48,872 bases of DNA from Plantactinospora alkalitolerans. GTDB taxonomy: Bacteria; Actinomycetota; Actinomycetes; Mycobacteriales; Micromonosporaceae. The position numbers and the translations under genes were made by a program. The notes below the pieces were generated by a model. It was not told the origin of the DNA. It searched no databases and saw nothing but the letters and a program-made list of their open reading frames with translations. How positions within the stretch are numbered: the first letter of the stretch is position 1; each line of letters opens with the position of its first letter. Below, one piece after another: positions 1 through 48,872 of the stretch. Location of the stretch: positions 1 through 48,872 of the forward strand of contig NZ_JADPUN010000139.1 in assembly GCF_015690345.1 (NCBI RefSeq), in the 5' to 3' direction.

Positions 1-1028
<1,028 letters not shown>

Positions 1029-1153
1029 TTAGGAGGCCGGACGGATCGTTGGTGGTGGACCGTCCGGGCGTCACGGTGTGCGAGCAGTCAAAGCGCCGCG
1101 GGTACGCCGCGCTGCGGCCGCGGCTGCGCGGCGATCGATGCTGATGGATTGAG

Positions 1154-1194
1154 AGTCTTGCACCGGTCGATGGAACGGTCAACATTTCCGGAAA
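1154..1194 (-). promoter_or_regulatory. Candidate xylanase promoter with adjacent palindrome
   Basis: On the minus strand, TTGACC (1182-1177), a 17-base spacer and AAGACT (1159-1154) form a plausible vegetative promoter with a leader of about 130 bases to the xylanase ATG. Immediately upstream of the -35 is the perfect 10-base palindrome TTTCCGGAAA (1185-1194), followed further upstream by related GGAAGT and GAAACT words. Sugar-responsive LacI-type repressors often bind such palindromes in actinomycete glycosidase promoters, so an operator role is inferred. Nothing else is recognisable in the 338-base gap 1017-1354. Confidence 0.4.
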
Positions 1195-1354
1195 ATTCGG
1201 CCGAGACTTCCGGTGAGTTTCTTCGGCACTCCGCTCGATGACCAGTAGATAGTGGACCCACTTGGCTGTGCCGGACTCCGATGATCTCGGAACATCGAAC
1301 GGCGAACCCCGAAATCTTTCAGCACCGGTGCCGGCTGCTCTGGCGGGTCCCCGG

Positions 1355-2530
1355 TCAGCGGCCGGTCGGCCTCCGGTGTGCCACGACGAAGGTGCTGCGG
1401 GCGGCGGCCGCCGCCACCACCAGGGTCGCGAGGACGGACAGCGTCATCGGATCGACCACCAGGCCGAGCGGGGCCAGGGCGAGGAGGACGACCGCCGCGA
1501 TGAGGTGCGTCTTCGGGCGGATGTCGAAGATGGCCTTCTTGAACAGCACGTACCCGATCAGGAACAACGCCGGGCCACCGAGCACGTTGGCGATGACGGC
1601 GGGATCGGCGGCCCCGGTCGGATGCTTCAGCGCGAGGTCGTCACCGACCGCCGTGACGATGATGCCGGCGACCATCGGGATGTGCGAATAGGTGTACGCG
1701 GACCGACCGAGCCGACCCGGCTCGTCGGACTCGTTGATGACCGCCTGGGCGGCGTCGGCGCTGCGGTCGAAGTAGATCCACCACAGCGCCACGGTGGCGA
1801 GGAAGGCGGCGGCGAAGGTGGTGAGGGTGGCTGGATCGCGGGGCAGATCGCCGAAGACCAAGCCGGTGACCAGGATGGACTCGCCGAGCCCGATGATGAT
1901 GAACAGTCGGGCCCGCTCGGCCAGGTGGGCACCGCTGATCGACCAGTCGGACGGCCTGGACCAGCCCATCCTGGGGATGTAGAACCCCGCCACCGCCGCC
2001 GTGGTGTCGATGGCCAGGGCGGCCGTCCACAGGGCCAGCCGGGCCGAACCGTGCACCATCCCGCCGACCAGCCAGAGCGGGGCGGACGTCACCCGCCAGA
2101 TCAGCATCCGCAGGAAGTTCTCGCGCAGCGCCGGCTGCTCACCGAGAGTCGCGACGACGAAGATGCACCGGCCGACCTCGAGCGAGACGTACGCCCCGGC
2201 GAACCAGAGGCCCCGATCCCCGTACGCCTGTGGGATGGCGGAGGACATCACCAGGCTGATCCCCATCAGCGCGATCAGCATGACGCGTACCACGGGGCGG
2301 TCCGGATCGAACCAGTTCGTGATCCAGGCGGTGTCGACCCAGACCCACCAGACCGCGAGCATGAGCACCGCGACCTGGAACGCGCCGAGGGGTGTCAGTC
2401 GGCCCAGCAGCAGCTCGGTCAGCTGGGTCACGGCCAGCACGTAGACCACGTCGAAGAACAGTTCGATGTGGGTGACCTGGCTCGACTCCCGCTGCCGCAG
2501 GACCCTCCACCGGTTGTCCCGCCTGGTCAA
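1355..2530 (-). CDS. ltrA: Low temperature requirement protein A (LtrA) family membrane protein
   Basis: The 391-residue product opens with the family hallmark THIELFFDVVYVLAVTQLTE (about residues 20-39). It then has many hydrophobic helices with conserved pieces such as WWVWVDTAWITNWFDPD and RARLFIIIGLGESIL. LtrA proteins are multi-span membrane proteins named from a Listeria mutant unable to grow in the cold; their biochemical role is unknown. The start is a TTG at 2530, supported by GGAGG a few bases upstream; no better ATG follows before the conserved motif. The gene stands alone on the minus strand, 338 bases from the xylanase, and its upstream region is the most AT-rich stretch of this arm. 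Family membership is secure, function is not. Confidence 0.9.
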   Translation of the reverse strand: MTRRDNRWRVLRQRESSQVTHIELFFDVVYVLAVTQLTELLLGRLTPLGAFQVAVLMLAVWWVWVDTAWITNWFDPDRPVVRVMLIALMGISLVMSSAIPQAYGDRGLWFAGAYVSLEVGRCIFVVATLGEQPALRENFLRMLIWRVTSAPLWLVGGMVHGSARLALWTAALAIDTTAAVAGFYIPRMGWSRPSDWSISGAHLAERARLFIIIGLGESILVTGLVFGDLPRDPATLTTFAAAFLATVALWWIYFDRSADAAQAVINESDEPGRLGRSAYTYSHIPMVAGIIVTAVGDDLALKHPTGAADPAVIANVLGGPALFLIGYVLFKKAIFDIRPKTHLIAAVVLLALAPLGLVVDPMTLSVLATLVVAAAAARSTFVVAHRRPTGR

Positions 2531-2973
2531 CCTGCCTCCACCGGGGGTCGTCCGGCTCCCCGTGGTACATCAACTGGGCGATAAGCCGTAATGAATGCTA
2601 AAAGCGTGTTCTAGTATAAATCATCCAACGTAGCCGGGATACCGGACGACACGGACACCGGGCGACGTGGTCGTCCGAGGCGTACCAGGCGGGCTCCGGG
2701 GTGGCTTCCGGGGCCACCCAGTCGCTCCGCCGGAGCTGTTTGCGGGTCGGTCAGGACGGGGATGCGAAGCACTCGATCGCCGGTTGACCCGTACCGGGTC
2801 GGGACCGACGGTTCGCCGGACGAGCGGGCGGACCCGAGGTTCGCCCCGATCGAGGGCCGTACCGACCGCAGGGGCTGCTCGCACCCGCGGACCGGATCCG
2901 GCCGCGCCAGCTCTCGTGACAGGCGAAGTCGACCAGGTCGTACGAGACGGGGGATCGCCCCAGCGGAGGAAAG
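2531..2973. other. Divergent intergenic region with an AT-rich patch
   Basis: This 443-base gap separates ltrA from a small membrane-peptide gene. Bases about 2585-2630 are strikingly AT-rich for this genome and contain TATACT on the minus strand (2618-2613) and TATAAA on the plus strand (2615-2620), which could serve as -10 elements. I found no convincing -35 partner at a normal distance. The remainder (2660-2960) is GC-rich, with no coding evidence beyond overlapping chance frames. Confidence 0.3.
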
Positions 2974-3141
2974 ATGCCAGTTCTTGCCAAGAAGATCCTG
3001 ACCTGGCTGTTCGTGGGGTTCCTGGTCTTCTTCATCGCCTTCCGGCCGGACGGCGCCGCCGACCTGGTCGAGACGATCGGGGGAATCCTGATGGCGATCG
3101 CCCAGGGAATCGGCGACTTTCTCACCCGCCTGATGGCCTGA
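2974..3141 (+). CDS. Small single-span membrane protein, 55 residues
   Basis: A short gene: ATG at 2974, preceded by GCGGAGGAAAG (a strong ribosome site, about 5 bases of spacing), and stop at 3139-3141. The product starts MPVLAKKILTWLF, has one hydrophobic helix (about residues 8-23, rich in Val, Leu and Phe), a charged turn (FRPDGAADLVE) and a second amphipathic or hydrophobic stretch (ETIGGILMAIAQGIGDFL) ending in LMA. The ribosome site, clean start and amphipathic pattern support a real gene. I recognise no family; similar short membrane peptides of unknown role are common in actinobacteria. It converges on the acetate-kinase-like gene with only 15 bases between the stops. Confidence 0.7.
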   Translation: MPVLAKKILTWLFVGFLVFFIAFRPDGAADLVETIGGILMAIAQGIGDFLTRLMA

Positions 3142-3156
3142 GGTCGGGTGGGGGAG

Positions 3157-4293
3157 TCACCGCAGCGCCGCGAGGGTCTCGGTGGCCACCTGGAGATCCT
3201 CCCTGGGCTCGATGACCAGGACCGGCACGCCGGCCCCCTTGGTCGAGACCACCGAATCAACCTCCGGGTTGCCACCGGAGGGCGGTCCGACACCGAGCAG
3301 GCCGAGCCCGGCACAGATGTCGCGTCGCACCTCCGGCTGGTCCCAGCCGATCTCACCGGTGAAGACGACGGCGTCCAGCCGGTCCAGGCTGGTCGAGGCG
3401 GCGGCCAGTTCCCGGCGTACCCGATGGGCGTAGACCGCGAGCGCGAGCGCCGCGGCGGGATCCTCCGGCGCGGCGGCGACCAGGTCCCGGGTGTCGGAGG
3501 ACCGGCCGTCGGAGAGGCCGAGCAGTCCGGACCGGTGGTTCAGGCCCTCGCTCAGCTCCGCCAGGTCGAGCCGGTCGTCGCCGAGCAGCCAGAGCAGCAT
3601 CCCGGGGTCGACCGCGCCGGACCGCTTCGACATCGGTATCCCGTCCAGCGGAGTGAATCCCATCGAGGTGTCGACGCTGCGGCCGTCCCGGACCGCGCAG
3701 ACCGATGCGCCGCCACCGAGGTGGGCCAGCAGGAGCTGGACCCCGTCCACCGGTCGGCCGAGCAGTTCCGCGCTCCGGCGCAACGCGTACGCGTAGGAGA
3801 GGCCGTGGAAGCCGTAGCGGCGTAGCCCCCAGCGTCGGCGCCACTGCGCGGGCAGCGGGTAGGTGGCGGCGGCGTCCGGCAGGTGCGCGTGGAAGGCGGT
3901 GTCCGGGCACAGCACCTGCGGCACGCCGGGAAGCTGGTCCCGGATCCGGTCGAGCAGGTGCAGCGCGGGCGGAAGGTGCAGCGGAGCCAGGGTGTCCAGC
4001 CGGTCCAGGTCGGCGCGGACCGCGTCGTCGACCCGGGTCGGAATCCGGATGAGGTCGCCGCCGTGCACCAGGCGGTGGCCGACCGCGTCGGGCGGGTCGT
4101 GTGCTCCCACGAACTCCCGTACGGCCCGGTCGGCCCCGGCCGAGCCGGGGGGTTCCGCGCGTTCGAGCCCGTCGACGACCTCACCGTTGCGGACGTAGTC
4201 GAGCCGGAGACTGGCCGAACCCGCGTTGACGGTCAGTACCACCGGGAGGTCCGGGGACCGACCGGCCGATCGATCGGTTGCCGCGGCCGACAT
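3157..4293 (-). CDS. Acetate kinase family protein, divergent active site
   Basis: The 378-residue protein belongs to the acetokinase family (acetate + ATP giving acetyl phosphate). Visible motifs: LTVNAGSASLR (20-30), GHRLVHGG (72-79), CPDTAFH (129-135), RRYGFHG (158-164), AHLGGGAS (190-197), VDTSMGFTPLDGIP (207-220) and SKRSGAVDP (222-230). The start chosen is the ATG at 4293 behind AAGGGGG; the frame is open further upstream but lacks coding character there. Two signature positions differ. The usual HLGNGAS is HLGGGAS, and the usual C-terminal GIGEN, whose Glu helps bind Mg, reads EIGWD. Activity or substrate may therefore differ from standard AckA. No pta or phosphoketolase gene is adjacent. 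It is divergent from an HxlR regulator 220 bases away, which may control it. Confidence 0.82.
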   Translation of the reverse strand: MSAAATDRSAGRSPDLPVVLTVNAGSASLRLDYVRNGEVVDGLERAEPPGSAGADRAVREFVGAHDPPDAVGHRLVHGGDLIRIPTRVDDAVRADLDRLDTLAPLHLPPALHLLDRIRDQLPGVPQVLCPDTAFHAHLPDAAATYPLPAQWRRRWGLRRYGFHGLSYAYALRRSAELLGRPVDGVQLLLAHLGGGASVCAVRDGRSVDTSMGFTPLDGIPMSKRSGAVDPGMLLWLLGDDRLDLAELSEGLNHRSGLLGLSDGRSSDTRDLVAAAPEDPAAALALAVYAHRVRRELAAASTSLDRLDAVVFTGEIGWDQPEVRRDICAGLGLLGVGPPSGGNPEVDSVVSTKGAGVPVLVIEPREDLQVATETLAALR

Positions 4294-4513
4294 TCGCCCG
4301 CCCCCTTCCCGCACGCCAACGCCGCAAACCGTCCGGCGCGCCGTCGTCGTGATCACCCGTCGCGCGTCCGTCGCGTCGGACGTCGCGCGTCCGTCGGACG
4401 TCGCCTTACCCAGCGACGTCCGGTTCACTCCTGCGCGCCGAGCGGCTTCAGGGCGGCCGGGTGGCACCGGACCCGTGGTGGGATCATGGGTGCCGGGTAA
4501 GGAGGGCGCAGCC

Positions 4514-4906
4514 ATGTCCCAGCCGAACACGCAGGAGACCTGCCAGGCCGAACAGACCAGCGCCTGTACGGTGCGCGAGGTTCTCGACCGCGTGGGCGGT
4601 AAGTGGAGTATCGGGATCATCATCGCGGCCAGCGACGGTCCGGTCCGGTTCACCGAGCTGGAGCGATCCATCGAGGGAATCAGCCGACGCATGCTCACCC
4701 TCACCCTGCGTCACCTCGAACGGGACGGGCTGCTGACCCGTACCGTCTATCCCACGGTGCCGCCGAGGGTCGAGTACGTCGCCACCGAGATGGCCCGGGA
4801 ACTCTACGAATCCCTGGTCAGCCTCACCGGCTGGGCACAACGCCACCGCGAGGCGATCGCCGCCGCCCGGGAGGCGTACGACCGCGAGCGTGGGCGGGCC
4901 GGCTGA
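4514..4906 (+). CDS. HxlR-family winged-helix transcriptional regulator
   Basis: The 130-residue protein has the compact HxlR layout: Cys-containing N-terminus (ETCQAEQTSACTVREVLDRVG), the GKWSIGIIIAASDGPVRFTELERSI segment typical of the family, recognition helix region GISRRMLTLTLRHLERDGLL, the wing (RTVYPTVPPRVEYVATEMARELY), and a C-terminal dimerisation helix. The ATG at 4514 is preceded by AAGGAGGGCGCAGCC; the frame extends upstream to 4226 but that part overlaps the divergent gene's leader. HxlR proteins are dimeric DNA-binding regulators, some sensing aldehydes or redox state. Cys residues occur near residues 10 and 17, so thiol sensing is possible but unproven. It is likely to act on the 220-base divergent region shared with the acetate-kinase-like gene. 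Confidence 0.9.
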   Translation: MSQPNTQETCQAEQTSACTVREVLDRVGGKWSIGIIIAASDGPVRFTELERSIEGISRRMLTLTLRHLERDGLLTRTVYPTVPPRVEYVATEMARELYESLVSLTGWAQRHREAIAAAREAYDRERGRAG

Positions 4907-4967
4907 CCCGCCGATCCCGGCCGGGCCAGCCCGCCCCGCCCCCAGCCGGGCCAGCCGGCAGCTCGAC

Positions 4968-6563
4968 TCAGCTCTCGTGGCTGTCGATCCGGGCCCGGAC
5001 CTCCGCGTGCTCGGCGAGCAGGTGCAGCAGGTTCGAGCCGTCGATCAGCTCCAGCGGCTTCCCCGAGGCGAACTCGAACGACTCCGGACCGTAGCCGCTG
5101 GTCGTGACGAGGATGCCCTTGGTGGCCCCCTCGCCCAGCACGGTGCCGAAGAGGTCCCGCACCGCCGAGACGTCCATCGGGCCACGGTGCCGTCGCGCCT
5201 GGATGACCACCTTGCCACCGAAGATCGGCCGAGGATCGAAGGCCACGAAGTCGACGCCGCCGTCCGGCGCCGCCCGGGTCGTCCTGGTCTCCAGGCCGAG
5301 CTTGCCGAACAGGTCCCGGATCACCTTCTCGAACTCGGCGAGACTCATGGTGAGCAGGTTCGCCCGCTGGTCCAGGTCGGCCAGCACGTCGACCTCGTCG
5401 ACAAAGCGCTTGTCGACGACGTCGAACTCCAGCACCGGCCGGACCTCCACCAGATCCTCGGGCCGGGTCGACATCGTGGCCCGCAGATGCCGCAGGCAGG
5501 CTGCCGGAAGCACCTTGCCGAGGTTGATCGCGGTGAACGAGTCCCGGCTGGTGCGGAGCGTCACCAGGCACGGGCGCACCGCCTGGCCGGTTCCCGGATG
5601 GGTCGTCTCGACGATGCCGTTGAAGACGATCGTCTCCACCAACCGGGTCCGGTCGGCCTCGAACAGCTCGTGCACCGTACGCAGCGCCACCTGGGTGATC
5701 ACGTCCGCGTACCGGCGGTGGGTGTCGTCCGCCGACCGGGCCGTCACCTGCACCTCGTCGCGCGCCTTGAGGTACCGGTACTCCTGGATCCTCGGGACGA
5801 CGTCGACGGTCGGCAGCAGGTACTCGACGACGATCAGTCGGGAGTCCGGAACGTACGCGAGCCGGTAGCGCTGCGGGAAGTCGTCCGGGTAGACCGAGTT
5901 GCCGAGTACCAGTCCGAAGTACTTGACCACGGCGTTCGGCTCGGCGGCGGCCAGTGCCGCACCGAACTGCTCGATCTCGGCGTTGTGGCTGGCCACCTGC
6001 GCGTCGAGCTGCTGGCAGTGCCGCTCGTACTTCCGCCTGGCCTGGGCGAGTCGCTGCTCCCGGGCCGCCTCGGCGGCGGCGTACTTCGCCTTGGCCTTCT
6101 CGAACGCCTGTTCCGCCTCGGTCAGCAACTGCTGGTACCTGGCCTCGCCGCCGAACATCTTGCCCAGGGCCTTCGGCTCGGGCGGCGCGAACCGCCGCCA
6201 GTCCGGCGCCCGCAGCGGTACGCCGAGATCACCCGGCTGGAACTGCGGATAGCTGGCCTTCTTCTTCAGCCGTTCGAGGTCGATGTGGTCGTCGATGTCC
6301 AGCGTCGTCTGCAACAGGGTGTCGAGCTCGTCCAGCTGGGACTGGAGATTCGCGTTGGCGGCGGCCACCCGCGCCGACCGGGCCTCGATGTAGAGCCGTT
6401 TGCGTTCGCGCTCGTCCGTCTCGGCCGCGCGTTCGGCGGCCCGCCGCGCGTGTTCGGCCTCCCAGAGCATCTGCTGGTGCTGCTGGTACGGGGTGGTCGA
6501 CGCTCGTTGCTGGGCGTGCACCTGCTGCGCGTGCGCCCGTTGCATCTGCCCCATGATGCCCAT
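4968..6563 (-). CDS. Mrr-like restriction endonuclease domain protein with coiled-coil region
   Basis: The protein (531 residues from the ATG at 6563; a GTG at 6590 is an alternative) starts with a Gln/His/Ala-rich helical stretch (QRAHAQQVHAQQRAS) and a charged coiled coil (about residues 30-100). A second helical block rich in Glu, Ala and Lys follows around residues 155-205. A central region of about 200 residues matches nothing I know. The C-terminal 110 residues resemble Mrr-type PD-(D/E)xK nucleases: VIRDLFGKLGLETRTT, GGVDFVAFD, GGKVVIQARR (usual QxK becomes QAR), then VRDLFGTVLGEGATKGILVTTSGYGPES. Mrr domains cut DNA, often modified DNA; here the Lys-to-Arg change leaves catalysis uncertain. 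It stands alone and is convergent with the HxlR gene. A defence or DNA-processing role is inference. Confidence 0.75.
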   Translation of the reverse strand: MGIMGQMQRAHAQQVHAQQRASTTPYQQHQQMLWEAEHARRAAERAAETDERERKRLYIEARSARVAAANANLQSQLDELDTLLQTTLDIDDHIDLERLKKKASYPQFQPGDLGVPLRAPDWRRFAPPEPKALGKMFGGEARYQQLLTEAEQAFEKAKAKYAAAEAAREQRLAQARRKYERHCQQLDAQVASHNAEIEQFGAALAAAEPNAVVKYFGLVLGNSVYPDDFPQRYRLAYVPDSRLIVVEYLLPTVDVVPRIQEYRYLKARDEVQVTARSADDTHRRYADVITQVALRTVHELFEADRTRLVETIVFNGIVETTHPGTGQAVRPCLVTLRTSRDSFTAINLGKVLPAACLRHLRATMSTRPEDLVEVRPVLEFDVVDKRFVDEVDVLADLDQRANLLTMSLAEFEKVIRDLFGKLGLETRTTRAAPDGGVDFVAFDPRPIFGGKVVIQARRHRGPMDVSAVRDLFGTVLGEGATKGILVTTSGYGPESFEFASGKPLELIDGSNLLHLLAEHAEVRARIDSHES

Positions 6564-6812
6564 GTGCGTCCCCGATCGCCGTTCGAACACCGGTTACCGC
6601 GCGTTACCGGTGCCATCCCTTCCCCCGAGTTGCCGTCCCTTCCCAGCCCGACGTCGACCGTCGTCCTCGACGCATGCACATTTTGGTCCAAGGTGACGGG
6701 TCCGTCCAGCGGGGACCCCAGGGTAGCGCCACGGGGCGAAGCGGTCGCTGCGAACCGGAACGCCCCAGGTGACGCCGGGGGTGGCCAGTCTCCGGGCCCG
6801 GTCGGGCGGTGC

Positions 6813-6828
6813 TAGGGTGCCGCGCGTG
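6813..6828 (+). promoter_or_regulatory. Leaderless-type promoter -10 for the 6826 gene
   Basis: TAGGGT at 6813-6818 ends seven bases before the GTG at 6826. In actinobacteria a TANNNT box at this distance usually marks a transcript starting at or next to the start codon. No Shine-Dalgarno sequence precedes this GTG, which agrees. It also decides the start: the open frame extends 19 codons further upstream but that part would lie before transcription begins. Confidence 0.5.
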
Positions 6829-7329
6829 ACCGACGCAGACGTGCACCTCGTCGCCCAGCCGCGCCTCGACACCGTCGTGACGGAGTTTCAGACCGATACG
6901 CGGCGGCTCCGCAGCGACTATGCCGGGATGGCCTGGATCGGCGACCGTCCAGATCCGGAGAGCGGCCTGCAGGGCCCGGACTACCGGCAGCGGAACGTGG
7001 ACTCGCAGCTCTTCCTGCCCGACACCCACTGGTACGACGTGGACGCGCTCGACGACGTCGAGGTGCAGGTCACGGTCGGTTTGCTTCAGGTGGCCAGTAC
7101 GGCGCTGCGGACCCAGGGACTGGTCGGCGCCGTCGCCGAACCGGTCGTCGAGTTCTTCGAGCACCCGGAGGGGCTGCCGGGGGTGGGACTCTGCCTGGGC
7201 CTTCGCGGTCAGATCTTCTCCAACCTCGGCCTGAGCTACCGGGTGACCGTGCTGTCCGGTCCCGACGCGGTACTCCGGCGGGGCGACGTCGACCAGTCCG
7301 AGGACGAGGACGCCGCCACCGACGAGTGA
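6826..7329 (+). CDS. Conserved-looking hypothetical protein, 167 residues
   Basis: From the leaderless GTG, the product reads VTDADVHLVAQPRLDTVV and continues as a soluble, acidic protein. Landmarks are SDYAGMAWIGDRPDPESG, DVEVQVTVGLLQVASTALR, a middle segment with EPVVEFFEHPEGLPG, LCLGLRGQIFSNLGLSYRVTVLSG and a very acidic tail (DQSEDEDAATDE). There is no signal peptide, membrane helix or motif I recognise. Codon bias and alternating hydrophobic patterns support a genuine protein. It is divergent from the Mrr-like gene and converges on the DUF1775 gene with 25 bases between them. Function unknown. Confidence 0.7.
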   Translation: MTDADVHLVAQPRLDTVVTEFQTDTRRLRSDYAGMAWIGDRPDPESGLQGPDYRQRNVDSQLFLPDTHWYDVDALDDVEVQVTVGLLQVASTALRTQGLVGAVAEPVVEFFEHPEGLPGVGLCLGLRGQIFSNLGLSYRVTVLSGPDAVLRRGDVDQSEDEDAATDE

Positions 7330-7354
7330 CGAGCGGGCACCGGGGAACCTCCGG

Positions 7355-8191
7355 TCACTCCCGTAGTCGCCAGCCCTTTCCCCGGTCCGGTGCCGGGGTC
7401 GGCGCCGCCTCCGGGTCCGGGTCCGTATCTGGGTCCGTATCCGGGTTCGGGTCCGGTCCGCCGGTCGCGGCGGCGACCCTCGGCCGGCGGACGTACAGCC
7501 AGCCGGCGACCGCCAGGCCGCAGAGCAGGCCGATCGCCAGTCCGACGGCGAGCGGACCAAGTCCCTGCCCACTGTCGTCACCGACCGGGGCGGCGTCGTC
7601 CGGCGTGTCCGTTCCGGTGCCCGCCGGGCTGGCCTGTGCGGGCGGCGCGGCCGGCGGCGCCAGGGTCAGCACCGGGGCCGGGAACTCCGGCCGGGGAACC
7701 TCGGCGGACGGTGGTTGGTTCCAGTTCGTCACGTGGCCGTCCGAGTACGTCTGCACCACGCCGAACGTCATCTGGTCGGTCTGCGGCATCGGTCCCAGCG
7801 ACACGATCAGTTCGGCTCCGCCGCCACTGGCCGCCGGGGCACCGGAGCGGGTCCAGACGATGCTGGCGACCACCTCGGTCACCTGTCCGTGGTGGATCCC
7901 ACCGATCGTCTGGTCGATCTTCCGCATCGTCATCCGGGGCGCCCAGTCGGGAACCGACAACGGATACGTCTCCGCGACCGGTGCCGACTCCGGCATCAGC
8001 AGCTCGACCTTGGTGGTGTACGCCGGCGCCCGGTCCTCGGTCACCCGGAAGGTCAGCTTCGCCGCGTCGCCCTGTACGGCCTGCCCCGGTGTCATCGTCA
8101 CGTCCGCCATCGCGGGCGCGGCGCCGAGGGTCGCCGCCACGACGGCGGACGCGACGACGCCGAGGACCCCGCACAATGCCCTGTGACCCAC
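7355..8191 (-). CDS. YcnI/DUF1775-like secreted, C-terminally anchored protein lacking the N-terminal His
   Basis: The 278-residue product has a signal peptide (MGHRALCGVL..., cleavage near APAMA, residue 29) and a YcnI-type beta-sandwich (VTMTPGQAVQGDAAKLTFRV, TTKVELLMPES, DWAPRMTM, EVVASIVWTRSG, VVQTYSDGHVTNWNQPP). A Pro-rich spacer, one membrane helix (GLGPLAVGLAIGLLCGLAVAGWLY, about 211-234) and a cytoplasmic tail of DP repeats follow. YcnI proteins bind Cu(II) through the His that becomes residue 1 after cleavage (usual AHVTV); here the sequence is ADVTM, so that ligand is Asp. The start is a GTG at 8191 behind GAAGGGA. Genomic context with a copper monooxygenase agrees with copper biology, but metal binding here is doubtful. 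Family call good, function inferred. Confidence 0.82.
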   Translation of the reverse strand: MGHRALCGVLGVVASAVVAATLGAAPAMADVTMTPGQAVQGDAAKLTFRVTEDRAPAYTTKVELLMPESAPVAETYPLSVPDWAPRMTMRKIDQTIGGIHHGQVTEVVASIVWTRSGAPAASGGGAELIVSLGPMPQTDQMTFGVVQTYSDGHVTNWNQPPSAEVPRPEFPAPVLTLAPPAAPPAQASPAGTGTDTPDDAAPVGDDSGQGLGPLAVGLAIGLLCGLAVAGWLYVRRPRVAAATGGPDPNPDTDPDTDPDPEAAPTPAPDRGKGWRLRE

Positions 8192-8226
8192 TGAGACAGT
8201 CCCTTCGTCCGGCCGACACTCCAGGT

Positions 8227-8254
8227 AGTTCGGCCCCGGGGCGGAAAAGGTTCA
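8227..8254 (-). promoter_or_regulatory. Candidate ECF-sigma promoter of the DUF1775 gene
   Basis: On the minus strand TGAACC (8254-8249), 16 bases and CGAACT (8232-8227) resemble the -35 (GAAC core) and -10 of extracytoplasmic-function sigma promoters. Transcription would begin around 8220, leaving a leader of about 30 bases with the GAAGGGA ribosome site before the GTG at 8191. The sigma factor is unknown. The pattern is short, so chance occurrence is possible. Confidence 0.35.
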
Positions 8255-8394
8255 ACCGACGGGCCGGTATGTTACGCCGCCGTTCCGGCGAGCGGCTCCG
8301 CGCCGGTCAGGGGTTCTCTTCGGAGGATTCCGGATCCATCTGACAATTACGGGTACGCCCGGATCCTGACTCGAAGTCCACCGTTAGGAAGAAC

Positions 8395-9576
8395 GTGCAT
8401 CGACCCGTACGCGCACTCTTCGCCGCGGCCGTCTCGCTGGCCGTCGTCGTTCCGACCGCGTCCTGTGCGAGCGGGCCGGAACCCGGAGCGGCGCCGTCCG
8501 CCTCCGCCTCGGCCAGCTCGCATGGCGGGCACGTCGGCCCGCTCCGGGTACCGGAGGCGGCGCTGCGTAGCGGTGAACGGTTCGTCGACCTCACGATGCC
8601 GCAGCCGTACCGGCCGGTGGCGCGCAACGGCGGCAGCGACGAGTACCGGTGTTTTCTGGTCGACCCGAAGCTGACCCAGCAGGGGTACCTGACCGGCAGT
8701 CAGTTCCTGCCGCAGAACGCCGACATCGTCCATCACGCGATCTTCTTCCGGCTCAGCCCCGCCGACACGGCGCCGGCCCGCCACCTCGACGCGAGCAGCC
8801 CGGAGCCGGGCTGGACCTGCTTCGGCAATGCCGGCATCGGCGACGCGGCGTGGGTCGCGCACTGGGCACCGGGGGCGAACGAAACACTGCTCGAACCCGG
8901 CATCGGCTATCCGATGCCACCGGGCAGCCAACTTGTGATGCAGGTGCACTACAACCTGCTCGGCGTCGGCGGCGGTGCGGTCGGGAGCGACCAGTCGGGC
9001 ATCCGGCTGCGGCTGCTCGACGGCGCCACCGCCGTGGATCCGCTGGTCACCGAGCTACTGCCGGCGCCGGTCGAGCTGCCGTGCACCGAGGACGAGCACG
9101 GCGAGTTGTGCGCGCGCGAGGCCGCGGTGCGGGACGTCCGGCACCGGTTCGGCGCGGAGTCAGGCGAGCAGGCGGAACAGCTGAACAACCACTGCAACCA
9201 GGGTCGTGCCCCGGTGGCCGGCGACACCCAGCACTGTGACCACGAGGTCCGTGCGGCCGGCAGGATCCACGCGCTCGCCGGACACATGCACCTGCTCGGC
9301 CGTGCGATCAAGATCGAACTCAATCCCGGTACGGCGGAGGCGCGGACCCTGCTCGACATCCCGACGTACGACTTCGACGAGCAGTCCATCCGGCCGCCGG
9401 CGACGCCGGTCGCGGTCAGGCCGGGCGACGTCTACCGGGTCACCTGCACCCACGACGTCACGCTGCGCCAGCGGCTGCCGCAACTCCGTGCCCAGCCGGC
9501 CCGGTACGTCGTCTGGGGCGAGGGCACCAGCGACGAGATGTGCCTCGGGCTCGTCATCCTGTCCCGACCGGCGTGA
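8395..9576 (+). CDS. Lipoprotein with type II copper (PHM/DBM-like) monooxygenase fold
   Basis: The 393-residue protein begins with a lipoprotein signal (VVVPTASC, Cys24) and a Ser/Ala-rich linker, so it should be anchored outside the membrane. The two-domain fold of ascorbate-dependent type II copper monooxygenases is visible through its metal ligands: VHHAIFF (H113, H114), MQVHYNL (H185), GHMHLLGR (H297, H299) and GEGTSDEMCLGL (Met382). Several Cys residues could form disulfides. Family members (peptidylglycine or dopamine monooxygenases) hydroxylate C-H bonds with two coppers; the bacterial substrate is unknown. The start is a GTG at 8395 after AGGAAG. It is divergent from the DUF1775 gene, 203 bases apart, which suggests a shared copper theme. 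Very confident on fold, not on substrate. Confidence 0.87.
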   Translation: MHRPVRALFAAAVSLAVVVPTASCASGPEPGAAPSASASASSHGGHVGPLRVPEAALRSGERFVDLTMPQPYRPVARNGGSDEYRCFLVDPKLTQQGYLTGSQFLPQNADIVHHAIFFRLSPADTAPARHLDASSPEPGWTCFGNAGIGDAAWVAHWAPGANETLLEPGIGYPMPPGSQLVMQVHYNLLGVGGGAVGSDQSGIRLRLLDGATAVDPLVTELLPAPVELPCTEDEHGELCAREAAVRDVRHRFGAESGEQAEQLNNHCNQGRAPVAGDTQHCDHEVRAAGRIHALAGHMHLLGRAIKIELNPGTAEARTLLDIPTYDFDEQSIRPPATPVAVRPGDVYRVTCTHDVTLRQRLPQLRAQPARYVVWGEGTSDEMCLGLVILSRPA

Positions 9577-9584
9577 ACGCCTCC

Positions 9585-9614
9585 GGGCCGGTCTGAACGA
9601 CTCCCGGACCGGCC
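9585..9614. terminator. Possible bidirectional terminator hairpin
   Basis: GGGCCGGT (9585-9592) can pair with ACCGGCC plus T (9608-9615), giving a 7-8 base GC stem with a loop of about 15 bases. It lies just beyond the monooxygenase stop and before the end of the convergent HEAT-repeat gene. No T run follows, as is usual in actinobacteria. Confidence 0.35.
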
Positions 9615-9678
9615 TGAACGAACCAGCGGACTCGGCTCGGGTCGGATCGAAACGATGTCGCCCTCAGGACACGTCGCT

Positions 9679-12600
9679 TCAGGACATGACGACGTCGAAG
9701 GCGGTCGAGCGGACGTCCGGGACCGGATGGCGCCGAAGCTCGTGCAGGAGGTCCCGCCACGGCTGGCTCCAACCGTAGCGGCCGCCGGCCCGGCTCAGCG
9801 ACACGGCGAACAGCCCGGTGGCGAGGTCGCCATGCCCCGCGAGCCGACCGGCCGCGCCGAGCAACGTGGAACCCGGCCACCGGTCCCCGCCGGTCCGTAC
9901 CCGTCCGGCAAGACCCTCGGCGAGCCGGTCGGCCAACGCAGGCCGCTCGGCCACCAGTTCGACCACCTCGGCGAGATCCGCCGCCAGATCGTCCGGTACG
10001 GCCGAGTCCAGCCGGGCGAGATGGCTGAGCAGCAGGCCGGCGGCGGGTACGAACTCCGGGTGCCCGGCCAGCATCCGGGCGGCTTCGCGTACCGGCTCCC
10101 GGTCGGCCTCGGGCCCGGCGTCTTCGGCCCACCGGATCGTGTTCTCGACCAGGAACTCGACCCGGCGCCGGGCTGATCGGTCGGCGGACGGTCCACCCGG
10201 ATCGGCGTCGAGGCCGTCGAGCCGGACCAGCGCCGCGAGCGCCGCGCCCAGCGGGCGTCTCACGGTCGCTGCGGCCGAGTGTGCTGCTGGTGATGTCGTC
10301 GTCGCCGGGGCCGGGCGTGTCGAAGTCGTCGCCGTCGGCGCGTCCGGCTGGCTGTCGAGCAGCCGGGTGATCGCGTTCGCCACCGTGGGCCAGGTCCGTT
10401 CGCTGTCGAGTTGGGACACCGCCGTGACGACGAGCCCGACGAGGTCCGGAGCCCAGGGAGCCCAGTCCGGCAGCATCCCCCAGGCCGCGCGCGCGACGAC
10501 CGGGTCGGAATGGTCGCAGGCCCGGACGACCAGTGCCGCGTACCGGGGGCGGTCCGGGGCGGCGGTGGTCCGGACCGGATTGCCCAGCAGCGCGAGCACC
10601 TCCTCCCGGCCGCCGGTGACGGCCTGTTCGACGATCTCCCAGCACTGTGGCCGGTCCAGCCGGAGCCGGGCGGCGGAGACGATCGCGGTGCGGACGTCAC
10701 GGTGCTGCTCCGGCTGTTGCCACGCGTCGAGCAGCAGGTCCATCGCCTCCGGCCCGCCGAACCGGGCGAGGAGTCGGATCGCCTCCTTACGACTGGTCAC
10801 CTTGCCCCGCCGCGTCGCGATGTCACCGAGGAGGCGGGGAAGCCGGGACGGCGCGGCGAACTGCACCGCCCGGCTGGCCGCGTACGTGGCGACCCGGGCG
10901 CGGTCACCGTCGGCCCTGGCGAGCAGGATCGGCAGTGCCTCGGCCGGCCGGTCGGTCCAGGGCAGTGCGCCGAGGGCGGCCTCGGCGAGGGGAACGTCCG
11001 GCGAGTCGACGTAACGGGCGAGGAGTTGCCGACCATGTTCGGGTACCCAGGCCGCGGTGGCGACCGCCAACGCACGGTCGTGGACGGGCGCCTCCGGATC
11101 GGCGGCGCGCCCGGCCAGCAGCTCCACCACGGCCCGCTGCTGACGCGGCAGCCACCGCCGCGCGTACCGGGCGTACCGGGGGCGCCACCGCTGGCCGGCG
11201 TTGAGGAACCTTCCGGGCGACACCGGGCCCGCCAGCAGCAGGTCGAGCAGATCGGTGCGGCGGCTGGCGACGACATGCTCGACCTCGGGGATCGTCATCG
11301 CCGAGAGGTCGATCCGGAGGACCTCCGCCACCCGCTCGGACCGGGTGGACGGGTCGTCGAGCCAACGTCCCACGGCCTGTTCGAACACCCTCGGGATGAC
11401 GTCGGGGCTGATCGCCTGGCGCAGCATGTCCTGCAACCCGGGCAGCCGCCAGCCACGCCGGCCCAGGCTCCAACTGACGGCGAACAGCGACTGGTAGTTG
11501 CCGCGCGCCATGTCGGCCGCCAACCACGGCCGTACGGTGGCGAAGAACTCCTGCTCCTGGCCCCGCCGCAGCCCGGCGGCCAGCTCGCGTAGCGGTGGCT
11601 GACCGCGCAGTTGGAACAGCCGGTCCAGCGTCCGCCACGACCAGTCGCGGAGGGCGGACCGGCCCGGATGGTGCCGCAGCACCGCGACCGCCAGCCGGCT
11701 GAGTGCGGAACGGGTGGCGGCGGAGGCGTCCCGGGCCTCGACCGCGGCCACGACGATCTGGTCCAGGGTCTCGACCGAGCCGGAGCCGAGCAGCCGGGGC
11801 AGCTCGGCCAGGGTCAGCAGGGCGCGGACCCGGACCGGATCCTGGTCGTTGCGCAGTCGGAGCAGGCGCTCGACGGCGACGGCGACGGCCTCCGGGTCGG
11901 CGCTGCGTTTGGCGGCGAGCAGCAGCAACTCATAGCCGGTCCCACGATCGTCCGCGCTGGCCCGCCGGGTGGCGGCGGTCAGTACCGGTTCGGCGTCCGG
12001 CCACGGCAGGTGGGCGGTGTACCGCAGGGTTGCCGCCTCGTCGTCCTGGATCCGTGCCAGCCCGAGGATGCGCCTCGCCTCCCGGTGCCGCCAGCGGTGC
12101 GGCAGGACCGTCAGCAGCCGGTCACCGGATACCAGGTTCTCCACCTCCACCTGCGCCATCGCCGCGTCGTAGAGCGTCCCCCGCCGGCTCGGTGGCAACG
12201 CTTCGAGCAGGCGGGCGAACGCCGCCTCGTCGTCCCGCAGCCGACCGGCGAGTCCGACCAGGTTGACCGGGTCGAGCCGGCTCAGCCGGTCGAGCAGGGC
12301 GGTGGGCAGGGTGTTGCGACACAGCCAGGCCGCCCGGCCGGGGGCGGTCAGCAGCCGTACCATCCGGTGCGGGTCGGCGGCGGTCAGCACCCCGTAGTCG
12401 GCGAGGTTGCCGGGCAGGTAGGTCGACGGGGCGAACCGGTCCAGCAGGTCGAGAACCTGCCGGGGCGCCGTGGCGGCCCCCTTGAGCAACTGCTGGCCGC
12501 AGTGCTGCCACCAGCGGTCCAGGCCGGCCTTGTCGAGCCCGGGAAGCAGCTCTTCCGCGTGCCGGAGCACGACGTCGCGGTGTCGACGGACGAGCCGCGA

Positions 12601-13194
12601 CCAGCTCGGGATCGCATGGTCGAGTTCGGGTAGCAGCCGCTGCACGGTGTCGGCGCCGCAGCTGGGCAGCAGCCGGGCGGCCTCCGGCTCGCCGTACCGG
12701 TTCCGGACCAGTTCGACGAGTGCGTCGGCGAGGTCGGGCCGCCGCACTCCGGCCAGCGTCCGGTAGACCAGTTGGCGGGTCAGCGGGGGCGCGTCGGCCA
12801 TCAGTTCGACCAGGTCGGGGACGGTCAGCCAGTTCGACCGGAGCGCGGCCCGGACCGCGAGCGCGTGGATCTGCGGGTCGTCGTCGGCCAGCCCGGCCCG
12901 GACCGCTGCGGCGTCCTGGCTGATCAGCGCCATCATCAGCGCCAGATGGCGCTGGTAGTGGTCGCCGTCGCGCAGCTCGGTCAGGATCCGATCGAGCACG
13001 CCGTCGGCGGCCATCGCCGTGACGATCGGTGCGAGCCGGCGACGCCGTTGCGAGTACGGCAACGGTTCCAGTTCGCGCAGAAATTCATCGGTCGAGGTCG
13101 GCACGGTGATCATTGTGCCCACCGGCCGCCCTGGACCGCCTCTGGGTTTCTTCCCAGGGGCGTCGCCGGGCCCGGAGTCGTTCATACTCGACAC
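9679..13194 (-). CDS. Very large HEAT-type alpha-helical repeat protein, 1171 residues
   Basis: Almost the entire protein is a series of paired helices of about 30-40 residues with Leu/Ala/Arg patterns typical of HEAT or ARM-like solenoids. Examples are HYQRHLALMMALISQDAAAVRAGL, DDDPQIHALAVRAALRSNWL, APPLTRQLVYRTLAGVR and, at the end, HELRRHPVPDVRSTAFDVVMS. There is no signal peptide, membrane helix or enzymatic motif. Such scaffolds mediate protein-protein contacts; partners are unknown. The first in-frame starts are the GTG at 13194, ATG 13185 and ATG 13113; the basic, Pro/Gly-rich segment between them looks poorly conserved, so the true start may be 13113. It is divergent from the DUF2726-like gene, about 110-190 bases apart, and may be functionally paired with it. 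The gene is certainly real; its role is unknown. Confidence 0.8.
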   Translation of the reverse strand: MSSMNDSGPGDAPGKKPRGGPGRPVGTMITVPTSTDEFLRELEPLPYSQRRRRLAPIVTAMAADGVLDRILTELRDGDHYQRHLALMMALISQDAAAVRAGLADDDPQIHALAVRAALRSNWLTVPDLVELMADAPPLTRQLVYRTLAGVRRPDLADALVELVRNRYGEPEAARLLPSCGADTVQRLLPELDHAIPSWSRLVRRHRDVVLRHAEELLPGLDKAGLDRWWQHCGQQLLKGAATAPRQVLDLLDRFAPSTYLPGNLADYGVLTAADPHRMVRLLTAPGRAAWLCRNTLPTALLDRLSRLDPVNLVGLAGRLRDDEAAFARLLEALPPSRRGTLYDAAMAQVEVENLVSGDRLLTVLPHRWRHREARRILGLARIQDDEAATLRYTAHLPWPDAEPVLTAATRRASADDRGTGYELLLLAAKRSADPEAVAVAVERLLRLRNDQDPVRVRALLTLAELPRLLGSGSVETLDQIVVAAVEARDASAATRSALSRLAVAVLRHHPGRSALRDWSWRTLDRLFQLRGQPPLRELAAGLRRGQEQEFFATVRPWLAADMARGNYQSLFAVSWSLGRRGWRLPGLQDMLRQAISPDVIPRVFEQAVGRWLDDPSTRSERVAEVLRIDLSAMTIPEVEHVVASRRTDLLDLLLAGPVSPGRFLNAGQRWRPRYARYARRWLPRQQRAVVELLAGRAADPEAPVHDRALAVATAAWVPEHGRQLLARYVDSPDVPLAEAALGALPWTDRPAEALPILLARADGDRARVATYAASRAVQFAAPSRLPRLLGDIATRRGKVTSRKEAIRLLARFGGPEAMDLLLDAWQQPEQHRDVRTAIVSAARLRLDRPQCWEIVEQAVTGGREEVLALLGNPVRTTAAPDRPRYAALVVRACDHSDPVVARAAWGMLPDWAPWAPDLVGLVVTAVSQLDSERTWPTVANAITRLLDSQPDAPTATTSTRPAPATTTSPAAHSAAATVRRPLGAALAALVRLDGLDADPGGPSADRSARRRVEFLVENTIRWAEDAGPEADREPVREAARMLAGHPEFVPAAGLLLSHLARLDSAVPDDLAADLAEVVELVAERPALADRLAEGLAGRVRTGGDRWPGSTLLGAAGRLAGHGDLATGLFAVSLSRAGGRYGWSQPWRDLLHELRRHPVPDVRSTAFDVVMS

Positions 13195-13303
13195 CCGGAC
13201 CGGCGGCGCGGCACCTTCCGGCGGTTCCTAGCATTGTGAAGGCTCTCCGCCCGACTGGCGGTGGAGGGCGGCGAGCGGCTGGACGTGACGGACCAAGGGA
13301 CAG

Positions 13304-14245
13304 ATGGCAAAGACCGGTAACGACGGGAGTACGTCGGCGCGACCCATCCGACTTCCCGATCAGCAGGGTGCGGTGGACCGTGGCGCGACGAACAACGGTG
13401 CGGCGACGCTCGTCGGCGGGATCATCGAACGGGCCGGTCGGGTCGCCCGGCCGAACCAACGGCTCGGCCAGGTCATTCCGCGCCGTCCCGAGGGAATCAC
13501 CGCCAACCAGTGGAACTCGGCCAGCCGAAGCAGCTTCGATTTCCTGGTGTCGGACCCCGGTGGCCGGGCGGCGTCCTACGCCGTCGAGTTCGTCGACCCC
13601 GACGACCAGACGGTGCAGGCACAGCGCGGCGACCGGATGAAGCATGCCGTGTGCGAGGCGGTCGGGCTGGAGCTGTTCCGGATCGAGTCCTCGACGCTGC
13701 GGCCGGAGACGCACGGCCGGCGGATCGTCGAGTACGTCGTCGACGCGCGTGCCTTCCTGGAGGCGATCGGCGACCCGGCCGAGTTCGCCGAGTTGTCGCC
13801 GAGCGGGCCGAGAAGTTACCGGGACATCGTCGGGCGGCTGCCGGATGGGCGTGACGGCCACGTCAACGATCTCGGCGCGGTGGCCCGGGCGGCGGCGGTG
13901 GACGCGTACGTGAATCGGGAACTGGTCGACCCGATCCTGCGCAGCCTGCAACTGGACTGGAAGGACGGCCCGGCCGAGGGCTGGGCGTGGCTCCAGGTGC
14001 GGCCCGGGGCGTACCTGTTCGAGCGGGTGCGGATCTGGCAGCACCGGTTCACCTGCGGCATCGAGCCCGCTCGGCTGGCCGAGGATCTCGCGACCCTGGC
14101 GGTGGGGGAGCGGCTCCGGCAGCGGGACGGTGTCGACGCGCCGCTCGTCGACCGGGATCGGCTGACCGGAGAACTCGACGTGCTCCGGCGGCGCCGGAAC
14201 GAGCTGGAGAACCCGTACGCGTTCGACCACGTCTCGTTCGGCTGA
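13304..14245 (+). CDS. DUF2726-like putative nuclease-fold protein, 313 residues
   Basis: Residues about 65-125 match the DUF2726 pattern: QWNSASRSSFDFLVSD, YAVEFVDPDDQTVQAQRGD, RMKHAVCEAVGLELFRIESSTL. In this family (thought to share the PD-(D/E)xK-like fold) the pattern runs xDFvi, vEfDDxxH, Rd..K and a LlRi strand; here Asp/Glu, Gln, Arg-Asp and Lys occur in the right order. The C-terminal half (about 140-313) is helical and charged, ending with an Arg/Glu-rich coiled segment (ELDVLRRRRNELENPY). The ATG at 13304 follows AAGGGACAG. Catalytic activity is not assured. It is divergent from the giant HEAT-type gene and converges on the LPMO gene, with a strong hairpin between. Confidence 0.72.
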   Translation: MAKTGNDGSTSARPIRLPDQQGAVDRGATNNGAATLVGGIIERAGRVARPNQRLGQVIPRRPEGITANQWNSASRSSFDFLVSDPGGRAASYAVEFVDPDDQTVQAQRGDRMKHAVCEAVGLELFRIESSTLRPETHGRRIVEYVVDARAFLEAIGDPAEFAELSPSGPRSYRDIVGRLPDGRDGHVNDLGAVARAAAVDAYVNRELVDPILRSLQLDWKDGPAEGWAWLQVRPGAYLFERVRIWQHRFTCGIEPARLAEDLATLAVGERLRQRDGVDAPLVDRDRLTGELDVLRRRRNELENPYAFDHVSFG

Positions 14246-14261
14246 GGATCGCCCCGGTTCT

Positions 14262-14314
14262 CGGACAGCCTGGAGCCGGGCCCGCGTGGACACGGACCCG
14301 GCCCCAGGTGTCTG
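14262..14314. terminator. Strong bidirectional terminator hairpin
   Basis: CCTGGAGCCGGGCCCG (14269-14284) pairs with CGGACCCGGCCCCAGG (14293-14308), a 16-base stem with two mismatches and an 8-base loop. Outer bases 14262-14267 and 14309-14314 extend it past a one-base bulge. It sits exactly between the convergent stops of the DUF2726-like gene and the LPMO gene, so it probably ends both transcripts. Confidence 0.6.
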
Positions 14315-14330
14315 ACCTCCGCCGAGCGGG

Positions 14331-15473
14331 TCAGACGGCGGCGCAGCTCACGGTCGGCGCGGCATTACTGCCGGTTTGCGATCCGACGAACCCGAACGTG
14401 GTGCTGCCGCCGGCACCGAGACTGCCGTTGTAGTCGACGTTCCGGGCGGTGACGCCCGATCCGCTGGACGTGATGTTCGCGCCCCAGGTCGAGCTGACCG
14501 TCTGGCCGTTGGCAAAGGTCCAGCTCACCGTCCAGCCGCTGATCGCCGAGCTACCGGCGGCGACGCGTACCTCGGCCTGGAAGCCGCCGGCCCAGGTGCC
14601 GGTGACGGCGTACGTCGCCGAGCAGCTCCGCGCCCCACCGGCAGGAGTCGTCGGCACCGGGGTACGGGTCGGCGTCGCCGTCGGCGTGGCGGTCGGCGTA
14701 CGCGTCGGGGTGGCGGTCGGCGTCGGGTTGCTGCCTCCGCCCGGGAAGTTCACGTCACTGCACCAGTAGTAGTTCTGGTCGGAGTGGCTGGCCTTCCAGA
14801 TCACGTAGACGATGTGTCGTCCGGTACGTCCCGGTGCGCTGACGGCGATCGTGTTGGATACGCCGTTCAGTACCGGGTCGCCGGTCTCCCGGGTGCCCGC
14901 GCCCGGTGCGTACCGGCCGGTCTCCTTGACCAGTTCGAGGTTGCTCCAGCCCAGCCGTTGGGTGAGCGGGTTGAATCCCTGCCGGCTGACGTAGATCAGG
15001 AAGTAGTCCGCGCCGTGCAGGGCCTGGTCGTGGACGGTGACGTTGAAGTTGTTGCTCACGTTCGTGGCCTGCCAGTTGCCGGGATTGTCCAGTGCGGCGT
15101 ACCGGACACCGCCGGTCTGCCCGGCGCTGCACAGTTGTCCGCTCGGAACGTGTCCCTGGTGGTCGCCGGCCACCCCCTCCCGGAACAGGCCGTTCCAGTT
15201 CCACATCGCGTTCGGGTCGGCCTGCCACGCCTGCCAGCACATCGGGTCCTGCGTCGCCATGTTCGGGTTCTGGAAGTCGTTGCCCCACCGCTTCCAGCAT
15301 CCGTAGTTGCGTGATGCCGGATTGATCGTCGAGCCGTGGGCACCCGCGGTGTCCTGCGTGACCACCAGGGCAACGGCGAGCGCGACGGCCCCGGCCACCG
15401 CGATGGCGAGGATCCGCAGGACCGTCGGCGCGCGGTGCCGGGCTGGGTTGGAATGGTGAGCGAGAGATGACAT
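14331..15473 (-). CDS. Secreted AA10 lytic polysaccharide monooxygenase with CBM2
   Basis: The 380-residue protein has a signal peptide ending TAGA before His46, the copper-binding N-terminal histidine of LPMOs (GAHGSTINPASRNYGCW). The second histidine of the brace is in DQALHGADYF (H153). Other AA10 pieces include FQNPNMATQDPMCWQAW, GQLCSAGQTGG, GWSNLELVKETG and IWKASHSDQNYYWCSD. A Thr/Pro linker of TPTATPTRTP repeats (about 260-285) joins a CBM2 module (CSATYAVTGTWAGGFQAEV, ISGWTVSWTFANGQ) ending in SCAAV. The domain is close in pattern to Streptomyces coelicolor LPMO10B, which oxidises cellulose and chitin. The ATG at 15473 directly precedes MSSLAHHSN; upstream in-frame codons lack coding character. 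It likely works with the xylanase in biomass breakdown. Confidence 0.95.
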   Translation of the reverse strand: MSSLAHHSNPARHRAPTVLRILAIAVAGAVALAVALVVTQDTAGAHGSTINPASRNYGCWKRWGNDFQNPNMATQDPMCWQAWQADPNAMWNWNGLFREGVAGDHQGHVPSGQLCSAGQTGGVRYAALDNPGNWQATNVSNNFNVTVHDQALHGADYFLIYVSRQGFNPLTQRLGWSNLELVKETGRYAPGAGTRETGDPVLNGVSNTIAVSAPGRTGRHIVYVIWKASHSDQNYYWCSDVNFPGGGSNPTPTATPTRTPTATPTATPTRTPVPTTPAGGARSCSATYAVTGTWAGGFQAEVRVAAGSSAISGWTVSWTFANGQTVSSTWGANITSSGSGVTARNVDYNGSLGAGGSTTFGFVGSQTGSNAAPTVSCAAV

Positions 15474-15572
15474 GGGGATCCCCAGACGTCGATTGCACGA
15501 GCGAGTACGCGGGAGGCTGCCCGGCGCTCCCGCACCGACCACCCGGCTCCGGCGGCGGTGTCCCTGGACAGA

Positions 15573-15601
15573 GATTCACACCGTTGGATGGTGCTTGTCA
15601 A
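15573..15601 (-). promoter_or_regulatory. Candidate promoter of the LPMO gene
   Basis: Minus strand TTGACA (15601-15596) is a perfect -35; at 17 bases TGAATC (15578-15573), or at 18 bases GAATCT, could be the -10. Transcription would begin about 90 bases before the ATG at 15473. The -10 is weak, so control by an activator is possible. Confidence 0.4.
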
Positions 15602-15634
15602 TAGTTGGGAAGGCAAACAAAGTAAGTGCCCAGA

Positions 15635-15815
15635 CCACCGAGCCAACGCGTGGTCGTCCGGTTCGGTGTGGACCCCGCCCGGCGGCTCCTTCTGCGGGCC
15701 ACCGCCCCGGCGAGCCAGCCGCTGCCACGTCCCGTTCCGCTGCCGCTTCCGAACAGCCGGTACGACGTCTGCCACGGCGCATACTCCGCAGGCACGTCCC
15801 GCCACGGCGGCAGAT
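15635..15815 (-). mobile_element. Remnant of an IS5-type transposase gene
   Basis: On the minus strand WRDVPAEYAPWQTSYRLF (from about 15804) is the N-terminal signature of IS5-family DDE transposases of actinomycetes (usual WRDLPERYGPWQTVYRRF). After a frame change the next frame gives RKRQRNGTWQRLARRGGG, again typical. It then jumps to QKEPPGGVHTEPDDHAL, a motif that normally lies tens of residues downstream. So the gene has an internal deletion plus frameshift, lacks its catalytic C-terminus and is inactive. No inverted repeats are evident. It abuts the final gene of the island operon (15834), so it may mark where the cluster joined the chromosome. Confidence 0.7.
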
Positions 15816-15833
15816 CAGTACCGCGCTGCCTTG

Positions 15834-16376
15834 TTAACGGGCATAGATCTCCGGGATGGCGTCCTTGATCCGCCGCACGGTCTCAGGGACGTCCAAACCA
15901 GTCGTATCAAGGCCGACGTACCGGTAGTCAGGATCGGCGGCCTGTCGGATGGTCAGATCTTCCGGAATCAGGTCGACCATGTCCCGCCACTCCTGCGTCG
16001 TCAGCTTCGCTCGGGTGACCCGCCGGCCGTCGCGCACGTCCTTGTCGACCACGAGCTCAACCAGGAACACCGCACAGGGCAGGCGTAGCAGCTCGCGGAA
16101 GGCCAGGTAATCGGGGTAGTCGCGCAGAAAGCTGCCGGCGATGACGTTGGCGTAGCCAGCGGTCCAGAAGTTCTCCACCAGGCCGGCGACGTTGCGGCGA
16201 AGCAGGTTGAAAAACTCGTCGTCCATCAGGCACGGGTTGGTCTGCCCGAGGTCCTCAGCGTCGATTCGGGCACCGTTGGGGGTGTGGGGCAGCAGCGCAC
16301 GAACGATGGTTGACTTGCCGGCGCCCTCCTCACCATTGACGAGAACGAGACGATTGTGCCGAACTGTGGGGGGCAT
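15834..16376 (-). CDS. P-loop nucleoside-triphosphate-binding kinase-like protein
   Basis: The 180-residue protein has a Walker A motif LVNGEEGAGKST (about 12-23) and small-kinase features: DAEDLGQTNPC, a helical FFNLLRRNVAGLVENFW, NVIAGSFLRDYPDY, VFLVELVVDKDVRDGRR, then WRDMVDLIPEDLTIRQ and VGLDTTGLDVPETVRRI, the last resembling the C-terminal end of shikimate- or gluconate-type kinases. A substrate cannot be deduced. It is the last gene of the minus-strand operon, nine bases after the P450 stop, which suggests a role in the same pathway, perhaps phosphorylating an intermediate. The ATG at 16376 is followed by the P-loop at normal spacing. The IS5 remnant lies directly downstream. Confidence 0.72.
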   Translation of the reverse strand: MPPTVRHNRLVLVNGEEGAGKSTIVRALLPHTPNGARIDAEDLGQTNPCLMDDEFFNLLRRNVAGLVENFWTAGYANVIAGSFLRDYPDYLAFRELLRLPCAVFLVELVVDKDVRDGRRVTRAKLTTQEWRDMVDLIPEDLTIRQAADPDYRYVGLDTTGLDVPETVRRIKDAIPEIYAR

Positions 16377-16385
16377 CCGGGCACC

Positions 16386-17645
16386 TTAGCTCTGTTCCTC
16401 CGAGCGCGTGCTGAACGAGCACTTGAGCGACTTGGTGCCGCCGATGAAGTTCGACACGAGCCGACTTGGTTCGCCCTCGGCGGTGATGTCGGGGATCCGG
16501 GCCAGCAGTTGACGGAAAATCGCAGTGATCTCCAAGCGGGCCAGGTGAGCACCGAGGCAAAGATGGGGGCCGGGCGCACCGTATCCGATGTGTGGGTTCG
16601 GGGAACGGGTGATACGGAACGCATGCGGATCCTCGAAGATTCGTTCGTCGCGGTTGGCGGACCAGTAGAAGAGGAGGAACTTGTCTCCTTCCCGGAATCG
16701 TTGCCCGTTGAGTTCGGTGTCGCGGGTCGCGGTGCGCCGCATGTACAGAATCGGGGAGGACAGTCGAACGATCTCCTCGACCGCACTTGTCGCGTACGCC
16801 TCGAAGTCTGAACACCAGAGCTGCTTCTCCGCTGGGTGCCGGGTTAGCAGTTCGAGGCCGTAGCTGATCGCATTGCGGGTGGTTTCGTTGCCTGCCACAA
16901 CCAGCAGGATGAAGAAGGAGGCGAGTTCCTGGGAGGTCAGCCGCTCGCCGTCGACGTTGGCGTGCACGAGCCGTGTGATGATGTCGTCGGCCGGTTCGGT
17001 CGCACGCACCTCGGCGAGTCGGTTGACATAGTCGGCCAGTTCGCCGCCGGCGGTCAGCAGTGCGGCGGCGGAGTTGGCCAGGTCCGGCACGTAGTCGGGA
17101 TCAAATGCCCCCACGAGGATATTCGAGCGGCTACAGATGAAGTCGTAGTCCTCCTCGGGGATGCCAAGCAGGTCACATATCACGATGATCGGCATTCTTG
17201 TCGCGACCCGCTCGACGAAGTCGCCGGGCCCGTGCGCGCTGAGTTCGTCGACGATGCGCCGGGCGGTGTTCTCGATTGTGCCCCGCCAGCCGTTGACCGC
17301 TTCACGGCTGAACTGCCGGGCGACGATGCGCCGCAGTCGTGCGTGCTTCGGATCGTCCATGCTGATCATGGAGCCAAAGAACTCGTTCATCTCGGGTGGC
17401 AGGTCGATGATGCTCGTGGCGCCCTTGCCCGAACAGAAGTCACGTGGCCGACGGCTCACCTCCACCACGTCGGCGTGGCGCACGAGCGCGTAGTACCCGG
17501 AACCGGCGGGAAACCCGACGTCGGCCAGTTCGGTCTCGTGGAAGAACGGGGGCCGTTCGAGCCCGCGCAGCTCGGCGAAGGCGGCCTCCCTCGCGGGTAT
17601 CGAGCGGGTCCAGAAGGAAAAATCCGAAAGGTCAACTGTCGGCAT
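16386..17645 (-). CDS. Cytochrome P450, CYP124/125/142-like
   Basis: 419 residues with every P450 landmark: I-helix VVAGNETTRN (251-256 core), ExxR at E291-R294 (EEIVR), and haem loop HIGYGAPGPHLCLGAHLAR with Cys363. The longer spacing in the haem loop (GxGxxGxHxC), the N-terminal FCSGKGATSI and MISMDDPKHARLRRIV are typical of actinobacterial CYP124/CYP125/CYP142 relatives, which oxidise terminal methyl groups of branched lipids and sterols. This fits a lipid substrate made by the neighbouring FAAL and reductase genes, an inference. The ATG at 17645 follows AGAGGAGG and overlaps the end of the kinase-like gene by 14 bases. No ferredoxin or reductase gene is nearby in the operon, so electrons must come from elsewhere. 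Confidence 0.9.
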   Translation of the reverse strand: MPTVDLSDFSFWTRSIPAREAAFAELRGLERPPFFHETELADVGFPAGSGYYALVRHADVVEVSRRPRDFCSGKGATSIIDLPPEMNEFFGSMISMDDPKHARLRRIVARQFSREAVNGWRGTIENTARRIVDELSAHGPGDFVERVATRMPIIVICDLLGIPEEDYDFICSRSNILVGAFDPDYVPDLANSAAALLTAGGELADYVNRLAEVRATEPADDIITRLVHANVDGERLTSQELASFFILLVVAGNETTRNAISYGLELLTRHPAEKQLWCSDFEAYATSAVEEIVRLSSPILYMRRTATRDTELNGQRFREGDKFLLFYWSANRDERIFEDPHAFRITRSPNPHIGYGAPGPHLCLGAHLARLEITAIFRQLLARIPDITAEGEPSRLVSNFIGGTKSLKCSFSTRSEEQS

Positions 17646-18312
17646 CGACAATCCTCCTCTTGGTTGCGGGTAGGCCGAGGCGGGCGCAAATCTTCTCGGC
17701 AAGATCGTTCGTCGTGCCGGCGCTGCCGTCGAACACCTCCCAGTCGTGACGTTGTGACATGCGCAGCAACTGCTTCCGGACCAACGACTGGAAGGAGGTG
17801 AAAGCCGCCACGTGGCCGTTCGGGTGGTTACGGTGCTCGCCAAGCTCACTGGGGTCGAACTCGGGCTTCCGACGTGCGGCGAGTGACGCGGGAACGTCTA
17901 GCAGGAAGACTCTGTCCGGAACGCGGACTCCGGTGAAGTAGCTTTCGGTATCGTTCAGTGAGGCCCCGTTGGAAGTAAGTTTGGCGATGAACTTGTAGAA
18001 CCAGCCGTCGGCGACGACGACGTCACCGGCGCGCAGGGTCGGACCGACGACGCAGTGGTCGACCAGCGCGTAGTAGCTGGCCCGGATCAGAGCCCAATGG
18101 GTGTCGCCGAGCGTCCGGTAGGGACCTTGCAACGACTGCATCTGCAGTTCCCGAATGCTCCTGAGGTAGTTCGCGAGGTAGGGGTCGGCGTTGTGGACCC
18201 CGCCGTGCCTGACGAAGCGGACAGACACGCCACCGGTTTGCAGCAGGTCGATCAGTCGTTCCGCAGTCGTCGTCTTGCCGGCGCCGTCGATGCCCTCAAG
18301 CGCGATGAACAT
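17632..18312 (-). CDS. Thymidylate-kinase-like P-loop protein with altered DRY motif
   Basis: The 226-residue protein begins MFIALEGIDGAGKTTTAERL, the classic P-loop of dTMP kinases (7-14), and has their length. The usual DRY/DRH sequence that grips the phosphoacceptor is DGW here (VVVADGWFYKF, 102-104), and the lid reads RRKPEFDPSELGEHRN rather than an RxxxRxxDR pattern. It therefore may phosphorylate something other than dTMP. Family proteins transfer ATP gamma-phosphate to a (deoxy)nucleoside monophosphate. Its place between a nucleotidyltransferase gene and the P450 gene, overlapping both by 14-17 bases, argues for a dedicated role in this pathway rather than housekeeping DNA precursor synthesis. 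The start at 18312 is set by the P-loop at residue 7. Confidence 0.8.
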   Translation of the reverse strand: MFIALEGIDGAGKTTTAERLIDLLQTGGVSVRFVRHGGVHNADPYLANYLRSIRELQMQSLQGPYRTLGDTHWALIRASYYALVDHCVVGPTLRAGDVVVADGWFYKFIAKLTSNGASLNDTESYFTGVRVPDRVFLLDVPASLAARRKPEFDPSELGEHRNHPNGHVAAFTSFQSLVRKQLLRMSQRHDWEVFDGSAGTTNDLAEKICARLGLPATKRRIVDADS

Positions 18313-20005
18313 CGGTCGCTCCGGAGAGGTGGGGCTGCACGCCGCCGGTCGTGAACACGTCCCGGGCCTCCTCGATGGGGAAGTCGGAGTCGAGATAGGC
18401 ACCGACGCGGATCCAGTCGTGGCCGATCTGGATCGTGCGGTCCCACGCGTCAGCGGACGTGAACGACGCCGGAAACAGGCTCGCGCCGGTACCCTCTCGA
18501 ACTCGGCGGATGAACTCGTCGAGCGAGTTGGCAACCGCCGCGACGGATGCCGGCGAGTCCGCCGACGTTATGCTGTCGTCGATGGCGTCGGCGGCCTTGG
18601 CCAGCTCGTCCGGGATCACCCGGAGCTGGCCCAGCCTCGGGATCAGCCCACTGTCCGGTGGCAGTGGGCTTACCCCGTAGGCGCTGAGCAGAGCGCGGCA
18701 GGCGCTGATGAGCATCCGCCGCCCTGCCGTTTCGGCCACCCGCCACTGCTGGTTGGCCTGCGCCCCGGTGAGATCTTCACGGGCGTTGTCCACCATGATG
18801 TTGGACCAGACGTGCGCCATCCCGGCGGCAGCGAACCGTTGCGCCGGAAGCGGTAGGAGCGCGACGATCGGAGGATCATCGTCCGGACGTACCGCGCCGT
18901 GTATTCCCAGAATCGGTAGGGACGTGCTCGGTATCGGTGTGGAGGGTTGCTCGGCCCCGTACGGTTGGGCGATGGTGATCGCGGCGCCATTACGCCACCG
19001 CAGCCGCAGCAGGCCGATCCGGTAGAACTCGGCGACGATTGCCCCGACCACGGCTGGATCAGATCCGCCGCACCTGAGCAGGTCGTTGAGGGGCATTGGC
19101 GCGACGACTGAGCGCCATACCGCGGCGGCCTGCGGGCTGAGCACGAAGACGTCCCGCCGGTCGCGAATGACGTGCAGTTGGGTGCCGATCGCCCAGGTGG
19201 TGACCGCGGGAGTCCCGATCACATCGATCATGCCCGAATCGGCGGTGCAGCCGGCGACGCCGAAGTCATCGACCAGCTCCGCGGCGGCCATGACCCTGGC
19301 GGACTGCTGTGTCGTCCCGGGCCGCATCGTGCCGTCGTCGGTCCCCTTCCGGGTCAACGACCAGTACCGCTCGGCAAACTCGGCGGAATCCTCGCCGATC
19401 CGGTCGAACTGCTGCGAGAGCCACTTCGATTCGACGTAGGTTTCGCCGTGGGCCGCAACCCACGCCTTGGCCGCCTGGGTCAACGCGATCCGGGTCCAGG
19501 CGGCCGCTTCGACGGTCTGCCGCATCGCGTCGAGAGCAACCACCTGACGCATCGCCTGGCGTGCGTGATGGGCGAACCATGGTGCGACGATTCCAGGAAG
19601 CTGGTCGGCGGGCAGCGCGCGATGGGCACGGTCGACGACGTCGTGCCCACGCAACGGGAACGAGCGGCTCAGGCGTTGGCATCGGTTAAGAAGATCCACC
19701 GGTATGCGGGGAAGCCCGGCCCCGCCTCTGCTGGCCAACCGCGTCACCAACTCGGCCTGCTCGCGTGCCTGGCGTAGTGACCGGGTCCGCACCTCGACCC
19801 GCCGTCCATCGACGAACAGGATCGACGGCATCGTCGGGTACTCGTGTTCGTCGTCGTACAGGAGCAGCAGGTCGATGTCAGAGGAGGCATTGCCGAACCC
19901 TTCGGCGATGGAACCCTCGAGCACGACCCCGGCTCCGGAGGGCACATCCACCACGGCGAGGGTCTGGTCCAGCAGCCATTGCAGGTACTGTTCGTCGAGA
20001 ATCAC
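18296..20005 (-). CDS. Nucleotidyltransferase-domain protein with PqqD-like segment, 569 residues
   Basis: Residues 30-50 carry the polymerase-beta-type signature EGSIAEGFGNASSDIDLLLLY: Gly31-Ser32 and Asp43/Asp45, the metal-binding acids of minimal nucleotidyltransferases. Residues about 60-240 are helical. Residues about 275-337 (QLHVIRDRRDVFVLSPQAAAVWRSV, then DPAVVGAIVAEFYRIGLLRLRW) resemble the winged-helix PqqD or RiPP recognition-element type fold. The C-terminal 220 residues are again helical, ending with DVFTTGGVQPHLSGATDVHRA. Such enzymes attach a nucleotide to a small molecule or protein; the substrate is unknown. Start and stop overlap both neighbours by a few bases, showing tight translational coupling. 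The PqqD likeness is from pattern only and needs structure prediction. Confidence 0.72.
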   Translation of the reverse strand: MILDEQYLQWLLDQTLAVVDVPSGAGVVLEGSIAEGFGNASSDIDLLLLYDDEHEYPTMPSILFVDGRRVEVRTRSLRQAREQAELVTRLASRGGAGLPRIPVDLLNRCQRLSRSFPLRGHDVVDRAHRALPADQLPGIVAPWFAHHARQAMRQVVALDAMRQTVEAAAWTRIALTQAAKAWVAAHGETYVESKWLSQQFDRIGEDSAEFAERYWSLTRKGTDDGTMRPGTTQQSARVMAAAELVDDFGVAGCTADSGMIDVIGTPAVTTWAIGTQLHVIRDRRDVFVLSPQAAAVWRSVVAPMPLNDLLRCGGSDPAVVGAIVAEFYRIGLLRLRWRNGAAITIAQPYGAEQPSTPIPSTSLPILGIHGAVRPDDDPPIVALLPLPAQRFAAAGMAHVWSNIMVDNAREDLTGAQANQQWRVAETAGRRMLISACRALLSAYGVSPLPPDSGLIPRLGQLRVIPDELAKAADAIDDSITSADSPASVAAVANSLDEFIRRVREGTGASLFPASFTSADAWDRTIQIGHDWIRVGAYLDSDFPIEEARDVFTTGGVQPHLSGATDVHRA

Positions 20006-21702
20006 GTCGACTCCAATCTCATTGCCTCAGCTGGTTCTGGCGTAGAGCTCCGGTAGACGACGAGGTCGGCGTAGGCGCCTGAGTGCAGTTGATGCCACAT
20101 GTACCGCCTTCGGATCTTTCCGCTCGACGTCCGCTTGAGCAGACCGCTCGGCCCGGCGATTATCGTGATGGCCACGTCCTCGCCCAGCTCGCGGCGAAGC
20201 GCGTCCGCCGCCTGTGGCACCCACTCGCCGCCGCGCGTCTCGACCAGCAGCGCGATTCCGTTGCCGCGGTCGTCCGAGGTACTGACCGCCGCGCACCGTC
20301 CGCGTGGCAGCCCGGCAGCTACGGTGAGTTGTGCCTCGAGCCCTTCCACGTAGACGGCGCGGCCACGGACTTTCAGGCTTTCACCCATCCGGCCGAGGAC
20401 GAACAGCTCACCGTCAAAGAGAAGGCCCGCGTCACCGGTTCTGACTGCACCGTCGACGAAACGTGTCGACGTCTCGTCCCGGTCGTCGGCGTAGCCGCTG
20501 GCGATCGAGACGCCTCCGACCGCGACCTCGCCCAGGTATCCGTCGGGCAACTCCTTGCCGTCCTCGTCGACGATGGTGACCGAGGCGCCGGCCGCCGCAC
20601 GACCGGAGCTGACCAGCCAGCCGGCCGCCGCGTCGCTGGTGTCGTCTCCCAGCCGCGCGGTCCCGACGACGGTGACCGGCCGGCCGAACTCGAGGGAGTC
20701 CCACCCGGGACGCACGATGAGCGGTTCCCGCCCGTCGTGGGCTCCGGCGACGAAGAGCGTCGCTTCGGCGAGCCCGTAGGCCGGCGCAAAGGCACGCCGG
20801 TCGAACCCACGGTCCGCCAGGAGCCGCGCGAACGTCTCCAGGGCTGCGGCGTCGAGCAGTTCCGCGCCGGTGACCGCGCTCTTCACCCCGGACAGATCGA
20901 GCCCGTCGAGTGTCAGCCCGGCCAGGCGCTTGGCCGCGTACGCATAGCCGAACGGGGGAGCAGAGGTTCTCACCGCCCTGCCCGCGTTCAGTGCCTCGAG
21001 CCAGCGGCGCGGATCGCGAACGAACTGGTCGGGCCGCATCAGCCAGAGATCGGTCTGTGCGGCGACCGTGCTGAGCATGCATCCGATCAGGCCCATGTCG
21101 TGATAGAAGGGGAGCCACGACGCGGTGCCCTCGTGGTCGTCCCAGCCCAACCACGTGCGAATGGCATGCACGTTGGCGTCGAGATTCCGCCACGACACCC
21201 GAATGCCGCGCGGACTGCCCGTCGAGCCCGAGGTGAATTGCAGCAGCGCGAATTCGCCAGGTCGTTGAACGGCCACATCACCGTGTGGCGTGGGAGCCCA
21301 CGGCACGCCCGCCATGCCCGCTTCGACCATCGCCGCCGCTGTCACGTCGTGCAGCAGTTCGGGTGCCAACACCGCACTCGGGCGCGCCTGGCGCAGGATG
21401 GCAGCGACGTGGGCCACGTATTCGCGGCGCGGCTGGACCGCGGGCGGTGGGATCGGGCAGACGACCGCTCCGGCGGCCCAGACTCCGAAGAAGGTCGCCA
21501 GGCTCGCATGGTCTGTCGGCAGGATCAGGCAGACCACGTCGTCGGCCACAATGCCCCGCCGCACCAACTGGTTTGCCACACCCCGGGCATTCGCGGCGAT
21601 CCGCTCGTAGCCGGAGAACTTCCAGTCACCGGCGTCACCGGCGAGGTGAACGCCGTGGTCAGTACTGGGCATGTCGATCCATCGGGTGAGATCAGACTTC
21701 AT
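20002..21702 (-). CDS. FAAL-type fatty acyl-AMP ligase
   Basis: This 566-residue acyl-adenylating enzyme activates a fatty acid with ATP and can pass the acyl group to an ACP. Motifs: LLQFTSGSTGSPRG (about 154-166), SWLPFYHDMGLIGCML, the FAAL-style PPFGYAYAAKR, AYGLAEATLFVAG, SGYADD, RTGDAGLLFDGELFVLGRMGESLKVRGRAVY and LKRTSSGKIRR with the catalytic Lys near the end. The combination of YHDMGLIG and PPFGYxYAAKR is more FAAL than acyl-CoA ligase. The ATG at 21702 is chosen because the longer open frame runs antisense-like through the preceding gene. Its stop overlaps the start of the nucleotidyltransferase gene. The ACP in the same operon is the probable acyl acceptor. Confidence 0.87.
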   Translation of the reverse strand: MKSDLTRWIDMPSTDHGVHLAGDAGDWKFSGYERIAANARGVANQLVRRGIVADDVVCLILPTDHASLATFFGVWAAGAVVCPIPPPAVQPRREYVAHVAAILRQARPSAVLAPELLHDVTAAAMVEAGMAGVPWAPTPHGDVAVQRPGEFALLQFTSGSTGSPRGIRVSWRNLDANVHAIRTWLGWDDHEGTASWLPFYHDMGLIGCMLSTVAAQTDLWLMRPDQFVRDPRRWLEALNAGRAVRTSAPPFGYAYAAKRLAGLTLDGLDLSGVKSAVTGAELLDAAALETFARLLADRGFDRRAFAPAYGLAEATLFVAGAHDGREPLIVRPGWDSLEFGRPVTVVGTARLGDDTSDAAAGWLVSSGRAAAGASVTIVDEDGKELPDGYLGEVAVGGVSIASGYADDRDETSTRFVDGAVRTGDAGLLFDGELFVLGRMGESLKVRGRAVYVEGLEAQLTVAAGLPRGRCAAVSTSDDRGNGIALLVETRGGEWVPQAADALRRELGEDVAITIIAGPSGLLKRTSSGKIRRRYMWHQLHSGAYADLVVYRSSTPEPAEAMRLEST

Positions 21703-21734
21703 CGCGTTCCAATCGGTACGCCGGGAAGACGGTG

Positions 21735-24464
21735 TCAAGTGGATGGATGATCGGTGGATGCCACCTCGTCGGGCAGGATCTGGATCTGCCCGGTGCCACC
21801 GTCCATGTAGAGGTGCATCCCGGTCTCGACGTGGTGGGTCAACTGCTTGATCTGCACGACGGTGGGTACGCCGAGTTCGCGGGCCACGATGGCGACGTGC
21901 GTGAGCGGGCTGCCCCGCTCGATGAGCAACCCAGCCGCGGAGGGCAACGCCGCGACCCAGCCCGGGTCGGTGCGATAGGTGACGAGAATGTCCCCGTTGA
22001 CGTCCCCGGGAGCGTCCACCACCAGCGCCCGCGCGCGGGCCGTGCCGGGACTCGCCGCGATGCCGCTCAGCGTCTGTGGAGCGGCCGAGTCCCGAGTGCC
22101 CTTGCCAAGGCCGCGCCAACCCGCGTCGTCGAGATTTGCCAGCCAGTGGACCGCGCCCCGCGTGGTGAACCTGGATGGCGCTGTCATCTCGCGGTTCGCC
22201 GTCTCCTGGGCCCGGCGAGCGGTGACCAGGGATTTCAGGTCGGGGTCGATGACTGTGGCTTCGAAGCAGCCGCGGATCTCGTCGATGCTGAGGTAATAGA
22301 CGTCCGTGGGGCTGTTGAGCGCACCGCTTCGGGCCAGGTCCGTACCGATGGCGCGCATCATCTTCTTCGCGGTGCCGAAGGCGCGGGTCCGGCAGAACCG
22401 CAGGTTCTCCCGGGCTGCGAGCGAGCGGCGCACCTTGCCGCGGATCCGTTCGTACACCCATCGGCGCGGCCATGACAGGTTCTGGTGCAGGTATTCGTCG
22501 GCGTCGTGGCCGCCGTCGCGGTGCACCGCGTTTTCCGCCAGCGCGTTGCGTAGGAGCACGAAGAACGCCGCCGGGTCTTCGCGCAGATCGGGCACCTCGA
22601 GCTTGAGCTCGTCGAGGCTGCGGTACCCGTAGGTGCTGATGTAGGCGTCGACCTCGTCGAGGAACTGTCGGTACCCCTTCGCCGCCAGCGCCTCGTAGAC
22701 CTCGGTCGGCTCGGTGTCCCGGACTACGGACTCCATCGCGGGGTCTTCGAGGACCTGCCGCGCCAACTGCACGATGCGGTGTGCCGGCTCAATCGACTCG
22801 ATGGCGGTCCCTGGGCTGCTGACTGCCCAGCCGAACCAGGCCGGTGCGTCCGGCAGCCAACGCTTGGTCAGCACGTTCAGTACGCCGAACGAGATGCCGA
22901 TGACCGAGTCGAGGATCGCGACCCTGCCCCATTTGGCAACCAGGGTCCGCTCGAGGGTCTGGTAGCGCTGGAAGACCTGATCGGCCGGGAGCAGGTGGTA
23001 CTCGATACCGTCGAACGCCGGCTGCCTGCGGTTGAAGTAGCGCAGGAAGTTCTTCACCGTCCGCTCCACACGCAGGAACTGCCAGAAATAGGCGATCCGG
23101 GTGCGTATCGTCACCCGCACGGCCTGTCCGCGTGAGGAGCAGGTGTAAGGGTGCTGCTGCTCGGCCAGTTCGGCGTCCAGGCTCTCCTCGACGCCGAGTG
23201 AGATTTCCAGACTCTGCTTTCCGATCCCGTACAGCGGTGACAGCCGGACCAGCCGGTACCAGTTCAGCAGGTTGTAGTACACGTGCCCGTGGAAGTATCC
23301 CAGCAGGTGCGGAAGCCAACTCTGCATCTGTTGCTGCTGCTCCGCCGGGACCTTCAGGGTACGCGCGTACTCGGCGTACACCTCCTGGTAGACGCGGCGC
23401 GCAAAGCTGTAGGTCAGCGGTGAGGTGATATCCCGGAAGCTCTCGATGATGTTGGAGTTGTCCCAGATGCGCAGCTCGGAGTCAGGCCGCCGCGGGTCGC
23501 CGAGCTCACCCGCCGGTTCGTCCGGCAGGGTGGTGATCGGCCGCGACTGGAGCACCCACAACGTGCCGGCGTTGTCGATGGCCCACTCCACGTCCTGCGG
23601 CGCGCGGCAGAGGTGTTCTACCCGGCCAGCGAGGTCGCCGAGTGCGCTGATTTCCGCATCGGACAGCGCGACCTCCAGATGACCCTGGGCGGTCTCTGTC
23701 ACCCGGCAGCCGGCGGCCGCCGGGTCAGCGTCGAACCGCTCCTGCTTGTCGCCGACCACCGTGTCCAGCACGGTGTTCGTCGCGTCGAGCACGACCGTGT
23801 CGGCGTCGACCGCGCCGGACACCAGTCCTTCGCCGAGGCCGAAGACGGCGCTGATGACACGTTCGCCACGTGTCCCGGTCATCGGATTGGCGGTGAACAG
23901 CACCCCGCTCTTGTCCGCCACCACCATGGTCTGCAGGATCACCGCCACCCTGGCGCTGGTGGGCGGAAGGCCGTGCCCGAGCCGGTAGTGCAGCGAGCGG
24001 GCCGAGAAGGCCGACGCCCAGCATTCCCGTACGGCGTCGATGACCTGGGCCAGGCTGGTGACGTTGAGAACGGTGGTGAACTGTCCGGCGAACGAATGCT
24101 TCGGCCCGTCCTCGTCGGCGCCGGACGAGCGGACCGCGACCGCGCCCTCGCCCACCTCCCGGTACGCGTCCCGGATGGCGAGGCGGGTTGCGGACGTCAG
24201 CTCGCTGGCGGCGATCCATCCGCGGATCGTGTCGGCGACTGCCTCGGCCTCGCCCGTGTCGCCGGCGCCGACGCGCTGTAGTGCTGTTGTGATCCGGACA
24301 TCCAGACCGGTCTCCCGCAGATGCTCGTCAAAGACGTCGAGGCCGATGACCGCCCACGGTGGTACGGCGAAGCCGGCCTCTGCGAGCAGACGCAGCGACT
24401 GGCCCTTTCCACCGGCCAGAGCAGCCATTTCGGGAACGTCGCTGCGTAGGGTCAACACACTCAT
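21735..24464 (-). CDS. PEP-synthase/rifampicin-phosphotransferase-like dikinase, 909 residues
   Basis: The protein has the three-part layout of PEP-utilising dikinases. The N-terminal ATP-binding part contains GGKGQSLRLLAEAGFAVPP, VAVRSSGADEDGPKHSFAGQF, TANPMTGTRGERVISAVFGLGEGLV and QDVEWAIDNAGTLWVLQSRPIT. A middle part with WDNSNIIESFRDITSPLTYSF is like the substrate domain of rifampicin phosphotransferases. The C-terminal swivelling domain has SGIAASPGTARARALVV and LIERGSPLTHVAIVARELG, where His856 is the phosphorylated residue. Such enzymes split ATP to AMP and Pi and pass the beta-phosphate to pyruvate, water or an alcohol. The middle part differs from true PEP synthase, so phosphorylation of an alcohol, perhaps the reduced acyl chain, is inferred. 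It lies 45 bases after the UbiA-like gene and 32 before the FAAL gene. Confidence 0.82.
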   Translation of the reverse strand: MSVLTLRSDVPEMAALAGGKGQSLRLLAEAGFAVPPWAVIGLDVFDEHLRETGLDVRITTALQRVGAGDTGEAEAVADTIRGWIAASELTSATRLAIRDAYREVGEGAVAVRSSGADEDGPKHSFAGQFTTVLNVTSLAQVIDAVRECWASAFSARSLHYRLGHGLPPTSARVAVILQTMVVADKSGVLFTANPMTGTRGERVISAVFGLGEGLVSGAVDADTVVLDATNTVLDTVVGDKQERFDADPAAAGCRVTETAQGHLEVALSDAEISALGDLAGRVEHLCRAPQDVEWAIDNAGTLWVLQSRPITTLPDEPAGELGDPRRPDSELRIWDNSNIIESFRDITSPLTYSFARRVYQEVYAEYARTLKVPAEQQQQMQSWLPHLLGYFHGHVYYNLLNWYRLVRLSPLYGIGKQSLEISLGVEESLDAELAEQQHPYTCSSRGQAVRVTIRTRIAYFWQFLRVERTVKNFLRYFNRRQPAFDGIEYHLLPADQVFQRYQTLERTLVAKWGRVAILDSVIGISFGVLNVLTKRWLPDAPAWFGWAVSSPGTAIESIEPAHRIVQLARQVLEDPAMESVVRDTEPTEVYEALAAKGYRQFLDEVDAYISTYGYRSLDELKLEVPDLREDPAAFFVLLRNALAENAVHRDGGHDADEYLHQNLSWPRRWVYERIRGKVRRSLAARENLRFCRTRAFGTAKKMMRAIGTDLARSGALNSPTDVYYLSIDEIRGCFEATVIDPDLKSLVTARRAQETANREMTAPSRFTTRGAVHWLANLDDAGWRGLGKGTRDSAAPQTLSGIAASPGTARARALVVDAPGDVNGDILVTYRTDPGWVAALPSAAGLLIERGSPLTHVAIVARELGVPTVVQIKQLTHHVETGMHLYMDGGTGQIQILPDEVASTDHPST

Positions 24465-24509
24465 GCACGACTCGCTTTCTGGGATGGAAGCTGACGGGCG
24501 GGCCGGCGG

Positions 24510-25367
24510 TCATGCACCCGCGGTCGCGAGCAGGCCGACCTGCAGCACGAACGCAAAGCTCAGGCCAGCCCAGGCTGGGCGAGGTCGACTTCCTGGGCGA
24601 CTGCCCGACCGTGCCGTGCCGATCCACGCCGCGATCCACGCCCCGAACCCCAGCGGCACCGCGGCGGCGTATCCGACAACGATCGGCGGTAGCGAATGGC
24701 TGGCGTAGATCAGCGCGACGCAGCATTCCGCGACGGCGAGCAGAACTGCCAGCGCCACGAGCCGGCCCCGTGGCCCCAGGCCGTAGGGGCGGTACCCGGC
24801 ATCGTCGAGCTTGCGCGAGAACTTCCAGAATTCGTACGCGGTCCAGTACAGCCCGGTGACACCGAACACCAGGACCGGGGACGCAGCCGAGTCCGCGTAC
24901 GTGCGCCAGCCGGCGTAGGCGTAGACCATGATCAGCAGCGGGGCACCCTCGTACACGATCGGCAACAGGATCCGGTGACCCGGCAGTCTCGGATGGTTGA
25001 CAACCCGGGGGGCGAGCAGCATCGCCGCGGTGGCGGCGAGCGCCGTCAGGAGGGCCGGCCAATGCCGCATCGTGAGTAGGACCGTGAGACCGATGGTGGC
25101 GACCAGTCCGGCCTGGAGGTGGCTCCTTCTCCCGGCGGCCGGCGAACGATCGGTCGCAGCGTCGCGGTGGAAGTCGTCGATGTCGTCGACGAGTCGCAAC
25201 TGGACGAACAACAGGACGAATGTGGCAGTTGTCGCTGCCACCGCCAGTAGGTCAAGCTCGGGGCTGGGCACCGCCCGTAGGTAGAGCGACTGCAGGCTGG
25301 CGAACGTCAGAACGGTGGCAAGGCCGACGGTGTGTGGCGGAAACCGACGCAACAGGTAGCGGATCAT
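24510..25367 (-). CDS. UbiA-like integral membrane protein (prenyltransferase family resemblance)
   Basis: The 285-residue protein has about eight or nine hydrophobic helices and, after helix 2, RLVDDIDDFHRDAATDRS with Asp61, 62, 64, 65 and 69. This resembles the first NDxxDxxxD motif of UbiA prenyltransferases, which bind a diphosphate through Mg. A second, weaker acidic motif is seen in FSRKLDDAGYRPYG in the second half. UbiA enzymes move a prenyl or other isoprenoid-type group onto an acceptor in the membrane. No isoprenyl diphosphate synthase or quinone gene is nearby, so the transferred group is unknown and may be lipid-derived. The ATG at 25367 shares an ATGA overlap with the reductase stop. 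Family resemblance good; activity inferred. Confidence 0.75.
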   Translation of the reverse strand: MIRYLLRRFPPHTVGLATVLTFASLQSLYLRAVPSPELDLLAVAATTATFVLLFVQLRLVDDIDDFHRDAATDRSPAAGRRSHLQAGLVATIGLTVLLTMRHWPALLTALAATAAMLLAPRVVNHPRLPGHRILLPIVYEGAPLLIMVYAYAGWRTYADSAASPVLVFGVTGLYWTAYEFWKFSRKLDDAGYRPYGLGPRGRLVALAVLLAVAECCVALIYASHSLPPIVVGYAAAVPLGFGAWIAAWIGTARSGSRPGSRPRPAWAGLSFAFVLQVGLLATAGA

Positions 25368-26485
25368 CGGGCCTCGCGTGCGTCGAGCAGGCCCAGAACG
25401 GAGTCGATGCTCTGTTGCGGTGCGCCCAGGTAACCGGTGCGCAAGCCGTGGTTGAGCAGTCTGCGCAGGAAGGGCAGGCCACGGACGGTTGGTCTGCGTG
25501 GCATGAACACCTTGGCTGCGGTGGCGTCGAAGGTTACGGAGCGGCGGAAGTAGCTCTCGTAAAGGGCGACGACCCGCTCGTAGTAGGCACGTTCGCCGAG
25601 TGGCATCCGCGCGGTCGAGAAGCTGGCCGGCGAGACGAAACGGGGCACGTGAAAGGAAGGATACTCGGCCAGGACGTTGCTGAAGTCCAGCAAGTTGTGC
25701 TCTTGCGCCCCCACCGCATGAAAAGTGCGCCCGACGGCGTCCTCGAAACGGACGACTGCCTGGCTGATCAACTCGGCCACATAGTCGACCGGTACCAGGT
25801 CCAACGTGGCGTCGTAGTTTCCGGCCACGGAACGCACGCGCCCTTCGGTAAACGCCTTGAGCACCACATAGATGTTCTTGAAGTCACGGATGACGCCATT
25901 GCGCTCGGTGCCGACGACGATACTCGGTCGTACCACGACGACCGGGAGGCCATTGCCGGCGGCGCGGTGGACGGACTGCTCGGCGACAAATTTGCTGCGC
26001 TCGTACGCTGTGCCGAAGCGTTGACCGGCGTCCAGTTCGTCCTCACCCACCACGCCGATGCGCTCGCCGCAAACATACGCAGTGCTTACGTGGACGAGCG
26101 GAATCGGTGAGCTGGTCGTCCTGCTCGCAAACTCCAGGACCTGTTCGGTGCCGGCGATGTTGATCCGTTCATATGTGTCCGCGGGCAGACCGAACGTGGT
26201 GACCGCGGCGACGTGCACCACCCGGTCCACGGTGCGGAGAGCGTCGTACTGGTGATCGGAGAGGCCGAGCCGCGGTTTGGTGATGTCGCCGTTGACGCGC
26301 ACGACCGAACCACGGGGTGCTGCTTCCCGCCAGTCGAGTGTCTTCAGCCGCCGCCCGTTGTTCCGGACCACCTCGGAGTTCGCGTGCATCAGTGCGAACA
26401 CGGTGTGGCCCGCCCCGCTCAACCGTGCCACGACCTCGGATCCGACGAGGCCCGACGCACCAGTTACGAGTACCGTGAGCGTCAT
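25364..26485 (-). CDS. NAD(P)-dependent acyl (thioester) reductase, extended SDR
   Basis: The 373-residue protein begins MTLTVLVTGASGLVGSEVV, the GxxGxxG cofactor motif at 9-15. It continues with the SDR catalytic Ser134 (VHVSTAYVCGE) and YxxxK at Tyr161-Lys165 (YERSKFVAEQ), giving a classic extended SDR fold similar to Lys2-type thioester reductases and fatty acyl reductases. The C-terminus (about 300-373: RAYYERVVALYESYFRRSVTFDATAAKVF, LLNHGLRTGYLG) resembles the small domain of actinobacterial fatty acyl reductases. It should reduce an acyl-thioester, likely on the neighbouring ACP, to aldehyde or alcohol. The ATG at 26485 follows GGAGGTACCTG and overlaps the ACP stop (TGATG). Cofactor preference not visible. 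Confidence 0.83.
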   Translation of the reverse strand: MTLTVLVTGASGLVGSEVVARLSGAGHTVFALMHANSEVVRNNGRRLKTLDWREAAPRGSVVRVNGDITKPRLGLSDHQYDALRTVDRVVHVAAVTTFGLPADTYERINIAGTEQVLEFASRTTSSPIPLVHVSTAYVCGERIGVVGEDELDAGQRFGTAYERSKFVAEQSVHRAAGNGLPVVVVRPSIVVGTERNGVIRDFKNIYVVLKAFTEGRVRSVAGNYDATLDLVPVDYVAELISQAVVRFEDAVGRTFHAVGAQEHNLLDFSNVLAEYPSFHVPRFVSPASFSTARMPLGERAYYERVVALYESYFRRSVTFDATAAKVFMPRRPTVRGLPFLRRLLNHGLRTGYLGAPQQSIDSVLGLLDAREAR

Positions 26486-26757
26486 CAGGTACCTCCCTCG
26501 CCAGTCTGCGCGGCGACAAGGGCCACCAGGTCGCGCACGGTCGTGACGGCCAGCGCATGGTCGAGATTGATCGGCGGCAGGGCGAACCGCTGCTCGACCA
26601 CCACGGCAAGCTCGATCAGGCGCAGTGAGTCGAACCCGAGATCGAAGACCAGTCGGGCGTCGTCGTAAACCGATGCTCCGCCGGTCGGCGCCATCAGGGC
26701 GACGATGTCGTGTATCGCCTCCCGCAATGGTCCTGATGAGAGTGGCACGGTTGTCAT
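26485..26757 (-). CDS. Acyl carrier protein, 90 residues
   Basis: A small carrier protein whose phosphopantetheine site is Ser44 in DLGFDSLRLIEL, the DSL motif. Helical flanks are normal: REAIHDIVALM before it, and VVEQRFALPPINLD and TTVRDLVALVAAQTG after it. It starts at ATG 26757, behind GGGAGAG; a longer frame runs upstream to 26973 but crosses the promoter region. As the first gene of the operon it should carry the chain activated by the FAAL and reduced by the SDR. No carrier-specific phosphopantetheinyl transferase is in the window, so a genomic one must act. Confidence 0.9.
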   Translation of the reverse strand: MTTVPLSSGPLREAIHDIVALMAPTGGASVYDDARLVFDLGFDSLRLIELAVVVEQRFALPPINLDHALAVTTVRDLVALVAAQTGEGGT

Positions 26758-26776
26758 CTGCGGATGCTCTCCCTTG

Positions 26777-26788
26777 CGTTGGCAAGCC
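26777..26788 (-). repeat. Single inverted copy of the SARP-type repeat near the ACP start
   Basis: CGTTGGCAAGCC at 26777-26788 is the exact reverse complement of GGCTTGCCAACG at 27039-27050 near the SARP gene. It lies only about 20 bases before the ACP ATG, so in the leader or core promoter of the operon. A second copy 11 bases away is not seen. It may help repress or tune expression; function inferred. Confidence 0.4.
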
Positions 26789-27038
26789 GAATGTGCTGCC
26801 ACAGCAGCTACGTCTTGGTACGCTTTGGCGCCGCCAGTTCCATTCAGGGCTGACTTGACAATCTGCGTCCCGCCACCACCGGTTCCACTCGCATGCCGCG
26901 CTGGCCTACATCGGCGCAGGAAATAGCCAACATGGCGGCGTGGCGAGTCGGGCTGACAGGACCGACATTGCATGCCTCTTCATCGTCTCTCCCTACCCGT
27001 ACCGTTCTCCGCTAGTGTGGTGGACGGATCATGGAAGT

Positions 27039-27058
27039 GGCTTGCCAACGGCTTGCCA
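27039..27058 (+). repeat. Tandem GGCTTGCCA repeats, likely SARP operator
   Basis: Two perfect copies of GGCTTGCCA begin at 27039 and 27050, exactly 11 bases apart, one helical turn. SARP/AfsR regulators bind direct heptamer-type repeats at this spacing close to the -10. The repeats lie 34-53 bases upstream of the SARP GTG (27092), and read on the minus strand they face the operon. They could serve autoregulation or activation of the operon; the exact promoter is not resolved. Confidence 0.5.
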
Positions 27059-27091
27059 CGCCGTAGCCCCCAGTGACACGTGGAGGTCTCT

Positions 27092-29890
27092 GTGGAGTTC
27101 CGCCTGCTGGGTCAGGTCGAGGCTGAACACAACGGTGTACCTGTCGCGCTCGGTCGCCGTGGCGAGCGGCGCCTGTTGGGTGTCCTGCTGTTGCTGGCCG
27201 GGCAGGCGGTGACCGTCGATCGACTGGCCTCGCTGTTGTGGGACGACGCTCCGCCAGCCAGTGCCCGGACCAGTCTCCAGGCGCACGTCTCTCGGCTGCG
27301 CCGGCGACTGGACCCGGACGGTAATGGCACATCGGGTGTGCGGCTGATCAGCCAGCACGGCGGCTACGGGGTCGAGGTGGATCCGGCCCACGTGGACGCG
27401 CACCGGTTTCGGCTGGCGGTTGACACGGCGCGTGGGATCGACGACCTGATGGCACGCTCATCTGCCCTACGTAGTGCCATCGGCCTGTGGAAGGGTCCGC
27501 TGCTGGCAGGTGTGGCGTCCGACCGGCTCCGCGAACGGGTCGGCGCCGACCTCATCGACCTGCGACTGAGCGCAATGGAGCTCGCGGTCGAAACCGATCT
27601 CTCGCTCGGACGCCACCAGAAGGTCGTTGGTGAGCTTGGGGTACTGGCCGCCGAACATCCGACCCGCGAGCGGTTCACCGCGCAGCTGATTACGGCCCTG
27701 TTCCGATGCGGACGCCAGCACGAGGCGCTGGACGCGTACGAGCGGCTGCGGGTACGGCTCGCCAACGAACTCGGCGTGGACCCGGATCCAGATCTGCAGC
27801 GCCTGCGGGCCGCACTGCTCCGTCATGACACCGGCCTACGCCTGACGGCCGGGCAATCAGCTACGCCGACACCGGCGCAACTGCCGGCCGACATACTGGG
27901 CTTTGTGGGGCGCCGCGATGCGCTCGATCAACTGGACGCACTGCTCAGCACCAGCGTCCAGGAGCCGACGGCAGTCGTCATCTGCGCGATGTCGGGTACG
28001 GCGGGGGTAGGCAAGACCGCGCTCGCCGTGCATTGGGCCCACCGCGTGGCCGACAGGTTCCCCGGCGGCGAACTCTACGTAAACCTGCATGGTTTCGATG
28101 CCACCAGGTCAGCCACCAGCCCGACCGAGGCACTCCGGGGGTTTCTCGATGCCCTGGGCGTACCGCCGCAGCGAATTCCGGGCTCCCTTGATGGACAGGT
28201 CTGCCTGTACCGCAGCCTACTGGCCGGACAAAAGATACTCGTCGTGCTGGACAACGCACGAGACGTCGATCAAGTACGGCCCCTGTTGCCCAGCTCAGCG
28301 GGCTGCCTGGCGGTGGTCACCAGCCGCAACGAGCTTAGCGGCCTGGTCGCCGCCCAGGGAGCCAACCTGCTCACCCTGGACCCACTCAGCCAACCGGAGG
28401 CACACCACCTGCTGATGCGCCGCCTCGGCGCCGGCCGGCTCGCGCGCGAGCCGGCCGCGGTCGACAAGATCGTCGCTCGGTGCGCCGGGCTGCCACTCGC
28501 TCTTGCCATAGTGGCCGCCCGCGCCGCAACCCGTCCGGGCTTCCCGCTGGAACTGCTGGCGACCGAGCTTCATGACGCGGACAGTGTGCTCGATCCGCTC
28601 GCCGTCGGATCCGCCGACACCGACGTGCGAACCGTGTTCTCCTGGTCATACAGAGTTCTCAGCCCGGAGGCCGCCCGGCTGTTCCGACTGCTCGGCCTGC
28701 ATCCCGGTCCCGATGTCTCGTTGCACGCCGCCGCCAGCCTCGCCGGAATCACCCGGCAGCAGGTACGCCCGCTGCTGGCGGAACTGAGCCAGGCGCATCT
28801 GGTCACGGAGCAGAACTTCGGCCGGTACACCCTGCACGACCTGTTGCGCGCATATGCGATCGAGCTGACGCGGTCCAACGATGACGCCGCGGAACGGCGC
28901 GCCGCGACGGGCCGCCAGCTCGACCACTATCTGCACACGGCCTGTGCCGCAACGCGGCTGATGGATCCACACCGGGTCGCGATCGCGCTCTCGCCACCGC
29001 GCGCCGGGGTGATTCTCGAGGATCTCTCCGGTGCCGACGCGGCACTCGCCTGGCTCGTCTGCGAACGCCGGGTGCTACTCGCCGCCATCCACCAGGCGGG
29101 CGCCGGCTTTGAGGCGCACGTATGGCAGTTGGCCTGGGCGGTCGCCAGCTTTCTGCACCGGCAGGGCCACGGCGAGGATCTCCTGGCGGTCGAGCGGCGC
29201 GCGCTCGATGCCGCGATGCGGCTGACCGACCCGATCGGAGTGGCGCACAGCCACAACGGTCTTGGTCTGGCGTACTTCGTGCTGGACCAGGAAGACAAGG
29301 CACAGTTGCATCTCGAGGAGGCATTGGTCGCGTACGGCCGGATCGGTGACCACGGTGGCCAGGCCTGTGCACACCTCAACCTCGGGGCGGTGCTTGACCG
29401 GCATGGCCAGCACGGAGCGGCTCTGCGGCACGCTGAGCAGGCGTCGACCCTGTTCCGGATGGCGGGCCAGCGGCGCGGCGAAGCCAGGGCGCTCAGCGGG
29501 ATCGCCTGGTCCCGGGCCAAGCTCGGTGACCATCGGAGTGCGCTCGAGGATTGTCGCCTTGCGCTTACCCTGTACGCGCAGCTCCCGGACCGGCATGGCG
29601 AAGCAGCGGCCTGGGACACCCTCGGTTCCATCCATCGACAGCTCGGTGCGTACGACGAGGCGGTGACCTGCTATCAACGCGCCGTGCGGCTGTCCCGGGA
29701 GGCCGGTGAGCGCCAGCGTGAGGCGGCCGGGCTCACCAAACTGGGCGACACACACCAGGCGGCCGGTGACCCGGCAGCGGCGGGTATTGCCTGGCGGCAG
29801 TCCTTGACCCTGCTGGCCGAACTCAATCATCCCGAGGCGGATCAGGTCCGTACCAAGCTGCTCGCGACCGTCAACCCCGTGACCTCCTAA
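27092..29890 (+). CDS. Large AfsR-type SARP regulator with NB-ARC and TPR domains
   Basis: 932 residues from GTG 27092, which has GGAGGT four bases upstream; the GTG at 27080 is alternative. The N-terminus FRLLGQVEAEHNGVPVALG and SLQAHVSRLRRRL is the OmpR-like DNA-binding domain of SARPs (to about 90). The bacterial transcriptional activation domain follows (to about 240). An NB-ARC-type ATPase starts at about 280 with Walker A GTAGVGKTAL (about 302-310), ILVVLDNARD and CAGLPLALAI. C-terminal TPR repeats (about 690-930: HLNLGAVLDRHGQHGAALRHAEQA, AAWDTLGSIHRQLGAYDEAVTCY) complete an AfsR-like plan. Such proteins are pathway activators responding to unknown signals or phosphorylation. It is divergent from the nine-gene operon, so it is probably its specific activator. 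The stop codon abuts a truncated sigma-factor gene. Confidence 0.92.
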   Translation: MEFRLLGQVEAEHNGVPVALGRRGERRLLGVLLLLAGQAVTVDRLASLLWDDAPPASARTSLQAHVSRLRRRLDPDGNGTSGVRLISQHGGYGVEVDPAHVDAHRFRLAVDTARGIDDLMARSSALRSAIGLWKGPLLAGVASDRLRERVGADLIDLRLSAMELAVETDLSLGRHQKVVGELGVLAAEHPTRERFTAQLITALFRCGRQHEALDAYERLRVRLANELGVDPDPDLQRLRAALLRHDTGLRLTAGQSATPTPAQLPADILGFVGRRDALDQLDALLSTSVQEPTAVVICAMSGTAGVGKTALAVHWAHRVADRFPGGELYVNLHGFDATRSATSPTEALRGFLDALGVPPQRIPGSLDGQVCLYRSLLAGQKILVVLDNARDVDQVRPLLPSSAGCLAVVTSRNELSGLVAAQGANLLTLDPLSQPEAHHLLMRRLGAGRLAREPAAVDKIVARCAGLPLALAIVAARAATRPGFPLELLATELHDADSVLDPLAVGSADTDVRTVFSWSYRVLSPEAARLFRLLGLHPGPDVSLHAAASLAGITRQQVRPLLAELSQAHLVTEQNFGRYTLHDLLRAYAIELTRSNDDAAERRAATGRQLDHYLHTACAATRLMDPHRVAIALSPPRAGVILEDLSGADAALAWLVCERRVLLAAIHQAGAGFEAHVWQLAWAVASFLHRQGHGEDLLAVERRALDAAMRLTDPIGVAHSHNGLGLAYFVLDQEDKAQLHLEEALVAYGRIGDHGGQACAHLNLGAVLDRHGQHGAALRHAEQASTLFRMAGQRRGEARALSGIAWSRAKLGDHRSALEDCRLALTLYAQLPDRHGEAAAWDTLGSIHRQLGAYDEAVTCYQRAVRLSREAGERQREAAGLTKLGDTHQAAGDPAAAGIAWRQSLTLLAELNHPEADQVRTKLLATVNPVTS

Positions 29891-29980
29891 CCCGTGGTTG
29901 TAGACCGAGCGGACGTGTTCGTCGAAGAGTTCCCTGAACGCGTCCGGATCTCCGGCGTGCACGCGGGCACGCATACTCAT
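29891..29980 (-). pseudogene. Truncated ECF sigma-factor gene (N-terminal 29-30 codons)
   Basis: From ATG 29980 (or ATG 29974), with GGAG upstream, the minus strand encodes MSMRARVHAGDPDAFRELF, then DEHVRSVYNH. This is the start of region 2 of actinobacterial ECF sigma factors, whose next residues are usually RLTGD. The match stops at 29894, three bases from the SARP stop at 29888-29890, and the rest of the sigma factor is absent. It marks a recombination junction at the right end of the gene cluster. Confidence 0.65.
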
Positions 29981-30040
29981 CTCCACATGCTCGGACTGTC
30001 CGATCGGGTACCAGGAGTTCCCGTCGGCCGCGTACGTTCA

Positions 30041-30300
30041 CCTCGTTGACGCGTTCGGCGAGTGTCTGGTGGTCGGCCGGCAGATGCGGTTGGGTGTCGG
30101 ACAGCGGCCGGACCAGGGCGGCGGGGTCGGGTCCGCCCAGGGCGTCGTGCAGCCGGTCCAGGCTGGGCCGCGCTGCCGGGCGGCGGCGATCAGTCGCGGC
30201 TCCCAGTTCTCCAGTTCGGCGCGTAGCTCGCGGAGCAGGGCGAGGGCGCTGAGCACCTGGTCAGCCGTCGCGCCGGCGTCGCCGTCGATCCGATCGGTGC
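30041..30300 (-). pseudogene. Decayed gene for an actinobacterial HTH regulator, internal deletion and frameshift
   Basis: Minus-strand IDGDAGATADQVLSALALL and RELRAELENWEPRLIAAARQRG (to about 30166) match the N-terminal half of a regulator family annotated as HSP18 transcriptional regulator in Streptomyces and Micromonospora. The normal continuation (ASWADLAPALGVASRQAAERRY) is missing. In the next frame SLDRLHDALGGPDPAALV, then RPLSDTQPHLPADHQTLAERV gives the C-terminal half. Thus an internal deletion with a frameshift has destroyed the gene, and its first residues are also missing. The family assignment is from memory of the pattern. Confidence 0.55.
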
Positions 30301-30461
30301 ACGAGGCGTTCGTCGAGCTGGTTCAGCACGACGACGGCCTGATGCGGGCAGAGTTCGACGCGCTCATCGACGCCTGCTGGCACCGGCCGCCACCCCCGCC
30401 GCGGGCCCGGCCGCAGCCGGTCCCGCGGCCGCCGCTGTGGCCGGGCGGGCCCCTGGTCTAA
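30297..30461 (+). pseudogene. Possible gene fragment, 54 codons, unknown family
   Basis: GTG at 30297 opens VHEAFVELVQHDDGLMRAEF, then DALIDACW, a well-formed amphipathic helix pair, then a Pro/Arg-rich tail and stop at 30459-30461. Its first codons meet the broken N-terminus of the regulator pseudogene, so it may be a fragment fused at a breakpoint or a small intact gene. No ribosome site is evident. I do not recognise a family. Bases 30462-30563 hold nothing I can support. Confidence 0.3.
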
Positions 30462-30563
30462 CCGCGCCGAAACCGTCTGGTCGTCGGGCACGGGTCCAGC
30501 CCGCGTCCGCGCCCCGGTCGAGATCTCGACCATGACGTGGAACCGCTTCGTCACAACTCGTCT

Positions 30564-31079
30564 TCAGTCCGTCGCGAGCAGGTGGAACAGCACATGATCC
30601 TGCCAGCTGCCGGCGATTTTCAGATACGACGGTGCCACACCGTACGGCCGGAACCCGTTGCGGAGCAGCACCTGCTGTGAGGCCGTGTTGTGCAGCAGCG
30701 TCTCCGCCTGGAGCCGGTGCAGGTCGAGCTCGCGGAAAGCGATGGCGACGGCATCGGCAACGGCCATCGTGGCGAATCCCCGGCCCTGGTGCGACGGGCT
30801 GACCCAGTAGCCGAGCACCGCGGACTGCAGTGCGCCCCGGGTGATCCCGTTGATGTTCAGTCGGCCGATCACCTCGTCCCCGTCGAGAATGACGAGCGGA
30901 ACCATGGTTCCCTGGGCATGCGCTTCCAGCGAGGTCTGGAGGATCGTGCGCTGGGTGTCCAGCGTGAACCACGGGTCGTCGCGCATCGGCTCCCAGGGTG
31001 CGAAGGCCTCCCGGTTCGCGCGCAGCAGCGCGGTCACAGCAGGGGCATCGTCGACCGAGGCAACGCGGGTGGTCGGCAT
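30564..31079 (-). CDS. GNAT-family N-acetyltransferase (RimJ/RimL type)
   Basis: 171 residues. The N-terminal strand and helix TTRVASVDDAPAVTALLRAN, the middle VPLVILDGDEVIGRLNINGI, then VLGYWVSPSHQGRGFATMAV (acetyl-CoA-binding pyrophosphate loop Q/RxxGxG: HQGRGFA) and LHNTASQQVLLRNGFRPYGVA are all typical of RimJ/RimL-like GNAT enzymes. These acetylate ribosomal-protein N-termini, antibiotics or small amines; the substrate here is unknown. ATG at 31079 follows CGGAG. It stands alone, divergent from the P450 gene with about 200 bases between, and is the first intact gene right of the degenerate zone. Confidence 0.88.
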   Translation of the reverse strand: MPTTRVASVDDAPAVTALLRANREAFAPWEPMRDDPWFTLDTQRTILQTSLEAHAQGTMVPLVILDGDEVIGRLNINGITRGALQSAVLGYWVSPSHQGRGFATMAVADAVAIAFRELDLHRLQAETLLHNTASQQVLLRNGFRPYGVAPSYLKIAGSWQDHVLFHLLATD

Positions 31080-31279
31080 CTCGGAACTCCGTCTTCATGG
31101 CGAGCTGACCAGCGCGAACCATACCAGCGTGCGACCGGTGCGACGCCGTCGCTCAGCGGGCGGCCGTCTCGACCGGCCCGGGATCGGGATCTAAGCCGCC
31201 TAATCCACTCGGCGGTACGCTCGTCGTCGGAAGGAACATTTCGGCGCTCCGATCAACACTCGAGATGGGAGATTGCGCC

Positions 31280-32455
31280 ATGCCCGACTTCCCGGTGCTT
31301 CCCCTGACCCGCACCTGTCCGTACGCGCCGCCGCCCGAGCACGTCCAACTACAGCGGGAGCCGGTGGCCCGGGTGACGCTGCCCGACGGCTCGCAGGTCT
31401 GGGCACTGAGCCGGCTCGACGACATCCGTACGATGCTGACCGATCCGCGGTTCAGCGCCGACCGTCAACGCGCGGGGTTTCCCCTGCAGCCGTCCGGACC
31501 GCGCCCCAGTGCTCCGATGCGACAAACCATGATCGGGCTCGACCCGCCGGAGCACGGTGAGGCCCGGCGCGCGGTGGTCGGCGAGTTCACCATCAGGCGG
31601 ATGAACGCGCTGCGCCCGCGCATCCAGCAGATCGTCGACGAGTCGATCGATGCCATGCTCGCCGGACCGCGACCGGCCGACCTCGTCCCGGCGCTGGCGC
31701 TGCCGGTGCCGTCGCTGGTCATCTGCGAACTGCTCGGCGTGCCGTACGCCGATCACGACTTCTTCCAGAGCCGTTCCGCCAAGCTGTTGCACCGCGGTGT
31801 CCCGACCGCCGAACGTCATGTGGCGGCCAACGAGATCCGCGAATACATGGCCGAGCTGATCGTCCAGAAGGAGAAGCAGCCGGCCGACGACCTGCTCGGC
31901 CGCCAACTGGTCAAGGGCGCCGATCGGGAGGACCTGGCGGGTCTCGGATTCCTGCTGCTGCTGGCCGGGCACGAAACCACCGGAAACATGATCTCGCTCG
32001 GTGTGATGACGCTGCTGGAGCGACCGGCGGCGCTGGCCGCGCTGAGGGAGGACCCCGCCACCACGCCGGAGGTCGTCGAGGAACTGCTCCGCTACTTCAC
32101 GATCGCCGAGTTCGTCACGTCCCGGGTCGCCCGGGAGGACGTCGAGATCGGCGGTGTGCTGATCCGCGCTGGCGACGGTGTTCTCACGCTCGGCAACGTC
32201 GCGAACCGTGATCCGGCCGCGTTCGTCGATGGCGACACCTTCGACACCGGGCGCGGCGCCCGCCATCACATCGCGTTCGGCTTCGGCCCACACCAGTGCC
32301 TGGGTCAGAACCTCGCCCGAATCGAACTCCAGATCGTCTTCGACACCCTGTTCGCCCGCATCCCCGACCTCAGGCTGGCCGCGACGTTCGACGAGCTGTC
32401 GTTCAAGGACGACTCCACCGTCTACGGACTGCACTCCCTCCCGGTGACCTGGTAG
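31280..32455 (+). CDS. Cytochrome P450, CYP105-like
   Basis: 391 residues with MIGLDPPEHGEARRAVVGEF, I-helix LLLLAGHETTGN (229-234 core), ExxR at E268-R271 and haem loop AFGFGPHQCLGQNLARIEL with Cys340. The pattern is that of the widespread actinomycete CYP105 or related group, soluble monooxygenases with broad substrates. The start at ATG 31280 follows GGGAGA with eight bases of spacing; ATG 31265 is an in-frame alternative. The next gene, five bases on, encodes its ferredoxin, so the pair forms an electron-transfer unit needing a separate reductase. Substrate is unknown. Confidence 0.92.
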   Translation: MPDFPVLPLTRTCPYAPPPEHVQLQREPVARVTLPDGSQVWALSRLDDIRTMLTDPRFSADRQRAGFPLQPSGPRPSAPMRQTMIGLDPPEHGEARRAVVGEFTIRRMNALRPRIQQIVDESIDAMLAGPRPADLVPALALPVPSLVICELLGVPYADHDFFQSRSAKLLHRGVPTAERHVAANEIREYMAELIVQKEKQPADDLLGRQLVKGADREDLAGLGFLLLLAGHETTGNMISLGVMTLLERPAALAALREDPATTPEVVEELLRYFTIAEFVTSRVAREDVEIGGVLIRAGDGVLTLGNVANRDPAAFVDGDTFDTGRGARHHIAFGFGPHQCLGQNLARIELQIVFDTLFARIPDLRLAATFDELSFKDDSTVYGLHSLPVTW

Positions 32456-32460
32456 GAGAC

Positions 32461-32727
32461 ATGATCCGGGTAACCGCAGACCTGGCCCGTTGCGTCGGCG
32501 CGGGCCAGTGCGTACTCACCGAGCCTGCCGTGTTCGACCAGGACGAGGAGGACGGGACCGTGGTCGTTCTCGACAGCACTCCGAAGGACGAGAAGACGGT
32601 CACCCGGGTACGCCAGGCCATCCACATCTGTCCCGGCCGGGCACTGGCCCTCGTCGAGTCCGCCGCTCCCGCTCGTGCCGACACGCGCGTTGACAGCCAC
32701 CTGAACCGCCCGGCGGTTGACGGGTAG
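32461..32727 (+). CDS. 3Fe-4S-type ferredoxin, P450 partner
   Basis: 88 residues with the short P450-ferredoxin plan: DLARCVGAGQCVLTEPAVFDQ and, later, AIHICPGRALALVES. The spacing CxxxxxC...CP, with the usual fourth Cys position occupied by a non-Cys, fits a 3Fe-4S cluster. It passes electrons from a ferredoxin reductase to the adjacent P450. The ATG follows GGAGAC that overlaps the P450 stop region, so the genes are translationally coupled. The last 15 residues are a charged, less conserved tail. Confidence 0.93.
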   Translation: MIRVTADLARCVGAGQCVLTEPAVFDQDEEDGTVVVLDSTPKDEKTVTRVRQAIHICPGRALALVESAAPARADTRVDSHLNRPAVDG

Positions 32728-32730
32728 GGT
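32725..32730 (+). promoter_or_regulatory. Leaderless-type -10 (TAGGGT) for the phosphoesterase gene
   Basis: TAGGGT ends seven bases before GTG 32738, and the box overlaps the ferredoxin stop codon (TAG at 32725-32727). As with the 6826 gene this suggests a transcript starting at the start codon; however the GGGGGA between could also act as a ribosome site, so a leadered start is not excluded. Confidence 0.4.
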
Positions 32731-32737
32731 GGGGGAC

Positions 32738-33235
32738 GTGCGCCTGCTGATGATGGCGGACACCCACGTACCGAAGCGGGCGCGTGACCTGCCGGTGCGG
32801 TTGTGGGCCGCGGTCGACGAGGCCGACGTGGTCATCCATGCCGGTGACTGGGTGCACGAGCCCCTGCTGGACGTTCTCGACGCGAGAGCACGCCGGCTGA
32901 TCGGCGTGTACGGCAACAACGACGGACCCGAGCTGCGGGCCCGGCTGCCGGAGATCGCCCGGGTCGAACTGGCCGGCGTGCGGGTGGCGGTCGTGCACGA
33001 GACCGGCCCGGCGACCGGGCGGGAGCGCCGCTGCGCGGCCCGGTTCGACGGGTACGACCTCCTCGTCTTCGGGCACTCGCACATCCCCTGGGACAGCGAG
33101 GCTCCGGGCGGCCTGCGCCTGCTCAACCCCGGCTCGCCGACCGACCGGCGACGCCAACCCCACGCCACGTTCCTCACCGCCGAGATAACCGCCGGTCGGC
33201 TCGACAACGTGGTTCTGCACAACCTGTCGCGCTGA
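32738..33235 (+). CDS. YfcE/MJ0936-type metallophosphoesterase
   Basis: 165 residues. Metal-binding motifs of the calcineurin-like family are clear: [13 protein letters not shown] (DxH), VVIHAGDWV (GD), [11 protein letters not shown] (GNxD), VAVVHETG and FGHSHIPW (GHSH), then [13 protein letters not shown]. The family hydrolyses phosphodiester or phosphomonoester bonds with two metal ions; YfcE-like members have no firmly known physiological substrate. The start is GTG 32738; upstream in-frame codons overlap the ferredoxin gene. It ends 94 bases before sthA. Confidence 0.92.
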
Positions 33236-33329
33236 CTTCGCCGGCCCGGGCGTGGATTCCGGGGCCGCCGGTGGGGTACCGGCCGTTCGGGCTGGAGCGT
33301 TTGGATCAGAGTGCTGCCAGACTGTGGGG

Positions 33330-34733
33330 GTGCATGATTTTGACGTGCTCGTGGTGGGCTCGGGTCCAGGTGGTCAGAAGGCCGCGATAGCAGCGGCGAA
33401 ACTCGGTCGGCGGGTGGCGGTGGTCGAGCGGCAGCACATGGTCGGCGGCGTCTGCATCAACACCGGAACCGTGCCGTCGAAAACCCTGCGGGAGGCGGTG
33501 CTCTACCTGACCGGGCTCAGCCAGCGGGAGGTGTACGGCCAGAGCTACCGGCTCAAGGACGACATCACGGTCGCCGACCTGACCGCCCGAACCCAGCACG
33601 TGATCGGACGCGAGGTCGACGTGGTACGCAGCCAGTTGGCCCGTAACCGGGTCCGGCTGCTCACCGGCACGGCCCGGTTCCACGACCCGTTCACCCTGGC
33701 GGTGACCGATCCGGCCGGGCGGGAGTCGAAGGTGACCGCCGAGAACATCATCATCGCCGCCGGTACCCGTCCGGCTCGACCGGCCAGTGTGGACTTCGAC
33801 GAGCGTACGATCGTCGACTCGGACGGCATCATCAACCTGGAGAAGGTGCCGAACTCGATGGTCGTGGTCGGTGCCGGGGTGATCGGCATCGAGTACGCCT
33901 CGATGTTCGCCGCGCTCGGCACGAAGGTCACGGTGGTGGAGCGACGCGACCGGATGCTCGAGTTCTGCGACCTGGAGATCGTCGAGGCGCTGAAGTACCA
34001 CCTGCGGGACCTGGCGGTGACGTTCCGGTTCAGCGAGGCGGTGGCCGCGGTGGAGCGGCACACCCGGGGCGCCATCGCCGTGCTGGAGAGCGGGAAGCGG
34101 ATCGCCGCCGACACGGTGATGTACTCGGCCGGTCGGCACGGGATGGGCAGCGAACTCGCACTCGAGAACGCCGGGCTGGCGGCGGACGATCGCGGCCGGA
34201 TCCAGGTCGATCCGCAGTTCCGGACGACGGTGCCGCACATCTACGCGGTCGGTGACGTGATCGGCTTCCCGGCGCTCGCGTCGACCTCCATGGAGCAGGG
34301 TCGGCTCGCCGCGCACCACGCCTGCGGCGAACCGGTCCGGGCGATGCCGGAGTTGCAACCGATCGGCATCTACACGATTCCGGAGATCAGTTTCATCGGC
34401 CGGACCGAGGACGAGCTGACCCGGGAGAAGGTGCCGTTCGAGGTCGGCATCTCCCGGTACCGTGAACTCGCCCGGGGTCAGATCAGCGGCGACTCGTACG
34501 GGATGCTCAAGCTCCTTGTCGCGCCGGACAGCGGTCGACTGCTCGGGGTGCATATCTTCGGCACCGGAGCCACCGAGCTGGTGCACATCGGACAGGCGGT
34601 GATGGGCTGCGTCGGCACCATCGACTACCTGGTCGACGCGGTGTTCAACTATCCGACCCTGGCCGAGGCCTACAAGGTCGCCGCCCTGGACGCGATGAAC
34701 AAGATGCGGCACATCGCCCGACTGCGCGACTAG
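33330..34733 (+). CDS. sthA: Soluble pyridine nucleotide transhydrogenase (Si-specific)
   Basis: 467 residues, the normal length of SthA. The FAD motif [20 protein letters not shown] is at the N-terminus. Then comes [15 protein letters not shown], where the second Cys of disulfide reductases is replaced by Thr as in SthA, so it cannot act as lipoamide dehydrogenase. The NAD(P)-binding motif [20 protein letters not shown] and the FAD-binding [21 protein letters not shown] follow, and the dimerisation domain ends with [19 protein letters not shown]. The enzyme moves reducing equivalents between NADPH and NADH in the cytosol. GTG 33330 is the start that leaves [14 protein letters not shown] in place; upstream codons lack character. 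CAGACT about six bases upstream may be a leaderless -10. Confidence 0.93.
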
Positions 34734-34878
34734 GTGGGCGTTTCGGGGCGGTCATCCCGGCAAGACCGGCTGGCCCAGGTCAGGAGTAGCCGGAGGCGGT
34801 TCGGGAAGCACACGGTGACACCTGGGGCGGTTGCTCGTGAGCCGGCCTCGCCACGTCTGGCGTGAACGGAGAACTCAA

Positions 34879-35736
34879 ATGCCGTACATCACCGTTGGTA
34901 CCGAAAACTCCGCTTCGATCGATCTGTACTACGAAGACCACGGAACCGGACAACCCGTCGTACTCATCGCCGGGTTCCCGTTCGGCGGCTCGACCTGGGA
35001 GAAGCAGGTGGGTGAGTTGCTCCCGGCCGGGTTCCGCGTCATCACCTACGACCGGCGGGGGTTCGGCAAGTCCAGCCAGCCCGCCGAGGGCTACGACTAC
35101 GACACCTTCGCGGCCGACCTCGACACCATCCTGACCGAACTCGAGCTACAGGACATCATCCTCGTCGGTCACTCGATGGGCACCGGCGAGGTGATCCGGT
35201 ATCTCGGTACCTACGGGTCCGAGCGGGTGAACAGGGCGGTCGTGATGGCCCCGCTCGCGCCGTTCCTGCTGAAGACGGCGGACAACCCGGAAGGGGTGGA
35301 CCAGAGCCTCTTCGACGGGTTCAAGCAGGCGGTGGTGGCGGACCGGTTCAAGTACCTGACCAGCTTCGTGACGGCCTTCTTCAACTTCGACGAGAACAAG
35401 GGCAAGCGCGTCAGCGAGGAGGCGTTCAGGGGGCACTGGAACATCGGTGCGGGGGCGTCGGCCGTCGCCACCCTGCATTCCATCGACGCCTGGTTGACCG
35501 ACTTCCGGCCGGATCTGCCCCGTATCGACGTACCGGTGCTGATCATTCAGGGGGACAAGGACAACGTCCTGCCGTATCCGGCGACCGGGCAGCGCCTGCA
35601 TCCGATGCTTCCCGGAAGCGAACTGGTGACCCTCAAGGGCGCTCCGCACGGTATCCCGTGGACCCATGCGAAGGAGTCCAACCAAGCGATCATGAACTTC
35701 CTGGCAAAGGTGCCGGCGATGTCCGGAAAGCGGTAG
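34879..35736 (+). CDS. Alpha/beta hydrolase, non-haem haloperoxidase-like
   Basis: 285 residues. The catalytic triad is visible: nucleophile Ser99 in LVGHSMGTGEV, an Asp in IIQGDKDNVLPY and His in KGAPHGIPW. The N-terminal half has VVLIAGFPFGGSTWEKQVG and VITYDRRGFGKSSQP as in non-haem chloroperoxidases and related esterases. In vivo these are usually esterases or perhydrolases; the name haloperoxidase reflects in vitro activity. ATG 34879 follows a GGAGAA site; upstream codons are not conserved in pattern. No signal peptide, so cytoplasmic. It stands alone between sthA and the CHRD gene. Confidence 0.92.
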   Translation: MPYITVGTENSASIDLYYEDHGTGQPVVLIAGFPFGGSTWEKQVGELLPAGFRVITYDRRGFGKSSQPAEGYDYDTFAADLDTILTELELQDIILVGHSMGTGEVIRYLGTYGSERVNRAVVMAPLAPFLLKTADNPEGVDQSLFDGFKQAVVADRFKYLTSFVTAFFNFDENKGKRVSEEAFRGHWNIGAGASAVATLHSIDAWLTDFRPDLPRIDVPVLIIQGDKDNVLPYPATGQRLHPMLPGSELVTLKGAPHGIPWTHAKESNQAIMNFLAKVPAMSGKR

Positions 35737-35816
35737 GTTCGTCCGGCCCCGCCCAGGTGGCCGGTACGCGACGGTCCAATGTCGTTCATTACTCTTTGTC
35801 CACGATCCGTCACTGA

Positions 35817-35882
35817 TCTGTCGTGCCCCAGGCGGCGCCGAGCCCGTTGACCAGGGTGACGAGCACCGCCTGGCACGACAGA
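35817..35882 (+). promoter_or_regulatory. Long hairpin directly before the CHRD gene's ribosome site
   Basis: TCTGTCGTGCC plus AGGCGG (35817-35827, 35830-35835) pair with CCGCCT plus GGCACGACAGA (35866-35871, 35872-35882), 17 pairs with a two-base bulge and a 30-base loop. The lower stem touches the GAGGGGGGCGGG ribosome site (from 35881). It may be the terminator of the hydrolase gene, a leader attenuator or a translation switch; the sequence alone does not decide. Confidence 0.45.
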
Positions 35883-35895
35883 GGGGGGCGGGACG

Positions 35896-36471
35896 ATGAT
35901 GATCGGACGATGGCGTGGACTGGCGGTCACCCTGATCGCCGTACTGGCCGCCGCCGCCGGAACCGCCCGACTTGCCTACGGGCACGCCGAGCGGCAGGGC
36001 GAGGACGACGATGACCGCCGCTGGAGCGTCCAGCGCGAGCGGTTGACCGGCTACCAGGAAACCCCGCTCGCGCTGTCCACCACCGGCACCGGCCGGTTCG
36101 CGGTGGCGATAGACGAGCAGGCCCAGGAGATCGAGTACCAGCTCAGCTACGACGCGCTGGAGGGTGACGTCACCCAGGCGCACATCCACTTCGGTGTACG
36201 GGCCCAGAGCGGTGGGATCAGCGCCTTCCTCTGCACCAATCTCGGTAACGGACCGGCCGGCACCCAGCCCTGCCCCGCCGACCCGGCGACGGTCACCGGC
36301 ACGATCCGGCCGGCCGACGTGATCGGACCCGTCGCCCAGGGAATCGCCGCGGGCCAGTTCGGCGAGTTGCTGGCTGCCCTGCGGGTCGGCGCCGCCTACG
36401 TCAACGTGCACAGCTCGCTCTACCCCGGCGGTGAGATCCGGACCCAGCTCGGCCGTCGCCACTACCACTGA
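35896..36471 (+). CDS. Secreted CHRD-domain protein
   Basis: 191 residues with an N-terminal signal or anchor (hydrophobic 8-27, TLIAVLAAAAGTARLAYG), a charged DDDD linker and a CHRD domain: ERLTGYQETP, STTGTGRFAVAIDEQAQEIEY, GDVTQAHIHFGVRAQSG, AAYVNVHSSLYPGGEIRTQL, with a His-rich end (RRHYH). CHRD domains, first seen in chordin, occur in bacterial exported proteins whose function is unknown; an immunoglobulin-like fold is likely. Start ATG 35896 with an excellent GGGGGGCGGG site. Two Cys, one on each side of the LGNGPAGTQP loop, could form a disulfide. Expression may be governed by the hairpin described just upstream. Confidence 0.88.
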   Translation: MMIGRWRGLAVTLIAVLAAAAGTARLAYGHAERQGEDDDDRRWSVQRERLTGYQETPLALSTTGTGRFAVAIDEQAQEIEYQLSYDALEGDVTQAHIHFGVRAQSGGISAFLCTNLGNGPAGTQPCPADPATVTGTIRPADVIGPVAQGIAAGQFGELLAALRVGAAYVNVHSSLYPGGEIRTQLGRRHYH

Positions 36472-36564
36472 CGTCCCGGCAGCCACCAGGTCCGGTCGCT
36501 GCCGGAGGCGGCGGCCCGGCTGCGGACGGCGCTCCAGCTTCCCGCCGACCGTTGCGCGCCGCCG

Positions 36565-36627
36565 AATGCCCGAGACGCGACAATGCCCGAGCCGCGACAA
36601 TGCCCGAGCCGCGACAATGCCCGAGAC
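36565..36627. repeat. 17-base tandem repeat, about 3.7 copies
   Basis: AATGCCCGAG begins at 36565, 36582, 36599 and 36616, so the unit is 17 bases, AATGCCCGAGNCGCGAC, with N = A or C. A length not divisible by three and no reading frame support non-coding DNA. It lies 160 bases upstream of the transporter-operon promoter. It could be a binding array or a slippage-generated array. The flanking 36472-36564 and 36628-36785 show no coding evidence. Confidence 0.7.
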
Positions 36628-36785
36628 GCCGACGGGGCGCGATCCCGTCGCCGCGAGGCGTCACGTTCCCTGACGCCGCCGCGCTACGGGAGGGCACCGG
36701 GGCGCGCCGTCCACAACCGACGATCGCTCGGGCGTGCGCGCATCCACCGACCGGGCGGAGTTGTGGCTGCCTACCACCGGTGCTC

Positions 36786-36814
36786 TTGACGGAACGTTGC
36801 GTCATGGTTAATGT
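36786..36814 (+). promoter_or_regulatory. Promoter of the liv-type transporter operon
   Basis: TTGACG at 36786-36791, a 17-base spacer and TAATGT at 36809-36814 form the clearest vegetative-type promoter in the window. Transcription would start near 36821, about 42 bases before the ATG at 36863, leaving room for the GGGGG ribosome site. Confidence 0.6.
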
Positions 36815-36862
36815 CCGGTAACTTTGTGATCCGCGCCACAACCACAACCGGGGGTGCCCGGG

Positions 36863-37654
36863 ATGCTGCAGGTGCGCAATCTGGAGGTCGTCTACGACGA
36901 CGTGATGCTGGTACTGCGCGGGGTGAGCCTCACCGTGCCACCGGGTGGGATAGTCGCGCTGCTGGGTGCGAACGGCGCAGGCAAGACAACTCTGCTCCGG
37001 GCGATCAGCGGCCTCCTCGAGGTACACGACGGCGCGGTGACCAAGGGTTCGGTCACCCTGGACGGGGACCCGATCCACCGGCTCCGGCCGGCCGCCGTCG
37101 TACGCCGGGGCGTCTGCCAGGTGATGGAGGGGCGCCGGATCTTCGCCGAGCTGACCGTGGAGGAGAACCTGCGGCTCGGCGGCCACACCGCCCACCGGCA
37201 GATTCCGGCGCGGCTCGACCACGTCCTCGGGCTGTTCCCGGTGCTCGCCCAGCGCCGCCGGCACACCGCCGGCTATCTCTCCGGCGGGGAACAGCAGATG
37301 CTCGCGATGGGCCGGGCGCTGATGGCCGAGCCCCGCTACCTGCTGCTGGACGAACCGAGTCTCGGCCTCGCGCCCCGGCTCGTCGCGCAGGTCCGGGAAC
37401 TGATCGCGACGATCAACGCCGGTGGCGCCGGGGTGCTGCTGGTGGAACAGAACGCCACCATGGCGCTCTCGCTGGCCACCCACGGCTACGTGCTGGAGAC
37501 CGGACAGGTGGTGCTCGACAAGCCGGCCGAGCAACTACTGGCCGACGACGACATCCGGGAGTTCTACCTCGGCCTGGGTGCCGCCGCCGGCGCCGGCCGC
37601 CGGTCGTTCCGGGACGTCAAGCACTACCGGCGACGCAAGCGGTGGCTGTCGTGA
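36863..37654 (+). CDS. livF: LivF-type ABC transporter ATP-binding subunit
   Basis: 263 residues (start ATG 36863 with GGGGG at 36850-36854; GTG 36854 is an in-frame alternative). Walker A GANGAGKTTLL, the LivF-typical VCQVMEGRRIFAELTVEENLRLG, signature LSGGEQQMLAMGRAL and Walker B YLLLDEPSLGLAPRL, with LVEQNATMALSLATHGYVLETG after it. It powers uptake with LivG, binding the HM membrane subunits. It has a longer Arg-rich tail (SFRDVKHYRRRKRW) than usual. It is the first gene of an operon: the stop overlaps livG by four bases (GTGA). Confidence 0.92.
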   Translation: MLQVRNLEVVYDDVMLVLRGVSLTVPPGGIVALLGANGAGKTTLLRAISGLLEVHDGAVTKGSVTLDGDPIHRLRPAAVVRRGVCQVMEGRRIFAELTVEENLRLGGHTAHRQIPARLDHVLGLFPVLAQRRRHTAGYLSGGEQQMLAMGRALMAEPRYLLLDEPSLGLAPRLVAQVRELIATINAGGAGVLLVEQNATMALSLATHGYVLETGQVVLDKPAEQLLADDDIREFYLGLGAAAGAGRRSFRDVKHYRRRKRWLS

Positions 37655-38493
37655 CGGCCACCGAGCCGGACCTCGCCGCCGGCACCGCCCCGGACCGGAA
37701 CGGTTCCGCCGGGGCCGACGCCGACCCGATTCTGCGGTTCGAGGACGTCCGACTGCACTTCGCCGGGGTACGCGCCATCGACGGGGTCAGCTTCAGCGTC
37801 GGCCGGCACGAACTCTTCGCGATCATCGGCCCCAACGGCTCCGGCAAGACGTCCATCTTCAACGTGCTCTCCGGGGTCTACCGCCCGCAGACCGGTCGGG
37901 TGGTCTTCGACGGCACCGATCTGGTCGGCCGCCGACCGCACGTGATCGCGGCGCTCGGTCTGGCCCGGACCTTCCAGAACGTCGAACTGTTCGCCAACCT
38001 CACCGTGCTGGACAACCTGCTGCTCGGCCGGCACCACCACCTCGGCTACGGCACGCTCGCCGCACTCGGCTGGCTGGGACGGGCCCGGCGCGCCGAGATC
38101 GCCAACCGGGCGGCGGTCGAGGAGATCGTGGACTTTCTCGAACTGGAGCGGTGGCGGCGGCTGCCGGTCGGCCTGCTGCCGTACGGGGTGCAGAAGCGGG
38201 TCGAACTGGGCCGGGCGTTGGCCATGGAACCGAAACTGCTGCTCCTGGACGAGCCGGTCGCCGGAATGAACCTGGAGGAGACCGAGGACATGGCCCGGTT
38301 CGTCCTCGACATCCGCGACGAACTCGACATCCCGATCGTGCTGGTGGAACACGACATGGGGCTGGTGATGGACCTGGCCGACCGGGTGATGGTGGTCGAC
38401 TTCGGCCAGGTGGTCGCGACCGGCAGCCCGGCCGAGATCCCACACCACCCGGACGTGGTCCGCGCCTACCTGGGGGAGGTGCCTCCGAGATGA
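37651..38493 (+). CDS. livG: LivG-type ABC transporter ATP-binding subunit
   Basis: 280 residues from GTG 37651, overlapping the livF stop. A poorly conserved acidic N-terminus of about 28 residues precedes LRFEDVRLHFAGVRAIDGVSF; then Walker A GPNGSGKTSIFNVLSG, the LivG-typical GLARTFQNVELFANLTVLDNLL, signature-like LPYGVQKRVELGRAL, Walker B LLLLDEPVAGMN and IPIVLVEHDMGLVMDLADRV. The degenerate signature motif is normal for this subunit. It pairs with LivF as the ATPase heterodimer. The next gene starts in an ATGA overlap. Confidence 0.93.
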   Translation: MTATEPDLAAGTAPDRNGSAGADADPILRFEDVRLHFAGVRAIDGVSFSVGRHELFAIIGPNGSGKTSIFNVLSGVYRPQTGRVVFDGTDLVGRRPHVIAALGLARTFQNVELFANLTVLDNLLLGRHHHLGYGTLAALGWLGRARRAEIANRAAVEEIVDFLELERWRRLPVGLLPYGVQKRVELGRALAMEPKLLLLDEPVAGMNLEETEDMARFVLDIRDELDIPIVLVEHDMGLVMDLADRVMVVDFGQVVATGSPAEIPHHPDVVRAYLGEVPPR

Positions 38494-40493
38494 CCGAGGC
38501 CGGTACGACCCCGTCCGCCACGACCCCGGACCCTGCGACCCCGGACCCTGCGACCCCGGACCCTGCGACCCCGGACCCTGCGACCCCGGACCCTCCGACC
38601 CCGGACCCTGCGGTGCCGTCGCCGGCGACCTCGGTGCGCACGGTCGCCACCCGGGTCCGCGAGCGTGCCCGGACCACTCCGGACGCGGTGGCGATGCGGG
38701 AGAAGGACCGGGGCATCTGGCAGGAGGTGACCTGGGCCGAGTACTGGGACACCGTACAGACGGTGGCGCACGGGTTGCTCGCCCTCGGTGTGCAGCCCGG
38801 GGACCGGGTCGCGATCCATGCCGAGAACCGTCGCGAGTGGCTCTACGCCGATCTGGCGACGGTGGCGCTCCGCGCCATGACGGTCGGGCTCTACCCGACG
38901 AACCCGCCCGCCGAGGTCGGATACCTGCTCGCCCACTCCGGTGCCCGGGTGCTCGTCGCCGAGGACCAGGAGCAGGTCGACAAGGCACTGGAGGTTTTCG
39001 ACCAGTGCCCGGAACTGCACCGGATCGTCTACCTCGAACCACGCGGCATCCGACGCCGCTACCAGCATCCGGCGCTGCTCGACTGGACGGAACTGCTCCG
39101 GATCGGCACCGAGCACCGGGCCGCCGAGCCCGGAGCGGTCGACGGGCGGATGGCGAAGGCGACCGCCGAGGACATCGCCACACTGATCTACACCTCCGGC
39201 ACCACCGGTCCGCCGAAGGGCGCGATGCTGAGCGTCGCCAATGTGGACTTCGCGATCCGGACGCTGGTCCAGTCCGGCGGCTTCACCGATCCACCCCCGG
39301 GGCCGGCCGACGTCCTGCTCTCGTACCTGCCGCTGTGTCACGTCGCTGAACGGATCTTCACCACCTGGTTCAACGCCGGTGCCGGAGTGCAGATCGCGTT
39401 CGCCGAGTCGATCGACACGGTGCAGGCCAACCTGCGGGAGGTACAGCCGACCATCCTCTTCGGGGTGCCCCGGATCTGGGAGAAGATCCTCGCCGGGGTG
39501 ACCATCCGGCTGGCCAACACGTCCCCGGTCAAGCGGTGGAACGCCCGGCTGTGGCTCGGGATCGCCGACCGGATCGCCGGCACCCTGATCCGGACCGGCG
39601 GACGACCCACCGCCGGCACCCGGCTGGCGTACGGGATCGGCTGGCTGTTCTGCTACCGGGCGCTGCGGGCGCGGATCGGGATGCGCCGGGTCCGGTACGC
39701 CGCCTCCGGTGCCGCCCCGATCGCCCCCGACGTGCTGCGGTTCTTCATGGGAATCGGCATCCGGATGCACGAGGTGTACGGGATGACCGAGAACACCGCC
39801 GTCGCCACCGCCAACCGGCCCGGCCGGATCCGGCTCGGTACGGTCGGCGAGCCGCAGCCCGGAATCGAGCTGCGGATCGAGGCGACCGGAGAGATCCTGA
39901 CCCGGCATCCCGGCGTCTTCACCGGCTACTACCGCGACCCGGTGGCCACCGCGGCGGCGTTCACCGACGACGGCTGGCTCCGGACCGGCGACATCGGCGA
40001 GTGGGTCGACGGCACCCACGTCAGGATCACCGACCGGGCCAGGGACATCATGATCACGGCCGGCGGAAAGAACGTCGCTCCCTCGGAGATCGAGAACGCG
40101 CTGAAGGCGTCGCCGTACCTGAAGGAGGCCATCCTGGTCGGCGACCGCCGGCCCTACCTGACCGCGCTGATCGGCATCGAACTGGAGACCGTGGGGGAGT
40201 GGGCGCAACGCCGGGGTCTGCCGTACACCACCTACCGGGACCTGTCGGAGAAGCCGGAGGTGCGGACCCTGGTCGGCGAGGTGGTCGAGGCGGTGAACGC
40301 CCGGCACGCCCCGGTCGAGCAGGTCCGGCGGTTCGCGCTGCTGCCGAAGGAACTGGACCACGTCGACGGTGAACTGACCGCGACCCAGAAGGTGCGCCGG
40401 TCCGCCGTCGCCGACCGCTTCGCCGAACTGGTCGAAGCGTTGTACCCGCCCAGCGCCGGTTCGCGATCCGGGCACGGCGGGGAGGCGGCGTGA
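38490..40493 (+). CDS. Long-chain acyl-CoA synthetase (AMP-forming) with TPDPA-repeat N-terminus
   Basis: 667 residues. After a Thr/Pro/Asp-rich tail of six TPDPA or similar units (about 10-42) the enzyme follows the FadD pattern: IATLIYTSGTTGPPKGAML, LLSYLPLCHVAERI, YAASGAAPIAPDVLRFF, VYGMTENTAVATAN, GWLRTGDIGEW, ITDRARDIMITAGGKNVAPSEIENALK and the Lys-containing TATQKVRR at the end. It makes acyl-CoA from a long-chain or other carboxylic acid, ATP and CoA. It is embedded between livG and livH with ATGA and GTGA overlaps, so it should act on the acid imported by this transporter. The repeats are discussed separately. Confidence 0.93.
   Translation: MTEAGTTPSATTPDPATPDPATPDPATPDPATPDPPTPDPAVPSPATSVRTVATRVRERARTTPDAVAMREKDRGIWQEVTWAEYWDTVQTVAHGLLALGVQPGDRVAIHAENRREWLYADLATVALRAMTVGLYPTNPPAEVGYLLAHSGARVLVAEDQEQVDKALEVFDQCPELHRIVYLEPRGIRRRYQHPALLDWTELLRIGTEHRAAEPGAVDGRMAKATAEDIATLIYTSGTTGPPKGAMLSVANVDFAIRTLVQSGGFTDPPPGPADVLLSYLPLCHVAERIFTTWFNAGAGVQIAFAESIDTVQANLREVQPTILFGVPRIWEKILAGVTIRLANTSPVKRWNARLWLGIADRIAGTLIRTGGRPTAGTRLAYGIGWLFCYRALRARIGMRRVRYAASGAAPIAPDVLRFFMGIGIRMHEVYGMTENTAVATANRPGRIRLGTVGEPQPGIELRIEATGEILTRHPGVFTGYYRDPVATAAAFTDDGWLRTGDIGEWVDGTHVRITDRARDIMITAGGKNVAPSEIENALKASPYLKEAILVGDRRPYLTALIGIELETVGEWAQRRGLPYTTYRDLSEKPEVRTLVGEVVEAVNARHAPVEQVRRFALLPKELDHVDGELTATQKVRRSAVADRFAELVEALYPPSAGSRSGHGGEAA
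38521..38611 (+). repeat. 15-base tandem repeat within the acyl-CoA synthetase gene
   Basis: Six copies of a 15-base unit, CGACCCCGGACCCTG (38521, 38536, 38551, 38566, 38581, 38596), one with a base change (CCTCCG). Each encodes five residues, TPDPA, or TPDPP in the changed unit. Copy number may vary between strains without shifting the frame. Confidence 0.8.
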
Positions 40494-41380
40494 CCGAGTT
40501 CCTGGAGAGCGTGCTGCGCGGGCTCGGCACCGGCAGCGTGTACGCGCTGCTGGCCCTCGGCTTCGTCATCATCTACAAGGCGACCCGGGTGATCAGCTTT
40601 GCCCAGCCCGCGTTCATGCTGGCCGGCGCGGTACTGGTCACCTACCTCGTCGGGCCGGTCGGGTTCTGGCTCGCGGTGCTGATCGCCGCACTGCTCACCG
40701 CCGGGCTGGCGCTCGGAGTGGAACGGGTCGCCGTCCGCCCGATGGTCGGCCGCCCGGCCTTCGTGGTCGCCATCATCACCCTCGGGGTGGACGTCGCGGT
40801 CCGGGTCGTGGTCAACGGCTTCATCGGGCTGGACGTCCGGCACGTCGGTGACCCGTGGGGGCTGCGTACCGTCGCCATCCCCGGTACCGGCATCGACCTG
40901 CAACAGCGGCACCTCGGCGCGTTCCTCACCACCGCCGTGCTGATCGCGGCCCTGTTCGCCTTCTTCCGGTTCACCCGGATGGGCCTGGCCATGCGGGCCG
41001 CCGCCTACGACCAGGAGGCGGCACTGGCCCAGGGCGTGTCGGTCGGCGCGGTCTTCGCGCTCGCCTGGGGGTTGGCCGGTGGCCTGGCCGCGGTCGCCGG
41101 AACCTTCGCCGCGGCCGGAGCGAGTGTCGACGCGGGGCTGTGGCTGATCGCGCTGACCGCCCTTCCGGTGATCATCCTGGGCGGACTGGACTCGCTGCCC
41201 GGTGCGGTGGTCGGCGGGCTCGCCGTCGGCACGATCCAGGAACTCGCCGCCAGCTACCAGCAGCACGCGCCCTGGCTCGGCGGCAACGTCTCGGTGATCA
41301 CCCCGTACGTGCTGATGCTGCTGGTCCTGCTGGTCCGCCCGTACGGACTGTTCGGCACCAGGGAGGTGGAACGGGTATGA
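40490..41380 (+). CDS. livH: LivH-type ABC transporter permease
   Basis: 296 residues with about eight hydrophobic helices. FLESVLRGLGTGSVYALLALG at the start and VISFAQPAFMLAGA are typical LivH features, with the later DQEAALAQGVSV (the EAA-like loop contacting the ATPase) and IILGGLDSLPGAVVGGL. The GTG start overlaps the synthetase stop. Together with LivM it forms the membrane channel of a branched-chain-amino-acid-type importer; the real substrate is likely the acid handled by the synthetase. Confidence 0.92.
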   Translation: MTEFLESVLRGLGTGSVYALLALGFVIIYKATRVISFAQPAFMLAGAVLVTYLVGPVGFWLAVLIAALLTAGLALGVERVAVRPMVGRPAFVVAIITLGVDVAVRVVVNGFIGLDVRHVGDPWGLRTVAIPGTGIDLQQRHLGAFLTTAVLIAALFAFFRFTRMGLAMRAAAYDQEAALAQGVSVGAVFALAWGLAGGLAAVAGTFAAAGASVDAGLWLIALTALPVIILGGLDSLPGAVVGGLAVGTIQELAASYQQHAPWLGGNVSVITPYVLMLLVLLVRPYGLFGTREVERV

Positions 41381-42504
41381 GCGCCACCGGACGGCGTACC
41401 CGGCTGCGGGGACGGCCGCTGTTGCACACCTCGTACGCCAGCGAACTGGCCCTGTTCGACACCCCGGCCAAGCGGACCTCGGTGGGCATGCTGCTGATGC
41501 TCGCCGTGGCCCTGCCATTCCTGCTTCCCGACGAGGTGCTGCAACTGCTCGCCGTCTGCTGTGTGGCGGCGATCGGGGCGATCGGGCTCGGCCTGGTCAC
41601 CGGGTACGCCGGTCAGGTGTCGCTGGGGCACGCGTTCTTCCTGGCCATCGGCGCGTACACGGCGGCGGCGATCAGCGGCGACCCGGACGGACGGGTGATC
41701 GGGTTCGGGGTCACCAACATCGGAGTCTGGCTGCCCGCGGCCGGCCTGGTCGCCGGGCTGGCCGGGGTGCTGGTGGCGCCGCTCGCCACCCGGCTGCGCG
41801 GGCTGTATCTGGCGATCGTCACCCTCGGCCTGGTCTTCATCGGCCAGCACGTCTTCAGCGAGTGGTCGGCGCTGACCGGCGGTGCGGGCGTCGGCCGTCC
41901 GGCGGCCACCCTGGAGTTCTTCGGCCAGCCACTGGCCGCCACCGGTGCGCTCGGCACCCGCGACCAGAAGCTCTACTGGCTGATGCTGCTGTTCCTGCTG
42001 ATCTTCGCGCTGGCCGCGGCCAACCTGGCACGGTCGAGGATCGGCCGGGCGTTCACCGCGATCCGGGACCGGGACATCGCGGCCGGGGTGATCGGGGTCA
42101 ACCTGGCCCGGTACAAGGCGATCGCCTTCGCGGTCTCGTCGGCGTACGCGGGCTGCGCGGGCGCGCTGCTCTACACCGTGACCGGCTTCTTCGACCCGAG
42201 TTCGTTCAGCCTGCTGCTGTCGGTGCAGTACATCGCCATGGTGCTGATCGGTGGGGCGGGCACCATCTCCGGTGCGATCGCCGGGGCGTTCTTCATCACC
42301 CTGCTGCCCCGGCTGACCCGGGAGATGCAGGCGTGGGTGCCGTTCCTCAGCGCCCAGCCGAACGAGGTGCCCAATGTCTTCCAGGTGGAGACGATCCTCT
42401 ACGGCGTACTTCTCATCGTCTTTCTTCTCTTCGAGCCCCGGGGCCTGTTCGGGATCTGGGTCCGGGTCCGCAACTACTGGAAGGCATGGCCGTTCTCCTA
42501 CTGA
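41377..42504 (+). CDS. livM: LivM-type ABC transporter permease
   Basis: 375 residues. After a charged N-terminal stretch there are about nine hydrophobic helices, with GLVTGYAGQVSLGHAFFLAIGAY and RGLYLAIVTLGLVF typical of LivM, AIRDRDIAAGVIGVNLARYK as the ATPase-contact loop, and VLIGGAGTISGAIAGAF near the end. The ATG at 41377 overlaps the livH stop (ATGA). The C-terminus (RNYWKAWPFSY) ends 32 bases before the binding-protein gene, whose RBS lies there. Partner of LivH. Confidence 0.92.
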   Translation: MSATGRRTRLRGRPLLHTSYASELALFDTPAKRTSVGMLLMLAVALPFLLPDEVLQLLAVCCVAAIGAIGLGLVTGYAGQVSLGHAFFLAIGAYTAAAISGDPDGRVIGFGVTNIGVWLPAAGLVAGLAGVLVAPLATRLRGLYLAIVTLGLVFIGQHVFSEWSALTGGAGVGRPAATLEFFGQPLAATGALGTRDQKLYWLMLLFLLIFALAAANLARSRIGRAFTAIRDRDIAAGVIGVNLARYKAIAFAVSSAYAGCAGALLYTVTGFFDPSSFSLLLSVQYIAMVLIGGAGTISGAIAGAFFITLLPRLTREMQAWVPFLSAQPNEVPNVFQVETILYGVLLIVFLLFEPRGLFGIWVRVRNYWKAWPFSY

Positions 42505-42536
42505 GCTGCTCCCTTCTCGACCCCTGTGAGGTAGCC

Positions 42537-43853
42537 ATGGGAAGGCACAGATCATCCATTTCCGACGTACGCCGGATCGGGTCCGGAACCCTCGCCCTGC
42601 TGCTCTGCGGCGCGCTCGTCGCCTGCCGGGGCGGCGACGCCGAGACCGACGCGTCCGGGTTGAAGACCGATGTCGGCGTCACCTCCGAGCCGTGCCCGGA
42701 GGCGGTGGACAAGAACAAGGGCTGCATCTACCTGGGCATCATCTCCGACCTCACCGAGGGCCCGTTCCGGGCGCTGGCGGTGCCGATCACCGACGCCCAG
42801 AAGGCGTTCTGGAAGCGGGTGAACACCGCCGGTGGGATCGGCGACCACGAGGTCGACGTGACCCGGTACATCCGGGACAACAAGTACAACCCGCAGACCC
42901 ACAACCAGGTGTACCAGGAGATCAAGCCGAACGTGCTCGCCCTGGCCCAGACCCTCGGCTCACCGACCACGGCCGCGATCCTGGCCGACATGAAGGCCAG
43001 CAACGTGGTCGCGGCCCCGGCCGCGTGGACCTCGGCGTACGCCTTCGAGGACGTCATCGTCGAGTCGGGCGCCAACTACTGCCTGGAGTCGATGAACGCG
43101 CTCGACTACGCCCGGGAGGCGTACGGCGTGAAGTCGGTGCTGGCGGTCCACCTCGCCGGGGACTACGGGGACGACGCCGCGGCCGGGGCGAAGCTCGCCG
43201 CGCAGTCCCTCGGGTTGACCTTCAACGCCGTGAAGACCGACTCGGGCGCGGACAAGCAGGCCGGCGCCATCGGGGCGATCCTGTCCGGCCGACCGGACCT
43301 GGTGATCCTGACGATGGGCCCGGCGGACGCGGCGGCGATCGTGGGACAGGCCGCCGCTCGGGGCTTCACCGGACGGTTCATCGGCACCAGCCCGACCTGG
43401 AACCCGGCGCTGTTGCAGAGCGCCGCCGCGCCCGCCCTGCTGGCCCGCTACGAGCAGACCGCACCGTGGGACTCGTGGGGCACCGACACACCCGGCCACC
43501 AGGCGCTGCGGGCGGCGCTGGGCGGGGTGACCCCGAACGAGGGGTACACCTCGGGCTGGGTGTGGTCGTACCCGATGAAGGCCGCGCTGACCAAGGCGGT
43601 GGCGGGCGGCGATCTCACCCGAGCCGGGCTGGTCGCCGCGGTCAAGTCCCTGACCTCGGTGGACTACGAGGGGATGCTGCCGGCCGGTGCGGGCAACTAC
43701 GCCGCCGGCCCGAACGAGGGGGCGGTACGGGTGACCGCCGTCTACCGTCCGGACCGGGCCGCCCCGACCGGGACGAAGCAGGTACGACCGCTGTTCACCG
43801 GCCCGACCGCGAAGGCGTACACCCTGGACGGACCCTGCTACGCGAAGTTGTGA
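42537..43853 (+). CDS. LivK-type solute-binding lipoprotein
   Basis: 438 residues. The lipobox LLLCGALVAC marks the lipidated Cys (about 30), so the protein is anchored outside the membrane. Mature protein motifs resemble the periplasmic-binding type I ABC superfamily: GCIYLGIISDLTEGPFRA, YIRDNKYNPQTHNQVYQEI, SPTTAAILADMKASNVV, SVLAVHLAGDYGDDAAAGAKLAA, GRPDLVILTMGPADAAAIVGQAAARG. It binds the imported compound and delivers it to LivHM. The ATG at 42537 follows GTGAGGTAGCC. Its closest relatives are probably acid-binding rather than amino-acid-binding, judging from the neighbouring acyl-CoA synthetase; this is inference. Confidence 0.92.
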   Translation: MGRHRSSISDVRRIGSGTLALLLCGALVACRGGDAETDASGLKTDVGVTSEPCPEAVDKNKGCIYLGIISDLTEGPFRALAVPITDAQKAFWKRVNTAGGIGDHEVDVTRYIRDNKYNPQTHNQVYQEIKPNVLALAQTLGSPTTAAILADMKASNVVAAPAAWTSAYAFEDVIVESGANYCLESMNALDYAREAYGVKSVLAVHLAGDYGDDAAAGAKLAAQSLGLTFNAVKTDSGADKQAGAIGAILSGRPDLVILTMGPADAAAIVGQAAARGFTGRFIGTSPTWNPALLQSAAAPALLARYEQTAPWDSWGTDTPGHQALRAALGGVTPNEGYTSGWVWSYPMKAALTKAVAGGDLTRAGLVAAVKSLTSVDYEGMLPAGAGNYAAGPNEGAVRVTAVYRPDRAAPTGTKQVRPLFTGPTAKAYTLDGPCYAKL

Positions 43854-43934
43854 GGCTCCCGCCATGATCGACCGGCTCGGCGGCGGCGGACGCCGTCGCC
43901 GACGAGCCGGGACGAGCTGGCCGCGGTCGGCCGG

Positions 43935-45263
43935 TCAACGGGCCAGCCGGTCGACCGCGGCCACCACCGCGCCCGCACCGTCCTCGCCGGCCAACCGGTC
44001 GGCGAGGAGCCGGGCCCGGTGCCCGAAGGCCGGCTCGGTGACCGCGGCCCGGATCGCGGCGCCGAGCCGGTCCTCGCTGATCCGGTGGAACGGGATCACC
44101 TCCGGGCTGACCCCGAGGGCGGCCAGCCGGGCGGCCCAGAACGGCTGGTCGGCGAGGATCGGCACCGGCACCGCCGGAATTCCGGCCCGGAGCCCGGCGG
44201 CGACGGTGCCGCAGCCGGCGTGGTGGACCAGGGCCGCCATCCGGGGGAAGAGCCAGCCGTGCGGCACGTCCCCGACGGTCAGCACCTGGTCCGACCCGCT
44301 CCCCGATTCCGGCCGGACGACGCTCGCCGGGTCTGCGCCGTCCACGAGTCCGGCGCGGAGGTCCCGCATCGATTCGCTTCCCGGGTGCGGTCCGGCGCCG
44401 ATGCCCTGCACCACGCCGCGTACTCCGGCGCGCCGGAGCGCGCGGCTGACCAGGCTGTGCAGCTCCCCGCCGGTGTCGGCGAGGCTGCCGAAGCCGACGT
44501 ACACCGGCGGCGGGCCGGCGGCGAGGAAGTCGAGCAGGGCGGCGGGCGGCCGCCACTGCGGGGCGGCCAGCGGCCACCAGTAGCCGACCACGTCCAGGCC
44601 GGAGCGCCAGTCCACTGGCCGGGGCAGCACCGCCGGGCTGAAGCCGTGGGTGATCGGCCAGCCGGTGGCCTCGGCATGCCGCTCCAGGGCGGCGATGTCG
44701 GCCGGCGGCAGGCCCAGCCGGGCGCGAAGCCGCCGCGAGGCGTCCGCGTAGACCTGGCGGACCAGCCGTTGGCCGAGCCATCCGGCGGCCCGGTTGCCCC
44801 AACTGCCGAGCGACCGTATGCCGAGCAGGATCGGTGGAAACGCGCGGGTGGGATAGGTCGGCTGGAGGAAGACGCCGAGGCTGGGGATGCCGTGGTGCTG
44901 CGCCACCGAGTAGCCCAGCGGTGCGGTGGTGCTGGAGAGCAGCAGCAGGTCGGTGCCGCCCTCGGCCGCGGTCGCGATGCCGGCACCGAGGTCGCCGACG
45001 AACCGGCCGCCGAGCCGGACGAACTCGACCACGCCCGGTGCCCCGGGCAGGGACGACAGTCGTCGTCCGGCGGCCGCCGTCCGGAGGGCCGGGAGGTCGC
45101 CGGGAATCGGCCGGAACTCCAGCCCGCAACCGGTCACCAGGTCGGCGTACCGGGCGGGTGCGGCGATCGCCACCCGGTGGCCGGCGGTCAGCAGCCGGGC
45201 GCCGAGGCCGGTGTAGGGGGCGACGTCCCCCAGGGAACCGGCGGTGACGATCAGAACCCGCAT
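43935..45263 (-). CDS. GT1-family (UGT/MGT-like) glycosyltransferase
   Basis: 442 residues. N-terminal Rossmann half begins MRVLIVTAGSLGDVAPYTGLGARL, followed by RVAIAAPARYADLV, LGVFLQPTYPTRAFP; the C-terminal donor half has VYVGFGSLADTGGE, VLTVGDVPHGWLFPRM and the signature HHAGCGTVAAGLRAGIPAVPVPILADQPFWAARL. Family members add sugars from nucleotide sugars to macrolides, sterols, flavonoids or lipids. The ATG at 45263 has GGAGG five bases upstream; upstream in-frame codons run through the tandem repeats and are not coding. It is divergent from a GT28-type glycosyltransferase. Confidence 0.93.
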   Translation of the reverse strand: MRVLIVTAGSLGDVAPYTGLGARLLTAGHRVAIAAPARYADLVTGCGLEFRPIPGDLPALRTAAAGRRLSSLPGAPGVVEFVRLGGRFVGDLGAGIATAAEGGTDLLLLSSTTAPLGYSVAQHHGIPSLGVFLQPTYPTRAFPPILLGIRSLGSWGNRAAGWLGQRLVRQVYADASRRLRARLGLPPADIAALERHAEATGWPITHGFSPAVLPRPVDWRSGLDVVGYWWPLAAPQWRPPAALLDFLAAGPPPVYVGFGSLADTGGELHSLVSRALRRAGVRGVVQGIGAGPHPGSESMRDLRAGLVDGADPASVVRPESGSGSDQVLTVGDVPHGWLFPRMAALVHHAGCGTVAAGLRAGIPAVPVPILADQPFWAARLAALGVSPEVIPFHRISEDRLGAAIRAAVTEPAFGHRARLLADRLAGEDGAGAVVAAVDRLAR

Positions 45264-45388
45264 CCGGACCTCCCGGCGGGCCGAAGAGGTGTTCGCTGGT
45301 GGCGCGGGGCGCCTGAACCCGCTGGCCACGCGGGGTATCCGGAGTCTACGCCGGTGCCGCCGCCGTTGACCGCTGTCGGCGGAACGGA

Positions 45389-45531
45389 GGCGTACCGGTC
45401 CGGCCGGGAACGGAGGCGCGCCGTCCGCCGGGACAGAAGGCGTACCGGTCCGGCCGGGAACGAAGGCGTACCGGTCCGGCCGGGTCGGGTGGCGGACGAG
45501 CCGGGGCCGGAGCGGACGAGCCGGGGCCGAA
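45389..45531. repeat. Imperfect tandem repeats between divergent glycosyltransferase genes
   Basis: Units beginning CGTACCGGTCCGGCCGGGAA appear at 45391, 45441 and 45467, with a diverged copy near 45417, so four copies of about 26 bases. Immediately after, the 20-base unit GCGGACGAGCCGGGGCCGGA occurs twice (45492-45511 and 45512-45531). No reading frame is conserved. The array lies in the 328-base gap that must hold the promoters of both glycosyltransferase genes; the rest of the gap shows nothing recognisable. Confidence 0.65.
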
Positions 45532-45591
45532 AAGGTGGCAGGACGGTGGTGGTCCGAGGATTCTTCGCACTTTCTCCGGGTAGATGGCCGG

Positions 45592-47016
45592 ATGACGTTC
45601 AGTCCCGGGCGGTACCAGGTCAGCCGTAAGGAGGCGTCCGAGCCGCCGATCGGCGGTTCGGGAGGGCGACGTCCCCGTGTGATGATCATCTACGCCAGCG
45701 CTGGTGCCGGGCACGACGGCGCGAGCCGCGAACTGGCCCGCCGGCTCCGCGAGCGTGGACTACGGGCGGACTGCGTGGACCTGGCCGACATCTTCCCGTG
45801 GGGACTCGGACGACTGCTCCGTGGCACCTACCACGGGATGTTGAGCCGGCTGCCCTGGATCTACGGGCTGCTGTTCTCCATCGGGGGCAACTTCAGTCGG
45901 GCCGCGCCGATCACCCGGGCGTTGCTGCGACCGGTGTGGCCACGGGTGCTCCGGATGCTGCCGCCGGACACCCGGGCCGTGGTCTCGACGTACCCGGTGG
46001 TCAGTCAGATCGTCGGGCCGCTGCGCCGCGAGGGCCGGCTCGCCGTACCGGTGATCACCTATCTGACCGACTTCGCGGTCAACCCGATCTGGGTGTCCCC
46101 GGGTATCGACGTGCACTGCGCCGCGCACGACACCACCCGGACCGAGGCGCGGGCGCTCGGCGCCGGCGAGGTCCGGGTGGCGGGTCGACTGGTCTCCGCC
46201 GGCTTCCGTCCCGGAGCCGAGGAGGACAAGCGGAACGCCCGCGAACGGCTCGGGCTGCCCCTCGACACGCGGCTCGCGCTGCTGGTCGCCGGCTCCTGGG
46301 GAGTCGGCGCGGTGGCGCGGACGGCAGCCGAGATCGCCCGAACCGGGGTGGCGGTCCCGGTGGTGGTCTGCGGCCGGAACACCGCGCTGTACCACCGGCT
46401 GAAGCGGAAGCGGATCGGACACGTCTTCGGATGGGTCGACGACATGCCCGAACTGCTCCGGGCGGCGGACGTGCTCGTGGAGAACGCCGGCGGACTCACC
46501 GCGCTGGAGGCGATGGCCTGCGGATTGCCGGTGGCCACCTACCGACCCATCCCCGGCCACGGCAGGGCGAACGCCGACACCATGAGCCGAGCCGGGGTGG
46601 CGACCTGGGTGCGCCGCTCCGCCGACCTGGGCCCGATCCTGGTCCAACTCGCCGACGGTGCCGAGGGCCAGCGGCAGCGGGCGGCCGGACTCGCGCTCTT
46701 CGACGCCGACCCGGCGGCGGTGGTCGCCGACGTCGCCCGTGGCGTCGAGGCAGCGTCGTCGCCCCGGAAACCGGTGCCGGTCGACGATCCGGTGCCGGTC
46801 GACGATCCGGCGTTGGTCGACGATCCGGCGCTCGTCGACAGCCCGGTGGCGGTGCCGGCCGAGGTGACGACGGGACTGACCGCCGCGCCACCGCGTCGAA
46901 CGCTGACCCGCTGGGTGGGACTGCGGGCCAGCATGGCGAAGAAGCGGATCGGCGCGGACGAACCAGGGGCCGATGGCGGCAGCCAACCGGCCAACCGGCC
47001 GGACCGGCAAGGCTGA
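45592..47016 (+). CDS. MGDG-synthase-like (GT28) glycosyltransferase
   Basis: 474 residues from ATG 45592. The MGDG-synthase N-terminal domain begins VMIIYASAGAGHDGASREL, then AVVSTYPVVSQIVGPLRREG, VITYLTDFAVNPIWVSPGID; the donor-binding half has LLVAGSWGVGAVARTAAEI, GHVFGWVDDMPELLRAADVLVENAGGLTALEAMACGLPVATYRPIPGHGRANADTMSRAG. Such enzymes transfer a sugar to a diacylglycerol or similar lipid, or act in envelope glycolipid synthesis. The C-terminal 90 residues hold VDDPxL-type repeats (about 400-415) and a low-complexity tail. The start is uncertain: GTG 45679 would also preserve the domain, and an isolated AAGGAGG (45628-45635) lacks a start codon nearby. Confidence 0.85.
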   Translation: MTFSPGRYQVSRKEASEPPIGGSGGRRPRVMIIYASAGAGHDGASRELARRLRERGLRADCVDLADIFPWGLGRLLRGTYHGMLSRLPWIYGLLFSIGGNFSRAAPITRALLRPVWPRVLRMLPPDTRAVVSTYPVVSQIVGPLRREGRLAVPVITYLTDFAVNPIWVSPGIDVHCAAHDTTRTEARALGAGEVRVAGRLVSAGFRPGAEEDKRNARERLGLPLDTRLALLVAGSWGVGAVARTAAEIARTGVAVPVVVCGRNTALYHRLKRKRIGHVFGWVDDMPELLRAADVLVENAGGLTALEAMACGLPVATYRPIPGHGRANADTMSRAGVATWVRRSADLGPILVQLADGAEGQRQRAAGLALFDADPAAVVADVARGVEAASSPRKPVPVDDPVPVDDPALVDDPALVDSPVAVPAEVTTGLTAAPPRRTLTRWVGLRASMAKKRIGADEPGADGGSQPANRPDRQG

Positions 47017-47115
47017 GGTGCAGGTCGCCGACCCGCCTCCCTACCTCGACGGCAGCGGAACCAGGACGGCGCCCCGCCGCCCCGGCGTCCCGACCCTGGA
47101 TTCGGAGGTCGCCCG

Positions 47116-47958
47116 ATGAACAGCATCGCCATCGTTCTGGGGTTGGCCTCGGCCGCGTGCTTCGCGGTGAGTTCGGTGCTGGAGCAGCGTGCCGCCAAGC
47201 GGGAACGGCCGACCCGGACCATCGACCCACGACTGCTGATCCGGCTGCTGCACCGCCGACTGTGGCTGCTCGGCTGGATCCCGGACGCCTTCGGCACCAT
47301 GCTGCAGGCGCTCGCGCTGCGTTTCGGCGCGCTCGCCCTGGTCGAACCGCTCCTGGTCAGTGGTCTCTTCATGGCGATCCCGCTCGAGGCGGCGCTCGAA
47401 CGCCGCCGGGTGCACCGGCGGGACATGCTGGTGGTGGTGATCGGGGTCATCGGGCTCACCGGCTTCCTGGTCGCCGCCAACCCGCGTGGCGGTGTGCAGG
47501 AGCCGAAGGCGTTGGCCTGGGTCGGCGTCGGCATCGCCGTCGGAGTGCTGGTCACGATCTGCCTGCTGCTCGCCTGGCGGACCCAGGCGGCGACCCGGGG
47601 GCTGATGCTGGGAATCGCCACCGGCCTGCTCTACGCCACCGCCGCGGCCCTGCTCAAGAGCGTGATCGAGAAGCTGCCGGATCATCCGGCCGAGGTCTTC
47701 ACGGACTGGCATCTCTACGCCCTGATGGTGGTCGGCGGCGCGGCGCTGACCCTGAACCAGAACGCCTTCCAGGGCGGCCCGATCGCCGCCCCGCTGACCG
47801 CGATCGCGCTGCTCGACCCGTTCGCCAGTGTGCTGATCGGGGTCACCGCGTTCGAGGAGAAACTCTCGCTCCAGGGGCCACGCCTGATCGTCGGCCTGCT
47901 CGCCGTCGCGGCGATGTGCACCGGTATCTGGATGGCCCGACGTACCCAGTCAAGCTGA
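47116..47958 (+). CDS. DMT-superfamily (EamA-like) membrane protein
   Basis: 280 residues with about nine or ten hydrophobic helices. SIAIVLGLASAACFAVSSVLEQRAAKRE is followed by ALRFGALALVEPLLVSGLFMAIPLEAALERRRV, the EamA-like repeat pattern, and a second repeat (TAIALLDPFASVLIGVTAFEEKLSLQG). Family members export metabolites or transport small molecules; the substrate is unknown. ATG 47116 is preceded by a GGAGG-like GATTCGGAGGTCGCCCG. It is 99 bases downstream of the glycosyltransferase on the same strand and may be cotranscribed. Confidence 0.87.
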   Translation: MNSIAIVLGLASAACFAVSSVLEQRAAKRERPTRTIDPRLLIRLLHRRLWLLGWIPDAFGTMLQALALRFGALALVEPLLVSGLFMAIPLEAALERRRVHRRDMLVVVIGVIGLTGFLVAANPRGGVQEPKALAWVGVGIAVGVLVTICLLLAWRTQAATRGLMLGIATGLLYATAAALLKSVIEKLPDHPAEVFTDWHLYALMVVGGAALTLNQNAFQGGPIAAPLTAIALLDPFASVLIGVTAFEEKLSLQGPRLIVGLLAVAAMCTGIWMARRTQSS

Positions 47959-48186
47959 CACGCCGACCGGGCGGGCGTGGCCGGGCGGACCGACCCGACC
48001 CGATGGGACGCAGGTCATCGGGGGGTCGAACACGCCGAGAGGAATTCGGCGGCCCGCACCGCCGAGGGTGGGAAGTTGGGTACGCTCGGTGAAGATTACT
48101 TAGCGCGAGCGATGGGTTACTACCAATCCGGCGCGGCGGTCTGGCTGGGCCCGGGCTGACAGATTGACCTCGCGAGAGGCGGCAGC

Positions 48187-48872
48187 GTGCTTGATCTGAC
48201 CGACGATGTTCCGGGCCGTCCATCTGCGGATCGGCCGGGCGGACGCCGGCAGCCGGACACCGTGGTGGCCGGGGAGAACTTTCCGGTCGCACTCCGGGTC
48301 CTACCGGCGCGGACCCGTCGGCACCTGCTCGCCCTCTACGGGTACGCCCGGTTCGTCGACGACCTCGGTGACGAGCCGGACGACGCCGGCCGGGACGAGC
48401 CTCCCGCCGTCCGACTCGCCGCACTGGACCGGTTCGAACGCGAGGTGCGTGCGCTGTACGCCGGCCACCCGCCACGGCATCCGGTGCTGGTCCGACTGGC
48501 GCCGACCGTGGTCGACCGCCGGCTGCCGCTCGACCCGCTGCTCCGGTTGATCGAGGCGAACCGCCGTGACCAGGTCACGACCCGTTATCCGACGTTCGGT
48601 GCCCTGGTCGAGTACTGCCACTTCTCCGCCGACCCGGTCGGCGAACTCGTACTGCACGTCTTCGACTCTCCGACACCCGCCCGGATCCAACTCTCGAACC
48701 GGGTCTGCACGGCGTTGCAGGTCATCGAGCACCTGCAGGACGTGGCGGAGGACCGGCGCCGGGGGCGGATCTACCTACCGACCCAGGACCTGGTGGCGGC
48801 CGGGGTGGCGGAGGAGGACCTCGACGCGCCGCGGGCCGGTGACGGGCTGCGCGCCGTCGTCCGGCGGCAGGC
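48187..48872 (+). CDS. hpnC: HpnC-type squalene/phytoene synthase family protein, 5' part
   Basis: The frame opens at GTG 48187, after GAGAGG with seven bases of spacing, and is open to the right edge (228 codons). AGENFPVALRVLPARTRRHL is the hallmark N-terminus of HpnC. YARFVDDLGDEPDD is the first Asp-rich motif, and NRVCTALQVIEHLQDVAEDRRRGRIYLP the second (QDVxED, RGRxYLP) of head-to-head isoprenoid condensing enzymes. HpnC works with HpnD and HpnE to make squalene for hopanoids; those genes would be expected just outside the window. In the 228 bases before the start I see no certain promoter. Confidence 0.9.
   Translation, partial: MLDLTDDVPGRPSADRPGGRRQPDTVVAGENFPVALRVLPARTRRHLLALYGYARFVDDLGDEPDDAGRDEPPAVRLAALDRFEREVRALYAGHPPRHPVLVRLAPTVVDRRLPLDPLLRLIEANRRDQVTTRYPTFGALVEYCHFSADPVGELVLHVFDSPTPARIQLSNRVCTALQVIEHLQDVAEDRRRGRIYLPTQDLVAAGVAEEDLDAPRAGDGLRAVVRRQ

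Follow-up and report, generated by a model that had tools for sequence, protein, structure and literature searches.

What does a compact operon of acyl-activating and phosphate-handling genes make in Plantactinospora alkalitolerans, and to which family of pathways does it belong? We analysed positions 15,816-29,890 of a stretch of 48,872 nucleotides (assembly GCF_015690345.1, contig NZ_JADPUN010000139.1, positions 1-48,872), hereafter the window. The comparison that bears on the question is with the salinipostins and cyclipostins, which are rare cyclic enol phosphates. The hallmark ring-making gene of the salinipostin pathway encodes the butenolide synthase AfsA and, to our knowledge, it is not settled which enzymes place the alkyl group on the phosphate. 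Serine hydrolases are inhibited by cyclipostins and cyclophostin (PMC11095149, PMC6681047). A branch of this family that lacks AfsA and keeps the dikinase, the nucleotidyltransferase and the UbiA-type enzyme would set lipid-phosphate steps apart from lactone steps, so that the function of the former could be tested alone; such clusters would be missed by a search seeded with AfsA.

A preliminary description of the locus proposed a self-contained unit, without PKS or NRPS, of nine overlapping or closely spaced minus-strand genes and a divergent AfsR-type SARP, and coordinates, gaps and Pfam matches bore this out. The nine genes run from 26757 to 15834 as one compact operon, the SARP gene is divergent at 27080-29890, and Pfam found no PKS or NRPS domains in the ten proteins. 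Intergenic gaps were -1 base between the acyl carrier protein (ACP) and thioester reductase (TR) genes, -4 between TR and the UbiA-like gene, +45 between the latter and the dikinase (DIK), +32 between DIK and the fatty acyl-AMP ligase (FAAL) with the FAAL ATG at 21702 (11 if the longer FAAL frame is taken), -4 between FAAL and the nucleotidyltransferase (NTase), -17 between NTase and the thymidylate-kinase-like gene (TMK), -14 between TMK and the P450 gene, and +9 between P450 and the last P-loop protein (PLK). The proposed enzyme set, in which fatty acyl groups are activated and reductively released and which adds phosphate chemistry and a transferase of the UbiA fold, was likewise supported by domains (PP-binding, NAD_binding_4, PPDK_N plus PEP-utilizers, AMP-binding, NTP_transf_2, Thymidylate_kin and p450), motifs and a predicted fold.

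The first gene (26485..26757, minus strand, as are all operon genes below) encodes an ACP of 90 aa (PP-binding, 6.9e-08) with the Ser motif found by regular expression (DSLR at 43-46) and 37-56% identity to the ACPs of other loci, where an ACP is found. TR (25364..26485, 373 aa) matched NAD_binding_4 (5.3e-47), carries YxxxK and scored 142.7 bits against the thioester reductase model TIGR01746, under its cut-off of 213.35. FAAL (20002..21702, 566 aa) matched AMP-binding (4.3e-43), and its top NCBIfam model was the fatty acyl-AMP ligase NF006624 at 299.9 bits, under the cut-off of 600. Regular expressions for the FAAL lysine and for the Cys loop of the cytochrome P450 (16386..17645, 419 aa; p450, 6.8e-22) gave no match; by eye, the translations contain SSGKIRR and GYGAPGPHLCLG, respectively.

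DIK (21735..24464, 909 aa) is a phosphohistidine dikinase with PPDK_N, a middle part, PEP-utilizers and the LTH motif (regular expression). It passed NF004881 (1020.6 bits, cut-off 883), as did the Salinispora homologue (1393 bits), and this model is not specific, since a stand-alone dikinase (L023) also passed at 946.9 bits. PEP synthase, the NCBIfam name for DIK, is defined by a C-terminal PEP/pyruvate-binding barrel; we rejected the name since no such barrel was detected, Pfam at E up to 0.1 returning just PPDK_N and PEP-utilizers. NTase (18296..20005, 569 aa) is a large protein with an ANT/KNTase-like N-terminal part and a long C-terminal part. It scored 23.0 bits against NTP_transf_2 (cut-off 21) and contains the GS..DID motif (regular expression), and the top Foldseek matches of its AF2 model (pLDDT 84.9) were ANT(4') and kanamycin NTase (E 7e-5 to 1e-3); its profile retrieved nothing useful from solved structures. 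NTase and FAAL are fused in one ORF in four genomes (L022, L025-L027).

Two Walker A motifs were found in the operon by regular expression. TMK (17632..18312, 226 aa) matched Thymidylate_kin (3.8e-08), and the name dTMP kinase was rejected at 41.2 bits against the TIGR00041 cut-off of 83.25. Relatives of TMK occur in 16 of 298 genomes, the source genome included, and the six places with E < 1e-15 that we inspected, plus the weaker L028 (genome G641), gave no firm substrate hint. PLK (15834..16376, 180 aa, Walker A), the last gene, had AAA matches in Pfam and, separately, a match to NF038208 (E 3.5e-5, 23.6 bits vs 170), all under curated cut-offs; an acceptor kinase and a self-protection protein are candidate roles. 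A defence system was also considered and rejected; a PADLOC scan of four proteins gave weak P-loop matches to two of them and nothing else.

The UbiA-like membrane protein (24510..25367, 285 aa) by itself matched no Pfam or NCBIfam model, the Pfam UbiA family included; spt-type relatives in two other loci (L021, L026) do match PF01040. It carries an Asp-rich motif, DDIDDFHRD (regular expression DDxxDxxxD), of which D61, D65 and D69 were invariant across 16 aligned sequences, and its profile aligned with that of the spt-type UbiA (hhalign, 97.2%). In Foldseek, its AF2 model (pLDDT 81) gave TM 0.65-0.67 to 4tq4_C and 6m31_A (best E 1.0e-3) and TM 0.62-0.69 to the 4tq and 6m31/7bpu UbiA homologues at probability 1.00. 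Motif, profile match and the predicted all-helical fold together identify it as a putative UbiA-superfamily transferase of a divergent, AfsA-less type. Fold (TM 0.56-0.69) and Asp-rich motif resemble those of the DGGGP synthase 6m31 and the membrane phosphoribosyltransferase 8j8k, whereas the matches share only 12-15% identity, and where those enzymes use a prenyl phosphate the present one would use an alkyl phosphate. A single-sequence search of 396 genomes returned, besides the window, seven weak partial matches (E 0.0015-0.008) that we take as chance, and neither UbiA nor NTase was matched in plasmids by tblastn; in the wide UbiA searches a fraction of the initial candidates was scored (6 of 110 for the source genome, for example), so absence in them is soft.

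The preliminary description knew of no characterised cluster with this set. That none resembles it was not supported, since six of the nine genes (ACP, TR, UbiA-type, DIK, FAAL and NTase) correspond to genes of a Salinispora operon, also of nine genes, which we take to be spt, the salinipostin cluster. Its gene make-up and gene roles were reportedly described by Kudo et al. in 2020 and Creamer et al. in 2021; our literature searches turned up no paper on the gene set of the present operon. Among Salinispora clusters, nine have been characterised, and spt belongs to them (PMC8609351). Four Salinispora loci share the order DIK-FAAL-NTase-ACP-TR-NDK-UbiA-LUX-AfsA, and S. oceanensis has no AfsA match elsewhere in its genome. 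Like spt, the window has closely packed DIK, FAAL, NTase, ACP, TR and UbiA-fold genes, the UbiA being divergent and on its own long branch. Unlike spt, it lacks AfsA, the NDK-like gene (both absent from the operon by Pfam) and the luciferase-like gene, and has instead the TMK-like kinase, the P450, the extra P-loop protein and the divergent SARP. In five genomes DIK-FAAL-NTase-ACP-TR adjoins NDK, UbiA and AfsA. Gene presence at loci was scored by tblastn, because the gene caller miscalled strands in these GC-rich loci, and the TR scan kept the best 80 of 137 relatives, so that all counts out of 80 are counts of best matches. AfsA, an NDK-like gene and an spt-type UbiA were present together at 76 of these 80 loci; one (L035) is cut by a contig end just after TR, and only three lack all three genes, i.e., those of Lentzea fradiae (L034), Actinomadura terrae (L031/L123) and A. 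macrotermitis (L045/L122).

We know of no product of these three loci. All have DIK, NTase, ACP, TR and the divergent UbiA in common with the window, and longer stretches around them contained no match to NDK or AfsA. The Lentzea order is ACP-TR-UbiA-DIK-NTase-TMK, its TMK being 47% identical to that of the window and in the same place after NTase; among the best 80 of the 137 loci, Lentzea alone shares this gene. In Lentzea, about 43 kb yielded no FAAL other than a 24% match that falls in a gene of 1200 aa. Both Actinomadura loci have FAAL and the order NTase-UbiA-DIK, which in A. terrae is accompanied by divergent FAAL-ACP-TR and in A. macrotermitis is followed by a P450 and a FAAL beside ACP-TR; this P450 is 57% identical to that of the window, a level seen only there. 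The three loci differ from the window in their variable gene order, in having no match to PLK and in having an acyl-CoA dehydrogenase beside TR or TMK. The window TR was 56-60% identical to those of the AfsA-less loci and 50-52% to those of Salinispora. In trees of 28 chosen loci plus the window, drawn from the 85 to 87 loci that carry the respective gene (and five further dikinases for DIK), the window and the three loci formed one group each time, with support of 90/89 for TR, a modest 78/65 for NTase, 98 for DIK and 100 for UbiA; long branches that meet are flagged in the trees of NTase, DIK and UbiA. Judged from homology, the relationship to the salinipostin family is well supported; new here is the placing of the operon in a rare branch without AfsA and NDK-like genes.

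Since six spt genes are common to the window but the hallmark ring-making gene is absent, the product is probably a lipid phosphate akin to the salinipostins but with another partner molecule. We consider it reasonably probable that the operon represents an AfsA-less, spt-type pathway in which a fatty alcohol is attached through phosphate to an acceptor other than a butyrolactone. FAAL and ACP would load a fatty acid that TR would free as aldehyde or alcohol; DIK, with its mobile phosphohistidine domain and no detected pyruvate domain, would phosphorylate the lipid alcohol or the acceptor; the TMK-like kinase, in place of the NDK-like protein of spt, could add a further activating phosphate that NTase may cap. 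The UbiA-fold enzyme, through its Asp-rich diphosphate site, would then act at the membrane and link the lipid to the acceptor by way of phosphate; this acceptor would not be the butenolide made by AfsA. The P450 would oxidise the product, and SARP would turn the operon on. Against this explanation counts that the literature surveyed establishes no UbiA-type step that uses a saturated alkyl partner. The chances are about even that such products form a new lipid phosphate class, in which the salinipostin core is kept and the AfsA and NDK module is exchanged for another acceptor module, giving one core with several headgroups.

Alternatively, the product might still be a salinipostin-like butyrolactone phosphotriester, with AfsA acting in trans or missed in the draft genome (441 contigs, 96.26% complete), as the six shared core genes would allow. 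In A. terrae, an AfsA gene lies on another contig (C14 of G830) than the cluster (C11), and AfsA in trans is thus possible there. However, AfsA (PF03756) was not matched in the genomes of P. alkalitolerans, Lentzea and A. macrotermitis by a search that matched in five of eight genomes and in none of the 14 control genomes; the AfsA-family synthase of a gamma-butyrolactone autoregulator was thus likewise not found in the draft genome. Since each of the three AfsA-less loci has also lost NDK and the spt-type UbiA from its gene set, and the UbiA of the window is strongly divergent, we regard a butyrolactone product as quite unlikely. A TMK-like gene alone does not mean that no butyrolactone is made, since a distant one lies near DIK and UbiA in the AfsA-bearing cluster L028.

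The co-occurrence of TMK and NTase in one operon would also suit a lipid-nucleotide, in which TMK activates a nucleoside phosphate and the UbiA-fold enzyme then couples it to the alkyl group. TMK relatives lie among deazapurine-like genes at L143-L145 (named by reading their sequences, without a family scan), and adenylosuccinate synthetase-like and transketolase-like genes lie beside NTase in A. macrotermitis. Those TMK relatives are only about 33% identical, however, Pfam recognised no nucleoside-making gene in the operon, and NTase is present in AfsA-type operons too, for which a butenolide acceptor is expected; this proposal thus appears unlikely. DIK might instead be a ligase like RedH and PigC that phosphorylates a fatty aldehyde and condenses it with a partner, the product carrying no phosphate. 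Its PPDK_N and terminal phosphohistidine domains are laid out as in RedH/PigC and rifampin phosphotransferase, and RedH and PigC are among its next best models, but at 359.8 and 318.8 bits it falls far under their cut-offs (1350 and 1300), as it does under that of rifampin phosphotransferase, and the cluster context is different. Given that the window and Salinispora dikinases both pass NF004881 and that the operon carries further phosphate-handling genes, we consider such a ligase improbable. Finally, the nine-gene neighbourhood of the preliminary description recurred in part across genomes: the six-gene core is found in relatives, while among the best 80 of the 137 loci PLK has no counterpart at 40 bits and SARP has one. 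P450, PLK and SARP could on these counts be chance neighbours of a core lipid operon, which is most improbable considering that the genes overlap or are closely spaced, that TMK holds the same place in Lentzea and that the 57% identical P450 adjoins FAAL in A. macrotermitis.

The divergent regulator itself (27080..29890, plus strand, 936 aa) is an AfsR-type SARP with BTAD (3e-36), Trans_reg_C, NB-ARC and TPR domains. Direct repeats at 11-base spacing in promoters are known as SARP sites, and a 9-base direct repeat of GGCTTGCCA at 27039..27058, 11 bases from start to start, is a candidate for such a site. It precedes the SARP start by 21 bases and ACP by 281. Such a repeat arose in 0.16% of 20,000 first-order Markov sequences, and one more occurs in the window, at 44504.

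The preliminary description proposed a compact nine-gene minus-strand operon with a divergent SARP, and the coordinates bear this out: nine genes run from 26757 to 15834, overlapping or separated by gaps of no more than 45 bases, with the SARP at 27080-29890. The FAAL start was set at the ATG at 21702 because the longer frame opens with CGG. Between SARP and ACP, a direct repeat of 9 bases whose copies start 11 bases apart (27039-27058) is a candidate SARP-binding site; when 20,000 sequences were drawn from a Markov model of the same region, 0.16% contained such a repeat, and one further instance occurs elsewhere in the window. Pfam and NCBIfam searches assigned an ACP, a NAD_binding_4 thioester reductase, a dikinase, a FAAL-like ligase, a nucleotidyltransferase, a thymidylate-kinase-like (TMK-like) kinase and a P450, with a weak P-loop protein encoded last. 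The dikinase passed the cut-off of its best NCBIfam model; the reductase, FAAL and TMK-like kinase all fell below theirs. The dikinase (21735-24464) comprises PPDK_N and a mobile PEP-utilizers domain, and Pfam found no pyruvate barrel in it. NCBIfam model NF004881 labels both this protein and the dikinase of Salinispora locus L072 "phosphoenolpyruvate synthase," a label that may mislead users of public annotation.

Relationship of the operon to the salinipostin (spt) family is well supported. Dikinases at E <= 1e-60 occurred in 11 of 298 genomes of the order. Among the ten other than the window's, five lay in a DIK-FAAL-NTase-ACP-TR cluster with NDK, UbiA and AfsA (the AfsA of locus L021 begins at the stretch boundary), two (L023, L024) stood alone, and three (L028-L030), at roughly 30% identity, had AfsA-like genes in their vicinity. 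Scanning a genome collection (84,980 species) with a reductase alignment yielded 137 relatives, the best 80 of which were scored by tblastn: AfsA, NDK and spt-type UbiA were all present in 76 loci, the dikinase in 78, the nucleotidyltransferase in 79, FAAL in 52 and ACP in 53. Four Salinispora loci (L071-L074) share the order DIK, FAAL, NTase, ACP, TR, NDK, UbiA, LUX, AfsA, read gene by gene on L072, and AfsA matches in the S. oceanensis genome are confined to this operon, where two fall within one gene. We take this nine-gene operon to be spt because of its gene order, the location of the sole AfsA, the published listing of spt and, in part, the gene make-up reportedly described by Kudo et al. 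(2020). PMC8609351 lists nine Salinispora clusters that have been characterised by experiment; spt is one of them and belongs to the two with the widest distribution. Separately, of the 80 loci 28 gave no FAAL match and 27 no ACP match; all but one of the 28 without FAAL are Streptomyces. In three Streptomyces loci (L036, L032, L053) the nucleotidyltransferase directly follows the dikinase, so that the acyl group for the reductase would have to come from a different carrier.

Four of the 80 loci were without AfsA: Lentzea fradiae (L034), Actinomadura terrae (L031), A. macrotermitis (L045) and L035, which stops at a contig end just past the reductase. Longer stretches of the first three all held the dikinase, nucleotidyltransferase and window-type UbiA, and gave no NDK or AfsA match. 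Lentzea carries ACP-TR-UbiA-DIK-NTase-TMK as one run, its TMK 47% identical to the window's, with no FAAL in its longer stretch except a 24% match within a 1200-aa gene. In A. macrotermitis, a P450 57% identical to that of the operon adjoins FAAL. All three loci have an acyl-CoA dehydrogenase, whereas the window operon does not. Next to NTase-UbiA-DIK, the longer A. macrotermitis stretch (L122, 1-7972) shows genes for adenylosuccinate synthetase-like, Gfo/Idh, DUF6917, HAD, split transketolase-like and PLP enzyme proteins, possibly headgroup genes.

In trees of 28 chosen loci plus the window, the window, Lentzea, A. terrae and A. macrotermitis formed one group for the reductase (support 90/89), the nucleotidyltransferase (78/65), the dikinase (98, quick method, outgroup-rooted) and UbiA (100, quick method). 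AfsA-bearing operons fell on both sides of this group in the dikinase tree, which fits loss of AfsA in this branch, but this tree leaves one basal fork open and was flagged for long branches that meet. PF03756 (AfsA) was present in five of eight genomes searched, these five serving as positive control, and was not found in the window's own, Lentzea or A. macrotermitis genomes; 14 control genomes gave none. The single A. terrae PF03756 gene lies on a different contig from its cluster. Among candidates scored, window-type UbiA occurred in at least one of 200 genomes of the family and, by profile, at least one of 396 of the phylum; it occurred in one of seven of the genus. Each time this was the window's own genome.

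Within the proposed pathway, FAAL and ACP would convert a fatty acid to acyl-ACP, from which the reductase would effect reductive release. The dikinase may then phosphorylate the lipid alcohol or its acceptor, the TMK-like kinase may add a second phosphate in the place where spt has NDK, and the nucleotidyltransferase could provide nucleotidyl capping. The nucleotidyltransferase model (pLDDT 84.9) is closest to ANT(4') and kanamycin nucleotidyltransferase, a match covering about 260 of 569 columns. FAAL and nucleotidyltransferase form a single ORF (1107-1169 aa) in four genomes (L022, L025-L027), which suggests that they act in a coupled fashion. The UbiA-fold enzyme would join lipid and acceptor, and the P450 would carry out an oxidation. 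Searched alone, the UbiA-like protein had no Pfam match; it contains DDIDDFHRD and scored 97.2% by hhalign against a profile of spt-type UbiA proteins. The closest structures to its model (pLDDT 81) were UbiA homologues, DGGGP synthase and a membrane phosphoribosyltransferase (best E 1.0e-3). The presence of the last (8j8k) among the matches suggests that a diphosphate-activated, non-prenyl partner can be accepted by this fold.

A distant cluster (L028, 2319-11717) holds a dikinase (30%), UbiA, a TMK-like P-loop protein, DUF6182, AfsA, KASIII and ACP, with no FAAL or TR match, and may represent a third branch of the chemistry built on AfsA, dikinase and UbiA. Its TMK-like protein, 29% identical to the window's over 112 aa and without a Thymidylate_kin match, is linked there with DIK and UbiA, and the AfsA of this cluster indicates that a TMK is no bar to a butyrolactone. 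Other TMK-like kinases, about 33% identical to the window's (L143, L144, L145), lie amid genes that look, from reading their sequences, like queuosine/deazapurine genes. Beyond the SARP, the plus strand at 31265-34733 encodes a second P450 (33.5% identical to that of the operon), an adjoining single-cluster ferredoxin (32461-32727), a calcineurin-type phosphoesterase and a pyridine nucleotide-disulphide oxidoreductase, from which the operon P450 might draw its redox partners. Downstream of the operon, an LPMO with a cellulose-binding module (14331-15473, minus strand) looks unrelated to it.
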